Origin: an uncultured Lachnospiraceae bacterium
Lineage (GTDB): Bacteria > Bacillota > Clostridia > Lachnospirales > Lachnospiraceae
Direction of reading: 5' to 3'
Assembly (NCBI GenBank): GCA_947630005.1
Contig: CANRGB010000007.1
Span: 1 to 46,626 of the forward strand
Length of the DNA stretch: 46,626 bases
The notes below the pieces were generated by a model, which saw only the letters and a program-made list of their open reading frames with translations, had not been told where the DNA came from and did not search any database. This document shows positions 1-46,626 of this stretch, piece by piece. The position numbers were made by a program, and so were the translations under genes. The number at the start of each line of letters is the position of its first letter. Position 1 is the stretch's first letter.

Positions 1-1593
1 CGGGAATGCGCCCGCAAAATGCTCGATCAGGATGCCGATGAAACGCTCGATCGAACCGAACGCCACGCGGTGGATCATGATCGGGCGGTGTTTCTCACCG
101 TCGGCTCCGATATACTCGCAGTTAAAGCGGAGCGGAAGCTGGAAGTCAAGCTGAATCGTCCCGCACTGCCAGGTTCTTCCGATTGAATCCTCCAGATGGA
201 AATCGATCTTCGGTCCGTAGAACGCGCCGTCGCCCTCGTTGACCACATAATCGAGCCCCAGATCATCGAGCGCGCTGCGCAGGCCGTCGGTCGCCATCTC
301 CCAGTCCTCATCGCTTCCCATCGAATTTTCCGGACGGGTGGACAGCTCCACATGATACTTGAATCCGAAAAGCTGATAGACCTCATCGATCAGCTTCGCC
401 ACGCCCTTGATCTCGTCGCGGATCTGCTCCGGCGTCATGAAGATATGCGCATCGTCCTGTGTGAAGCAGCGCACGCGCATCAGACCGTGAAGCTGGCCGG
501 ATTTCTCATGACGGTGAACCAGTCCGAGCTCGCCCATGCGCAGCGGCAGGTCGCGGTAGGACCTCGGCTCCGACTGGTAAACAAGAATACCGCCCGGGCA
601 GTTCATCGGCTTGATCGCGAAATCCGTATCATCAATGACCGTGGTATACATATTTTCTTTATAATGATCCCAGTGGCCGGAAGTCTCCCAGAGCTGGCGG
701 TTCAGCATGATCGGCGTGGAAATTTCCACGTAACCGGCCTTTGTATGAATCTCGCGCCAGTAATCGAGCAGCGTGTTCTTGAGGATCATGCCCTTCGGCA
801 GGAAGAACGGAAATCCCGGTCCCTCATCGCGCATCATAAACAGGCCGAGCTGCTTTCCAAGCTTTCTGTGATCGCGCTTTTTCGCCTCTTCAAGACGGGT
901 CAGATACGCCTCCAGATCCGCCTTCTTTGTATAGGAGGTTCCGTAGATTCTGGTCAGCATCTTATTCTTCTCGCTGCCTCTCCAGTACGCGCCCGCGAGG
1001 CTGGTCAGCTTGAACGCCTTGACCGGCTTCGTGCTCATCAAATGCGGCCCCGCGCAGAGGTCTGCAAACTCTCCCTGCTGGTAAAAGCTGATCTCAGCGT
1101 CCTCAGGAAGATCCTCGATCAGTTCTACCTTGTACGGCTCCTCTTTCTCTTTAAAATACGCGATCGCCTCTTCACGCGGCTTTGTAAAGCGGGTGATCGG
1201 AAGCGCTTCCTTGACGATCTTCTTCATCTCGGCCTCGATCTTTTCGAGATCCTCCGCTGTCAGCGGCACCTCGCTGTCCACATCGTAATAAAAACCGTCC
1301 GCGATCGACGGTCCGATCGCCAGTTTAACGTTCGGATACAGGCGCTTGATCGCCTGCGCCATGATATGAGAAGTCGTATGGCGGAACGCGCCGGCTCCCT
1401 CCGGGCTGTCAAACGTCAGGATATTCAGCTCGCAGTCCTCCTCGATCACGGTACGCAAATCCTCAACCTTCCCGTTCACCTCGCCCGCTGTCGCCACACG
1501 CGCAAGTCCTTCGCTGATATCGGACGCGATCTCCAGGATCGACATCGGCTGCGCATACTCTCTCTTTGAACCATCTTTCAGTGTGATAATCAT
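1..1593 (-). CDS. thrS: Threonyl-tRNA synthetase, 3' end beyond window
   Basis: Class II synthetase that charges tRNA-Thr with threonine in the cytoplasm. Read from the ATG at 1593 (AGGAGGA site just upstream), the 531 visible codons hold the N-terminal TGS domain (starts [13 protein letters not shown]), the editing domain (HTTSHIMAQ, and CAGPH further on), and most of the catalytic core, including MNCPGG, the motif-2 region around [29 protein letters not shown] and [10 protein letters not shown]. The frame is still open at base 1, within motif 3 ([11 protein letters not shown]), so roughly the last 100 residues (anticodon-binding domain of a ~640-residue family) lie outside. The gene is preceded by a small membrane-protein gene and a T-box leader, so threonine starvation should raise its expression. 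Identity is certain. Confidence 0.98.
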
Positions 1594-1594
1594 G

Positions 1595-1774
1595 CTATTC
1601 ATCCTCCTCATTTTCTATATCACATTCTGTGTTGATCATGATTTTCTTTAACGGCGCCGTGAGCCACCCCAGCAGCACGCCGGTCAAAAACACGTTCAGA
1701 AGAATCAGCGCCTTTTCGGCAGGCGTCCAGCCGCTCAGAAACGCGGTCTTTAAAGTCTTCAGAATTTCTTTCAT
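1595..1774 (-). CDS. Small single-pass membrane protein between T-box and thrS
   Basis: A 59-residue protein of unknown function. The start chosen is the ATG at 1774, which has an AAAGGAG site five bases upstream; an in-frame ATG at 1795 has no such site. One hydrophobic stretch ([17 protein letters not shown]) follows a short amphipathic N-terminus, and the tail is acidic (CDIENEEDE). Its stop codon ends one base before the first base of thrS, and the thrS ribosome site lies inside its last codons, so the two are probably translationally coupled and both fall under the T-box. It is not a known threonine-biosynthesis product. It could be an uncharacterised helper or simply a passenger gene. 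Confidence 0.6.
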
Positions 1775-1804
1775 AATGACGCTCCTTTCACTCATTTACG
1801 CGAA

Positions 1805-2120
1805 TAAAAAGTCCCCGACAGTCCAAAAGACTGCCAGGGACGATAAATCTGAAATATCGCGGTTCCACCCTGCTTATCCCATGAGCTGCTAAACTCCCAT
1901 GCCCGCGCTGCGGACACTACGATGGATGAAAGTTCAAGGGATCACTTCATTCGACGGTAACGGCGTCGGACCGGGCCGGATTGGGGCCGCTCGGAGGTAG
2001 TTTTCAAATGGTTCCGCATAAAGGACTCCCAGCATATGTCCTTCTCTCTGGATGTTTCCGCATTTTACTCGTCTCGTCATCGCGTTCTCACTATGATTCT
2101 TTACAGACTCTTCTAATTTA
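1805..2120 (-). promoter_or_regulatory. T-box riboswitch leader of thrS
   Basis: The minus strand carries the canonical T-box sequence AGGGTGGAACCGCG (complement at about 1860-1874) directly before a strong intrinsic terminator. Further upstream are stem I features: GACGAGTA near 2080 and CAGAGAG near 2045. A candidate specifier region reads AAACTACCTCCGAGC (about 1990-2004) and contains threonine codons ACT and ACC, which fits control by uncharged tRNA-Thr. When tRNA-Thr is uncharged, the antiterminator should form and transcription should continue into the small membrane gene and thrS. The exact specifier codon was not folded out. Confidence 0.93.
1811..1841 (-). terminator. T-box terminator hairpin
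   Basis: Arms GTCCCTGGCAGTC and GACTGTCGGGGAC on the minus strand pair with only G-U exceptions around a TTTTG-type loop and are followed by TTTTTATTC. This is the attenuator of the thrS leader; the antiterminator uses the adjacent T-box sequence. Confidence 0.93.
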
Positions 2121-2213
2121 TACCCCCGCACCGCTGTTTGTCAACTATATTTTTTGCTGCCGCCGACAGAGAACGCATAAGCAACACCAGCAATAGCTCC
2201 TAAAATGCGTTTT

Positions 2214-2633
2214 CTATTTTTCGATATCTCCTAAAATGATGTCAATCATCTGTCTCGGCGTTACCACAAAAGGTTTCCCAGGAAAGTGTTTTATGTTGCC
2301 TGTAACGAGATATGCATCTTCCGACTTTCGTTCCTCCATAACGACTTCATAGAATACCAGATCCTTAGGATCGGGGAGTTCCACATCCAATTTATCCGCG
2401 TCAACATAAATTCCAAGCTGTTCTATTTCACCTACAGCCTCGTTAATGATATCCTGTGTGAAATGAAATTTAGGCCGCGAGAGAACTTCTTTGTATTCCT
2501 TGATAATATGCGCATTAAAAAGCGGTATGATTATTCCGCTATAAACGAGTTCCAATACATTACCTGGAACAGAGTCCCATTTCAACATAGCGGAAACAAG
2601 TACGTTTGTGTCGATGACCGCATAATATTTCAT
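2214..2633 (-). CDS. PIN-domain toxin (VapC-like ribonuclease)
   Basis: A 139-residue PIN-family protein, probably a metal-dependent RNase acting as the toxin of a toxin-antitoxin pair. It opens with the PIN signature MKYYAVIDTNVLVSAML, has HIIKEYKEVLSRPKF in the middle, and ends with the SEDAYLVTGNIKHFPGKP motif found in the family of putative toxins annotated as 'toxin component, PIN family'. Asp8, the mid-chain Glu and the acidic residues near SEDAYL would form the metal site. The gene begins ten bases after the RelB-like antitoxin gene stops and is very likely co-transcribed with it. Base composition is clearly AT-richer than the flanking housekeeping genes, consistent with acquisition by transfer. 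Confidence 0.9.
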   Translation of the reverse strand: MKYYAVIDTNVLVSAMLKWDSVPGNVLELVYSGIIIPLFNAHIIKEYKEVLSRPKFHFTQDIINEAVGEIEQLGIYVDADKLDVELPDPKDLVFYEVVMEERKSEDAYLVTGNIKHFPGKPFVVTPRQMIDIILGDIEK

Positions 2634-2642
2634 GCCGTCACC

Positions 2643-2924
2643 TCACTCCCTCGCCGCAGATATTTCCGCATTAATTTCATCAAGTGTCATTTCAGATATT
2701 CCATTTTCAAATGCTATGCGGCTGGCGGCCTTCATTGCGGCAAGCCCTCGATTTTCAGATTCTTTATTAAGCTTCATGCTGAATGGAATACCATTTTCCT
2801 GAACAAGCCTGGACACGCACATTCTCAGATACGTTGGCAGATCGATACCTAACCGCTCACAAATGTCAATTGCCTTGATTCGCATGGTTTCTTCCGTGCG
2901 AAACTGAACGAGTGTATTTGCCAT
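2643..2924 (-). CDS. RelB/DinJ-family antitoxin
   Basis: A 93-residue protein with the ribbon-helix-helix N-terminus typical of RelB/DinJ (MANTLVQFRTEET, then an ICERLGIDLPTYLRM helix) and the common IPFSM junction before a charged C-terminal tail that would wrap the toxin. It should bind and neutralise the downstream PIN protein and repress its own promoter. A GGGAGG site lies upstream of the ATG, and a TTGCAA/TATAAT promoter is about 30 bases further up. RelB/DinJ proteins more often pair with RelE-type toxins; a PIN partner is known but less usual. Confidence 0.9.
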   Translation of the reverse strand: MANTLVQFRTEETMRIKAIDICERLGIDLPTYLRMCVSRLVQENGIPFSMKLNKESENRGLAAMKAASRIAFENGISEMTLDEINAEISAARE

Positions 2925-2954
2925 AAATTATTCCTCCCAAAAGTTTTTGCTTTT

Positions 2955-2983
2955 ATTATACTGTGTTTTGATTTCATTTGCAA
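2955..2983 (-). promoter_or_regulatory. Sigma-A promoter of the RelB/PIN operon
   Basis: On the minus strand, TTGCAA (2983-2978) and TATAAT (2960-2955) are separated by 17 bases, about 30 bases before the antitoxin ATG. Confidence 0.8.
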
Positions 2984-3045
2984 TCGTTTGATGATATCTT
3001 CAAAAAAATCCCCTTGTTCAAATGAAAAGCAGACATTGGCTCGGA

Positions 3046-3441
3046 TCACAGCAGCCTGCTCAATGCTGTCAGTTTCATTTTAATATTTATATTATTTTCA
3101 CCGGCCAGTTTCTTAATCCACCTTGTATCTTCATCCCGGTACGGATCCTTGAAGAATCTTTTAATGAATTTTGTCAACTGACTCCTGAATGCCCAATTCA
3201 AATCTGAAGCATTATTGACAGCATTAAAATCCTTCAGCATCTGATTCGTATATAATTTTATCTTTCCTGCATCTATGTCAGAAATAACCTCCGGAAGCAC
3301 ATCCTGCCCATGATTTACCAATTCAATATTACGGATCTGCTCATAAATGAATACGCCTTCATCAAAAAAACTGAACAATATTTCCTGAAGTCCCGCCCTG
3401 TAGAAATGAATAACAACATTTGTATCTAAAGAGGCTCTCAA
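3046..3441 (-). CDS. Shortened PIN-like protein downstream of ImmA
   Basis: A 131-residue protein starting with the PIN-like first strand ASLDTNVVIHFYRAGLQ. The start is a TTG at 3441 that overlaps the TGA of the upstream protease gene and has an AGGAGG site nine bases before it. Residues to about 70 look like a normal PIN N-half. The sequence then passes from KLYTNQMLK directly into DFNAVNNASDLNWAF and a C-terminal helix-rich part (KFIKRFFKDPYRDEDTRW). The central region that normally carries the second and third catalytic acidic residues seems to be missing, consistent with an in-frame internal deletion. It could therefore be a catalytically dead partner of the XRE/ImmA pair, or decaying. 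The deletion is inferred from general knowledge of PIN architecture. Confidence 0.65.
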   Translation of the reverse strand: MRASLDTNVVIHFYRAGLQEILFSFFDEGVFIYEQIRNIELVNHGQDVLPEVISDIDAGKIKLYTNQMLKDFNAVNNASDLNWAFRSQLTKFIKRFFKDPYRDEDTRWIKKLAGENNINIKMKLTALSRLL

Positions 3442-4259
3442 TCGTCCAAACCTCCTATCAAATCATCCAGATCATCATCGTCATCACTGCTGTGTTCAAC
3501 CAATTTGTCACTTACATCCTCTATACTAAGCTGATAGCAGGCGAGAACCTTTTCCAGTGTTTCTTTCGGAACCGCATTATGATTATAATTATAAATCGCA
3601 TAATCAATATACTCATATGGTATATCGATCTCATTGCCAGGTATATTCAGTCTTGAATTTCCCCCCACACTTCGAAGCAGATTGCCAACTTTCTTTTCAA
3701 TCTTTTCATTATCAAGGCAAAGTTTTTGATTTGAATCAATGACCTTAAGACTTTCCAGACGATTTAATGCCATGTCAAAGCTGACATTAAACTCTGACAT
3801 AATTCTGGCAATGTCCATTGCGGACAGACCTTTTTCTCGAAAATTCAGCAGTTCCAAATCAATAAACCGATTAACGGCATCCGCCGGCATTAATAAACAA
3901 GCAGCAAAATAATTTGCCTCCTGTTCTTTCTCATCTGTATTTCGGCCATTAATAGTCCCATTATTATCAATAAAAGAACTTTCTCCTTCTAAATGCAAAA
4001 TAACATGACCTATCTCATGGGCCAGAGTAAAGATTTCTCTCGACAATCGGCTGCAGCTGTTCGTGAAAATAATAATGTCATTATCTTTTCTTACAGTGAA
4101 TCCAAGATCTGCATTTCTCCCAAGAGGATATCTCAGCAGTTTATATCCAAGCCGTACGCAGTCTTTAAATAAATCAATAATTCCATATTTGCTTATTTTA
4201 CATTTTTCCCTGAAGGAATCTGCTTTTATACGAATTTCCCGTTTTCTGCCTTCCTGCAC
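3438..4259 (-). CDS. ImmA/IrrE-family metallopeptidase
   Basis: A 273-residue zinc peptidase. The HEIGH metal motif is at about residues 81-85 (TLAHEIGHVILH), and the third ligand is probably Glu114 in KEQEANYFAACLLMP, which is the classic arrangement of COG2856 proteins. Members such as ImmA cleave a neighbouring XRE repressor to trigger gene expression, so the XRE gene 11 bases upstream is the obvious substrate. The start has AGGAGGTGC immediately before the ATG. The C-terminus ends in an aspartate-rich tail (SSDDDDDLDDLIGG). Its stop overlaps the start of the PIN-like gene, so the three genes form one translationally linked unit. It lies in an AT-rich segment. Confidence 0.92.
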   Translation of the reverse strand: MQEGRKREIRIKADSFREKCKISKYGIIDLFKDCVRLGYKLLRYPLGRNADLGFTVRKDNDIIIFTNSCSRLSREIFTLAHEIGHVILHLEGESSFIDNNGTINGRNTDEKEQEANYFAACLLMPADAVNRFIDLELLNFREKGLSAMDIARIMSEFNVSFDMALNRLESLKVIDSNQKLCLDNEKIEKKVGNLLRSVGGNSRLNIPGNEIDIPYEYIDYAIYNYNHNAVPKETLEKVLACYQLSIEDVSDKLVEHSSDDDDDLDDLIGGLDD

Positions 4260-4270
4260 TCATGCACCTC

Positions 4271-4603
4271 CTAAATCATATCCTTATACTGGAGCCTGGC
4301 ATACATATGCTTATTTGCATAAAATAAATCAAGCATGTCAAATATTTTTTCAGAAGATTCTCCTTCCTCTCCAGCTCTGTATACAGCTGCCGGGATTTCA
4401 TCAAGTACCCTTGTTATATCTCCTACAGTTACGCCAAGAACATCCGCAACTTTAGAAAGGATATCGAATGTAATACTATTAACTCCGCTCTCAATCCTTG
4501 CATATTTCTGTCTGCTGACTCCGATTTGAGCGGCAACCTGCTCTTGAGTGAAATTTTTTGCGTTTCTCAGTGCCCTGATCCGGCTGCCCAACATTTCATT
4601 CAT
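4271..4603 (-). CDS. XRE-family transcriptional regulator
   Basis: A 110-residue DNA-binding protein with a Cro/CI-type helix-turn-helix in its first 60 residues (RIRALRNAKNFTQEQVAAQ, then IGVSRQKYARIESG). The ATG at 4603 is preferred because GGAGGG ends seven bases upstream; an ATG at 4609 abuts the site too closely. The C-terminal half has no recognisable domain but contains DEIPAAVYRAGEEGESSEK, a flexible region that could hold the cleavage site for the downstream ImmA-like protease. It heads the XRE/ImmA/PIN-like operon and probably represses its own promoter. Confidence 0.9.
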   Translation of the reverse strand: MNEMLGSRIRALRNAKNFTQEQVAAQIGVSRQKYARIESGVNSITFDILSKVADVLGVTVGDITRVLDEIPAAVYRAGEEGESSEKIFDMLDLFYANKHMYARLQYKDMI

Positions 4604-4631
4604 GATCATCCCTCCATTTCCGTGTATTGCT

Positions 4632-4659
4632 ATTTTATCATAAAAATGAGCAGTGTCAA
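4632..4659 (-). promoter_or_regulatory. Promoter of the XRE/ImmA/PIN-like operon
   Basis: On the minus strand TTGACA (4659-4654) is followed after 16 bases by TAAAAT (4637-4632), about 30 bases before the XRE start. Confidence 0.75.
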
Positions 4660-4706
4660 CGTTTAATGTTTTAATTTTATAACACCGTTCCTATTCCAAT
4701 CCGTTC

Positions 4707-4850
4707 TATAGCAAACGACAAAAATATTTGCCGTTGGCTATAAACCCTCCGGGAGATGCGCACGAATTTGAAGCGGAAAAATGCCGCTTGAGCGGCGCAA
4801 ATTCGGCGCAGGGAACGAGCAAGACGAAAATCGTTTTGTCGTTCCCTATA
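4707..4850. repeat. 144-bp MITE-like element with terminal inverted repeats
   Basis: The ends are inverted copies of each other: 4707-4723 and the complement of 4834-4850 agree at 15 of 17 bases (shared core AACGACAAAA, outer TATAG). Inside are further strong hairpins: 4707-4742 folds on itself almost completely, gaagcgg/ccgctt pairs near 4774-4790, and gggaac/gttccc pairs at 4811-4845. No coding potential is seen. It sits between the stop of the YfhO-like gene and the promoter of the XRE operon. It could be a non-autonomous mobile element or a structured RNA or terminator; no clear target-site duplication beyond TA was found. Confidence 0.6.
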
Positions 4851-4858
4851 AGTGAGCG

Positions 4859-7453
4859 TCACCGGCGCTCAGAACCGGCGCCAGACGAACAGCGCCGTCT
4901 TTTATACCGGACCGCGATCCACAATAGAAGCAGAAACAGGCTGACGGCCGTAAGCAGAAGTCCTGTTTTCAGTCCCGGCGCGACATACCGGAGTTCCACA
5001 TGATGTTCTCCCGGCGGAATCTGCACGGTCAGAAAAATGCCGGCGCCGACATCCGTCCTTGTCCGTATTCCATCCACATAAACGCGCCAGCCCACATCAT
5101 AGGGGATGGTAAAAAGGAGCCTGTCCTTCGCGGAACTGTTATCTATTGTCCCGGTAATGCGGGTATCCGCAGCTGATTCTGCGGCAAAACCTCCTCTGTT
5201 TATGGTTTCAAAAAATTCAGTGAAAACTTCCATATCCTGATAACAGATCCATACATCTGTAACATTTACGGAATCTTCCTCCGGCATAAGCTTTATTTTT
5301 ACAGTCTCCCCCTGCGAGAATGTCCCCAGTCTTATAATGTCATACTGATACGCGTTAAAATATGTTCCGAGATCCTTTCCGTTGACGCTGACCGTCACGG
5401 TTTTCATGTCGTCCGTGCCGAAAAACGCAAACACGGGATTGGCGCCGGAAGCGGTAAAGGTATATTCGATAAACGCCTTCTTCCCGGTATTCTTTTTCTG
5501 ATACGTGCTGGGGTTATCCGGTGAATTTTTCAGATTTCTGGTTCTTACGCGCGTGACAGTCTCCGGTATAAATATATCTTTGTCCAGTTCGGGGCATATG
5601 GCTTTCCACAGTTCATTCTGAAGCCGGAATTTGCGGGGATTGTTGACATCCCACGACAGCACGGAATCGTCGGCCATAAAGCCGATCGGAAGCGCGTACG
5701 GATTTCGGTACACACAGATTCCTCCGGACAATCCGGCCTGTTCATAGGGAAGATCTGTCTCTTCCTTTTTTGAGAGCACATATTTGACGCCCAAAATGCT
5801 GTCCATGGCATAGGTGGATCCCCGGTTATAGTAGCTCCAGTTTCCATTGTTGCGGAATCCTGTCTGCCCCATGAAATATTTCACTGATGTTTTCTCCGTG
5901 GAGCTGTAGTGTGACAGTCCGTTGTAATCCAGGAGCATAGGGTCACATTCCTTGCGGCTGAAGGTTTTTTCCAGCCGGTAAAATCCGGGATCAAGCTCTT
6001 TTACATACTGCACGGCGGCCCCGCTTTCCCGCACGAACTGCCGATAGCTGCCGCGATTTACGTAATTTATGGTTCTCAGCACATATACGCCGTTTGCTCC
6101 AAGTTCCGCAAGGCACAGCGGTACAAGCAGCAGTAAAAAGAACCGCGTCCTTTTTACCCGGTAAAGAACAAACAGCAGCGCGGCAGTCACAACGACTCCG
6201 AGACTCCATATATATTTTTCTTTTGTCATAAAGCTGAAATCTTTCCTGTACGCCGCGCACATAACAAGGCAGATAACTGCCAGGACGGACACCCCCGCAA
6301 AGATACCGCCTTTTTCATGCTTCTGTTTTGCAGCCGCAAACCCTTCCCCGGCGCACAGCAGCACCAGAAAACTGAACAGAAAACTGTACCGGTACGGGAA
6401 CCAGGTGGGAACATTCAGGCCATGCCAGAGAAGATTGGGCCCCTGCAGCCAGAAGGACAGATACAGCACGGCCAGAAGAATGGCAGCGGCCAGTTTCCTG
6501 CGAAACGGAATTTCACGGCACAGGAAAAAAATTCCCGAAAAAAACAGGCAGGTAAGGCCGCAGTATACGTTTGGCAGGCCGGAAATGATCTGCTGAAGAT
6601 CGGTGCTTCCGATAAAAAATTTACCGAAAAAATCCGTCCAGTGAAAATTTTGAGTCAGGGATAACAGGGCCGCAGGGCTGAAGCTCGCTTTTCCTCCCTC
6701 AAAGGATTTAAAGACAGGAATCAGAAGCCACATGCAAAGTCCGCCGGCCAGAAGTGAGGAAGCAAAGTAACGGAAAAATATCTTTTTATCCCGGCATGTG
6801 GTTCTGTCTGTCCCGGAAAATACTGCCGCCGGAAAATACAGCACGGAAAAAAGACAGATCATATAGCCGATGTAATAGTTATATAAAATCGAAAGAGACA
6901 GAGAAATCAGATAAAGAAACGGCGTTTTCCTCTCGCAGATCCAGTGAATTCCCAGGATTACCAGAGGCAGCAGCGCTATGCTGTCCAGCCACATGAGGTT
7001 TGTCTGATACGCGATATTGCCTGCCATCAGGGCATAGGCGGAAGAAAAAATCCAGCCCTCCGGACATTTTTTGCCGCGCATGCTGCAGCAGTAAAAAGAC
7101 AGGCCGCATAAACCAAGCTTCAGAAGCGTGATGACAAGAACCGCTTCCGGAAGATTCACGTCAGAAAAAAACAGCAGAATGATATTTAAGGGACTCATCA
7201 GATAATATGCGGTCAGTCCGATCATGTCCCCGCCAAGCGTCTTGGAAAAAGAATAGAAGATACTGTGATGTCCTTTGAGAATTTCCTTAAGATAAGCAAA
7301 ATAAGAATTATATTGGTTGTTCATATCCAGCGCCAGGATATTTTTCCCGCCGAACGGATAGATTCCTGTCGCCGCATAGATGACCACTGCTGCCGCAATC
7401 GGAAGCAGAAAAGCGCCGGCCAGATAAAAAACTGTTTTCCTTTTGACATTCAT
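4859..7453 (-). CDS. YfhO-family polytopic membrane protein
   Basis: An 864-residue integral membrane protein of the YfhO family, which is linked in other Firmicutes to glycosyl-lipid or teichoic-acid glycosylation. The N-terminal half has many hydrophobic helices and the family hallmark LDMNNQYNSYFAYLKEIL plus SKTLGGDMIGLTAYY, resembling a GT-C glycosyltransferase fold. A large extracytoplasmic beta-rich region follows (about residues 480-820), and a last transmembrane helix lies just before the basic C-terminus (YKRRRCSSGAGSERR). The ATG at 7453 is chosen because GGAGAAGGAG lies ten bases upstream; an ATG at 7480 has no site. It stands alone between divergent azlCD and the MITE-like element. 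No substrate can be read from the sequence. Confidence 0.9.
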   Translation of the reverse strand: MNVKRKTVFYLAGAFLLPIAAAVVIYAATGIYPFGGKNILALDMNNQYNSYFAYLKEILKGHHSIFYSFSKTLGGDMIGLTAYYLMSPLNIILLFFSDVNLPEAVLVITLLKLGLCGLSFYCCSMRGKKCPEGWIFSSAYALMAGNIAYQTNLMWLDSIALLPLVILGIHWICERKTPFLYLISLSLSILYNYYIGYMICLFSVLYFPAAVFSGTDRTTCRDKKIFFRYFASSLLAGGLCMWLLIPVFKSFEGGKASFSPAALLSLTQNFHWTDFFGKFFIGSTDLQQIISGLPNVYCGLTCLFFSGIFFLCREIPFRRKLAAAILLAVLYLSFWLQGPNLLWHGLNVPTWFPYRYSFLFSFLVLLCAGEGFAAAKQKHEKGGIFAGVSVLAVICLVMCAAYRKDFSFMTKEKYIWSLGVVVTAALLFVLYRVKRTRFFLLLLVPLCLAELGANGVYVLRTINYVNRGSYRQFVRESGAAVQYVKELDPGFYRLEKTFSRKECDPMLLDYNGLSHYSSTEKTSVKYFMGQTGFRNNGNWSYYNRGSTYAMDSILGVKYVLSKKEETDLPYEQAGLSGGICVYRNPYALPIGFMADDSVLSWDVNNPRKFRLQNELWKAICPELDKDIFIPETVTRVRTRNLKNSPDNPSTYQKKNTGKKAFIEYTFTASGANPVFAFFGTDDMKTVTVSVNGKDLGTYFNAYQYDIIRLGTFSQGETVKIKLMPEEDSVNVTDVWICYQDMEVFTEFFETINRGGFAAESAADTRITGTIDNSSAKDRLLFTIPYDVGWRVYVDGIRTRTDVGAGIFLTVQIPPGEHHVELRYVAPGLKTGLLLTAVSLFLLLLWIAVRYKRRRCSSGAGSERR

Positions 7454-7599
7454 TTGTCCCACTCCTTCTCCTTTGCACACATAGGGTATCTATATGCTCA
7501 TGTATAACACTACCATATTCATATTGATCTTACAAGCATATTTTCCCCGCGGATCCGCTTCTCTTGGGAGATCCGATTCTCCGCGGAAAAATTATAGTT

Positions 7600-7691
7600 G
7601 AAGTTCTCAATCTGCAATGCTAGAATAATTAAAGTTCTTAACCTGCAATGCTGGAATAATTGAAATTCTTAACCTGCAGTGCCAAAATAAC
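7600..7691 (+). repeat. Three tandem 31-bp repeats upstream of azlC
   Basis: Units at 7600-7630, 7631-7661 and 7662-7691 share the frame AAGTTCTTAACCTGCAATGC followed by A/T-rich GAATAATT; units 1 and 2 differ at only a few positions, unit 3 is more diverged. They lie between the YfhO-like start and azlC, about 130 bases before the azlC ATG. The period is close to three helical turns, which would present repeated sites on one DNA face, so they may be operators. They are too close-packed to be CRISPR. The rest of the 7454-7822 gap contains a GGATC/GATCC hairpin (about 7548-7576) and nothing else recognisable. Confidence 0.85.
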
Positions 7692-7822
7692 AGTTTCTGC
7701 CCGCCGAACCATTTCATAAACGGCAGCGGACATTATTCTGATCCGGATTCCCAGGTCCTGTTCCAAAGGGCTGTGCCGGACAGGAAAGTTACAGATACGA
7801 GAACAGATACGGAGGAAATTTC

Positions 7823-8545
7823 ATGAACAGAGAAAACTTCAGACGTGGTCTGAAAGACGGGATTCCAATCGGTCTCGGCTACTTCGCCGTGGCCTTTACT
7901 TTCGGCATGATGGCCGTTTCCGGAGGGCTGAGCACCTGGCAGGCCGTGCTGATCTCGCTGACCAACCTGACTTCGGCAGGACAGTTCGCGGGGCTGGATA
8001 TCATCATAGCCGGCGGCTCCTACTGGGAGATCGCGCTGACACAGCTTGTGATCAACCTGCGCTACTGCCTGATGTCCTTCTCGCTCTCCCAGAAACTGGT
8101 GAGAGGCATTCCGCAGATCCACCGCTATATTGTCGCTTTCGGCGTGACGGATGAGATCTTCGGGGTCAGCGCCAGCCAGGAAGGAAAATTAAGCCCCTGG
8201 TACAACTACGGCGCCATGTGCGTGGCGATCCCCGGCTGGTCGCTCGGGACGCTCGCGGGCGGCATCTCCGGGAACCTGCTGCCGGCCTTCCTGGTCAGCG
8301 CGATGGGGATCGCGATCTACGGCATGTTCCTCGCCGTGATCATTCCGCCGTCAAAGACGAACCGCGCCGTTCTCGGCGTAGTCATCGGCGCGATGGCGGT
8401 CAGCAGCCTGTTCGCCTATGCGCCGGTTCTCAATAAAGTATCGTCCGGCTTCGTCATCATCATCACGACTCTGCTCGTCGCGGGCATTGCGGCGTACGTC
8501 TGCCCTGTGGGGGAAGAAAAGGAGGCAAATTCCAATGAGTCATAA
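7823..8545 (+). CDS. azlC: AzlC-family branched-chain amino acid exporter, large subunit
   Basis: A 240-residue membrane protein of the AzlC family, the large subunit of the AzlCD exporter for branched-chain amino acids or analogues. It begins RRGLKDGIPIGLGYFAVAFTFG and carries the conserved TNLTSAGQFAG and VINLRYCLMSFSLSQ segments and GVTDEIFGV, with about seven hydrophobic helices. GGAGG is placed eight bases before the ATG. The last 11 bases overlap the azlD start, so the two are translated together. AzlC genes are commonly controlled by Lrp/AsnC-type regulators; none is encoded next door, but the tandem repeats upstream could be the binding region. Confidence 0.95.
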   Translation: MNRENFRRGLKDGIPIGLGYFAVAFTFGMMAVSGGLSTWQAVLISLTNLTSAGQFAGLDIIIAGGSYWEIALTQLVINLRYCLMSFSLSQKLVRGIPQIHRYIVAFGVTDEIFGVSASQEGKLSPWYNYGAMCVAIPGWSLGTLAGGISGNLLPAFLVSAMGIAIYGMFLAVIIPPSKTNRAVLGVVIGAMAVSSLFAYAPVLNKVSSGFVIIITTLLVAGIAAYVCPVGEEKEANSNES

Positions 8546-8852
8546 CGTATACATTTATATACTGGTCATGGCAGGCGTGACTTATCTTGTCCGCATGCTC
8601 CCTCTCGCCCTGATCCGGAAGGAGATCACAAGCCCCTTTATCAAATCCTTCCTGTTCTATGTGCCCTACGCCTGCCTCGCGGCGATGACCTTCCCCGCGA
8701 TTCTCACATCAACCGGGAGCGTCGTCTCCGCCGTCGCCGGCTTTGCCGTCGCGCTGATCGCGGCATATAAAGAGAAGAGCCTCGTCACCGTGGCTCTTCT
8801 GGCATGCTGCGTGGTATTTATTGTTGAAAGAGTACTGGCGTTCCTGCCATAA
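8535..8852 (+). CDS. azlD: AzlD-family exporter small subunit
   Basis: A 105-residue, four-helix membrane protein of the AzlD family (starts MSHNVYIYILVMAGVTYLVR, includes RMLPLALIRKEI and SFLFYVPYACLAAMTFPAIL). It forms the transporter with AzlC. The ATG at 8535 is preceded by GGAGG at 8521 and overlaps the last codons of azlC. Upstream in-frame codons exist inside azlC but lack the family sequence, so this start is clear. Confidence 0.95.
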   Translation: MSHNVYIYILVMAGVTYLVRMLPLALIRKEITSPFIKSFLFYVPYACLAAMTFPAILTSTGSVVSAVAGFAVALIAAYKEKSLVTVALLACCVVFIVERVLAFLP

Positions 8853-8899
8853 CAGAAAAGCGGCGCCATAAATGAAGGCTGACTGCTCTGCTTTTGTCT

Positions 8900-8934
8900 C
8901 AGGATTTCCGGGCATCTGCCCGGAAACTATCCTG
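8900..8934 (+). terminator. Hairpin between azlD and the DUF308 gene
   Basis: CAGGATTTCCGGGCA and TGCCCGGAAACTATCCTG form a long interrupted stem in the gap between the convergent genes. A second weak stem (agaaaagc at 8854-8861 with gcttttgt at 8890-8897) lies just before it. Neither has a strong U-tract, so a bidirectional terminator role is likely but not certain. Confidence 0.5.
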
Positions 8935-8952
8935 CGGGCCAGGTATATCTTC

Positions 8953-9510
8953 TTATCCTTCTGCTCTGCTCTCCACATTTCTCTCAAGGAAAACCATAAC
9001 GACAATATCAAAAACCGCTTCCACGATCAGCGAAGCGCCGGTAAACATCCAGAGAACCACCGTGGACTCAAACGGACTTCCGAGGATCACCGCGGCACAG
9101 AGGATGGAGATCACCGCGCTGACGGCCGGAAGGCCCCATTTTCCGGTCTTTAAGCGCATCGCGTCCACCGCCCACTGAACTTTCACGAAACCGGCGATCA
9201 GGACGGCCACGCCGTAAAGAATCGTGAGAATCGGGAACGTAACGATAAACCAGTGGGTCCTGAACGCGCAGAATGCGCCGGCGGCAAGTGCGATAAGTCC
9301 TTTGACCAGCGCCTGGCTCGCGGCGCCCGCGACGGCATCCAGACGGAAATAATTGATTATGCAGACCAGGGCCAGAACGATCAGAACCACGCCAAACGCT
9401 ATGATGATGCCCGAAGTAAACCGCACCGGATTGACCAGCAGCAGAATACCGACCAGGATCTCAAACAGACATAAGAGAATGCTGTTTGTGTGCTGTTTTA
9501 AAAACTTCAT
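8953..9510 (-). CDS. DUF308 (HdeD-like) membrane protein
   Basis: A 185-residue protein with six predicted transmembrane helices in three repeated pairs, the architecture of the DUF308/HdeD family (helices LCLFEILVGILLLVNP, IIIAFGVVLIVLALVCII, LIALAAGAFCAF, and so on, ending IVVMVFLERNVESRAEG). HdeD is tied to acid resistance in Enterobacteria; in Firmicutes the role is unknown. AAGGAGG lies ten bases before the ATG. It is transcribed alone, towards azlCD. Confidence 0.85.
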   Translation of the reverse strand: MKFLKQHTNSILLCLFEILVGILLLVNPVRFTSGIIIAFGVVLIVLALVCIINYFRLDAVAGAASQALVKGLIALAAGAFCAFRTHWFIVTFPILTILYGVAVLIAGFVKVQWAVDAMRLKTGKWGLPAVSAVISILCAAVILGSPFESTVVLWMFTGASLIVEAVFDIVVMVFLERNVESRAEG

Positions 9511-9603
9511 AGTTAAAATTCCTCCTTCGCATTTTTTCTGATTTTAACATTAATAGTTTTTCTTTTCAATACAAATATAGATTTTTGATAAATATTATGA
9601 TGC

Positions 9604-9629
9604 TGGGGTCAAAAGGTATTTTGCCCCCA
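9604..9629. repeat. Palindromic repeat TGGGGTCAAAA / TTTTGCCCCCA
   Basis: Two 11-base arms around a GGTA loop pair with one mismatch. It stands in the 250-base gap between the DUF308 start and the degV terminator and is not followed by a T-run in either direction. A similar GGGTCA/TGACCC palindrome occurs at 44190-44229, so both may belong to a family of small dispersed repeats. Confidence 0.5.
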
Positions 9630-9683
9630 TGATGCCACGGATTTTTCCGCACTTCGTGCTTCCGAAATCCTGAAATACCTCAA

Positions 9684-9714
9684 AAAGGCGCAGAAGACAG
9701 TCTGTCTCTGCGCC
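9684..9714 (-). terminator. Intrinsic terminator of the nadE-GNAT-degV genes
   Basis: On the minus strand GGCGCAGAGACAG pairs with CTGTCTTCTGCGCC and is followed by TTTTTGAGG, about 45 bases after the degV stop. Confidence 0.9.
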
Positions 9715-9759
9715 CTCGCTTTGCTGTATTTCGCTTTTCTGTTTTTCTCATCCGCTTCG

Positions 9760-10647
9760 CTATGAATTCCGCCTGTCTCCCCAGAAAAACAGCGCGACCG
9801 TTCCGGGTCCCGTGTGACTTCCTATGACGGCCCCGATCGGATAGATCTCCACTTTGCCGTCCAGGTTCGGGAACTTCTCTTCCACAAGCTGCGCCACCGC
9901 CTCGGCATCCTCCAGGCATTCCGAATGACTCAGGAAACATTTGCCGGAATAGGCAAGGCCGTCCTGCGCATGTTCCTCCATCTTCTCCACGATCCGCCGG
10001 ATCACCTTCTTTTTGGAGCGGATTTTCTCACGCGGGATCAGCTTCCCCTCGAAATCGACGTTGAGCAGCGGACAGATTCCCATGATCGAGCCGAAAAAGC
10101 CGGCGGTTTTGGAAACCCTCCCGCCTTTGATGAAAAAGGTCAGGTCTGACGAGAAGAACCAGTGATGCAGGTTTTTCTTATTTTCTTCCGCCCACTGATA
10201 TACTTCGTCAATCCCCGTGCCCGCGTCCCGCATGTCCGCGAGCGTTTCCATGAGCAGACCGTACCCGCTCGAGGCGGCAAGGGAATCCACAACATAGATT
10301 TTCCGGTCCGGGTAGCGCTCCGCCAGCTCGTCCCGCGCGGCGCACGCGGAGTTGTAGGTGCCGGAAATCCCTGAGGAGAGCGTAACGTGCAGGACATCCT
10401 TTCCCGCTTTTAAATTTTTTTCAAAAGCCTCCTCATATTCCCACACGTTAAACTGCGTGGTCTTTGAGTCCTCCCCCGCAAGCATCCTGCGGTAAAGCTC
10501 TTTCGGGGAAACGGTCTCCCCGAGGTCATCCACGTAATCCTTTCCGCCCAGCGTAAAATGAAAACACAGATACTGAATATCTCTTCTTTCAAACCACTCT
10601 TTTGACAGATCCGCCGTCGAACAGCAGCTTAACACATAATCTGCCAT
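9760..10647 (-). CDS. DegV-family fatty-acid-binding protein
   Basis: A 295-residue DegV/FakB-type protein. Members bind a fatty acid in a deep pocket, and FakB proteins present it to the kinase FakA for incorporation into phospholipid. It opens MADYVLSCCSTADLSKEW and has the family motifs TLSSGISGTYNSA, VVDSLAASSGYGLL, FIKGGRVSK and the C-terminal VIGSHTGPGTVALFF. The ATG at 10647 is taken because AAAGGAGAGGG lies eight bases upstream; the open frame reaches further back but without family sequence. It follows the GNAT gene by about 130 bases. No FakA is visible in the window. Confidence 0.93.
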   Translation of the reverse strand: MADYVLSCCSTADLSKEWFERRDIQYLCFHFTLGGKDYVDDLGETVSPKELYRRMLAGEDSKTTQFNVWEYEEAFEKNLKAGKDVLHVTLSSGISGTYNSACAARDELAERYPDRKIYVVDSLAASSGYGLLMETLADMRDAGTGIDEVYQWAEENKKNLHHWFFSSDLTFFIKGGRVSKTAGFFGSIMGICPLLNVDFEGKLIPREKIRSKKKVIRRIVEKMEEHAQDGLAYSGKCFLSHSECLEDAEAVAQLVEEKFPNLDGKVEIYPIGAVIGSHTGPGTVALFFWGDRRNS

Positions 10648-10779
10648 CTGTGCACCCTCTCCTTTCCAAGAACGTCCGGCCTCCGCGCATGAGCACGGAG
10701 CGCAGAACAGGCCCCCGGCTTCCGCCCGCGGCATGATCCGGCGCGGGACGGAGGCTGCGGGAGCTTCAGCCATAACGAT

Positions 10780-11310
10780 TCACCGAAGCTTTACCATCTC
10801 CGTGTACATCGGTCCCAAAAGTTCCCGGTAAAGCTTTTCGCACTTCTCAAACGTAAGGACGGTTCCGGCAGCGCTCAGGATTTCCATGTCCACTCCGAAA
10901 AGAACGATCCGGATGCCGGTTTCCTCCATTCCGTTTCGCAGATAGAATTTTTTCCGGCGCAGCCGGTCCTCCTGATTCGGTGCGCCGTCCTCAGGTTCCT
11001 CAATCTCAAGAAAAAACCGCCGGTCGCTGTACAGTTCCCGCAAAAGCAGAAAAGCGTCCGTGCCGTATCCCATTCCGCGGTACTCCGGCGCGATCGCGAA
11101 ATAATCCAGCAGGACAAGTTCATCCTCAAACGCCGTGATCGCCAGTCCGACGCGCTTTTTCCCCTCTCTCAGCACAAGTATTTCCATCGACCCCATCGCG
11201 GCCTTCCGCTCGATCAGCGAGAACTGTTTTCTCTCTTCGGGCGGAAACGCCTCCAGATATAGATCAAGAATAAACTTTTTATCAAGACTGCCTGCCGTAC
11301 ATACCTGCAT
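10780..11310 (-). CDS. GNAT-family N-acetyltransferase
   Basis: A 176-residue acetyltransferase-fold protein. The acetyl-CoA-binding motif A reads LLDYFAIAPEYRGMGYGTDAF, close to the Q/RxxGxG/A consensus, followed by FLEIEEP and the C-terminal KKFYLRNGMEETG (motif B). The acceptor is unknown. The ATG at 11310 has GGGAGGGAT six bases upstream. The same 17 bases around this start are repeated 84 bases further upstream. It lies between nadE and degV. Confidence 0.85.
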   Translation of the reverse strand: MQVCTAGSLDKKFILDLYLEAFPPEERKQFSLIERKAAMGSMEILVLREGKKRVGLAITAFEDELVLLDYFAIAPEYRGMGYGTDAFLLLRELYSDRRFFLEIEEPEDGAPNQEDRLRRKKFYLRNGMEETGIRIVLFGVDMEILSAAGTVLTFEKCEKLYRELLGPMYTEMVKLR

Positions 11311-11406
11311 CTGATCCCTCCCCGTCTTCTCTGCGCTGCTGTCCCCTTTACAGGCGACAGCTTTCCATCCGCACCGTTCTCACACAGCATGCATCTGATC
11401 CCTCCC
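11306..11406 (-). repeat. Duplicated 17-bp translation-initiation site
   Basis: The sequence tgcatctgatccctccc occurs exactly at 11306-11322 and again at 11390-11406. On the minus strand each copy reads GGGAGGGATCAGATGCA, that is, a ribosome site plus ATG. The downstream copy starts the GNAT gene; the upstream copy would start a four-codon peptide (Met-His-Ala-Val-stop). It could be a duplication relic or a mini-leader that affects GNAT translation. Confidence 0.7.
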
Positions 11407-11463
11407 GCATCCCGCCAAATACAAGACCGGGATGCGGCTTCAGGGTCAAAATTCAGGATTATC

Positions 11464-13383
11464 TTATGATATTTTTATCGCGTTCAGTTCCGTCATCCAG
11501 ACCCTGACGCAGGCATCGCTCGGCATTCTCAGATCGCCGCGCGGAGACAGCGCCACGGTTCCCACCTTCGGTCCGTCCGGCACGCAGGAACGCTTGAACT
11601 GCTGTGAGAAAAATCTGTGATAAAATGTCTTCAGCCACTTCAGAATCGTCTCGTCGTCATAAACCCCCGCAAACGCAATTTTCGCCACGCGGAAAATCTT
11701 GCGCGGCGCATACCCGAAGCGCAGCATATAGTAGAGGAAGAAATCATGGAGCTCGTAAGGTCCGACAAGATCCTCCGTCTTCTGCGAGATTTCCCCGTCC
11801 TTCGGCGGCAGCAGTTCCGGGCTGACCGGCGTGTCCAGCACGTCGTAAAGAATCTGGCTGATCGCCGCATCGCCGCAGGTGTCCGCGTAGTAACGCACCA
11901 GATGACGCACCAGCGTCTTCGGCACGGAACAGTTGACTCCGTACATTGACATGTGATCGCCGTTGTAGGTCGCCCAGCCGAGCGCGAGCTCCGACATATC
12001 GCCGGTACCGACGACAAGGCCGCCCTTCTTGTTCGCGATGTCCATCAGAACCTGCGTCCGCTCGCGCGCCTGGCTGTTCTCGTATGTCACATCGTGCTCC
12101 GACGCGTCGTGCCCGATATCGTCGAAATGCTGATTCACCGCGTTCCGGATATCCACCTCGCGAAGCTCCGCGCCCAGTCTGCGCGCCAGCTCGCACGCGT
12201 TGTTGTAGGTGCGGTCCGTCGTGCCGAAGCCCGGCATCGTCACCGCCGTCATCGTATCTCTCGGCAGCCCCAGCATATCGCAGGCCTTTGTCATCACAAG
12301 CAGGGCAAGCGTGGAATCAAGTCCGCCGGATATCCCGACGACTACGCTTTTCGTCCCCGTGTGCTCCATTCTCTTCTTCAGGCCGAGCGCCTGGATCATC
12401 AGAATCTCCTCGCAGCGCTCCTCGCGCTCCGCCTTCCCGGACGGCACGAACGGCTTCGGGTCAAACGTCCGGTCAAGCACCGTCTCCTCCAGTTCCAGGC
12501 GGAAGCGGACCTTCTCGTAATCCTGCGTTCCCTGCGGCTCGAATGTCGTCATACGGCGCCGCTCCGCGATCAGCCGCTTAATATCAAAATCAGCATAGAC
12601 CGCTCCCGCGGCAAACTGTTTTGACTCTGAAAGGATGTGCCCGTTCTCCGCAATGAGGTTGTGGCCGCTGAACACGAGATCCTGCGTCGATTCTCCCTCT
12701 CCGATGCTCGCATAGACATAGCCGCAGAGCAGACGCGCGGACTGGTTCGCGATCAGCGACTCCCGGTACGGGCGCTTTCCGGTCGCCTCGTCGCTCGCGG
12801 AAAGGTTCACGATCACGTTCGCCCCGGCCAGCGCGTGCGCCGTGCTCGGCGGGTTTGCCGCCCAGAGGTCCTCGCACAGCTCCGCCGCGACGCAGAGTCC
12901 GTCCATCCCCTTGCAGCAGAACAGCTGGTTCATCCCGAACGGAACCGGCCGTCCTTCAAACTCGACCCAGTCCACCTTCTCACTGCCGGGCGTAAAGTGA
13001 CGCATCTCGTAGAACTCATTGTAGTTCGGAAGATGACGCTTCGGCACCAGGCCGAGCAGCTTTCCCTCCGAGATCACGGCAGCCACATTGTAGAGCTTCC
13101 CGTCCTTCTCCCACGGAAGGCCGACAAACACGAGCGCCTGTTTTCCATTCATATGAAATATAATATGGTAAAGTTCGTGCTTTGCCTCCGCCAGCAGCTT
13201 ATCCTGCCAGAACAGATCGCCGCAGGTATAGCCCGTAATGCACAGCTCCGGGAATACCAGAATCTTTGCGCCGTTCCCGTAAGCCTCGTCAATCAGCTGA
13301 CAGATCTTCGCGCCGTTGTACGCGCAGTCAGCCACCCTGATCTTCGGTGTCAGAGCCGCGGCCCTGATAAATCCATCAAACAT
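11464..13383 (-). CDS. nadE: Glutamine-dependent NAD+ synthetase
   Basis: A 639-residue two-domain enzyme that makes NAD from deamido-NAD, ATP and glutamine-derived ammonia. The N-terminal nitrilase-fold glutaminase (about residues 1-290) carries the catalytic Glu in FPELCITGYTCGD, the Lys region KRHLPNYNEFYE, and the nucleophilic Cys region AAELCEDLW. The C-terminal synthetase has the ATP loop GISGGLDSTLALL, then GTGDMSELALGWATY and GDHMSMYGVN. Length matches the long bacterial form. AAGGAGG sits six bases before the ATG, and hslO ends ten bases upstream, so the two are probably one transcript. Confidence 0.97.
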   Translation of the reverse strand: MFDGFIRAAALTPKIRVADCAYNGAKICQLIDEAYGNGAKILVFPELCITGYTCGDLFWQDKLLAEAKHELYHIIFHMNGKQALVFVGLPWEKDGKLYNVAAVISEGKLLGLVPKRHLPNYNEFYEMRHFTPGSEKVDWVEFEGRPVPFGMNQLFCCKGMDGLCVAAELCEDLWAANPPSTAHALAGANVIVNLSASDEATGKRPYRESLIANQSARLLCGYVYASIGEGESTQDLVFSGHNLIAENGHILSESKQFAAGAVYADFDIKRLIAERRRMTTFEPQGTQDYEKVRFRLELEETVLDRTFDPKPFVPSGKAEREERCEEILMIQALGLKKRMEHTGTKSVVVGISGGLDSTLALLVMTKACDMLGLPRDTMTAVTMPGFGTTDRTYNNACELARRLGAELREVDIRNAVNQHFDDIGHDASEHDVTYENSQARERTQVLMDIANKKGGLVVGTGDMSELALGWATYNGDHMSMYGVNCSVPKTLVRHLVRYYADTCGDAAISQILYDVLDTPVSPELLPPKDGEISQKTEDLVGPYELHDFFLYYMLRFGYAPRKIFRVAKIAFAGVYDDETILKWLKTFYHRFFSQQFKRSCVPDGPKVGTVALSPRGDLRMPSDACVRVWMTELNAIKIS

Positions 13384-13393
13384 GTCTGCCTCC

Positions 13394-14278
13394 TTATTTC
13401 TTTCGCGCTGCCTGCGCCAGCAGCTCTTTCAGCTCTCCGGCGTCAAACACATATTTTTTATCACAGAAATGACAGTTCACCTCAATCGGTTTTCCGTCGT
13501 CAATCATCTCCTGCAGATCCTTCCGGCCGATGCTCAGCAGCACTCTCTCCACACGCTGTCTTGAGCAGTCGCAGTGATAGCGCACCGGCACGCGCTCCTC
13601 GATCTCCAGGCCGAACTCTCCGAGCAGTTCCTCCAGGATCCGCTCCGGCGTCATCCCGGCGTCAAGCATCGCCGTCACGGAAGTCACCTTCTCCAGTTTC
13701 TTTTCCAGGCGGTCCACCACATCGTCCGGCGCAAACGGCATCAGCTGGATGATAAATCCGCCTGCCTGACGCACCGTATTGTTCCCGTTCATCAGCACGC
13801 CGAGCCCGACCGAGGAGGGAATCTGCTCCGAGGTCGCGAAATAATAGGTCAGATCGTCGCCGATCTCCCCCGTCTTCAGCTCGCACTGGCCGACATAGGG
13901 CTCCTTCAGCCCGAGATCACGGATCACGCTGAGCACGCCGATGCCGAGCGCTCCGCCGACATCCAGCTTCCCGTCCGGCCTCGCATGGATCAGCACATCC
14001 GGGTGGAGCGCGTAACCCTTGACATTTCCCTTTGAGTCCGCCGTCACGGTCAGACCGCCGATCGGCCCGCTTCCGCGGATCTGGAGCGTCAGAACATCGT
14101 CCTCCCCCTTCATCATGGGACCCATCATCGTCCCGGCGGTCAGCAGACGGCCCAGCGCCGCCGTCGCCACCGGGCTGGTATTGTGAAAAGCCCGCGCGGC
14201 CTCCGCCGTTTCCCGCGTCGTCGCGGCAAACGCGCGTATCTGCGCGTCCGCCGCCGTCGCTCTTACCATATAATCCAC
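13394..14278 (-). CDS. hslO: Redox-regulated chaperone Hsp33
   Basis: A 294-residue cytosolic holdase that is activated by oxidation. It has the Hsp33 N-terminal domain (VRATAADAQIRAFAATTR, NTSPVATAALGRLLTAG) and the C-terminal zinc motif YHCDCSRQRVERVL ... EVNCHFCDKKYVF, with the CxC and CxxC cysteines intact. The start is taken as the GTG at 14278: this gives the family N-terminus VDYMVRAT and has GAAGG eight bases upstream, whereas a GTG at 14287 is inside the ribosome site. It precedes nadE by ten bases. Confidence 0.96.
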   Translation of the reverse strand: MDYMVRATAADAQIRAFAATTRETAEAARAFHNTSPVATAALGRLLTAGTMMGPMMKGEDDVLTLQIRGSGPIGGLTVTADSKGNVKGYALHPDVLIHARPDGKLDVGGALGIGVLSVIRDLGLKEPYVGQCELKTGEIGDDLTYYFATSEQIPSSVGLGVLMNGNNTVRQAGGFIIQLMPFAPDDVVDRLEKKLEKVTSVTAMLDAGMTPERILEELLGEFGLEIEERVPVRYHCDCSRQRVERVLLSIGRKDLQEMIDDGKPIEVNCHFCDKKYVFDAGELKELLAQAARKK

Positions 14279-14339
14279 TTTTCTCACCTTCTCTGTTTTT
14301 ATTATTCAGGAATATCCCATTCCTCTGCCTTCATGGGAT

Positions 14340-15293
14340 TTATATTACCGGAATAATCCTTCCAAGCAGCAGTCCGGCCGCAACGCCCGTCACATACAGG
14401 ATTCCCGTGAACGCAAGATTCTCCCTGCGCCTGCGGTTCATCCGGTACAGAACCAGAAGTCCCGCGCCGGCTCCGCAGAGCAGTCCGGCAAACAGCGCCC
14501 CGGAGCTCACCACGCCCTGCAGATACAGCTGCGTCACCAGAACCGACGACGCGCAGTTCGGTATCATGCCGACAAGGCCGGCAAGCGCCTCCTCAAGCAG
14601 CGGAAATCCCGCAAGCACCCGCGGCACGGCCTCTGCCCCGACGCGCTCCATAAAAAAGCTGACTGCCAGCGTGATCACAAACAAAAACGCGGCGACCTGC
14701 GCCGTATGGCTGACCGCTCCCCTCCAGATACCGCCTTCCTCGCAGCGGCAGTTCTCCTGCTCGCACATATGGGAAATGTCATGCGGTACCGAGACTCTCT
14801 GCGCCAGCAAAAATTTTTTCTCCCGCTCCCGTATGCGGGAAGACGCCGTTCGTTTTTCCCGCGTGCCGGGAATCGCCTCATACATTTTCCTGTGCCGGCC
14901 CGGCCGTCCCGCGGCCAGATCCAGCAGCAGCCCCGCCGACACGGCGACCGCGGCCTTCACCGCAAGTATCCTTCCTATCATTCCCGCCGGGGCCCCGACG
15001 GATACCATGATCGGAAGCATCTCGTCCGACGTCGATAAAAATACGGCCAGCAGCGTGCCGGGAGTAATGATGCCGCCTGCGTACAGACCCGCGGCGGCGG
15101 CGGCGAAACCGCACTGCGGAATGACCCCGAGCAGGCCGCCGAACACAGGGCCCGCTTTTCCCGCGCGGTAAATAACCAGTTTTGTATGGCGGCTCATCTT
15201 ATGTTCCATATATTCCACCGCAAGATACGACAAAAACAGAAACGGCAGAAGCCTTGCGCAGTCAGCCGCACTGTCCGCCAGGATTTCCCGCAT
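14340..15293 (-). CDS. Putative heavy-metal or arsenical exporter permease
   Basis: A 317-residue membrane protein with about ten helices in two similar halves, each holding a PxCG/PNC-type motif: GVIPQCGFAAAAAGLYAGGII in the first half and GMIPNCASSVLVTQLYLQGVV in the second. This inverted-repeat layout and these motifs fit the putative 10-TM heavy-metal exporter family (ArsP_2-like). A cytosolic loop between the halves is rich in charge and has cysteines and histidines (DISHMCEQENCRCEE), which could bind metal. The ATG at 15293 is chosen for its AAAGGTGG site. It ends about 60 bases before hslO. Substrate is not known. Confidence 0.75.
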   Translation of the reverse strand: MREILADSAADCARLLPFLFLSYLAVEYMEHKMSRHTKLVIYRAGKAGPVFGGLLGVIPQCGFAAAAAGLYAGGIITPGTLLAVFLSTSDEMLPIMVSVGAPAGMIGRILAVKAAVAVSAGLLLDLAAGRPGRHRKMYEAIPGTREKRTASSRIREREKKFLLAQRVSVPHDISHMCEQENCRCEEGGIWRGAVSHTAQVAAFLFVITLAVSFFMERVGAEAVPRVLAGFPLLEEALAGLVGMIPNCASSVLVTQLYLQGVVSSGALFAGLLCGAGAGLLVLYRMNRRRRENLAFTGILYVTGVAAGLLLGRIIPVI

Positions 15294-15363
15294 AAAATGT
15301 CCACCTTTCATTCCCGGACTTTGCTGTCCTTCTGTAAAGTAATTCTCTCACAAATATCTCCGC

Positions 15364-16203
15364 CTATTCTTTTACCAGCATGCTTTTCAGGCTCTCCAGT
15401 ATCCCGAGCATCTGGTATTTCAGCAGAAATGCCGCGTTGTAACATTCCGGATACATATTTTTCATGACCACAAGCAGCGGCATCACATACTGTTCCGTCT
15501 CATCAATATATTCCGCGATCTTTTTCCGCGAGAAGCTGACCGCCATCGTCGATATATTATTGCACCGGTCGATCACTTTCACGATCGTCGCGACGCGGTC
15601 CCCCGGAATCGCCGCGAAATACCGGGCTTTCGCCTGCTCCTTCGTCTCCCCGGCCAGCACCTCAAACGTAAGTTTTCCGAGGGATCTTTTGATCGGCTCC
15701 GCCACCGGCAGCTCGTCCGGCGTCACATTGCAGTCCTCGCAGACGTCATGCAGCAGCACCGTCGCCAGGATCTCATCTTCCGAAAGTCCCAGCGCGAGAC
15801 AGTGGCACGCCATCATCAGCGGATGAATAATATAAGGAATATGCTCTCTGCCCTTGCGTATCTGTCCTGCATGATACCGCTTCATCAAAGGGAGCGCAAG
15901 CATTGTCTGGTTCAGATTTTTCGCAACCGCGGCGGACCGGACAAATGTGTACATGTTCTTCTCCGAAAACATGCGCTCTTTCAGCTTCCAGGCTCCCATC
16001 TCCACAGTCTGTTCTTCCAGAAGAAACGCCACGGATGTGTCAAGCGCCTCCGCAATACTGGTCAGCTTGTCGATATCCGGCGCATACGTCTCTCTCTCCC
16101 AGCTGCTCACTGCCTGAAAAGAAACCCCCACACGCTCCGCAAGCTCATTCTGTGTGAGATGCAGTGCTTTTCGTCGTTCTGCAATTCTTCTTCCTATGTT
16201 CAT
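15364..16203 (-). CDS. XRE regulator fused to a SpoT-like HD hydrolase domain
   Basis: A 279-residue protein with two domains. Residues 1-60 are a Cro/CI helix-turn-helix (RRKALHLTQNELAERVGVSF then QAVSSWERE). Residues about 108-225 match the HD domain of RelA/SpoT hydrolases: HAGQIRKGREHIPYIIHP, then LATVLLHDVCEDCNVTP (His152-Asp153, Glu156-Asp157), and KVIDRCNNISTM in place of the usual KxxDRxxNxxT. No synthetase domain is present, so it resembles small alarmone hydrolases fused to a DNA-binding domain. A plausible role is a regulator that senses or degrades (p)ppGpp or a related nucleotide. AAAGGAG lies eight bases before the ATG. It is monocistronic. Confidence 0.85.
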   Translation of the reverse strand: MNIGRRIAERRKALHLTQNELAERVGVSFQAVSSWERETYAPDIDKLTSIAEALDTSVAFLLEEQTVEMGAWKLKERMFSEKNMYTFVRSAAVAKNLNQTMLALPLMKRYHAGQIRKGREHIPYIIHPLMMACHCLALGLSEDEILATVLLHDVCEDCNVTPDELPVAEPIKRSLGKLTFEVLAGETKEQAKARYFAAIPGDRVATIVKVIDRCNNISTMAVSFSRKKIAEYIDETEQYVMPLLVVMKNMYPECYNAAFLLKYQMLGILESLKSMLVKE

Positions 16204-16362
16204 AGTCAGATCTCCTTTATAAGTGTTGCCTGGTTTTAACAGTAAACGTCTGTGCCCGCGCTGCGGGCGTTACCATGAATAAACACTCTGCGGACTGCAG
16301 TTCACGAACCCATGTCATCTGATTTAACGAAAACGCGCACCGTCAGCTTCATGATGCCGGGA

Positions 16363-16462
16363 GCGAACTGTAATCATACTATATTACTGTTCACTCTCCT
16401 GCGCTCCGTAAACGCAGCAGCGCTTCGCGGAACAGCGCATGTGTGAACAGTAACCATACTAT
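16363..16462. repeat. Dispersed inverted-repeat element, copy 1
   Basis: TTACTGTTCAC (16384-16394) and its exact inverse GTGAACAGTAA (16443-16453) enclose 48 bases. On the outside, 16363-16382 and 16443-16462 are also direct repeats (17 of 20 identical, ending CATACTAT). A second, shorter copy of the same design is at 35165-35223. The rest of the 16204-16727 gap holds a GCCCGC/GCGGGC hairpin near 16257, an AT-rich stretch at 16556-16604 and the symporter terminator, but no gene. Confidence 0.7.
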
Positions 16463-16601
16463 CACTTATATCAGACATTTCCAGCAGATTCCGCTTGACA
16501 AACACACTCAAGCACATCTTGATGTTAGCAAAAGAACACGCAATAAGCAATACGTTTCTTATATTATTAATACAATATTAAAAATATCGTTATATGCTGA
16601 T

Positions 16602-16654
16602 AAAAACCGCCGGGAATCAGACTTCTTTTGCTCTTCATCCGACTCTCCGGCGGC
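16602..16654 (-). terminator. Terminator of the AGCS symporter gene
   Basis: On the minus strand GCCGCCGG pairs with CCGGCGG across a long internal loop and is followed by TTTTTATC, about 75 bases after the symporter stop. Confidence 0.75.
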
Positions 16655-16727
16655 ATATCCGTTCTATATAATAATCTTCTTCTGCGGCCTGCTGTTCCAT
16701 GTCCAGGCTTCAGAAGCGTCCGAAAGA

Positions 16728-18221
16728 TCAGTCGCTCTCGTCAAGACCTTTCTCCTCTTCCTTCTGAATCTCCGGGAACGCGGAGAGCATCGGCTTCACC
16801 TTGCTGTCATGCTTGATCTTCCGCGCGACATAGTTCGCGGTGATCTTATAGACAATCGGCGAGAGTGAGAGGACGCCGATCAGGTTGGGGATCGCCATCA
16901 GCCCGTTGAACGTATCCGACAGGCTCCATGCGAGATCGAGCTGCATCACCGCACCGATCGCGATGAACACGATAAAGATCACGCGGTAAATGATCGTCGC
17001 GCTCGTTCCGAACAGATACTCAAACGCCTTCGTCCCGTAATGGCTCCAGCCAAGTACAGTCGAGAACGCGAACAGCAGGATCGCAATCGCGATGAACATC
17101 GGGCCGATCTTGCCGAACACCGTCGCGAACGCCTGCCCCACGAGAGCGGAATCTTCCGCCGTGCTCAGGACAGCGCCTGTCTCAAGATCCACAAGACCGG
17201 AAGAAAGCACCGTGAACGCGGTCAGGCTGCAGACTACGATCGTATCCGCAAATACCTCGAAAATTCCCCACATACCCTGACGGACCGGCTCCTTTACGTT
17301 GGAGCTGGAATGTACCATAACGGAGGAACCAAGACCTGCCTCGTTCGAGAAGACGCCTCGTTTCATACCCCAGACAACCGCCATCTTCACACCGGAACCG
17401 ACGATACCGCCGCCGACAGCCTTCAGCGCGAACGCGCCTTTGAAGATTGCGCCAAACACCGCGCCGAACTGATCAATGTTTACGATACAGACGACAAGCG
17501 CGCCGATGATATAGATAATCGCCATGAACGGCACAAGCTTCTCCGCCACAGCCGCGATTCTCTTGATGCCGCCGATGACCACAAGACCCGCGAGTATCAT
17601 CAGAACAACGCCTGTCACCATCTTCGGAATGCCGAACGCCGACAGCATATTGCCTGAGATGGAGTTGATCTGGCTCATGTTGCCGATACCGAACGACGCC
17701 AGCAGACAGAAAATGGAGAACAGAACCGCCAGCACCGCGCCGATCGTCTTGCAGCCCGGCTTGGAACCAAGACCGTCGCGCAGATAGTACATCGCGCCTC
17801 CGCTCCACTCGCCGCGCTCATTTTTCCTGCGGTAGAAGATACCGAGCACATTCTCAGAATAGTTCGTCATCATACCGAAGAACGCCACGATCCACATCCA
17901 GAAGATCGCGCCCGGGCCTCCGGAGATCAGAGCCGTCGCGACGCCGACGATGTTTCCGGTTCCGATCGTCGCCGCCAGCGCCGTACACAGCGACTGGAAC
18001 TGCGTAATCGTGTGATCATCCCGACCCGTATGCTTCGTGATATGTTTGTCTGTGAAAATGCTGCCGAACGTGTGCTTCATCCAGAAGCCGAAATGCGTGA
18101 GCTGGAACACCTTCGTCAGGCATGTCATCAGGATGCCCGTACCGACCAGCAGCACCAGCATCGGAAGTCCCCACACGAAATTATTGATCGCCGAGTTTAC
18201 ATTGGTGATAAATTCAATCAT
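16728..18221 (-). CDS. Sodium:alanine/glycine symporter, AGCS family
   Basis: A 497-residue transporter with about eleven helices that imports alanine or glycine with sodium. Family landmarks are GLPMLVLLVGTGILMT near the N-terminus, ALAATIGTGNIVGVATAL, GPGAIFWMWIVAFFGM, KRGVFSNEAGLGSSVMVH and FSTVLGWSHYGTKAFEYLFG. The ATG at 18221 is taken because GAGGAGG stands seven bases upstream; codons further up belong to the leader. The C-terminus is a short charged cytosolic tail (EIQKEEEKGLDESD). It has its own promoter and a roughly 200-base structured leader. Confidence 0.96.
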   Translation of the reverse strand: MIEFITNVNSAINNFVWGLPMLVLLVGTGILMTCLTKVFQLTHFGFWMKHTFGSIFTDKHITKHTGRDDHTITQFQSLCTALAATIGTGNIVGVATALISGGPGAIFWMWIVAFFGMMTNYSENVLGIFYRRKNERGEWSGGAMYYLRDGLGSKPGCKTIGAVLAVLFSIFCLLASFGIGNMSQINSISGNMLSAFGIPKMVTGVVLMILAGLVVIGGIKRIAAVAEKLVPFMAIIYIIGALVVCIVNIDQFGAVFGAIFKGAFALKAVGGGIVGSGVKMAVVWGMKRGVFSNEAGLGSSVMVHSSSNVKEPVRQGMWGIFEVFADTIVVCSLTAFTVLSSGLVDLETGAVLSTAEDSALVGQAFATVFGKIGPMFIAIAILLFAFSTVLGWSHYGTKAFEYLFGTSATIIYRVIFIVFIAIGAVMQLDLAWSLSDTFNGLMAIPNLIGVLSLSPIVYKITANYVARKIKHDSKVKPMLSAFPEIQKEEEKGLDESD

Positions 18222-18428
18222 ATAATTTCCTCCTCTTTTTTCTCGCCGGCAAACCCCGCTTTCCTCTGCTGAAACCTCGGGCAGATTCCGGGCGCCAGAA
18301 CTGCCCGTCTGCGGCCGTCCGAAACAGAAACGCTGAATTTTACAGCAATACATTATCGTACTAAAGCGTTTTTGCCAGTAAATAAGGAACAAAAACAGCT
18401 CCAAGGAGCCGCTTTGTTCCTTACAGTC
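18222..18428 (-). promoter_or_regulatory. Structured 5' leader of the AGCS symporter
   Basis: From the predicted start near 18428 the transcript runs about 200 bases before the gene. It opens with a strong hairpin (18422-18384: AAGGAACAAAG ... TTTGTTCCTT with an inner GCTCC/GGAGC) and later has a GGGCAG/CTGCCC hairpin (18306-18279). AGCS genes are often under glycine riboswitches, but I do not see the conserved glycine-aptamer core, so the element is of unknown type. No alternative gene fits. Confidence 0.5.
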
Positions 18429-18434
18429 AGCATA

Positions 18435-18463
18435 ACTATATCACAAAATTTTACAAAATACAA
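18435..18463 (-). promoter_or_regulatory. Promoter of the AGCS symporter
   Basis: On the minus strand TTGTAT (18463-18458) and TATAGT (18440-18435) are 17 bases apart in an AT-rich stretch. Confidence 0.7.
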
Positions 18464-18621
18464 AAACTTTTTTTACTTTATGCAGAAAAGCATTCATTTT
18501 CAGCTAGTTTTCACAGAATGTCCGGCCTGATCCGTGAGAAAATTGTGCGGATTATATACAAAACGGGAGGCAATATCCGTTTTTCCGGGCGTTTCCCGGC
18601 AGTTTCGCACCGGCAGAGAGG

Positions 18622-19548
18622 TCAGTCTTTCGTCCGATACGCAATCCGGCCGCCCTTTCGCACCGGGACTTCTCCGTTCTCGTCCCGCGCTTCGTACAGC
18701 CGCCTGCTGATCCTGACGCTCCCTTTCGGAAGAAGCAGAAGGATCGTCGACCCGCCAAATTCAAAATACCCTTTTTCGTCCCCGGCGCGCACGCGGCCGG
18801 AATTTCCCGGCTCCTGCCCCGGTTCCCGCAGCCCGGATTCTTTGTCTCTGAAGTCCGTGTCACCGTTTCTCTGCCCCGGTTTCATCCCTGGCGCTTTCTG
18901 GCAGCTCAGATTTGTGATTTTCCCGACCATCAAGGCCCCGATCTCCATCTGCACAATCTTTCCAAACTCTTCCGACCGGAGCACCTCATACTCCCGGCTG
19001 TTCTGCGCGTACACAGGAACCGTCCGCGCCGCGACCGGGCGGACACAGTGCAGCACACCGTCAATCTTTCTGTGACAGAGAACCTGCCCCGACGCGGCGT
19101 AACCGTATCTGTGGTAGTTAGCCGGGGTCAGACGGAAGACAAGCGCCGTGCCGTCCTCAAACTCCGCCGCCAGTTCTTTATCACCCAGCAGATCCTCCAA
19201 AGAAAATCTCGTATGCTTGATATCAAATATTTTATTCTTCCGGATTCTGATAAATGACAGAAATCCATCACACGGGCTGATCAGCCATCCCGGCTGCGGG
19301 CAGAATTCTTCTTCTGTCCGTTTTCTCGTAAAAAAGGAATTAAAAGACGGAAATCCCCCCGCAGGGATTTCCACGCCGTTCATATCGATCTTATTTCTGC
19401 GTATGTAATAAGATACAAACCGCCGCGAGATCCCGGAATCAAGAACCATCCCGGCCAGCCTGGAAATTTCCGGGCGAACCAGCAGCTTCAGAAGCATCCT
19501 TCCCGGTATCGTCCGGTACAAAAAACGAAGCGTCAGCGAATCTTTCAT
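18622..19548 (-). CDS. psd: Phosphatidylserine decarboxylase with an internal insertion
   Basis: A 308-residue membrane-associated enzyme that converts phosphatidylserine to phosphatidylethanolamine. It shows FPSFNSFFTR, SPCDG (Asp94), TPANYHRYGY (His146), QMEIGALMVGKI and the self-cleavage site FGGSTILLL, where Gly266-Ser267 would give the pyruvoyl group. Between VGKITN and GYFEFGGS about 40 extra hydrophilic residues (about 215-255, rich in Gly, Glu, Arg, Pro) replace the usual short loop. The ATG at 19548 has GGAGG seven bases upstream; a GTG one codon earlier is possible. It is the last gene of the phospholipid operon, 15 bases after pssA. Confidence 0.93.
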   Translation of the reverse strand: MKDSLTLRFLYRTIPGRMLLKLLVRPEISRLAGMVLDSGISRRFVSYYIRRNKIDMNGVEIPAGGFPSFNSFFTRKRTEEEFCPQPGWLISPCDGFLSFIRIRKNKIFDIKHTRFSLEDLLGDKELAAEFEDGTALVFRLTPANYHRYGYAASGQVLCHRKIDGVLHCVRPVAARTVPVYAQNSREYEVLRSEEFGKIVQMEIGALMVGKITNLSCQKAPGMKPGQRNGDTDFRDKESGLREPGQEPGNSGRVRAGDEKGYFEFGGSTILLLLPKGSVRISRRLYEARDENGEVPVRKGGRIAYRTKD

Positions 19549-19563
19549 CACAGAACCTCCGCG

Positions 19564-20175
19564 TCAGTCCCCGTGGCGCAGAAGCGCCAGCACGACCACG
19601 CACAGTCTCCCGGCCATGTCCGGTTTTCTGATCCTGACCGGCAGAAGAAATCCCGTCCCCATGACCAGCAGAAGCATCGGGAACCAGAGCATGCTCCTGC
19701 AGACCCCATACGCATGAAGCGCGTAGACAAGCGGCAGCATGACGGCGATCGTCGTCACCGGAAGTCCCAGATAACTCTTCCTCTTTTCGGTCGTCTCCTT
19801 CTGTCTGTCCTCCTCCAGCACATTGAAATATGCCAGACGTATCAAAGCGCAGAGAACATACAGTCCGGCGACGATCTCAACCGGAATGGTCCCGCCTGAA
19901 ATGATACAGACAAAGATTCCGGGAAGAACGCCGAAGCTGATCAGGTCGCTCAGGGAGTCGATCTGTATCCCGAAACGTTTCTCCCTGTCGTCCCGCTCTT
20001 TCGTGGAGGCAACCGCGCCGTCGAACATATCGCAGACTCCCGCAAGTATCAGGAAGAGGACGGCGCCTCTGTAATCCTGCGCGACCGCACGGAGTATGCC
20101 GGCGAAAGCGCTGACCATTCCGCAGTAGGTCAGTATAACCGTATAATCATAATATCCAAGAGGTTTTCTGTTCAT
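19564..20175 (-). CDS. pssA: CDP-diacylglycerol--serine O-phosphatidyltransferase
   Basis: A 203-residue membrane enzyme that makes phosphatidylserine from CDP-diacylglycerol and serine. The CDP-alcohol phosphatidyltransferase motif is clear: DGAVASTKERDD then GIQIDSLSD, that is, D-G-x2-A-x-(insert)-G-x3-D-x3-D; the canonical A-R is read here as A-S, and the spacing to the Gly follows the type II PssA form. Six hydrophobic helices follow. GGGAGACAG lies upstream of the ATG. It is 16 bases after the PAP2-VTT gene and feeds the adjacent decarboxylase, so this operon should supply phosphatidylethanolamine. Confidence 0.92.
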   Translation of the reverse strand: MNRKPLGYYDYTVILTYCGMVSAFAGILRAVAQDYRGAVLFLILAGVCDMFDGAVASTKERDDREKRFGIQIDSLSDLISFGVLPGIFVCIISGGTIPVEIVAGLYVLCALIRLAYFNVLEEDRQKETTEKRKSYLGLPVTTIAVMLPLVYALHAYGVCRSMLWFPMLLLVMGTGFLLPVRIRKPDMAGRLCVVVLALLRHGD

Positions 20176-20191
20176 AACTGTCTCCCTTTTC

Positions 20192-21472
20192 TTATTTTAT
20201 TAATCCGAACGCGGCGCAGTATGCCAGGATGCACCAGGGCTTCCCCAACAGTATGATCCAGACAAATTTCCTGCCTTTCATCTCTATAAGCCCTGAAAAA
20301 TAACATAAAAAATCATCCGGGAACAGCGGCAGCAGCGTTGACACAAACAGCAGGACGTCATACGACCTGCTTTTTTTGATCTTTCTGCTCCATTTCTCAT
20401 ACTGTTTTCGCGAAAACATGGTAAGTATAATATCCGTCCCGTATTTTCGTCCCAGGCAGTAGGCGATAAGAGAACCCGCGCTGATTCCGATGTAGCTGCA
20501 CAGAAAGCCGCCCCACCAGCCGAACATGAGCGCACCTGCCGCACAGCCAAACAAACCCGGCAGCACCGGGACGACCACCTGAATGATCTGAAACAGAGTC
20601 AGCGCAAGCGGCGCGAACACACCGAATCCCTTCATATAATCCTGCAGCGCTTCAACCGAATCGAATTTTTGATTTACACATAATCTTATCACAATTGCGG
20701 CGGCCAGAACAATCCCCGCCGCGGTCCATATTCTGATTTTTTTAGTGTCTAATCCTGTCATCATCCTCCTGTTTCTATATTTATTCCTGGTTTCATGCAT
20801 CAGATTTCTTCTCTCATCCCGCACGGCGCGGGACATTATTCTCTCATACGTTTTCGCGAAGCCGCTTCTTTTTACAAAGAAATAACCCGCCTCCGCAAGC
20901 GCCGTTCCGCTGAGAACGTCAATCAGTACATGCTGCTTTGTCGTGAGTGTCGATACGCACACCATCAGGGCAAACACCAGTGAGAAGCATTTGTACCAGC
21001 CTGGAACGGCCGCGTTCTTCCGGACTGCAATAAAACAGAGCCAGCTTGTCAGGCAGTGGATCGACGGGAACAGATTATCCGCGGCGTCCAGCCGGTACAC
21101 CAGACGCATGAGTCTATGCCAGATCGTACTTCCCTCCACCGCGGGACGCAGGACGGTCGTGGGGACAGCGAGAAAGCAGACCAGACAGACCAGCTTCGCA
21201 AAGAGATCCGCGCCAAGGAAGCAAAACGCCTCCTCTGTTTCCTGCCGGCAGCCAAGCACATAATTCACGATCCAGAACAGATAGCAGCCCAGATATATGG
21301 CGACGGTCCACGGCACAAACGGAATCCCCGCATCCGGCCGGACGGAAAGATTGTAATGAACCCTGCCCGCGGTAAACAGCCTGGAGCCGTTATAAACAAG
21401 AAAATTACAGACAAGCGTCAAAATCAGCGGCAGCCTCATGCCGCGGGGCACAATTCCTTCTCTCTTTCTCAT
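20192..21472 (-). CDS. PAP2 phosphatase fused to a VTT/DedA-like domain
   Basis: A 426-residue membrane protein with two domains usually found apart. The N-terminal half is a PAP2-type lipid phosphatase: a C1-like KLVCLVCFLAVPTTVLRP, C2 NLFPSIHCLTSW and C3 STLTTKQHVLIDVLSG with its His and Asp. The C-terminal part (about residues 260-426) is a VTT domain (TVP38/TMEM64/DedA type), seen in QVVVPVLPGLFGCAAGALMF, GISAGSLIAYCLGRKYG and STLLPLFPDDFLCYFSGL, a fold tied to lipid scrambling. The ATG at 21472 has GGGAG upstream; the frame extends to 21598 without one. As first gene before pssA and psd it probably acts on phosphatidate-type lipids or moves lipids across the membrane. Confidence 0.88.
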   Translation of the reverse strand: MRKREGIVPRGMRLPLILTLVCNFLVYNGSRLFTAGRVHYNLSVRPDAGIPFVPWTVAIYLGCYLFWIVNYVLGCRQETEEAFCFLGADLFAKLVCLVCFLAVPTTVLRPAVEGSTIWHRLMRLVYRLDAADNLFPSIHCLTSWLCFIAVRKNAAVPGWYKCFSLVFALMVCVSTLTTKQHVLIDVLSGTALAEAGYFFVKRSGFAKTYERIMSRAVRDERRNLMHETRNKYRNRRMMTGLDTKKIRIWTAAGIVLAAAIVIRLCVNQKFDSVEALQDYMKGFGVFAPLALTLFQIIQVVVPVLPGLFGCAAGALMFGWWGGFLCSYIGISAGSLIAYCLGRKYGTDIILTMFSRKQYEKWSRKIKKSRSYDVLLFVSTLLPLFPDDFLCYFSGLIEMKGRKFVWIILLGKPWCILAYCAAFGLIK

Positions 21473-21703
21473 GGTTCTGCTCCCTGGGCTCCGACAGGCC
21501 CGCTCTGGTCCGCACCATAATTCCAGGGCGCGGCCGCCTCTTACCCGGACGCACGGTCCGGCTTCACGCTCAGAGCGGGAAAATCCCTGCGTTCTCATTG
21601 AAATATCTCTATAAGTATAGGGGAATTTCCCCGGCAGGTCTTAAACATTTTCTTAATATTTTCCCGGTTCCCGCAATTTTTTATCATCCTGCGCGGTCGC
21701 CGG

Positions 21704-21728
21704 AAAAAAAGGCCCTTCCAGGCCTTTT
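21704..21728 (-). terminator. Intrinsic terminator after the PucR gene
   Basis: On the minus strand AAAAGGCC-TGGAA-GGGCCTTTTTTT forms a tight hairpin with a U-tract that begins right at the pucR stop codon. The complementary strand is followed by AAAA and TTTT tracts as well, but no plus-strand gene needs it. Confidence 0.88.
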
Positions 21729-23254
21729 CATAATTTTTCCCGTTCCAGCAGACGGAACGATAAATTCAGGTACAGCAGTTCTTCCGTGTCGTCAAGATCC
21801 GACTCAAGGATCTCTTTAATTTTCTCAAGCCGGTATAGAAAAGTACTCCGGTGAATATACAGCTCCTTGGCCGTCCTGACCGCGTTCTGCTGCTGATCGA
21901 GATACGTCCGGAGCGTCTTCATATATTCCGTCCCGTGCTCCTGATCCATCTTCCGCAGCACAAGCAGCTTCTCATGGCAGAGCATGGAGCCCGGAAGCTT
22001 TCTTGTGATCTGTTCCAGAATATAAGTCATCGTGATCTGATTGAAATGGTGAATCCACAGATACGGATTCCGGCGGCTTCCGACGTCGAGCGCCAGACAG
22101 GACTGCACATACTGGCGCCGCAGCCCCGCATGCCCCTCCATGACGCGGCTGTAGCCGGCTTTTAAATAGCTGTCGCGGATAAACGGCTTGAGCTGCGAAG
22201 TAATCTCATCAAGCGGCAGTCCCGTCACTGTCAGATTCAGAAAATTGACGATGTCCCCCTCATACGTAAAGCTGCTGCATCCCCCGTACTTTTCTTCCAT
22301 AAAATTGCAGATGGAATTTGTCGGAAGATTCCGCCGGTCAAGGTACGTCATCTGATAGACCAGACAGAGATACTGGTGCTCCCTCTGCCAGCCCATCGAG
22401 GTGAGATAGCTGCTGGCCTCCATATAATCCAGCGTCCTGTCGGAGAGGATCTTCCGGAGGATCTTGTGGAGATTCTCGTCGCGCCGTCCCCCGCGCCCTT
22501 CTTTGTTCTGCAGTACATACCTGATATTTTCCCCGAGGATCTCCAGAAGGTCCCCGTCGGCGTACGTCAGCTGCTTCCTGTATTCCACAAGGCAGAGGCA
22601 GTGCGTCATCTCTCCGCCCTTTCTGATATTCCAGTTCAGTGAGCGGAAGCCCGTAATATAATCCGGCCCCCAGTAGCATCCGGCGCTCTGGCGCTTTTCT
22701 TCATACTGCGCGTCCTGAAAGATCGCGTTGACATACTCCATATGTTCCCGCTCCGATTCCAGAAACGGATACCGTTCGGCCATGAGATCCGTGCCGGCCT
22801 GCGCTTCGATTGTCAGATCATGTCCGAGAAAAAGAACCAGCGGATTTCCCAGCACCGGATACGAGGCCTCCAGCATATCCTCCGCGGTTCCCGCGCCGGA
22901 GCGGAGTTCGATCAGCTTCCGCTCCCATTCCCCGTAAAACCGGAACGCGCGCACCAGCGCGTTTAAAACTTCGAAAAGATTCTCCTTTTCTTCCAGTACG
23001 ATCACGGCGCCGCGCAGGGGGAGTCTCTCCTGCCTGCCGCCGCAGAAAATAAAAAGCGTCTGTTCCGGCAGTTCCCTGTCCTCAGGAAACGTATCGGAAC
23101 CGCCGGTCAGATAGACCCAGCCTTTCTCCGGACGTTTTTCCGGTTCATATAAAAGAGGCCCCTGCACCAGGCCCGAGCTTCCGATACGCTCTGTCCTCTC
23201 CACCTCAAAACGTTCCTGCAGATACGCCAGCAGAACCCGGTCCGTCAGCTTCAC
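21728..23254 (-). CDS. PucR-family transcriptional regulator
   Basis: A 508-residue regulator whose last 60 residues are the PucR/CdaR-type helix-turn-helix (LRTYLDQQQNAVRTAKELYI, then HRSTFLYRLEKIKEILE). The long N-terminal part is a likely sensory region with no motif I can name. It starts at a GTG (23254) with GGAGGGATTC six bases upstream, 50 bases inside the end of the corrinoid-protein gene, so the two are translationally coupled. Being the last gene of the RACo/DUF2284/corrinoid operon, it probably controls that operon in response to the methyl donor or another substrate. Confidence 0.88.
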   Translation of the reverse strand: MKLTDRVLLAYLQERFEVERTERIGSSGLVQGPLLYEPEKRPEKGWVYLTGGSDTFPEDRELPEQTLFIFCGGRQERLPLRGAVIVLEEKENLFEVLNALVRAFRFYGEWERKLIELRSGAGTAEDMLEASYPVLGNPLVLFLGHDLTIEAQAGTDLMAERYPFLESEREHMEYVNAIFQDAQYEEKRQSAGCYWGPDYITGFRSLNWNIRKGGEMTHCLCLVEYRKQLTYADGDLLEILGENIRYVLQNKEGRGGRRDENLHKILRKILSDRTLDYMEASSYLTSMGWQREHQYLCLVYQMTYLDRRNLPTNSICNFMEEKYGGCSSFTYEGDIVNFLNLTVTGLPLDEITSQLKPFIRDSYLKAGYSRVMEGHAGLRRQYVQSCLALDVGSRRNPYLWIHHFNQITMTYILEQITRKLPGSMLCHEKLLVLRKMDQEHGTEYMKTLRTYLDQQQNAVRTAKELYIHRSTFLYRLEKIKEILESDLDDTEELLYLNLSFRLLEREKL

Positions 23255-23906
23255 CTGAATCCCTCCGTTTTTCCATCACGAACTTTTTCGCCACCTCCGC
23301 GGCGTCCACCGCGTTCTCCGTATAGGCGTCCGCGCCGATCTCATCCGCGAACTTCTGCGTGATGCAGCCGCCGCCGACCATGATCTTCAGCCTTCTCTCT
23401 TTGTCCATTTTCCGCAGCGCCTTTACAATACCGCGCATCTCCGGAGCCGATGTGGTCAGAAGTGAGGAAATGCACACAACCGATGCCTCCGGGTTCTCCC
23501 GGACCGCTTTCTGGAACTGCTTCTCCGAGATATCCACCCCGAGATCGATGACGCGAAAACCCGCGCAGCGGAACATGATCGCGACCATATTTTTCCCCAC
23601 GTCATGGAGATCCCCCTCCACGGTCCCCAGGATCGCCGTTCCGATGCAGGGAAGATTTTCTCTGCGCATATACGGTTCCAGGATATTCAGCCCTTTCTGC
23701 ATCCCGCGGGCCGCGGACAGGATCCGCGGAATATCCGCTTCCCCGTTCCGAAAATCATTCCCCGCGCTGCGCATGGCGGGGATCATTCCCGCTGAAAGAA
23801 TCTCCTGCGGATCCATCTTCTCCTCCAGCGCCCGGCGGATCAAAGCTTCCGTGTCTTTTATCCGGCCGTTTTCAATGGAATACCGGAGTTCCTCCAATAC
23901 AGGCAT
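23205..23906 (-). CDS. Corrinoid (B12-binding) methyl-carrier protein
   Basis: A 233-residue protein of the MtbC/MttC/MtaC type, which carries a methyl group on a cobalamin between two methyltransferases. The N-terminal helical cap (residues 1-90: EELRYSIENGRIKDTEALIR, then MIPAMRSAGNDFRNGEADIP) is followed by the B12 motif EGDLHDVGKNMVAIMF (D-x-H-x-x-G, cobalt-ligand His) and the Rossmann end VGGGCITQKFADEIGADAYT. The ATG at 23906 has AGAGGTGAGGAA upstream. No substrate-specific methyltransferase is visible within the window, so its methyl donor is unknown. The C-terminal tail is antisense-free but overlaps the PucR start. Confidence 0.93.
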   Translation of the reverse strand: MPVLEELRYSIENGRIKDTEALIRRALEEKMDPQEILSAGMIPAMRSAGNDFRNGEADIPRILSAARGMQKGLNILEPYMRRENLPCIGTAILGTVEGDLHDVGKNMVAIMFRCAGFRVIDLGVDISEKQFQKAVRENPEASVVCISSLLTTSAPEMRGIVKALRKMDKERRLKIMVGGGCITQKFADEIGADAYTENAVDAAEVAKKFVMEKRRDSGEADGPGSAGVSAGTF

Positions 23907-23959
23907 TTCCTCACCTCTTGCATCTTTTTTCTCTTTTGCTTTAACCCCTGTCATACCTC

Positions 23960-24499
23960 TTATTCCAGCAGGAAACAGGCCGTATACGCGATCGTACACG
24001 GACCGTGATAATAACTCATCCCGTTTGCGGTACAGACCTCCGTCACCAGCATTCCGTAAGCCTCCATCGACGCGAACATATCATCCGGAAATCTGCAGGG
24101 AGCGTCCGGATACGCACACTCTCTGCACCGGGTACAGCAGCCGCTCCCGATCGAGAGCATCCCCGGAAACTGCTTGTGAAGAACTTCCCGCATCCGCTGA
24201 AAATTCTCCTTGTGGAGCGCTTCCGTCTCCATCATGGCTTCTCCGTCCAGTTCGTCCTCAAGCTCTCCCACTGTCTGCACGAGAATACCGGAAGTATACC
24301 GGCGCACACGCGCCTCGCATTCCTCCAGCGTTCCGGCCCCCGGCGGGCAGCTCCACCGTTTTCCGTACATATGGCAGGTATTTTTCTCGCACATCTCCCG
24401 CACTTCCGGAAGCACGCGGATCGTGGCCGCGTCAAGCGGAGCAATGTGCGTAAAACCGCATTCTTTTCCAATGCGTTCCAGTTCCTGATAATCAAGCAT
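23960..24499 (-). CDS. DUF2284 cysteine-rich metal-binding protein
   Basis: A 179-residue protein of the DUF2284 family (predicted metal-binding). Cysteines cluster in the N-terminal part (CEKNTCHMYGKRWSCPPG) and in a C-terminal block (GSGCCTRCRECAYPDAPCRF), as expected for one or more Fe-S or zinc sites. It lies between the corrinoid activator and the corrinoid protein genes, so it probably helps in corrinoid reduction, methyl transfer or cofactor handling; the exact role is unknown. AAAGGAG stands before the ATG. Confidence 0.88.
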   Translation of the reverse strand: MLDYQELERIGKECGFTHIAPLDAATIRVLPEVREMCEKNTCHMYGKRWSCPPGAGTLEECEARVRRYTSGILVQTVGELEDELDGEAMMETEALHKENFQRMREVLHKQFPGMLSIGSGCCTRCRECAYPDAPCRFPDDMFASMEAYGMLVTEVCTANGMSYYHGPCTIAYTACFLLE

Positions 24500-24538
24500 A
24501 CCGCGCTGTCTCTCCTTTCCCGATCTTTTCCCGATCCC

Positions 24539-26332
24539 TTACTCTGTCCGGTCTTCTTCAAGCTCCGGAAACTCCAGCTCGTCCACAAAGCGGTCCTGAA
24601 ATTCCGGAAGTCCCGCGAGCTCCAGAAATTCCGTCTCAGCCGCGAGCGCCGCCGACCGCTTCCACATGGCACGGCTGCGCAGGACATCCTTCGCCCCCTC
24701 GCCGGCCGCGTTTCCGATCGCGGATATCCGTCCGCGCAGCTCGGGCGGAATCAGCCCGATCCTGCAGGCGCTCTCCGGGGACAGAAAACTCCCGAACGCC
24801 CCGGCAAGCCAGACCTGTCTGATCTCATCCAGCGGCACGTTCATCTTCTCCGCCAGCAGGCGCACGCCGGCCGCGATCGCCGCCTTCGCAAGCTGAAGCT
24901 CGCCGATATCCTGCGGGATCAGCGCCAGATCTTTGCCGTCCTCCGTCCCGGACGCGGGAACAAGGACGATCTGCCGTCCGTTCTGCAGTTCGCCGGTCTC
25001 GCTGATCTGCCCGGTGCGCCAGAGCTCCGCCGCCAGATCCAGCAGTCCCGAGCCGCAGATGCCGCGCGCCTTCTGATCCCCGATCGTCGTACAGCTCCAC
25101 GCTCCGTTCTCCCACTTTACGGTGTTCACGGCTCCGGGAGCGCCGCGCATCCCCCGCGAAATCCTGCTGCCCTCAAACGCCGGTCCGGCCGCCGTCGAGC
25201 AGGCGATCATCTGGTGTTCGCGGCCCAGCACAACCTCCCCGTTCGTTCCGATATCGATCAGCAACGTCCATTCCTTCTGGTCCGCGAGACCGGAAGAGAC
25301 GAGGCACGCCACCGTATCGGCGCCCACGAACCCCGCGATGTTCGGAAGCATCAGGATCTGCCCCCGCGGACTGATCCGCAGCCCGTAATCGGACGCCCGC
25401 AGGATCATCGGCTCCGCGACCGCGGGATTGTACGGCGCATGCACAAGAGAATCGACACAGATCCCGAGAAACAGATGATGCATGCAGGTATTCCCCGCGA
25501 CCGATACGAGATAAATCTGCTCCGGCACGGCGCCCGCGGACTCCGCCATCTCCGAAAGCATCTCATTGACCGCCGCCCGGATACATCCGGACAGTTCTTC
25601 CATTCCATGTTCCAGACTGTAATTCGCCCGGTTGATCACGTCGGCCCCGTACTGTACCTGCGGATTCATGCGGCTCGCGACCGCCGCCTCGCTGCCGTCC
25701 TCTCCCCGCAGCAGATATCCCACGACCGTCGTCGTTCCGATATCAAAAGCCGCCATGTAAAAGGGCTGCCGTTCTGCCGACACATCAAGCACCGTAAGCG
25801 TGCGGACGTCCGCCTCCGCGTCCTCAAAGACGACCGCCCAGACGACTCCTTTCGTCTCTTTCAGGATCGGTCCGAGTTTCGACGCGATCTCCGGGCTGGC
25901 CGGCATCGCGGCAGACAGCCGGCGGGCAGCCGCCTTGCCGTCCTCTCCTTTTTCCACAGCCCCGCGAAGACTGTCCGCGAACCTTTTCCAGTCCGCCGTG
26001 CTTTCCCCGGCCGGACAGGGGGGAACTTCAAGCCGGATCTGGCGGAGCGCCGGATCAAACAGCATATCGTGCGAAACGCCTTTTGTCAGGATGTTTGCGG
26101 AAGCATCCGCCCCCATCGTATCCACGATAAGATCCTCGCATACGGAAAAGACGCACGATTTTACGACTGTATCCTTTCCGCCGCACAGTTTTACCGCGCA
26201 TTTCCCGCAGCGCCCGTTTCCCCCGCACGGCGCGTCAGGAGTCAGGCCCGCGCGGCGCATTACCTCCAGAAGGCTCTCGCCCGCCTCCGCCTTCGCCGTT
26301 ACACCTTCTCTGATAAACTGAATCTCATACAT
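24539..26332 (-). CDS. Reductive activator of corrinoid proteins (RACo-like)
   Basis: A 597-residue protein that should reduce inactive Co(II) corrinoid proteins at the cost of ATP. The N-terminal plant-type [2Fe-2S] domain has APCGGNGRCGKCAVKL plus a fourth Cys in VKSCVFSV. The middle and C-terminal ASKHA-type nucleotide-binding region shows AFDIGTTTVVGYLL, LLIDIGTNGEVVLG and WLAGAFGSFLSPESAC, matching DUF4445/RACo proteins. The ATG at 26332 follows GGGGGATTGGGG. It heads an operon with the DUF2284 and corrinoid proteins, and a near-consensus promoter lies about 100 bases upstream. Confidence 0.92.
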   Translation of the reverse strand: MYEIQFIREGVTAKAEAGESLLEVMRRAGLTPDAPCGGNGRCGKCAVKLCGGKDTVVKSCVFSVCEDLIVDTMGADASANILTKGVSHDMLFDPALRQIRLEVPPCPAGESTADWKRFADSLRGAVEKGEDGKAAARRLSAAMPASPEIASKLGPILKETKGVVWAVVFEDAEADVRTLTVLDVSAERQPFYMAAFDIGTTTVVGYLLRGEDGSEAAVASRMNPQVQYGADVINRANYSLEHGMEELSGCIRAAVNEMLSEMAESAGAVPEQIYLVSVAGNTCMHHLFLGICVDSLVHAPYNPAVAEPMILRASDYGLRISPRGQILMLPNIAGFVGADTVACLVSSGLADQKEWTLLIDIGTNGEVVLGREHQMIACSTAAGPAFEGSRISRGMRGAPGAVNTVKWENGAWSCTTIGDQKARGICGSGLLDLAAELWRTGQISETGELQNGRQIVLVPASGTEDGKDLALIPQDIGELQLAKAAIAAGVRLLAEKMNVPLDEIRQVWLAGAFGSFLSPESACRIGLIPPELRGRISAIGNAAGEGAKDVLRSRAMWKRSAALAAETEFLELAGLPEFQDRFVDELEFPELEEDRTE

Positions 26333-26427
26333 ACCCCAATCCCCCGTCTGTCTTTTTTCACGCCAAAGGCTCTGCGGTTCCATGCGGACATGAGACCGTA
26401 TGCCTCTGTTCTTTGTGTTCTGACACA

Positions 26428-26456
26428 ATTATATAAACAAAACACCGTTTCGTCAA
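26428..26456 (-). promoter_or_regulatory. Promoter of the corrinoid-activation operon
   Basis: On the minus strand TTGACG (26456-26451) and TATAAT (26433-26428) are exactly 17 bases apart, close to the sigma-A consensus. Confidence 0.85.
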
Positions 26457-26471
26457 CGAGGCAAAACAACT

Positions 26472-26789
26472 TACAACCTTTCCGGCGAATCGGCCCGGAT
26501 CGCGGGGGATCTGGTTCTCTCGCACTGTATCGCCATGATCATCTGGCCGCTCGCGTTCCTGCTTCCGTACGCGCTGCGGGCCGCGAACGACGTGAAGTTC
26601 ACCACCTTTATCGCGATCTTTTCCATGTGGGTCTTCCGCGTGTCGCTGGCCTATCTGTTCGTCGGATATCTGCACTTCAGCATCCTGTACACCTGGTACG
26701 CGATGTTTATCGACTGGATCTTCCGCATGATCGTGTTCCTGTGGAGGTTCCGCGGATACGCCGACCGGATCCGGCATATCCGGACATAA
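26472..26789 (+). pseudogene. Remnant of a MATE efflux transporter (C-terminal end)
   Basis: About 105 codons on the plus strand, from YNLSGESARIAGDLVLSHC to the stop at 26789, match the last quarter of MATE multidrug transporters: LPYALRAANDVKFTTFIAI, SMWVFRVSLAYLF and YAMFIDWIFRMIVFL are typical of the final helices. An ATG at 26535 exists inside it, but there is no ribosome site and the first ~350 residues of the family are absent; in their place lies the promoter of the divergent corrinoid operon. It is a 5'-deleted gene and probably not functional. Confidence 0.8.
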
Positions 26790-26829
26790 CAAAACCTTTT
26801 TATTCCCGCCCGCGGCCCCACATTCATTC

Positions 26830-26858
26830 TTGACACCGTCCGGAGAAGGCAGTATAAT
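26830..26858 (+). promoter_or_regulatory. Consensus sigma-A promoter of degV
   Basis: TTGACA (26830-26835) and TATAAT (26853-26858) are separated by exactly 17 bases, about 60 bases before the DegV start. It is the best-matching promoter in the window. Confidence 0.93.
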
Positions 26859-26917
26859 GAATCGCATAAAGTGGTTTTAAAAACTATGTTATACTATCTT
26901 AAAAGCGAGGTCCGGAT

Positions 26918-27748
26918 ATGAAATACAAGATCGTGGCGGATTCATCTGCCAATATTTACAGAAAAGAAGGGATTAATTTTGCCAGCGTTCCGCTGAAGAT
27001 CGTAACCCCCGAGCGGGAATACACCGACACGGAAGAGACCGATATCGAAGAAATGGTGGACTATCTGCAGAAATACAAAGGCCGTTCCGGCACCTCCTGC
27101 CCCAATATCCAGGACTGGCTGGACGCTTTCGGGGACGCCGACGTGATACTGGGCGTCGCCATCACCAGCAATCTCTCCGGCAGCTGTGCGGCCGCTCTGC
27201 AGGCGAAGGAAGCGTATCTGGCCGAACATCCCGACGCAAAAGTGCTGATCGTGGACTCCTTATCCGCCGGTCCGGAACTGGAACTGATTGTAGAAAAGAT
27301 GGCGGAGACGGTGCAGGCCGGACTGCCGTTTGAAGAAATATGCGCTTCCGTCGAGGAATACTGCAGGCACAGCCACCTTCTGTTCTGCCTGGAGCATCTG
27401 AACAATCTGGCAAGAAACGGCCGCGTCAGCCCGGCCGTCGCGAAGATCGCCGGCGTGCTGGGAATCCGGATCGTCGGGAAAGCCAGCGACGAGGGCACGC
27501 TGCAGCAGCTTCACAAATGCCGGGGCGAGTCCTCGACGGTGAGCAAAACCTGGAAGGAAATGTTAAACCACGGCTACCACGGCGGAAAAGTCCGGCTGGC
27601 GCACTGCTTCAATCCCGGGATCGCCAAGGCGCTCTCCGATCTGATCCGGCGCAGTTATCCGGATGCCGATATCCGGATCATTCCCTGCGGCGCGCTGTGC
27701 AGCTTCTACGCAGAGCGCGGCGGCCTGATGATCGGATACGAAGGATAA
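26918..27748 (+). CDS. DegV-family fatty-acid-binding protein (second copy)
   Basis: A 276-residue DegV/FakB-type protein. It starts MKYKIVADSSANIYRKEGIN and has TSCPNIQDWLDAF, VAITSNLSGSCAAALQAKE, IVDSLSAGPELELIVEKM, the lipid-site motif NNLARNGRVSPAVAKIAG and a C-terminal GALCSFYAERGGLMIGYEG. It differs much from the other DegV protein in the window, so the two probably prefer different acyl chains. The ribosome site is GCGAGG, weaker than most here, while the promoter is perfect. A strong terminator follows. Confidence 0.93.
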   Translation: MKYKIVADSSANIYRKEGINFASVPLKIVTPEREYTDTEETDIEEMVDYLQKYKGRSGTSCPNIQDWLDAFGDADVILGVAITSNLSGSCAAALQAKEAYLAEHPDAKVLIVDSLSAGPELELIVEKMAETVQAGLPFEEICASVEEYCRHSHLLFCLEHLNNLARNGRVSPAVAKIAGVLGIRIVGKASDEGTLQQLHKCRGESSTVSKTWKEMLNHGYHGGKVRLAHCFNPGIAKALSDLIRRSYPDADIRIIPCGALCSFYAERGGLMIGYEG

Positions 27749-27804
27749 TGCCCAGGTGCTGCGTCAGCAGTTGTTTTCCCTGCCTGGGCCTGCCCATAAA
27801 CAGA

Positions 27805-27849
27805 AGGACCGGCTTCCTTTTCCGTCTGGAAAACAAACCGGTCCTTTTT
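27805..27849 (+). terminator. Intrinsic terminator after degV
   Basis: AGGACCGG (27805-27812) pairs with CCGGTCCT (27838-27845), then TTTTTAT. A nested CCCAGG/CCTGGG hairpin (27751-27788) lies just after the degV stop. Confidence 0.88.
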
Positions 27850-27930
27850 ATATTCATCGGGATATATACAATTCGTTTCTGTCCGCGCGTCCGTGCGGCT
27901 GCCTTTGGCCGCGGCACACGGACAAATGGA

Positions 27931-29241
27931 TCACGCCTGTTTTACTGCCTCGAACGCGGCGTCCAGAGCCGCGATCAGATCTTCCGCCTTCTCGATACCG
28001 ATCGACAGCCGTATCGTGTTCGGCCTGATTCCCTGATCCAGAAGTTCTTCCTCCGTGCACTGGCTGTGCGTCGTGGTCGCCGGATGAATCACCAGCGACT
28101 TTACGTCCGCCACATTGGCGAGCAGGGAGAAGATCGCGAGATTGTCAATAAATTTCTGCGCCGTCTTCGCGTCCCCTTTGATCTCAAACGTAAAGATCGA
28201 GCCGCCTCCGTTCGGCAGATATTTCTTGTACAGCTCATGGCTCGGCTCGCTTTCCAGAGACGGATGGTGCACCGCTTCCACCTGCGGATGCTTCGCGAGA
28301 TATTCCACGATCTTCAGCGCGTTGCTCACATGACGTTCCACACGAAGCGACAGCGTCTCCAGACCCTGCAGGAAAAGGAACGCGTGGAACGGCGACAGCG
28401 TCGCTCCCGTATCGCGCAGAAGGACGGCGCGGATATAAGTCACGAAAGCCGCCGTCCCGGCCGCCTCGGCGAACGATACGCCGTGATAGCTCGGATTCGG
28501 CTCCGAGATCCACGGATATCTTCCGGCAGCCTTCCAGTCAAAGCTTCCTCCGTCCACGATGACGCCGCCGATAGCCGTTCCGTGGCCGCCGATAAACTTC
28601 GTCGCGGAATGAACCACGATGTCCGCGCCGTACTCGATCGGGCGGATCAGATACGGAGTCGCAAACGTGGAGTCCACAACCAGCGGAATATGATGCTTAT
28701 GCGCGGTTTTTGAAAGCTCTTCCAGATCGATCAGGTTGGAATTCGGGTTCCCCAGCGTCTCTACAAAGATCGCCTTCGTATTCTCCTGAATCGCCGCCTC
28801 AAAGGAACCCTCCTCCTCCGGATCCACAAAAGTCGTGGTGACTCCCGCCGTCAGCGGAAGCGTGTGGGCCAGAAGATTGTACGTCCCGCCATAGATTGTC
28901 TTGGACGCCACAATATGCTCCCCCGCCTTCGCCAGAGCCTGGAATGTATAGCTGATCGCCGCCGCTCCGGACGCCACGGCGAGCGCCGCCGAACCGCCCT
29001 CAAGGGACGCGATGCGCTGTTCAAAGATATCCTGCGTCGGGTTCGTCAGCCTTCCGTAGATATTTCCCGCGTCTCTCAGTCCGAAACGATCCGCTGCGTG
29101 CTGTGAGTTATGAAATACATAAGAAGTCGTCGCGTAGATCGGAACCGCCCTCGCGTCGGTGACCGGATCCGCTTTCTCCTGCCCTATATGCAGCTGCCTT
29201 GTCTCAAATCCCCAGTTTTTAGAATCCCTGATATCTGTCAT
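27931..29241 (-). CDS. metY: O-acetylhomoserine sulfhydrylase / aminocarboxypropyltransferase
   Basis: A 436-residue PLP enzyme of the Cys/Met metabolism family that makes homocysteine from O-acetylhomoserine and sulfide. Sequence marks are ETRQLHIGQEKADPVTDARA, IYGRLTNPTQDIFEQR, the cofactor-lysine motif VVHSATKFIGGHG, and VIHPATTTHSQCTEEE near the C-terminus, typical of MetY rather than MetB or MetC. CAGGAGG lies eight bases before the ATG. It is downstream of cysK in the same direction with a 184-base gap in which I see no promoter or gene. Confidence 0.95.
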   Translation of the reverse strand: MTDIRDSKNWGFETRQLHIGQEKADPVTDARAVPIYATTSYVFHNSQHAADRFGLRDAGNIYGRLTNPTQDIFEQRIASLEGGSAALAVASGAAAISYTFQALAKAGEHIVASKTIYGGTYNLLAHTLPLTAGVTTTFVDPEEEGSFEAAIQENTKAIFVETLGNPNSNLIDLEELSKTAHKHHIPLVVDSTFATPYLIRPIEYGADIVVHSATKFIGGHGTAIGGVIVDGGSFDWKAAGRYPWISEPNPSYHGVSFAEAAGTAAFVTYIRAVLLRDTGATLSPFHAFLFLQGLETLSLRVERHVSNALKIVEYLAKHPQVEAVHHPSLESEPSHELYKKYLPNGGGSIFTFEIKGDAKTAQKFIDNLAIFSLLANVADVKSLVIHPATTTHSQCTEEELLDQGIRPNTIRLSIGIEKAEDLIAALDAAFEAVKQA

Positions 29242-29425
29242 GCTTATTTCCTCCTGTTTTATCTGATTCTCCGTATCTGCCGCCGTCTCAGGCAGAGCCG
29301 GTCCGTCTGGGAACCGACCGTCCGCTCTCCGGGCGAAGCCTGAGCCTGTCTCCTGTCATCCGCATAAGGCCGTAACCATCCGGTGCCGCAGTCTCGCAGC
29401 GGTTCAAAAATCCGGCCCGTCAGAC

Positions 29426-30358
29426 TTATGCTGTGAACAGCGGTGTTGAATAATACCTGTCTCCGCTGTCTGGCAGCAGAGCCACGATCACCTTGCCCTT
29501 ATTTTCCGGGCGTTTTGCGAACTCGATCGCCGCGTGCAGCGCCGCTCCGGAGGAAATTCCTACCAGGATTCCTTCCTTCCGGGCCAGCAGCTTCGCCGCC
29601 GCGAAAGCGTCCTCGCTCTCCGCCTTGTATATCTCATCGTAAACCGCCGTGTTCAGGACTTCCGGTACAAATCCGGCTCCAATCCCCTGAATCTTGTGCG
29701 CTCCCGCTTTCTCCCCGGACAGAACGGCGGAGGTCGCCGGCTCCAGCGCGACCACACGCACGGCGGGGTTCTTCTCCTTCAGATATTCCCCGGCTCCGGT
29801 TACCGTACCGCCGGTTCCGACGCCGGCGATAAAGATATCGACCTTCCCGTCCGTATCCTCCCAGATCTCCGGACCTGTCGTCGCTTTATGAATTGCCGGG
29901 TTCGCCGGATTCACAAACTGCCCCGGAATAAAGCTTCCCGGGATCTCTTTCGCCAGCTCATCCGCTTTCTCGATGGCGCCCTTCATCCCTTTCGTTCCGT
30001 CCGTCAGCACGATCTCCGCCCCGTACGCTTTCAGAATATTTCTCCGCTCCACGCTCATGGTCTCCGGCATCGTGAGGATGATCCGGTAGCCCTTTGCCGC
30101 CGCGATGGAAGCCAGGCCGATTCCCGTATTCCCGGAGGTCGGCTCAATGATCACGGAACCCTCCTTGAGCAGTCCTCTGTTTTCCGCATCATCAATCATT
30201 GCCTTCGCGACTCTGTCCTTCACGCTGCCCGCCGGATTAAAATACTCCAGCTTCACCAGAACCGTCGCCTCCAGACCAAGCTCCTTCTCAATATTTACAA
30301 TCTCCACCAGCGGCGTGCCGCCGATCAGCCCCAACGTCCCTTTATAATAATTTGCCAT
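29426..30358 (-). CDS. cysK: Cysteine synthase A (O-acetylserine sulfhydrylase)
   Basis: A 310-residue PLP enzyme forming cysteine from O-acetylserine and sulfide. PLP-lysine motif [15 protein letters not shown], substrate loop [32 protein letters not shown] and the C-terminal [20 protein letters not shown] are all present, and length is normal. AAAGGAGAACGG stands upstream of the ATG. Its promoter carries an inverted repeat over the -35 region that looks like an Rrf2-type (CymR or IscR-like) operator, fitting control by sulfur status. It is followed by metY. Confidence 0.97.
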
Positions 30359-30388
30359 GGCCGTTCTCCTTTCTCTTTATGGAAATGG

Positions 30389-30424
30389 ATGATATCACCT
30401 TTTACCTACTATGTCAATAGGTAT
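30389..30424 (-). promoter_or_regulatory. cysK promoter overlapped by an inverted-repeat operator
   Basis: On the minus strand TTGACA (30417-30412) and TATCAT (30394-30389) are 17 bases apart. An inverted repeat, TTACCTA (30402-30408) and TAGGTAT (30418-30424) with a 9-base spacer, covers the -35 box, and a further ACAGGTAT half-site lies just upstream. The arrangement suits an Rrf2-family repressor of cysteine genes; the regulator itself is not in the window. Confidence 0.75.
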
Positions 30425-30535
30425 ACAGGTATTTTTTAAAAACAGTTTAAAGGCTGCGTCAGCAGATGGTTTCCGTGCACGCGCTCGTGCGCACCTGGCC
30501 GGAGGCTTTTTGTGTCACAGAGTGAACTTTTCTGT

Positions 30536-30565
30536 GACGAAAAACACGCCGGAAAATCCGGCGTG
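30536..30565 (-). terminator. Terminator of the dlt-like operon
   Basis: On the minus strand CACGCCGG-ATTTT-CCGGCGTG is followed by TTTTTCG. A second hairpin, GTCACAGA/TCTGTGAC, lies immediately beyond (30513-30539). The remainder of the 30425-30696 gap has no gene. Confidence 0.9.
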
Positions 30566-30696
30566 CAAGTCAAAGAACAGAATTCTGCTGTGAAAGTCCT
30601 CTCCCTCATGCAAAGACAAAAGACAGATCTGCAAAGCGGCGGTCTTTCCCGCACGGAAGTCATCGCCCCGAACCCGCCGCTCTTTGCTTCGGGAAA

Positions 30697-30921
30697 TCAG
30701 TTCCGGAGCCGGCAGATCATATCCCATATGGCGTCCGCGGAATTAAAATTCTCAGGGATGATCTCCGCCGGGGTCAGCGTGATGTCAAACGCATCGCTGA
30801 TCTCGCTGATGATCGACAGAATATCAAACGACGACAGAATCTTGTCATCCGCCAGCGACGTCTCCTCCCCGAAATCCACATCCGGGCAGATCTCCTCCAA
30901 AATTTCCATCAGTTCATCCAT
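30697..30921 (-). CDS. Acyl or D-alanyl carrier protein (DltC-like)
   Basis: A 74-residue phosphopantetheine carrier protein: four-helix sequence starting MDELMEILEEICPDVDFGEE, with LSSFDILSIISEISDAFDI holding the serine to be modified at the start of helix II. The ATG at 30921 has GGAGGATG upstream. It is the last gene of the operon after the MBOAT, SGNH and adenylation genes, so it should carry the aminoacyl or acyl group from the adenylation enzyme to the membrane. The usual DSL triad is replaced by SSF, which is a common variant in DltC-like proteins. Confidence 0.85.
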   Translation of the reverse strand: MDELMEILEEICPDVDFGEETSLADDKILSSFDILSIISEISDAFDITLTPAEIIPENFNSADAIWDMICRLRN

Positions 30922-30987
30922 TTTCGCATCCTCCTTCTTCTTTTTCCGGCCTCCGCGGCCGGCAGTCACATTTCTCCATGTACGAAA

Positions 30988-32541
30988 TCACTTTGCGGGA
31001 CGCTCCGCACGCGCACCGCGGCGGCCGTTTCCTTCTGTATATAAACCCAAAAGCCGCTTCCTGTCAATCTTTCCGTTTTTGGTGAGCGGCATTTCCTCCA
31101 CCTGGCGGAACACATTCGGAATCATATAATCAGGCAGGCAGCTGCCGAGCGCGCGTCCAAGCGCGCGGCGCTCCACATCGCCCTGATAAAAGCAGACGAT
31201 CTTATTCCTCTCCGCGTCAAACACGCAGCAGCTCCGCACGACGGCCCCGATCTTATCCAGCGCCGCCTCGATCTCGCCCAGCTCGATCCTGTGCCCCATA
31301 TGCTTGATCTGAAAGTCCCTGCGGGAGGCAAAATAAAGCGCTCCGCTCTTATCGTAGATCCCCATATCGCCGGTCCGGTAGATCAGTTCCTGGTAGCTGT
31401 GATTTAAAGGATTCTGCACAAACGACCGCCGCGTCTGCTCAGCGTTGTTGTAATATCCGAGGGCCAGCGCCGTGCCGGAAACACAGATCTCGCCTTCCAC
31501 GCCGGGTTCTGTCACCTCCCGGTCATTCTCATCCAGCAGAAAAACGTGCTCGTTCGCGAAAGCCCAGCCGATGGGGATCGCTTCGCCCGCCTCAAATTCG
31601 CGGTCCAGCACATAGAACGTGCAGTTGCAGGTGATTTCCGTCGGGCCATACAGATTCACATACATGGCGTCCGGGATAAACTTCCGCCAGTAATTCAGAT
31701 GGCGCACCGGCATCGTCTCGCCGGAAAACATCACGCGGCGGATCCTGCCCGGCACCTTGTAGGAGAAACCGTTCATGGCAGAGACGATGCACAGGGCGGA
31801 CACCGCCCAGGTGAGGCTGGTAACGCCTCTCTCATCCAGGAAATCAAGCAGCATCATCGGAAACGAAAAATACTGCCGCGGTATGATCTGCACCGTCGCC
31901 CCTGTCTTCAGACCCGCGTAGATATCTTTCACCGACACGTCAAAATCCCACGGCGCCTGATTGCCGATCACATCCTGATCGGTGATTCCGAACTTTTCCG
32001 TAAACTCCCCGATAAAGTCGATGACGCTGCGGTGACTCACCACCACGCCCTTCGGCACGCCCGTGGAGCCCGAGGTGAACATAACGTACAACGGCCAGAT
32101 GTCCTGCCGCTGCGCCCGCACTTTTTCAAGCAGGGCCTCATCCGTTTCGGCCTGAAGCAGCGCGCAGGAATCCAGCGCCTCCGGCGCCTGCGGAATCTCT
32201 TTCTGCAGATACGCCCTGCCTGCCTCATCCGTGACGATCAGATCCGCTTCCAGTGCCGAAAGGATCTGACCAAGGCGGAGCGCCGGCTGCGCGGGATCCA
32301 GCACCACATAAAATCCGCCCGCGTACACGATGCCCATCAGGATCTTGATCGTGCGCACGCTCTTTTCCATCAGCACCGGAACCGGCTTTTTCAGGCAGCC
32401 GCGCCCGGCAAGAGCGCTGCCCGCCCTTTTTGCGCACGCGCGCAGTTCGGCAAACGTGCACTGTTCCGTCTCGTCCGCAAACGCGGTCCGGTCCGGGAAC
32501 CGGTCAGCTGACTGCTCCAGGTATTCCAGAATACTTTTCAT
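30988..32541 (-). CDS. Amino-acid adenylation enzyme (DltA-like)
   Basis: A 517-residue ANL-superfamily enzyme that activates a substrate with ATP and loads it on a carrier protein. Core motifs are YVMFTSGSTGVPKGVVVSH (A3), NLYGPTEITCNCTFYVL (A5), YRTGDMGIYDKSGALYFASRRD (A7/A8) and LTKNGKIDRKRL (A10 Lys). The PWDFDVSVKDIYAGL motif has the Asp that grips an alpha-amino group, so the substrate is probably an amino acid, as in DltA. The ATG at 32541 has GAGGGAAAG upstream and overlaps nothing; the SGNH gene stops two bases before. The carrier protein follows 66 bases later. Confidence 0.88.
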   Translation of the reverse strand: MKSILEYLEQSADRFPDRTAFADETEQCTFAELRACAKRAGSALAGRGCLKKPVPVLMEKSVRTIKILMGIVYAGGFYVVLDPAQPALRLGQILSALEADLIVTDEAGRAYLQKEIPQAPEALDSCALLQAETDEALLEKVRAQRQDIWPLYVMFTSGSTGVPKGVVVSHRSVIDFIGEFTEKFGITDQDVIGNQAPWDFDVSVKDIYAGLKTGATVQIIPRQYFSFPMMLLDFLDERGVTSLTWAVSALCIVSAMNGFSYKVPGRIRRVMFSGETMPVRHLNYWRKFIPDAMYVNLYGPTEITCNCTFYVLDREFEAGEAIPIGWAFANEHVFLLDENDREVTEPGVEGEICVSGTALALGYYNNAEQTRRSFVQNPLNHSYQELIYRTGDMGIYDKSGALYFASRRDFQIKHMGHRIELGEIEAALDKIGAVVRSCCVFDAERNKIVCFYQGDVERRALGRALGSCLPDYMIPNVFRQVEEMPLTKNGKIDRKRLLGLYTEGNGRRGARAERPAK

Positions 32542-32542
32542 C

Positions 32543-33538
32543 TTACTTTCCCTCTTCCGCCTCCTGCCGCTGTTCAAGGATGCGCATGAAATTCTTCGTA
32601 AATTCCCGCGCGGCGTCCTCATTCATATGGCCGTCCAGATCCGTGTAGCTCTCCGTTCTGTGCGAGGCATACTTATAATACTCCCGATTGTTGAAATTAA
32701 TGCAGACGACATCCTTCTTTTTAAAGAACGTTCCAAAGTAATCGTCCGCGTCCTCATATCCCGCCGAAAACCTCCGCAGGGTATCCGCCGGAACCGGCGT
32801 GATCACCGCCGCAAACGCGATATCCTGCGCGCGGCACAGGTCGATCAGCTTTTCCAGATATTCCATATGCTCCTGCCGGATCTCCCTGCGGTCAAACGGA
32901 CGGATTCCGTCGAAGCTGAAGGTGCTGCTGTCCACCGGATACCGCGCCACAAAACCGCTCTCGTGATATTCCTGCGTGTCCGTGCGGAAATCCTCGATCC
33001 CGTAATCCTTCTGCATTTTCTTGCGCACCGTCGTGCCCATGCTGGAGAGTTCGTAGGAAAGGCCGTACTCGTACCACGGAAACAGCATTGTGCGGAAATT
33101 GCACTTCGCCACCGCGTCCCGGAAATATTCCAGCTTCGCGCGCGAGAACGGAAACTCATGGTAGAACAGCAGATAGTTGTTTCCCTCTTCCTTCTCCAGC
33201 GTAAAATAGGCGGGGGCTATCTCGTAGATCACGCGCGACGGCTTTCTCCCGAGCTCGATCAGCAGCTTAATCATATAATACGCGTCCACGCTGTACTCTC
33301 CGCCGACGCACAGATTATGCCCCTTCCGGCCGGTCACCTCCTGCGCGGCCTCCGGATCGATGTTGAGTTTTCCGTGGGAGGTTCCCACGTAGATGTCGTC
33401 AAACGTTTCCACGCACACCGCGTGCAGGTCATTGCGGATAAAGGTACAGGGATACAAAAGAAAATCAAGCCCCGCGAACGTCCCCGCGGCCGCCGCCGCG
33501 ATCAGAAGGGCGCACAGTGTTTTCTTAAAATTGCGCAT
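32543..33538 (-). CDS. Membrane-anchored SGNH/DltD-like hydrolase
   Basis: A 331-residue protein with one N-terminal signal anchor (TLCALLIAAAAAGTFAGLDF) and an extracytoplasmic domain. The first block DIYVGTSHGKLNIDPEAA supplies a Ser and the last block SYTDLDGHMNEDAAREF supplies the Asp and His of an SGNH/DltD-type triad. ITPVPADTLRRF is typical of DltD and AlgX/AlgJ-like partners. It overlaps the MBOAT gene by 14 bases, so the two act together: MBOAT moves an acyl group across the membrane and this protein passes it to an outer acceptor. The acceptor (teichoic acid, peptide, glycan) is unknown. Confidence 0.78.
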   Translation of the reverse strand: MRNFKKTLCALLIAAAAAGTFAGLDFLLYPCTFIRNDLHAVCVETFDDIYVGTSHGKLNIDPEAAQEVTGRKGHNLCVGGEYSVDAYYMIKLLIELGRKPSRVIYEIAPAYFTLEKEEGNNYLLFYHEFPFSRAKLEYFRDAVAKCNFRTMLFPWYEYGLSYELSSMGTTVRKKMQKDYGIEDFRTDTQEYHESGFVARYPVDSSTFSFDGIRPFDRREIRQEHMEYLEKLIDLCRAQDIAFAAVITPVPADTLRRFSAGYEDADDYFGTFFKKKDVVCINFNNREYYKYASHRTESYTDLDGHMNEDAAREFTKNFMRILEQRQEAEEGK

Positions 33539-35039
33539 AGATAAAACCTCTCGGTGCTGCCGTCGATCCGAACAGGCCGATACAGACGAGCAGCAAAAGA
33601 TAAATGCCTGCGGTTACCGGAAGCGGAGGATCGGACAGCTTTTCCCGTATCCTGCCTCCCCACTCCTGCACGCAGCCTGCCGCCACCATGATGACGCAGC
33701 CCGCCGCAATGATCAGAAGCGCCTGCGGCACAAACGCCGTTCCGCCGCTTCCCGCGGGAATGTCCAGAAGCTGAGCCGGAGCGAAGTGGGTAAACGCCTG
33801 CTTCACCATGTAAAGCCCCTGCCCGAGACTGTCCGAACGGTCAAAAAACCAACGCAGGTTCACCAGGATAAAGGTGCGCACGATCGCGAAAGCCTGGTAC
33901 CAGCGCTCCTTCCCACTGATATGCAGCGCCTTCTTCCAGCTTCTGTAATGTCCGGCCATCAGCTCGCTGAAGGCAATGATCCCGCCGTTCATCAGGCCGT
34001 ACACCACATATTTCCAGCTCGCGCCATGCCAGATTCCTACAAAGAAGAATACGATCAGATCCGCCAGCGCGATCGGCACCACGCGCCCCGTTTTCCTGCC
34101 GAACACCTTTTTCGACCATCTGGAAAAACGGAGCATCCACTTTGACAGGGAGAGCGGATAAAACACGTAATTCTTCATCCACTCGCCCAGAGTGATGTGC
34201 CACCGCTCCCAGAATTCCGCCATCGATTTAGCAAGATACGGTCTGCGGAAGTTTTCGTCCATGGAGACTCCGAACAGATTGCCGATGCCGATCACCACGT
34301 CCATCGCGCCCGAAAAATCCCCGTAAAGCTGAATGCCGTAAAAAAGCAGGGCGAACAGCGCGACCCCGCCGTAACGGTCCAGATCGCCCCAGATCGCGTC
34401 CGCAAACACGCCCGCCCAGTCGGCAATGATCATCTTTTTGCAGTAGCCCAGGATAATCCGCCGCAGTCCCCGGGAAATATTTTCCCACGCGAAAGCGTGC
34501 CCCTCGTACAGCTGTCCGGCCAGCCTTTTATAATTTCCGATCGGCCCCTGCAGAAGCTGCGGGAAAAACGACACAAACAGCGCGTAGCGGAACGGATTCC
34601 TCTGCGCGCGGACCCGCTTCCAGTACACATCCAGCAGATACCCCGACGACTGAAACGTATAAAAGGAAATGCCGAGCGGCAGCAGTACCTCCAGCCCCCT
34701 GATGTTCCAGTGAAACAGCAGGTTCAGATTGTCCACAAAGAAATTTGTGTACTTCACCACGCCAAGCATTCCCAGATTTCCTATAAGCCCAAGCGCCGCC
34801 ATGCGCTTGATCTGCTTCGGCGCGCTCCCTTTCTGCTGCATCCGGTCAATCTGCAGCGCGCACAGATACGTGACCGCCGTGGAGAACAGAAGAAAGATCA
34901 GATACCGCGCGCTGCCGGAGAGGTAGTAAAGATAACTGAAGACCAGCAGACAGATCCACCGGTATTTTTTCGGCGCCAGATAATACAAAATCACGGCGGC
35001 CGCCACAAACAGCACAAACAGATTGGATATCAGCGACAT
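33525..35039 (-). CDS. MBOAT-family membrane O-acyltransferase (DltB/AlgI-like)
   Basis: A 504-residue polytopic protein that transfers acyl groups from a carrier protein or CoA to an acceptor outside the cell. It shows the hallmarks of DltB/AlgI: PLGISFYTFQSSGYLLDVYW, SFFPQLLQGPIGNYKRL, GIQLYGDFSGAMDVVIGIG, WERWHITLGEWMKNYVFYPL and the catalytic His in VGIWHGASWKYVVYGLMNG. The ATG at 35039 has GGAGG six bases upstream; the frame extends to 35141 without one. It begins a four-gene set (MBOAT, SGNH, adenylation, carrier) that equals a dlt operon in another gene order. Confidence 0.92.
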   Translation of the reverse strand: MSLISNLFVLFVAAAVILYYLAPKKYRWICLLVFSYLYYLSGSARYLIFLLFSTAVTYLCALQIDRMQQKGSAPKQIKRMAALGLIGNLGMLGVVKYTNFFVDNLNLLFHWNIRGLEVLLPLGISFYTFQSSGYLLDVYWKRVRAQRNPFRYALFVSFFPQLLQGPIGNYKRLAGQLYEGHAFAWENISRGLRRIILGYCKKMIIADWAGVFADAIWGDLDRYGGVALFALLFYGIQLYGDFSGAMDVVIGIGNLFGVSMDENFRRPYLAKSMAEFWERWHITLGEWMKNYVFYPLSLSKWMLRFSRWSKKVFGRKTGRVVPIALADLIVFFFVGIWHGASWKYVVYGLMNGGIIAFSELMAGHYRSWKKALHISGKERWYQAFAIVRTFILVNLRWFFDRSDSLGQGLYMVKQAFTHFAPAQLLDIPAGSGGTAFVPQALLIIAAGCVIMVAAGCVQEWGGRIREKLSDPPLPVTAGIYLLLLVCIGLFGSTAAPRGFIYAQF

Positions 35040-35164
35040 TTTTTCCTCCGTAAATATTATGGCCTGCTCATAATCGGGCAGGAGGCGACAAAACAAACGA
35101 GGATGCCCCGGAACAGTCCGTTCGTTATTCTGAAAATCCAAACGGCCGCCCCCGCAGCATCCTC

Positions 35165-35223
35165 ACTGTAACCATATTCTGTTACTGTTCACTTCCTCAC
35201 TGCAATGGCGTGTGAACTGTAAC
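35165..35223. repeat. Dispersed inverted-repeat element, copy 2
   Basis: TTACTGTTCAC (35183-35193) and GTGAACTGTAA (35213-35223) pair with one mismatch, and an upstream CACTGTAACCATATTCTG flank resembles the first copy at 16363-16462. It lies just after the secreted repeat-protein gene and before the MBOAT gene (minus-strand order). A long-range GAGGATGC/GCATCCTC pair (about 35099-35165) is adjacent. Confidence 0.65.
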
Positions 35224-35227
35224 CCGG

Positions 35228-36013
35228 TCAGTTCATCAGGCCGCCCTGCAGACAGTTCTGCGCCGCCGTACTGCCGCCTCCGCCGGAACCGGAAGAACCG
35301 CCGGAAGAGCTCCCGCCGCTGTAGCTGGAGCCGCTGTCATAGTAAGTGTTGTCATAGCTGGCACTGTCGTCATAATACGTGTCTTCATAGCTGGCGCTGT
35401 CGTCATAATATGTGTCTTCATAGCCGGCGCCGTCGTCATAGTACGCGTCGTCATACTCCACCGCTTCGCCGTCATCCTGCTGCTCCGTCTGCGTTTCCCC
35501 GGCAATCTCCTGCTCCGCCTCCAGAGTGGTTGTTCTTTCCCCATCTTTCTTATAGACAAGATAGGCCGTATCTTCTTTCAGACGGATCCGTGATCTTTTC
35601 ATCTCCGAAAACGAAAACGCGTGAAGCTCCGCCGCCGTATCGTCGTCAAAGCCGAGCAGGATCACATAGGCTGTCTCTTCCCCGTCCGCTCCGTCTTCCG
35701 CGCTCTCCGGCACATAGTAAAAGATGCGCGCTTCTCCGTCCGCGAACACATCTCCCTCCGCGAGCAGATTTTCCGTAAATTCTTCCGCCGTCTCTTCTTT
35801 AATTGCGAAGGTTGTGATGTTCTTTCCGGTCACGTTCGTCAGCCGCGCTCTCAGCGCGCCTTCCTGCTTCTCCCCGATCAGCTTTTTCTCCGTCACAGCG
35901 TTTTCTTCCCCGGACGTGACAGCCTGATCCGTCTGTTCCTCCGCCGGGCAGACCATTCCGGCGCTCATCGCCAGAAACGCGGCACAAAAGGCCGCCGCAA
36001 ACATTTTTTTCAT
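35228..36013 (-). CDS. Secreted protein with Tyr/Asp-rich 11-residue tail repeats
   Basis: A 261-residue exported protein: signal peptide MKKMFAAAFCAAFLAMSAGM, a folded region of about 140 residues with beta-strand patterns (ARLTNVTGKNITTFAIKEE, ARIFYYVPES, TAYVILLGFDDD), then an acidic tail. The tail contains about four 11-residue repeats of the type TYYDDSASYED, encoded by 33-bp direct repeats (35336-35455), and ends in a Gly/Ser-rich stretch and CLQGGLMN. No known domain. It follows the two transglutaminase-like and one wall-repeat gene and may be a surface or substrate partner. The acidic Tyr-rich repeats could bind metal or be crosslinked; that is speculation. Confidence 0.8.
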   Translation of the reverse strand: MKKMFAAAFCAAFLAMSAGMVCPAEEQTDQAVTSGEENAVTEKKLIGEKQEGALRARLTNVTGKNITTFAIKEETAEEFTENLLAEGDVFADGEARIFYYVPESAEDGADGEETAYVILLGFDDDTAAELHAFSFSEMKRSRIRLKEDTAYLVYKKDGERTTTLEAEQEIAGETQTEQQDDGEAVEYDDAYYDDGAGYEDTYYDDSASYEDTYYDDSASYDNTYYDSGSSYSGGSSSGGSSGSGGGGSTAAQNCLQGGLMN

Positions 36014-36106
36014 ACCCTTGTCCTCTCATTTGCAAATACTGCGGATCCCATGATCACACGCTCCATGCCATGCCGGCAGAACCGCATCTCTTCCGGGATC
36101 CCGATG

Positions 36107-36913
36107 TTAATTTACCCGAACTATATTCTGATACTTATATGTGTGCTTTGCGCCGTACTGGAACATCCAGCCGGTATTTTTCCCGTATACAGACGCATAC
36201 TGTCCCGCCAGATTCGGATCGCATACATACGTCTTTCCGTTTAGATCGATCTCCACCCAGGCATGTTTTCCGTCCGTTCCGTTCGCCTGCGGAACCGTTC
36301 CCTTCACATAATGCGCGTCGTATCCGAGAACTTTCGCAAAATAATAGAACAGACATGCCTGCACGTTGCAGTCGCCGCGCTTGTAGAGCAGACCGTAGGA
36401 CGCGAAATACTGCGGGGTCTTTCCGTTCGTGTCGATCGCCTGGTACGGAAGCTTCGCCGCCCAGTCAAACGAAGTCCGTATTCTCGGCTGCGGAAGCTGC
36501 TGCAGCAGCTGAACCGTCAGCTCCTCCGCCGCGGACATCTTTCTTGCCACGCCCTTGGAATCGATGACGTAATGGCTCTTCCCGACCGGATAGGCCCTCC
36601 TGTCGGTCAGCATCTCGCCCTTTTTGTTGAAGCAGTAGTATTTCCCGCCGATCTTTTTCAGGCCGGCCGCCGCCGCTCCGTCCGCTTTCGGATCCAGATA
36701 GTATTTTTTCCCTTTATAGGAAAACCAGCCTGTCTTATGCTTTCCGGCCGCGTTGACGTAGTATTTTTTCCCGTTTTCCTTCTTCCAGCCCTTCTTTGCC
36801 GCTGCCGCCGTGCTTGCCGCTGCCGTAACCTTCTCCCCGGCCTGCGCCGCTGTGCCAAAAGCCATCAGCAGCAGAAACAGTGTCAGAACAAAACGTATGC
36901 CTCTTTTTTTCAT
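36107..36913 (-). CDS. Secreted wall-repeat protein with transglutaminase-like domain
   Basis: A 268-residue exported protein. Signal peptide (FVLTLFLLLMAFGTAAQA), then about four cell-wall-binding (choline-binding-like) repeats, for example GWKKENGKKYYVNAAGKHKT and LKKIGGKYYCFNKKGEML, then a transglutaminase-like domain. The likely triad is Cys in LYKRGDCNVQACLFYYF, His in GKHAWVEIDLNGK and Asp in VCDPNLAGQY. Such enzymes in gut Firmicutes are thought to be surface proteases or crosslinkers. The ATG at 36913 has GGAGG six bases upstream. It is 18 bases after the middle repeat protein gene. Confidence 0.85.
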   Translation of the reverse strand: MKKRGIRFVLTLFLLLMAFGTAAQAGEKVTAAASTAAAAKKGWKKENGKKYYVNAAGKHKTGWFSYKGKKYYLDPKADGAAAAGLKKIGGKYYCFNKKGEMLTDRRAYPVGKSHYVIDSKGVARKMSAAEELTVQLLQQLPQPRIRTSFDWAAKLPYQAIDTNGKTPQYFASYGLLYKRGDCNVQACLFYYFAKVLGYDAHYVKGTVPQANGTDGKHAWVEIDLNGKTYVCDPNLAGQYASVYGKNTGWMFQYGAKHTYKYQNIVRVN

Positions 36914-36931
36914 TTTTTCCTCCATTCCGCT

Positions 36932-37525
36932 TTACCGCGGGTCCAGAAACAGCACCAGTTCCTCCCCGCTCTTGTCGTCCCTGTACAGAGACAGCATAAC
37001 ATATTGATAAGTAAGAAGCAGATCCGTGCCTCCGTCGCGGAAACAGCTGCTGCTGGCGCTCGTTTTTTTCGGTGTCCCCAGATAAGCGCGTATCTTCCGG
37101 GCGTCCGACAGATACGTCAGAGCTTTCTGGATCTTTTTGGTCCTGGTCACATTCACCTTTCCGCTTTTCGCCACATAGTAGGCGTTTCCGGCCATATCGG
37201 CGTACAGCCCGTTCTTCATCAGATGTCCCTTCTGATCAAAACAGTATTTCGCGCCCTTGATCGTCTTGCAGACGACGTTTTTGCTTTTGCCGGGAGCCTT
37301 CGGCGCCGCGTAGGCCACGCCGTTTTTCCCGAAATAATATTTGTACCCCTTTACCGTTTTCCAGCAGTTTTTGGCCTTCTGACCGTTCTGATAGTAATAA
37401 ACCTTCTGACCGGACGTCACAAGACCTGTCTTCCCGGCCGCCGCCGTGCGGATGCCTCCCGCCTGCAGCAGCACGCAGCAGAGAATAAGCAGAATCACTC
37501 CCCCGGCTGTTCTCTTCCTTTTCAT
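36932..37525 (-). CDS. Secreted wall-repeat protein without catalytic domain
   Basis: A 197-residue exported protein: signal peptide (GGVILLILCCVLLQAGGI), followed by cell-wall-binding-like repeats (GQKVYYYQNGQKAKNCWKTV, GYKYYFGKNGVAYA, GAKYCFDQKGHLMKNG). The C-terminal 60 residues (TKKIQKALTYLSDARKIRAY onwards, ending SGEELVLFLDPR) have no match I recognise and lack a Cys-His-Asp triad like those in the two neighbours. It sits between the two transglutaminase-like genes with gaps of 27 and 18 bases, so it is co-transcribed and may target or regulate them. Confidence 0.8.
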   Translation of the reverse strand: MKRKRTAGGVILLILCCVLLQAGGIRTAAAGKTGLVTSGQKVYYYQNGQKAKNCWKTVKGYKYYFGKNGVAYAAPKAPGKSKNVVCKTIKGAKYCFDQKGHLMKNGLYADMAGNAYYVAKSGKVNVTRTKKIQKALTYLSDARKIRAYLGTPKKTSASSSCFRDGGTDLLLTYQYVMLSLYRDDKSGEELVLFLDPR

Positions 37526-37552
37526 TTCCCCGTTTATCCCTCCTTGTCTTAT

Positions 37553-38440
37553 TTAGAACTCCGCCTTCGTGTATACCTGATATCCCGGATGGGACGGCAC
37601 AGACGAGCCGAACAGTCCGCCATGCATATTGTCATAATATTTTCCGTCGATTATCACAAATCCATGATCGGCCTTGATCACAACCACCGTCGGCTTGTAC
37701 CCAAGCTCCTTCGCGCAGGCCGCTACCGTACAGGCAAACGAATAGCAGTTGCCGCTGAGCGTGGGCGAACGGAACGTGTTGATCGCTTTCTGATAATACC
37801 ACTCTTTTGCTTTGAATTCAGACCAGTTCGGCGGCTGCGGACGGTAGCGCATATAGGCGAGCAGATACCGGAAGCAGGCCCGCAGTTTCTCCTTCGCCGA
37901 CATGGTCGGCTTCGCATGCTTCTGGATAAATTTCTGCGCTTCCACCTCACACTGCGCCTCCAGCGCAGAAATATACTCGGCTACGCCGTGTATATCAATG
38001 TTGTAATACCGGTTTCCGATGGCATAGGCGCGCTTATTGACGACAAGCTTTCCGTCCTTGTCGAAATAATACACTTTCCCGTTAATCTTGTAAAAGCCCT
38101 CGTCATACCGGCTTCCGTTTTTGCGCAGGTAATAGAGATTTCCCCCGATCTTTACCCAGCCGGTCTTCTGAGTGAGGATCCCGTTCCCCATAAAATAATA
38201 ATACCTGCCGTTGATCTTTGTCCAGCCGACCGCTTTGCTGCCGTCCTGCTGGATGTAGTATCTTCTGCCCTTCGCAGTCTTGTGCCAGCCTGCCGCGCGC
38301 GTATTTTTCTTCGCCTGTGCGCTCTTCTGCGCGGTTTCCTTTACCTGCGCGCCTGTCCCGGCAGCGGACACCCAGGTCCCGGACAGGATACAGAGCAGAA
38401 GCACGGCGGCGGTCAGCCAGATGTTTCTCTTCTTGTTCAT
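37553..38440 (-). CDS. Secreted wall-repeat protein with transglutaminase-like domain
   Basis: A 295-residue exported protein and the first gene of this secreted set. Signal peptide (NIWLTAAVLLLCILSGTWVS), about five cell-wall-binding-like repeats (GWTKINGRYYYFMGNGILTQ, KIGGNLYYLRKNGSRYDEGF, and so on), then a transglutaminase-like domain with Cys in TLSGNCYSFACTVAACAKELG, His in VIKADHGFVIIDGKYYDNM and a following Asp. AGGGTG lies before the ATG and a 17-spaced promoter is 25 bases further up. Its domain layout equals that of the third gene, so one probably arose by duplication. Confidence 0.85.
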   Translation of the reverse strand: MNKKRNIWLTAAVLLLCILSGTWVSAAGTGAQVKETAQKSAQAKKNTRAAGWHKTAKGRRYYIQQDGSKAVGWTKINGRYYYFMGNGILTQKTGWVKIGGNLYYLRKNGSRYDEGFYKINGKVYYFDKDGKLVVNKRAYAIGNRYYNIDIHGVAEYISALEAQCEVEAQKFIQKHAKPTMSAKEKLRACFRYLLAYMRYRPQPPNWSEFKAKEWYYQKAINTFRSPTLSGNCYSFACTVAACAKELGYKPTVVVIKADHGFVIIDGKYYDNMHGGLFGSSVPSHPGYQVYTKAEF

Positions 38441-38464
38441 AAGCAGACACCCTATCTTTTTTTA

Positions 38465-38493
38465 ACTATACTACATATTTTGGAACAGTTCAA
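38465..38493 (-). promoter_or_regulatory. Promoter of the secreted wall-repeat operon
   Basis: On the minus strand TTGAAC (38493-38488) and TATAGT (38470-38465) are 17 bases apart, directly upstream of the first transglutaminase-like gene. Confidence 0.8.
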
Positions 38494-38557
38494 CCGCTTT
38501 TTCCCTATTTTCACCATGGGATAACGGACGTGTGAATACTCTTTTGCCCTTTTCATT

Positions 38558-38588
38558 AAAAAACGGAGCCTGAAACGACTCCGTTTTT
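38558..38588. terminator. Bidirectional terminator after the acyl ligase
   Basis: AAAAAACGGAG (38558-38568) and CTCCGTTTTT (38579-38588) form a hairpin with A- and T-tracts on both sides, 12 bases after the ligase stop. It ends the TetR-controlled unit and separates it from the secreted-protein unit. Confidence 0.9.
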
Positions 38589-38600
38589 CCCAGTCCAAAA

Positions 38601-40109
38601 TCACTGTCTTTTTATTTTTTTCGAGGGTGTTTTTTCAAATTCCGTGTCCCTGAGTTTCAGGCGGTATACTCTTTTATAAGCCGGAGCCCCCTCATTATAC
38701 CGGTCGATCACTTCCTGAAGCGCGGCCCTCACATCCAGGATCCCTTCCTCCGCGGCATATTCTTCATCCGGGAAGATCTCCGCCTCGATCACGCCTTCCT
38801 TCTCCCTCACCAGGATTTCCCGGACCAGGCGATCCTCGCCGATCCTGTTTTCCAGCTCCTCCGGCGAGACATTCTCTCCGTTTTTGGTGATGATCAGGTT
38901 CTTCTTCCTCCCGGTCAGATAGATGAAGCCGTCCGCGTCCACATAGCCCAGATCCCCGGTGCGCAGCCATCCGTCAGCAAGCGTCTCCTTCGTCTCCTCC
39001 GGCATCTTATAATACCCCTGCATGACGCTGCTGCCCCGCACCCACAGTTCCCCGTCCACGGTCTTCGCCTCGCAGTTCGGGATCAGCTGTCCCACCGACC
39101 CTTTGCGTATGTTCCAGGGCAGCGTGGTGCTGATAACCGGGGAACACTCGGTCATTCCGTATCCCTGCAGGATCGAGATCCCATACGTCTCAAACAGGTC
39201 AATCATGGCCGGAGGCAGATACGCGCCTCCGCTGCAGATCGTGTGAAACTGTTCGCCGAACAGCTCCCTTTTTACGACAGCCGGCGGAAGCTTCCGCGCG
39301 GACTCCAGCTTCTTCGCAAGCGTCTCGATCATCAGCGGAACCATCAGAATGATATTCGGCCGGAACAGCTGGATATTTTTCGCCATCCGCAGCAGAGAAT
39401 CGTTGATGCAGACCACGCTTCCGACGGAGAGTCCCTTCAGGATATCCATGCTCAGACAGTAGGCATGGTGAATCGGGAGTACGCTCATCAGTACCGACCG
39501 TTCCGGAAATTTCATATCAAAGCAGGTTGCGTTTTCCGCCAGATTCCGGTGAGTCAGCATGACCCCCTTGCTCTTCCCCGTTGTGCCGGAGGTGAACATG
39601 ATCGTCGCGAGATCCTCCGGCGCAGGGTCAGTACAGCAGCCCGGCGTCTGCGCGTCTGTCAGCTGCCAGAACGAAAGTACCTCCCCGTCGCTCTGTTTCT
39701 TCTGCATCGAGATGACATAGTTCAGTTTCGGGCAGCGCTCCTTTGCCTTCGCGATCACATCGGCGCGCACCTCGTCCGCCACCAGAACCGCCGCGTCGGA
39801 GCGGTCGATCAGTTCCCACATATCCTCCGCCGGAAGCGACACATCCAGCGGAACCGCCACATTGCCCCCGCCCGTGATTCCAAAATAAGCGGTGATCCAC
39901 GTATAGGAGGTCATGCCGGTCAGCGCCACATGGCTGCCCTCCTCCACGAGCGAGGCCAGCGCCGCGGAGAAGCGCTCGCTGTCCTGCCGCAGATCGTCGT
40001 AGGATTTCGCCTCGATCTTATCTTTTCCTATTTTATATCGGATCGCATCCTCTTTTCCATAGCGCTGCTGCGCCTGCACCAGAATCTCCCGGATTGTACT
40101 GTATACCAT
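38601..40109 (-). CDS. Acyl-activating AMP ligase
   Basis: A 502-residue ANL-superfamily ligase resembling long-chain acyl-CoA/acyl-ACP synthetases. Motifs: TIMFTSGTTGKSKGVMLTHRN (ATP loop), LPIHHAYCLSMDILKGL, QGYGMTECSPVISTT, RTGDLGYVDADGFIYLTGRKK and the C-terminal lysine in EKTPSKKIKRQ. The missing amino-acid-gripping Asp motif and the LPxxH block point to a carboxylic or fatty acid substrate. AAGGAAAG lies before the ATG. It follows a carrier-protein gene across a minisatellite, so it probably loads that carrier rather than CoA. Confidence 0.87.
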   Translation of the reverse strand: MVYSTIREILVQAQQRYGKEDAIRYKIGKDKIEAKSYDDLRQDSERFSAALASLVEEGSHVALTGMTSYTWITAYFGITGGGNVAVPLDVSLPAEDMWELIDRSDAAVLVADEVRADVIAKAKERCPKLNYVISMQKKQSDGEVLSFWQLTDAQTPGCCTDPAPEDLATIMFTSGTTGKSKGVMLTHRNLAENATCFDMKFPERSVLMSVLPIHHAYCLSMDILKGLSVGSVVCINDSLLRMAKNIQLFRPNIILMVPLMIETLAKKLESARKLPPAVVKRELFGEQFHTICSGGAYLPPAMIDLFETYGISILQGYGMTECSPVISTTLPWNIRKGSVGQLIPNCEAKTVDGELWVRGSSVMQGYYKMPEETKETLADGWLRTGDLGYVDADGFIYLTGRKKNLIITKNGENVSPEELENRIGEDRLVREILVREKEGVIEAEIFPDEEYAAEEGILDVRAALQEVIDRYNEGAPAYKRVYRLKLRDTEFEKTPSKKIKRQ

Positions 40110-40124
40110 AATTCTTTCCTTCTT

Positions 40125-40352
40125 CCGTTCGCTTTTCCTCAGGTTTTCTGTCTGCCCTCTCAGTCCGGCGGCTTTTCCGAAGCCTTCTGCCGGGTCCTCA
40201 GCCCGCCGACTTTCCCGAACCTTTCTGACGGCTTCTCAGTTTGCCGGCTTTCTCAGAGCTTTCTGCCAATTCCCCAATCCGCTGGCCTTCTCAGTGTTTT
40301 CTTACGGATCCTCAGCCCGCCGGCTTTCCCGAACCTTTCTGACGGCTTCTCA
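40125..40352 (-). repeat. Six tandem 38-bp repeats after the acyl carrier gene
   Basis: Read on the minus strand, six units begin TGAG(A/G)A...CCG and are each 38 bases long (40352-40315, 40314-40277, 40276-40239, 40238-40201, 40200-40163, 40162-40125). Units 1 and 4 are nearly identical; unit 6 is the most diverged. The first TGA of unit 1 is the stop codon of the carrier gene, and the last bases of that gene resemble the end of unit 3, so the array seems to have grown from the gene's 3' end. It fills the whole gap to the ligase gene. Confidence 0.88.
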
Positions 40353-40577
40353 GTTTGCCAGCTTCTCCAGATACTCCGCGGCCTGTCCGACCGTACGGAT
40401 CCCGGCCACCTCCTGCTGGTCGATCTCCAGATCAAACTCATCCTCCAGCTCTCCGAGCATACTCATAAAATCAAACGACGTAAACCCGAGATCCTCCATG
40501 AACCTGGAATCCTCGTGGATATCCGACGGCTCTACTTCCACATAATTACAGATGATTTCCGATAATCTTTCAAACAT
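40350..40577 (-). CDS. Acyl carrier protein
   Basis: A 75-residue phosphopantetheine carrier: FERLSEIICNYVEVEPSDIH, then the attachment-site region DLGFTSFDFMSMLGELEDEF with the serine in TSF, and a final helix TVGQAAEYLEKLAN. It is highly acidic, as carrier proteins are. It lies between the condensation-type protein (30 bases upstream) and the acyl ligase (after the repeats), which suggests that the ligase loads it and the condensation protein unloads it. It differs from the DltC-like carrier at 30697-30921, so the two systems are separate. Confidence 0.92.
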   Translation of the reverse strand: MFERLSEIICNYVEVEPSDIHEDSRFMEDLGFTSFDFMSMLGELEDEFDLEIDQQEVAGIRTVGQAAEYLEKLAN

Positions 40578-40606
40578 TTCCCTGTCTTCCTTTCCGAATA
40601 ATTCTT

Positions 40607-42010
40607 TTATACTGCTTTGACAATGTCCTCAATCTTCTGCTCCGGATTCTCGATTCCTCTGAACATGATCCTGCACAGATAATAATACAGGTATTCCAGC
40701 TGCTCCCTGGTGACCGCCTTCGTCTGATGCTCAAAGCTGAAATCAAGCCCGTTGTCCTCGGTGCGGTGCATAACCGTCAGATACATGGCCTGCGTCGTCG
40801 CTCCGTTCGGATACCATTTTGTCCTGTAATGGATATCGCCGAGGCGGTCAAGCTGATTCTCCCTCATCGTCAGCGGCTGATACGTCAGCGACATCGGTTC
40901 GTACGTCTGTCCCGGCTGAACCGGATATTTTTTTGCCCGGTACGCAAAATACTCGACCGGATCGAAATTGGCGTGGCGGAAGTACTCATTCTGCAGGGAG
41001 CGGATCTCACAGAGCCCTTCCATAAACGTCTTTTCCGGAGAAATGACCGTGCGGAACGGGAAAGAATGGATCCTGGTCCCGCCGGATTTCTTCTCCTTCA
41101 AAGTCGCCCGCCTCGCGATCGCCGTGTTGATCGAGACATCATCGTTTCCGTTCATCTTCTGGAAATACGTGCGCAGTCCCATCAGAAGCAGACAGACAAG
41201 CGAGACATGCTGTTCCTCGCAGAACTTTGTAAGCCGCGCCGTCGGCTCCGCTTCCAGGTGGAAGACATCAAGCGCGGAATCCACGGAATCCGAGACGTTG
41301 ACCGCCGCCCTGAGGGCCGGATTATGGCAGCGCTTCCGCTCGTCCTCAAGCTTCTTCCGCCCGTCAGTTCCGTTGTAAATCGGCTCGGACGCGTCGATCA
41401 GACGGTGGAAAAATTCCGTATCGCGCTCCTTCGCCCTGCAGCCCGCCTCATACGCGAGATCCTTCTGCAGCTGCTCGACATAGGAGGCCATCTCCTTCGG
41501 CGGCGCGACCTGCTCATACATTGTGCTGGCGTACAGCTCAATGACATCCTTCAAAAAACAGATCAGCGACTGCGCATCCATCGTCATATGATCGACCAGC
41601 AGATACACGCCCTCATAGCCGTCCGGCGTCCTGATCATGACGATCCGGTTCATCGGGGAATCCTTCCGCTTGAACGGGACCTGCGTCCACTCCGTCATGA
41701 TCCGCTCGGCTTCTTCCATTGTTTTCCCTGTGAAATCAACAAATTCAATCTCCCGGTCGTCCGTATCCACAACATACTGATACCAGTTTCCCTCTTTGTC
41801 CTCCGCGAAACGCAGCCGCATGGAATCGCAGCGCTCATACGCCCTGCGGATCGACTGCTTCAGTACCTCGCGGTCAAGCTCCATCTCAATCGTCAGACTT
41901 GTTCCGATATTCAGCACCTCTTTTTTCGGGCATTTGTCCTGATAAAAAAAGTGAAATTTCTGTGCTGCGGTAAGCGGATACACCGGGTATCCTTTTCTTT
42001 TTTTCATCAT
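40607..42010 (-). CDS. Stand-alone condensation-domain acyltransferase
   Basis: A 467-residue protein of the NRPS condensation / chloramphenicol acetyltransferase-like superfamily. It starts YPVYPLTAAQKFHFFYQ, has the C2-like block RAYERCDSMRLRFAED, and an active-site block LLVDHMTMDAQSLICFLKD that keeps the catalytic His and Asp but has Asp for the first His and Ala for the last Gly of HHxxxDG. No adenylation or carrier domain is attached. It should join an acyl group from the nearby carrier protein to an amine or alcohol. The ATG at 42010 has GGAGG ten bases upstream; the ATG right after it is equally possible. Upstream lie three 67-bp repeats. Confidence 0.85.
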   Translation of the reverse strand: MMKKRKGYPVYPLTAAQKFHFFYQDKCPKKEVLNIGTSLTIEMELDREVLKQSIRRAYERCDSMRLRFAEDKEGNWYQYVVDTDDREIEFVDFTGKTMEEAERIMTEWTQVPFKRKDSPMNRIVMIRTPDGYEGVYLLVDHMTMDAQSLICFLKDVIELYASTMYEQVAPPKEMASYVEQLQKDLAYEAGCRAKERDTEFFHRLIDASEPIYNGTDGRKKLEDERKRCHNPALRAAVNVSDSVDSALDVFHLEAEPTARLTKFCEEQHVSLVCLLLMGLRTYFQKMNGNDDVSINTAIARRATLKEKKSGGTRIHSFPFRTVISPEKTFMEGLCEIRSLQNEYFRHANFDPVEYFAYRAKKYPVQPGQTYEPMSLTYQPLTMRENQLDRLGDIHYRTKWYPNGATTQAMYLTVMHRTEDNGLDFSFEHQTKAVTREQLEYLYYYLCRIMFRGIENPEQKIEDIVKAV

Positions 42011-42030
42011 TTTTATATATCCTCCGATTA

Positions 42031-42230
42031 CAGTTCTCCGTCTGTTTTCCGTTTTCCGGTCAGTGATCCTGATTTTTCGGCGGCTCAAACTTTCCTTCAG
42101 CTCTCCGTCTGTTTTCCGTTTTCAGGTCAGTGATCCTGATTTTCCGGCAGTCCAAACTTTCCTTACAGCTCTCCGTCTGTTTTCTGTTTTCAGGTCAGTG
42201 ATCCTGATTTTCCGGCAGCTCAAACTTTCC
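42031..42230 (-). repeat. Three tandem ~67-bp repeats before the condensation gene
   Basis: Units at 42031-42097, 42098-42165 and 42166-42230 are close copies (each contains GTCAGTGATCCTGATTTT and CTCTCCGTCTGTTTTC). The array fills the gap between the alpha/beta hydrolase stop and the condensation gene and ends eight bases from the ribosome site of the latter. It has no resemblance to the 38-bp array downstream. No gene is encoded; open frames across it are incidental. Confidence 0.9.
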
Positions 42231-42266
42231 GGAAACCCGGAACGAACGCGGCTTTTTCTGCCAGTT

Positions 42267-43235
42267 TCAGACGGTTATCGTCTCTTTGATCAGTTCATCC
42301 AGCGCACGTTCGTACGCTTTCGGATCTTTATAGTAACTCTCAGCGTGCGCCGCGCCCTCCACGATCAGTTTTCGTTTCGGACTTGCGCAGTTCTCATAAA
42401 TTTCATCACACATGCGGCACGGCACAAACGTGTCCGCCGATCCGTGGATCAGCAGAACCGGTACCCGGGCCTTTCTCACCTCGCGCGCCGCATTGCATTC
42501 GTCCAGTCCATAACCTGCCGTTTTCTGATTTATCCGGTCCGCTATCTGAATCATCGGGAACGCAGGCATATGATACATAGTCCTCAGCACATGGGAGAAT
42601 ACCTCCTTCGCGGACGTAAACCCGCAGTCCGAGATGATTCCCTTCACCTGCGGCGGCAGAGACAGCCCGCTGCACATCAGAACGGCCGCGCCGCCCATCG
42701 AAGTGCCGTGGAGCAGGATCTGTACATCCTCCCCGCATTTTTCCAGAACCCAGCCGATCCATTTCACCGCGTCATAGCGATCCCTGCATCCAAAACCAAT
42801 ATAGGTTCCCTCGCTCTCCCCGTGCGCCCGCTCATCCGCCAGCAGCATGGAAAATCCGCGGCTCCTGTAATACTCAGACAGACCGATGTAATCGCTCAGC
42901 CCGCGGCTTGTATAGCCGTGAAAACAGATCACCGTCTTTTTCCCTTCGCCGCACGGGAACCAGGTCGCGTGAAGTCTCAGCCCGTCGTCCGATTCCACAT
43001 AAACGTCCTCGTGCAGCTGCCCCATCATTCTGACCTTTCGCTCCTCAATCAGCGGCATGTACTGGCTCCAGTCCGTGCCGGCCATCTTGATCGTGCGCTT
43101 TGTCTTTGCATTCCCGCGAATCATGGTCCGCCGGTAAAAATAAACCGAACCCACGGTTTCCGCCGCGGTCAGCGTGCCCGCGAGAAGCGCCGCGCCCTTT
43201 GCGATATTCTTTGCGGCACCTTTTTTCATGATCAT
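42267..43235 (-). CDS. Membrane-anchored alpha/beta hydrolase
   Basis: A 322-residue alpha/beta-hydrolase-fold protein. A hydrophobic N-terminal segment (NIAKGAALLAGTLTAAETVG) probably anchors it, with the catalytic domain outside. Oxyanion region ICFHGYTSRG, nucleophile elbow LLHGTSMGGAAVLM, Asp in LIHGSADTFVP and His in VEGAAHAESYYKDP complete the triad. Closest in layout to Firmicute serine aminopeptidase-like (BAAT/S33) hydrolases. GGGAGG is upstream; the start may be 43235 or the second ATG at 43229. It is the first gene behind the TetR operators and heads the condensation/carrier/ligase set, so it may release or hydrolyse its product. Confidence 0.87.
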   Translation of the reverse strand: MIMKKGAAKNIAKGAALLAGTLTAAETVGSVYFYRRTMIRGNAKTKRTIKMAGTDWSQYMPLIEERKVRMMGQLHEDVYVESDDGLRLHATWFPCGEGKKTVICFHGYTSRGLSDYIGLSEYYRSRGFSMLLADERAHGESEGTYIGFGCRDRYDAVKWIGWVLEKCGEDVQILLHGTSMGGAAVLMCSGLSLPPQVKGIISDCGFTSAKEVFSHVLRTMYHMPAFPMIQIADRINQKTAGYGLDECNAAREVRKARVPVLLIHGSADTFVPCRMCDEIYENCASPKRKLIVEGAAHAESYYKDPKAYERALDELIKETITV

Positions 43236-43308
43236 CAGTCCTCCCTCCAAGCAGATCCTTTGATCACGTTATATCCTGTTACTGCAATTTGGTTTTCAGT
43301 ATCCATGT

Positions 43309-43367
43309 TTCGACCATCGGTCGAATCATTTTCCGATATCATAGTACTTTTTCGACCGGCGGTCAAT
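43309..43367 (-). promoter_or_regulatory. Hydrolase promoter with two TetR-type operators
   Basis: Palindrome TTCGACC-ATC-GGTCGAA lies at 43309-43325 and the near-copy TTCGACC-GGC-GGTCAA at 43351-43366, 42 bases centre to centre. On the minus strand, -35 TTGACC (43366-43361) falls inside the second site and -10 TATGAT (43343-43338) follows after 17 bases; the first site covers the early transcribed region. The divergent TetR gene begins 167 bases further on. This is a typical repressor layout. Confidence 0.85.
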
Positions 43368-43424
43368 CAGCCATTCAGACAAATCTGCCCGGAAAATTTC
43401 AAATTTCCCGGGCAAAATTACGGC

Positions 43425-43453
43425 TGTTTAAAAAGATTTTTCTATGCTATACT
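43425..43453 (+). promoter_or_regulatory. Candidate promoter of tetR
   Basis: TGTTTA (43425-43430) and TATACT (43448-43453) are 17 bases apart, 38 bases before the tetR ATG. Just before it, TGCCCGG (43387-43393) and CCGGGCA (43409-43415) flank an AAATTT-rich palindrome, a strong hairpin or a third protein-binding site. Confidence 0.6.
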
Positions 43454-43491
43454 AAATATTGCCTATATCACGTTCACATAAGGAGGCTTTT

Positions 43492-44163
43492 ATGAAAGGC
43501 TCTAAAAAATACGATCAGATTCTGGACGCACTGCAGGAACTGATGGAAGACAAGGATATCCGCTCGATCTCGGTCAGCGAAATCGCGAGAAAAGCCGGAA
43601 TCGGCAAAGGAAGCATCTATTATTATTTTCCGTCCAAGGACGCGATCCTCGACGCACTGGTGGAACGCAGCTACCATACCTCTCTGGAGACGGCCAAGAG
43701 CCTGGCCGGTCAGACGGAACTCTCGCCATTTACGCGCATGGCGCTGCTGTTTGAGGCGTGCCGCAGCTCGTCAACCGAATTTTTAAAACGGGAAATGCTG
43801 ATGGAATCGAAAAATAAAGAACATGCCGCGGAGGAAACAACCCCTGCGGCACAGACGGAAAAACAGGAAAAGAACCGGGAACAGGCCCACGTCCACCGGA
43901 AATTTCTGACCTACGTGATCAGCGAACTGAAGCCGGTTCTCACGGAAATTATTCAGCAGGGAATCGATCAGAAGCTGCTGTGCTTCGACGACCCGGCCGC
44001 GCTGGCAGAGCTTGTGCTGATCGTGCTCGCCGTCAAGCTGGACAACTATCTGATCCCCTCCACCCCTCAGGAGACGGAGCGGACGCTGCGCGGGCTGACC
44101 ACGCTGCTTGAAAGCGGCACAGGAGTTCCGCGCGGGACACTGGATTTTCTGACGGTATTCTGA
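43492..44163 (+). CDS. TetR-family transcriptional regulator
   Basis: A 223-residue repressor. The N-terminal helix-turn-helix is clear: ISVSEIARKAGIGKGSIYYY, then FPSKDAILDALVERSY. The C-terminal ligand-binding part includes a charged linker (EETTPAAQTEKQEKNREQAH) and the last helices ALAELVLIVLAVKLDNYLIP. The ATG at 43492 has AAGGAGG six bases upstream; the frame runs back to 43459 without one. It is divergent from the hydrolase/condensation/carrier/ligase genes and very probably controls them, with a lipid-like or hydrophobic ligand. Its 3' end overlaps the antisense AAA/nuclease frame by 131 bases. Confidence 0.93.
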   Translation: MKGSKKYDQILDALQELMEDKDIRSISVSEIARKAGIGKGSIYYYFPSKDAILDALVERSYHTSLETAKSLAGQTELSPFTRMALLFEACRSSSTEFLKREMLMESKNKEHAAEETTPAAQTEKQEKNREQAHVHRKFLTYVISELKPVLTEIIQQGIDQKLLCFDDPAALAELVLIVLAVKLDNYLIPSTPQETERTLRGLTTLLESGTGVPRGTLDFLTVF

Positions 44164-45757
44164 CAGAAAGCGAGGTTTTCTCTTCGGTGCCGGGGTCATG
44201 CCATTTAAACACAAAGTGTGTGACCCTGGGAAACCCGTACTCCGAACTCCCCTGCCTCTGCGGCGTCCAGATCAGGATATCTCCGTACCCTTTCCCCGAC
44301 TCCACGTTTGACTTCACCAGCCACCGGCTCTCATACTGCAGAAGCCCCAGGAGCATCCCATGATAGAAATTCTCCTTCCTGTCCACCCGGGCCGCGCTGT
44401 CCCGCACGCTGATCGAGTCCCACAGATAACCGCTCAGAAGCTCCTCGATCACCTCCGGCTCTTCCCGGACAAAAGCCTCGCAGAACCGCTCCAGCTTCGC
44501 AGTATCCGTCCGCGCCGTATCCTTAAACCACTCCCGGATCTGTTCGACAAACAGTTCCCGGACCTCCCTGTTCGGGATCGCCAGCCTGTATTTCTTTCCC
44601 TCCAGGCGTCCTCTCTGTGTCAGATAACCGGTGGAGAACAGCACGCTCCAGATATTTTCGATCGTCTCATCCAGCTCATTGTAAGTCAGCTCCTGGTTCA
44701 CCGTCCACTCGATCGTCTCCCCGTTGATCAGCCGCTCGATCTCGTCTCTGGTATCTTTGTCCGCCCGGTCAACAAACCGCCTCACCAGCGCGTTCCCGCT
44801 TGTATTCACCCAGTAATCTTCCGGCCAGGCATCCGGGTCAGCCAGCAGAAGGTCACAGTAATTGAGCACATCCCAGGGGCAGTAAACACGCGCATTGCCG
44901 AACTGATATCCGTCATACCAGTCCCTGACTGCCTCCGCGTGGTCAGCCAGTCCATAGAAATCCAGCATCTCCCCGACTTCTTCCTCCGTAAAGCCAAAAT
45001 ATTTATCGTACCGCGTATCCGTGACCGTGTGGACCTTCAGATTATTCAGTCCCGTAAAAATACTCTCCTTTGAGATGCGCAGGCATCCCGTGAGGACGGC
45101 AAACTCCAGAAAATCATTCGTCTTCAGCGCGCTGCCGAGCAGCCCCCGAAGCAGCGATACCATCTCGTCATAGTATCCCGCCTGAAACGCCTTGTCGAGA
45201 GGGACATCATACTCATCGATCAGGATGACCACCTTCCTCCCGTAATGCTTTGCCAAAAGCTCCGACAGGATCCGGAGGCTGTCGATAAGGACAGTTTCCG
45301 GCATCACAAACATTCCGTTCTCCATCTTCGTCAGGGATTGGTACGTCTCCCTCTCCTTTGAAGACAGCCGGCTGCTCTCTGATAAAAAGGAAAGCCGGAG
45401 CGCCTCCCAGCCGATGAGCCTGCGCAGCGCCGCATATGCCTCCTGAAAATTCCGCCCTTCCACACTCTTCAGCGTAAGAAAGATCACGGGATACTGTCCC
45501 ATGTGCTTGTCACACAGCTCCTTTTCCCACGAAATCTTCAGCCCGTCAAACAGACTCTTATCGCAGCCAATCTCAAAGAAAGTCTTCAGCATGGTCATGG
45601 TAAGCGTTTTCCCAAAGCGGCGCGGCCGCGTGAACAGATTCACCTTTCCCAGATCACCCAGAAGATCCGCGATAAACATCGTTTTGTCCACGTAATAAAA
45701 ATCCTTCGATACAATCTCATCAAAAAACTCAATGCCAATCGGAAACCTCTTTTTCAT
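44033..45757 (-). CDS. AAA-ATPase / PD-(D/E)XK nuclease-like protein with damaged C-terminus
   Basis: A 574-codon frame of the AAA-ATPase-like plus PDDEXK family that is abundant and mobile in gut Firmicutes and Bacteroidetes. It starts KKRFPIGIEFFDEIVSKDFY, has the nucleotide loop LFTRPRRFGKTLTMTMLK, Walker B VVILIDEYDVPLDKAF, and the mid-region YDGYQFGNARVYCPWDVLNY. The nuclease end begins (VESGKGYGDILIWTP) but the expected second strand with E-x-K is not there; the frame runs through a palindromic repeat and then ends as antisense of tetR (last ~47 residues, low-complexity Ala/Ser/Arg). It is probably truncated and may have lost nuclease activity. GGAGCAC lies before the ATG. Confidence 0.8.
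   Translation of the reverse strand: MKKRFPIGIEFFDEIVSKDFYYVDKTMFIADLLGDLGKVNLFTRPRRFGKTLTMTMLKTFFEIGCDKSLFDGLKISWEKELCDKHMGQYPVIFLTLKSVEGRNFQEAYAALRRLIGWEALRLSFLSESSRLSSKERETYQSLTKMENGMFVMPETVLIDSLRILSELLAKHYGRKVVILIDEYDVPLDKAFQAGYYDEMVSLLRGLLGSALKTNDFLEFAVLTGCLRISKESIFTGLNNLKVHTVTDTRYDKYFGFTEEEVGEMLDFYGLADHAEAVRDWYDGYQFGNARVYCPWDVLNYCDLLLADPDAWPEDYWVNTSGNALVRRFVDRADKDTRDEIERLINGETIEWTVNQELTYNELDETIENIWSVLFSTGYLTQRGRLEGKKYRLAIPNREVRELFVEQIREWFKDTARTDTAKLERFCEAFVREEPEVIEELLSGYLWDSISVRDSAARVDRKENFYHGMLLGLLQYESRWLVKSNVESGKGYGDILIWTPQRQGSSEYGFPRVTHFVFKWHDPGTEEKTSLSVRIPSENPVSRAELLCRFQAAWSARAASAPSPEGWRGSDSCPA
44190..44229. repeat. Palindromic repeat CCGGGGTCA / TGACCCTGG
   Basis: Nine-base arms (one mismatch) enclose an ATTTAAACACAAAGTGTG core that itself has an ACAC/GTGT stem. 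It lies at the point where the antisense AAA/PD-DExK frame loses its family resemblance, and just after the tetR stop, so it may also act as a terminator. It resembles the palindrome at 9604-9629 in its GGGTCA arm. Confidence 0.55.
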
Positions 45758-45772
45758 GCTTTGTGCTCCTTT

Positions 45773-45946
45773 TTATGCCTTCCCCTCCATTGCCTTCAGG
45801 ATCACCCCGTTCATATCATCATAGGAATCCCAGTATTCTTTCTTCACCGGGATATCCGTATAGGAAAACATGCTCTTTATCATATCCATGATCTGTTTTC
45901 CCGTAAATCCTGTCTCGTTCTTTATTTTTTCATCTGTTATGGAAAA
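45773..45946 (-). pseudogene. Orphan C-terminal coding fragment
   Basis: An open frame of 57 codons with no usable start codon, reading QGFSITDEKIKNETGFTGKQ, then MSFSYTDI-like and KKEYWDSYDDMNGVILKAME before a stop 15 bases upstream of the AAA/nuclease gene. Its composition is protein-like, yet no family is recognised. Its upstream end coincides with the premature end of the HEPN gene in another frame, so it is probably the tail of a gene cut by the event that truncated the HEPN gene. Confidence 0.4.
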
Positions 45947-46176
45947 TCCTTGTTAAAATTGCCGATCACCTGTGAATGCTGTTTATACGCCTTAAACTCT
46001 AATGCCAGGCAAGCTGATATTGCCCGGAATATTGCATAATACGCCCTATTATTGGCCGTTCTGTAAAAACCTTGCTCCAAACCGTTTTTTGCTGCTGCCA
46101 GATCTTCTTTTGCCGCATTCAATCTGTATCCAGCCAGTTCTTCTGCACCACCAACATCATTTAATTCATGCTGCAT
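45937..46176 (-). CDS. HEPN-domain protein, C-terminally truncated
   Basis: Seventy-nine residues of a HEPN-family protein, the usual partner of minimal nucleotidyltransferases in HEPN/MNT toxin-antitoxin systems. GYRLNAAKEDLAAAKNGLEQ and YRTANNRAYYAIFRAISACL are typical first helices. It stops at VIGNFNKDFP, whereas the family continues for about 50 more residues including the later helices and the catalytic R-x4-6-H region, so any RNase activity is likely lost. It overlaps the end of the nucleotidyltransferase gene by 11 bases. It lies in an AT-rich stretch. Confidence 0.75.
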   Translation of the reverse strand: MQHELNDVGGAEELAGYRLNAAKEDLAAAKNGLEQGFYRTANNRAYYAIFRAISACLALEFKAYKQHSQVIGNFNKDFP

Positions 46177-46504
46177 ACAACTCTACTCCCTCTTTTTGAA
46201 CGTTATTGTAGAATGGATATGCTCCAATCCAGTGATTGAAATGCTCCATATTTTTTACAACAGGCATAATCTGGATATCATAGTCAAAATTATAATCAAA
46301 TGTGATATCTGATAATTCATGCCTTTTCCTAAAGATCTCTTCATCTGACATATTTACAAGAATCATAATATCGATATCTGAGTCCTGCACATAATCACCT
46401 CTGGCATAGGAGCCATATAAAATGATCTTCTGCAGGCTCAGACCATATATCTTTTTTATCTCTTTCACATATTGTTTTAAAAGATCATGCACAACATGTG
46501 TCAT
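46166..46504 (-). CDS. Minimal nucleotidyltransferase (MNT) antitoxin
   Basis: A 112-residue nucleotidyltransferase of the MNT family. The active site reads ILYGSYARGDYVQDSDIDIM (G-S-x9-D-x-D) with a third acidic residue in the DYDIQIMPV strand. In related pairs the MNT protein AMPylates and inactivates its HEPN partner. The ATG at 46504 has GGGAGG seven bases upstream; the frame extends to 46519. It appears intact although the neighbouring HEPN gene is shortened. Confidence 0.9.
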   Translation of the reverse strand: MTHVVHDLLKQYVKEIKKIYGLSLQKIILYGSYARGDYVQDSDIDIMILVNMSDEEIFRKRHELSDITFDYNFDYDIQIMPVVKNMEHFNHWIGAYPFYNNVQKEGVELYAA

Positions 46505-46540
46505 ATAGATACCTCCCACATCACTCGTTCATTAAAGCAA

Positions 46541-46612
46541 TGAAAAATCCGTAAGCGATGAATAACCTGACGGTTTTTCATCCTGGGGAAAGTATGAGAT
46601 AATCTCCCCAGG
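46541..46612. other. Two adjacent hairpins at the window edge
   Basis: TGAAAAATCCGT (46541-46552) pairs with ACGGTTTTTCA (46570-46580), and CCTGGGGA (46582-46589) pairs with TCCCCAGG (46605-46612). They may be a terminator for a gene outside the window or a small repeat; the remaining 46505-46626 bases show no gene. Confidence 0.45.
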
Positions 46613-46626
46613 AGTGGTATCTCTGT

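Follow-up and report, generated by a model that had tools for sequence, protein, structure and literature searches.

Two systems lie side by side in a 12.5-kb stretch of the window (the whole 46,626-nucleotide stretch of DNA that was analysed): a fatty-acid-amide (FAA) cassette and a conserved surface module. We consider it probable that they are two independent loci, the FAA cassette at positions 43235-38601 and a surface aminoacylation module at 38440-30697, operating by the chemistry proposed below. The original prediction had sorted the genes into three units, (a) a hydrolase, condensation protein, carrier and ligase, (b) a set of secreted proteins and (c) an MBOAT-centred acylation set, and this gene content was confirmed, all 12 of 12 open reading frames being present on the minus strand at the predicted positions. 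Pfam matches were obtained for Condensation, MBOAT, AMP-binding (twice) and PP-binding (the first carrier only), and for choline-binding repeats in three window proteins, while Transglut_core was matched in 36107-36925 only. Gene content, motifs, conservation and co-inheritance were observed directly. As judged from sequence, the FAA cassette is of a known type and what appears to be new is a predicted carrier-fed MBOAT with a fused shuttle motif and with transglutaminase (TG)-like and tail protein partners; a literature search by titles and abstract openings returned nothing on this gene combination.

Unit (a) is, by its predicted proteins, the known ‘CTA’ or FAA cassette of Lachnospiraceae. 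It encodes an alpha/beta hydrolase with an N-terminal hydrophobic segment read from the sequence (42267-43235; Pfam Hydrolase_4, GTSMG motif), a stand-alone FAA-type condensation enzyme (40607-42010; Pfam Condensation), an acyl carrier protein (40350-40577; PP-binding) and a fatty-acyl adenylating enzyme or ligase (38601-40109; AMP-binding), all on the minus strand, and a TetR-family regulator (43489-44163, plus strand; Pfam TetR_N) lies divergently to them. In the PDB, the condensation protein has a full-length relative in 12kh (E = 1e-102; next best match, E = 1.8e-7), which is probably OaaC, and its DHMTMDA sequence conforms to the FAA-clade motif (D/H)HxxxD[S/A/G] as defined in the accessible part of PMC13142362. 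Akin to OaaC/OaaACP/OaaA of Coprococcus eutactus (PMC13142362) and to the CTA operon of Blautia wexlerae (PMC13060934, in whose accessible text the Lachnospiraceae operons are ordered C-T-A), the window has stand-alone C, T and A genes in that order, and it further shares with these cassettes the (D/H)HxxxD motif and the family Lachnospiraceae (PMC13142362, accessible part). The stand-alone carrier and fatty-acyl adenylating enzyme are both adjacent in 70/70 relatives with at least 2 kb of downstream sequence. The best match of the ligase is a long-chain fatty acid ligase model, below the cut-off of that model, and its pocket is without the amino-binding Asp in our own alignment of A-domain pockets. 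The ligase would charge the carrier with a fatty acid, which the condensation enzyme would couple to a free small amine, and the TetR regulator and the hydrolase would be parts of the same cassette. The window belongs to a subgroup with features of its own: DHxxxDA is present in 75/80 condensation-protein relatives, as opposed to DHxxxDS in 12/14 OaaC-like loci; the hydrolase gene adjoins the condensation gene in 76/76 relatives whose upstream sequence extends to 1 kb or more, as opposed to 5/14 OaaC-like loci; and a divergent TetR homologue, present in 62/70 relatives with 2.2 kb or more of upstream sequence, marks the subgroup off from known FAA/CTA cassettes, which in the accessible parts of PMC13142362 and PMC13060934 comprise three genes, without a hydrolase or TetR gene. 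Unit (a) adds this conserved pair to a cassette that, according to the accessible literature, makes host-active lipids.

The membrane part of the module, unit (c), encodes a DltB-like MBOAT protein of 506 residues (33525-35045; Pfam MBOAT), an SGNH-like protein (32543-33538; GTSH ... DLDGH), an amino-acid adenylating, DltA-like enzyme (30988-32544; AA-adenyl-dom over cut-off) and a DltC-like carrier protein (30697-30969; NCBIfam DltC E = 2.6e-5, below cut-off; 69% to its homologue in L142), all on the minus strand. The MBOAT ends in FIYAQF (33528-33545), a hexapeptide of the FxYxxF type that the accessible part of PMC12148441 describes as the acyl-Tyr shuttle of PatA and DltX; 12 of the 14 other module MBOATs end likewise and one ends in FLYAQF, the remaining one (L353) having no FxYxxF-like end in frame. 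We use the SGNH label because G-x-S and D-x-x-G-H are invariant in 13 aligned sequences (alignment A2); the protein is without a Pfam match at 0.001 and without an NCBIfam match, and a search of the PDB with its profile gave no support (best E = 0.038). The presence of genes for both an adenylating enzyme and a carrier in the operon suggests that the carrier is the acyl donor of the MBOAT. The pocket of the DltA-like enzyme reads DVKTMSLCN in our own alignment, and its substrate is probably an amino acid other than D-alanine. The MBOAT shares with the PatA/PatB-type MBOAT-SGNH acyltransferases its C-terminal FxYxxF and an SGNH-like partner directly downstream but, whereas PatA draws on an acyl-CoA donor, its operon supplies genes for an adenylating enzyme and a carrier (PMC12148441, accessible part). 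TG-like and tail proteins also set it apart from PatA/PatB systems. The accessible part of PMC12148441 contains no MBOAT that is carrier-fed and bears a shuttle motif of its own.

The secreted part of the module, unit (b), lies on the same strand. Of the two TG-like wall-repeat proteins predicted there, tg2 (36107-36925, NAT-like) was borne out by its Pfam Transglut_core match, whereas tg1 (37553-38440; Choline_bind_3) is without such a match and is assigned by residues only, a Cys and a His at the expected spacing read from its sequence. Between them lies the gene for a further secreted wall-repeat protein, cbp (36932-37525; Choline_bind_3), which in L142 is fused to the TG protein. Cys, His and Asp are invariant in 12/12 sequences of the TG alignment (A3), whose profile matched GdmF (8e-5), a TG-like protein (0.0016) and NAT1 (0.0046) in the PDB, the NAT likeness of the TG proteins being weak (E = 8e-5 to 0.01). 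TG and NAT enzymes form one superfamily. Akin to GdmF and NAT1 of this Transglutaminase-core/arylamine N-acetyltransferase superfamily, the window proteins combine Cys/His/Asp with profile similarity, but unlike them they are secreted, bound to the wall by repeats and neighbours of a membrane acyltransferase.

The secreted tail protein (35228-36013) joins a family-restricted domain (profile A1) to a Tyr/Asp linker and ends in NCLQGGLMN, the conserved tail CLQGGLMN-stop occupying 35228-35254 (both on the minus strand) and its Cys254 being the sole Cys past the N-terminal signal region. Pfam gave no match for the protein; the YD domain met scattered single-member matches in Pfam (best E = 0.0006) and a best E of 0.46 in the PDB. 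Profile A1 was detected in 19/299 genomes of the family and in 1/291 genomes of a class sample, that one being the window's own. A regular expression for the Cys tail matched 13 of 11,678 distinct frames, as opposed to 0-3 matches for each of 14 other residues put in place of the Cys. Every one of the 13 has a signal-like N-terminus and lies at an acyltransferase locus. Among YD-domain genes, the tail is present in 11/12 assessable ones that lie beside an acyltransferase gene (one of these tails being in another frame), compared to 0/7 of the others (Fisher 1.6e-4; 7e-4 when the tail in another frame is left out); the strict expression fits 7/12 of the acyltransferase-side YD genes, and the wider reading was fixed after these had been inspected.

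The proposal that all three units serve a single surface pathway, the condensation system making or attaching an acyl group for the secreted and MBOAT proteins, held for units (b) and (c), as genes for the TG protein(s), the tail protein, the MBOAT and the SGNH-like protein are contiguous in 14 genus loci with visible flanks, the window included, but it failed for unit (a), which was found apart. In the window itself, the shared strand, the gap of only 160 bp between the ligase gene and tg1 and the proximity of two carriers and two adenylating enzymes speak for such a pathway, and against these stands the distribution of the units elsewhere. The secreted set, expected to accompany the condensation locus, did not do so in 80 relatives: tblastn of these loci (44 with ~10 kb downstream) detected none of the genes for SGNH, dltC-like, wall-repeat or Tyr/Asp proteins (SGNH, dltC-like and tail genes at 0/44). 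It did detect one MBOAT gene, 6.6 kb upstream in L104, and a single weak TG match (L086); a profile scan added one more weak TG match (L074) and no tails. Among 47 genus genomes, unit (a) occurs in nine (at least 60% identity) and the (b)+(c) module in at least 15; their presence is not associated (both in four; Fisher p 0.44), and they adjoin in one of 12 assessable loci, the window. In G304, one of two relatives with a 93% identical C protein, the module sits on a separate contig beside dehydratase and permease genes. There is also a weak promoter-like site 5' of tg1, the promoter/terminator scan not being decisive. Because the neighbourhood and presence data separate unit (a), we reject a pathway that includes it as highly improbable. 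Unit (c) had in turn been equated with the dlt genes, and a reordered but ordinary D-alanyl-teichoic acid operon would account for the DltA-, DltB- and DltC-like relatedness and for the set of adenylating enzyme, carrier, MBOAT and SGNH-like partner known from Dlt (DltABCD plus DltX). That equation was not upheld: NCBIfam bit scores fall below the cut-offs for DltA (266 vs 559.85), DltB (162 vs 375, in spite of E = 2e-47) and DltC (24 vs 68), and no NCBIfam match to DltD was obtained. As opposed to Dlt, the shuttle motif is fused to the MBOAT, which has the only FxYxx[FY] ending in 29001-44500, a region without a separate DltX-like ORF (frames of at least 15 aa); the gene order is different, and there are additional secreted partners. 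The pocket, as aligned, recurs in relatives with an additional PLP enzyme in the operon, at four genus loci the adenylating enzyme is swapped for one without the amino-binding Asp, and a DltA over the cut-off is found elsewhere in 6/60 relatives, all of this genus, one of which (G322) also has the module. We rejected a canonical dlt operon on the unmet NCBIfam cut-offs and the fused motif, and an ordinary dlt function of unit (c) is unlikely.

The TG-like, wall-repeat and tail proteins could be unrelated surface passengers near acyltransferase operons, in keeping with the abundance of choline-binding-type repeat matches in these genomes, with several TG-MBOAT loci that are without a tail protein (L307, with TG, MBOAT and AlgX-type genes; L218, L219 and L223, with TG and MBOAT genes but no CLxGG tail protein) and with the finding that most carrier-type MBOAT loci do not have the TG set, since the module is present at 6/34 stretches around DltA matches in relatives and a TG partner at 2/16 stretches around SGNH matches. 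We regard this as unlikely in light of the places where the partners do occur: 14/17 TG places and 13/21 YD-domain places adjoin an acyltransferase, although they were located independently of it, and in the organism's own draft genome the partners are found at one of four MBOAT genes. The same partners recur with two MBOAT types and with AT3, three acyltransferase set-ups in all, AT3 replacing MBOAT-SGNH at three tail loci. Because TG and tail partners also stand beside carrier-less MBOAT/AlgX-type pairs or AT3, we conclude that they follow trans-membrane acyl transfer itself. Outside the genus, the module is found in part in L142 (no tail protein seen, the contig ending 0.7 kb upstream of the MBOAT gene) and in full in L143. 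The stretch covered in L206 has no TG gene. The tail might alternatively be the precursor of a signalling peptide, cleaved by the TG/papain-like enzyme and modified on the released Cys peptide by the acyltransferase. Tandem tails (five copies in L260 and three, in another frame, in L205) resemble multi-copy precursors, and the short conserved end behind a flexible linker would fit as well, but the other tail proteins compared carry one copy at the extreme C-terminus, with no residue conserved where cleavage would occur, which makes a peptide precursor improbable.

For the surface aminoacylation module, whose chemical steps, amino acid, acceptor and tail function we infer, the DltA-like enzyme would load an amino acid, probably not D-alanine, onto the DltC-like carrier, the MBOAT would carry the aminoacyl group over the membrane and onto the Tyr within its own terminal FIYAQF, and outside the cell the SGNH-like protein would hand it onward. 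Dedicated partners would be the Cys-tailed secreted protein and the wall-bound TG/NAT-like proteins, of which one is clear and the other is assigned by residues only, with the tail serving as covalent substrate or acyl-carrying arm of the TG/NAT-like enzyme in acyl or crosslink chemistry. Single-sequence AlphaFold models were uninformative (pLDDT 33 and 47). A more specific version, which we put forward as a tentative and unlikely idea, makes the tail an extracytoplasmic acyl carrier: the MBOAT relay or AT3 would charge the Cys in the flexible C-terminal tail of a protein that is secreted or lipid-anchored with a thioester-linked acyl or aminoacyl group, making the tail a swinging arm without phosphopantetheine, from which the wall-bound NAT/TG-like enzyme, using its own Cys, would then form a surface amide or ester. 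The recurrence of a TG/NAT-like enzyme and a Cys-tailed secreted protein beside three acyltransferase set-ups gives the module its wider interest; if the tail carries or receives an acyl group, this would, if true, be a new type of extracellular covalent chemistry. The tail Cys had also been considered as a replacement for DltX, an idea that was dropped since FxYxxF sits on the MBOAT itself. We rejected a role of the tail as a general sorting signal, which would have many substrates in a genome, on the single match per genome, although looser variants may have been missed: the tail pattern matched 14 times in 14/47 genus genomes, once in each (compared to eight matches for a reversed-pattern control), and once in the own draft genome.

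Both the placement and the gene content originally predicted for the locus were confirmed, with 12 open reading frames that all lie on the minus strand. Gaps of 256, 29 and 240 bp occur within unit (a) (hydrolase, condensation protein, carrier and ligase) and of 27, 6 and 93 bp within unit (b) (the transglutaminase (TG)-like and wall-repeat proteins tg1, cbp and tg2, and the Tyr/Asp-repeat tail protein), and unit (c) (MBOAT, SGNH-like protein, DltA-like adenylating enzyme and DltC-like carrier) has overlaps of 14 and 2 bp followed by an 18-bp gap; 160 bp separate (a) from (b) and 182 bp separate (b) from (c). In the draft genome (3.2 Mb, 82.8% complete), the window is contig C7, which also carries a HEPN and nucleotidyltransferase pair resembling a toxin-antitoxin system (45937-46519), adjoining an AAA-ATPase-like protein (44033-45757).

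Units (b) and (c) are one module, in keeping with the linkage proposed for them: in the 14 genus loci with the relevant flank visible (window included; L354 ends at the tail gene), the genes for TG protein(s), tail protein, MBOAT and SGNH-like protein form an unbroken run, although their order varies. The module is present in at least 15 of 47 genus genomes, 14 located through the tail pattern and then checked, and one (G322) through its DltA match. Two loci come from other genera: L143 holds TG, tail, MBOAT, SGNH, carrier and adenylating enzyme, and in L142 cbp and tg2 are fused and no tail gene was seen on a contig ending 0.7 kb upstream of the MBOAT. Most carrier-type MBOAT loci lack the module, which was found in 6 of 34 stretches around DltA matches and 2 of 16 around SGNH matches; of the four MBOAT genes in the window's own genome, only the window's has the partners beside it.

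Unit (a) is a cassette of an already known kind, to which two conserved genes are added. Its condensation protein aligns almost end to end with PDB 12kh ('Condensation Domain Protein', 465 aa; E 1e-102; second-best entry, 1.8e-7). We take 12kh to be OaaC, the free-standing condensation enzyme from the fatty-acid-amide pathway of Coprococcus eutactus. A preprint describes OaaC in this pathway and gives its clade motif as (D/H)HxxxD, with Ser (42%), Ala (36%) or Gly (17%) as the commonest next residues (PMC13142362); the window protein has DHMTMDA. Another preprint reports a three-gene CTA operon that, across 7,781 isolate genomes, occurs in 36 species, exclusively Lachnospiraceae, and ties it in Blautia to fatty acid detoxification (PMC13060934). 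A contig scan with the window gene found 147 relatives; the 80 retained are mostly from Lachnospiraceae or other Clostridia and mostly MAGs. A hydrolase gene lies upstream in all 76 with at least 1 kb of upstream sequence, carrier and ligase downstream in all 70 with at least 2 kb there, and a divergent TetR gene in 62 of the 70 that extend 2.2 kb or more upstream. DHxxxDA is found in 75 of the 80, whereas 12 of 14 more distant, OaaC-like loci (34-38% identity) have DHxxxDS; these have carrier and ligase in 12 of 14, in a different order in one, and a hydrolase was seen in five, once past the ligase on the opposite strand. The conservation of hydrolase and TetR among the relatives thus places the window in a subgroup marked by a fourth gene and a regulator.

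Unit (a) is independent of (b) and (c), and the single pathway suggested for all three was not borne out: (a) stands apart from the others in the 80 condensation loci, 44 of which have about 10 kb downstream. Searches with tblastn detected one MBOAT (L104) and one weak TG match (L086), and no SGNH, dltC-like, wall-repeat or Tyr/Asp-protein genes near the condensation gene; a profile scan returned the same two, a weak TG (L074) and an AlgX-type gene (L104), and no tails. The MBOAT/AlgX-type pair at L104:3325-5848, 6.6 kb upstream of the condensation gene, is the sole one in these 80 loci, and no tail gene accompanies it. Within the genus, the condensation gene is found in 12 of 47 genomes (at least 60% identity in nine); the higher-identity class and the module coincide in four (Fisher p 0.44), or five when the 37% class is added (p 0.48). 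Unit (a) adjoins the module in one of 12 assessable genus loci, the window itself (L261, L263 and L354, three of the 15 module loci, end before the upstream flank). In G304, whose condensation protein is 93% identical (as it is in one other genome), (b) and (c) lie on another contig, with dehydratase and permease genes upstream. There (L349:13896-16711), dltA is missing between the SGNH-like gene and dltC, through either natural loss or an assembly gap, while MBOAT (92%), SGNH (89%), dltC (87%) and tail genes are kept.

The window MBOAT (506 residues) is related to DltB over a 380-position model, with a score below the cut-off, and ends in FIYAQF. An FxYxxF hexapeptide in DltX and PatA receives the acyl group on its Tyr, motif-bearing MBOATs have two helices more than DltB, and carrier-fed DltB with separate DltX is contrasted with CoA-fed, motif-bearing MBOATs (PMC12148441). 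Unlike both types as described there, the window pairs a carrier with a motif fused to the MBOAT; no separate DltX-like frame was found in 29001-44500, where no other frame of at least 15 aa ends in FxYxx[FY]. FIYAQF-type ends occur in 13 of 14 other module loci (one FLYAQF), the L353 MBOAT having no FxYxxF end in frame, and FxYxxF-type ends in 15 of 16 stretches around SGNH matches; among other MBOAT ends examined, L268 (LIYAGF) is the exception.

Amino-acid activators use an Asp in the pocket, and the window adenylating enzyme has it. Its pocket (DVKTMSLCN, our alignment) is common to L142 and nearly so to a sister group of carrier-type operons (L144, L146, L147, L149, L150, L151 and L152) ordered dltA, extra gene, dltC, MBOAT, SGNH-like. 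The extra gene of L144 is PLP decarboxylase/racemase-like by Pfam, and the N-termini look alike in the others; such an enzyme may modify the amino acid, perhaps on the carrier, by analogy with BtrK, which acts on a carrier-bound amino acid. The corresponding enzymes of L143, L353, L355, L356 and L357 lack the Asp, the last four being of another type (about 25% identity) beside the same MBOAT/SGNH/tail/TG set. The acyl group thus appears to have been swapped, also within a single genus, with MBOAT, SGNH, TG and tail kept. In the window, an amino acid would most likely be loaded onto the DltC-like carrier, passed by the MBOAT to the Tyr of FIYAQF and thence through the SGNH-like protein to a surface acceptor. 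On sequence grounds, (b) and (c) are predicted to be a new form of MBOAT-SGNH surface acylation, accompanied by a recurring set of partners of which we found no description in the literature searched.

Proteins at the Tyr/Asp-repeat position have different bodies but share one kind of end (window, NCLQGGLMN; L261, ACLTGGVLN; L256, ECLTNGLLN; L143, GCVDDGLTY; L211, GCLDGVAIN); the L261 body is an SH3 domain, and the window domain has no consistent Pfam or PDB relatives. L260 carries five tandem tail copies, and L205:11793-12683 three in a frame differing from the rest of the gene, reflecting frameshift, phase variation or assembly error. A regular expression built from the tail proteins themselves matched 13 of 11,678 distinct frames in 3.3 Mb of loci, many chosen for these proteins; all 13 have a signal-like N-terminus and lie in an acyltransferase locus, and swapping the Cys for each of 14 other residues gave 0 to 3 matches. 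An exact DNA pattern matched once in each of 14 genomes among the 47 of the genus (reversed control, 8 matches), and all 14 sites are module tail genes. The nearest PDB relatives of the TG profile are GdmF (8e-5), a TG-like protein (0.0016) and arylamine N-acetyltransferases (NAT; 0.0046-0.0095). Both NAT and GdmF use a Cys to transfer acyl groups from thioesters. Together with the sole Cys beyond the signal region of the window tail protein, which lies within its flexible tail, this likeness would fit a tail that is acylated or crosslinked, or one that carries an acyl group as a thioester. The evidence suggests acylation or crosslinking by the TG/NAT-like enzyme as the likelier reading; the thioester role is improbable.

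A survey starting from the YD domain, a family-restricted domain of the window tail protein, without reference to acyltransferases, located 21 places, spread over 19 of the 299 family genomes, and none besides the window's own in a 291-genome class sample. Thirteen lie beside a membrane acyltransferase, seven do not, and one further place is at a contig edge. The acyltransferase is an MBOAT with SGNH-like protein and carrier in the window and L143, an MBOAT with AlgX-type protein and no carrier in L204, L205, L207, L209, L210, L211, L212 and L307, and AT3 alone in L206, L208 and L221. TG is in the same gene run at 12 of these 13, and a Cys-bearing tail at 11 of the 12 assessable (strict regex in seven, another frame in one; the L209 gene is cut off at its C-terminus), L307 having none; the seven places elsewhere have no Cys in the last 22 residues (L306 with less than 1 kb downstream). 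Starting from TG, 14 of 17 places in genomes other than the window's, with the domain covered and the neighbourhood retrieved, lie beside an acyltransferase (exceptions L217, L220 and L222). In two further TG-MBOAT-AlgX loci, neighbouring secreted proteins (L219:12929-13873 and L223:5496-6467) share another end, DCDGSGHGYYIIT[WY]SDGTV, here too with a Cys near the C-terminus.
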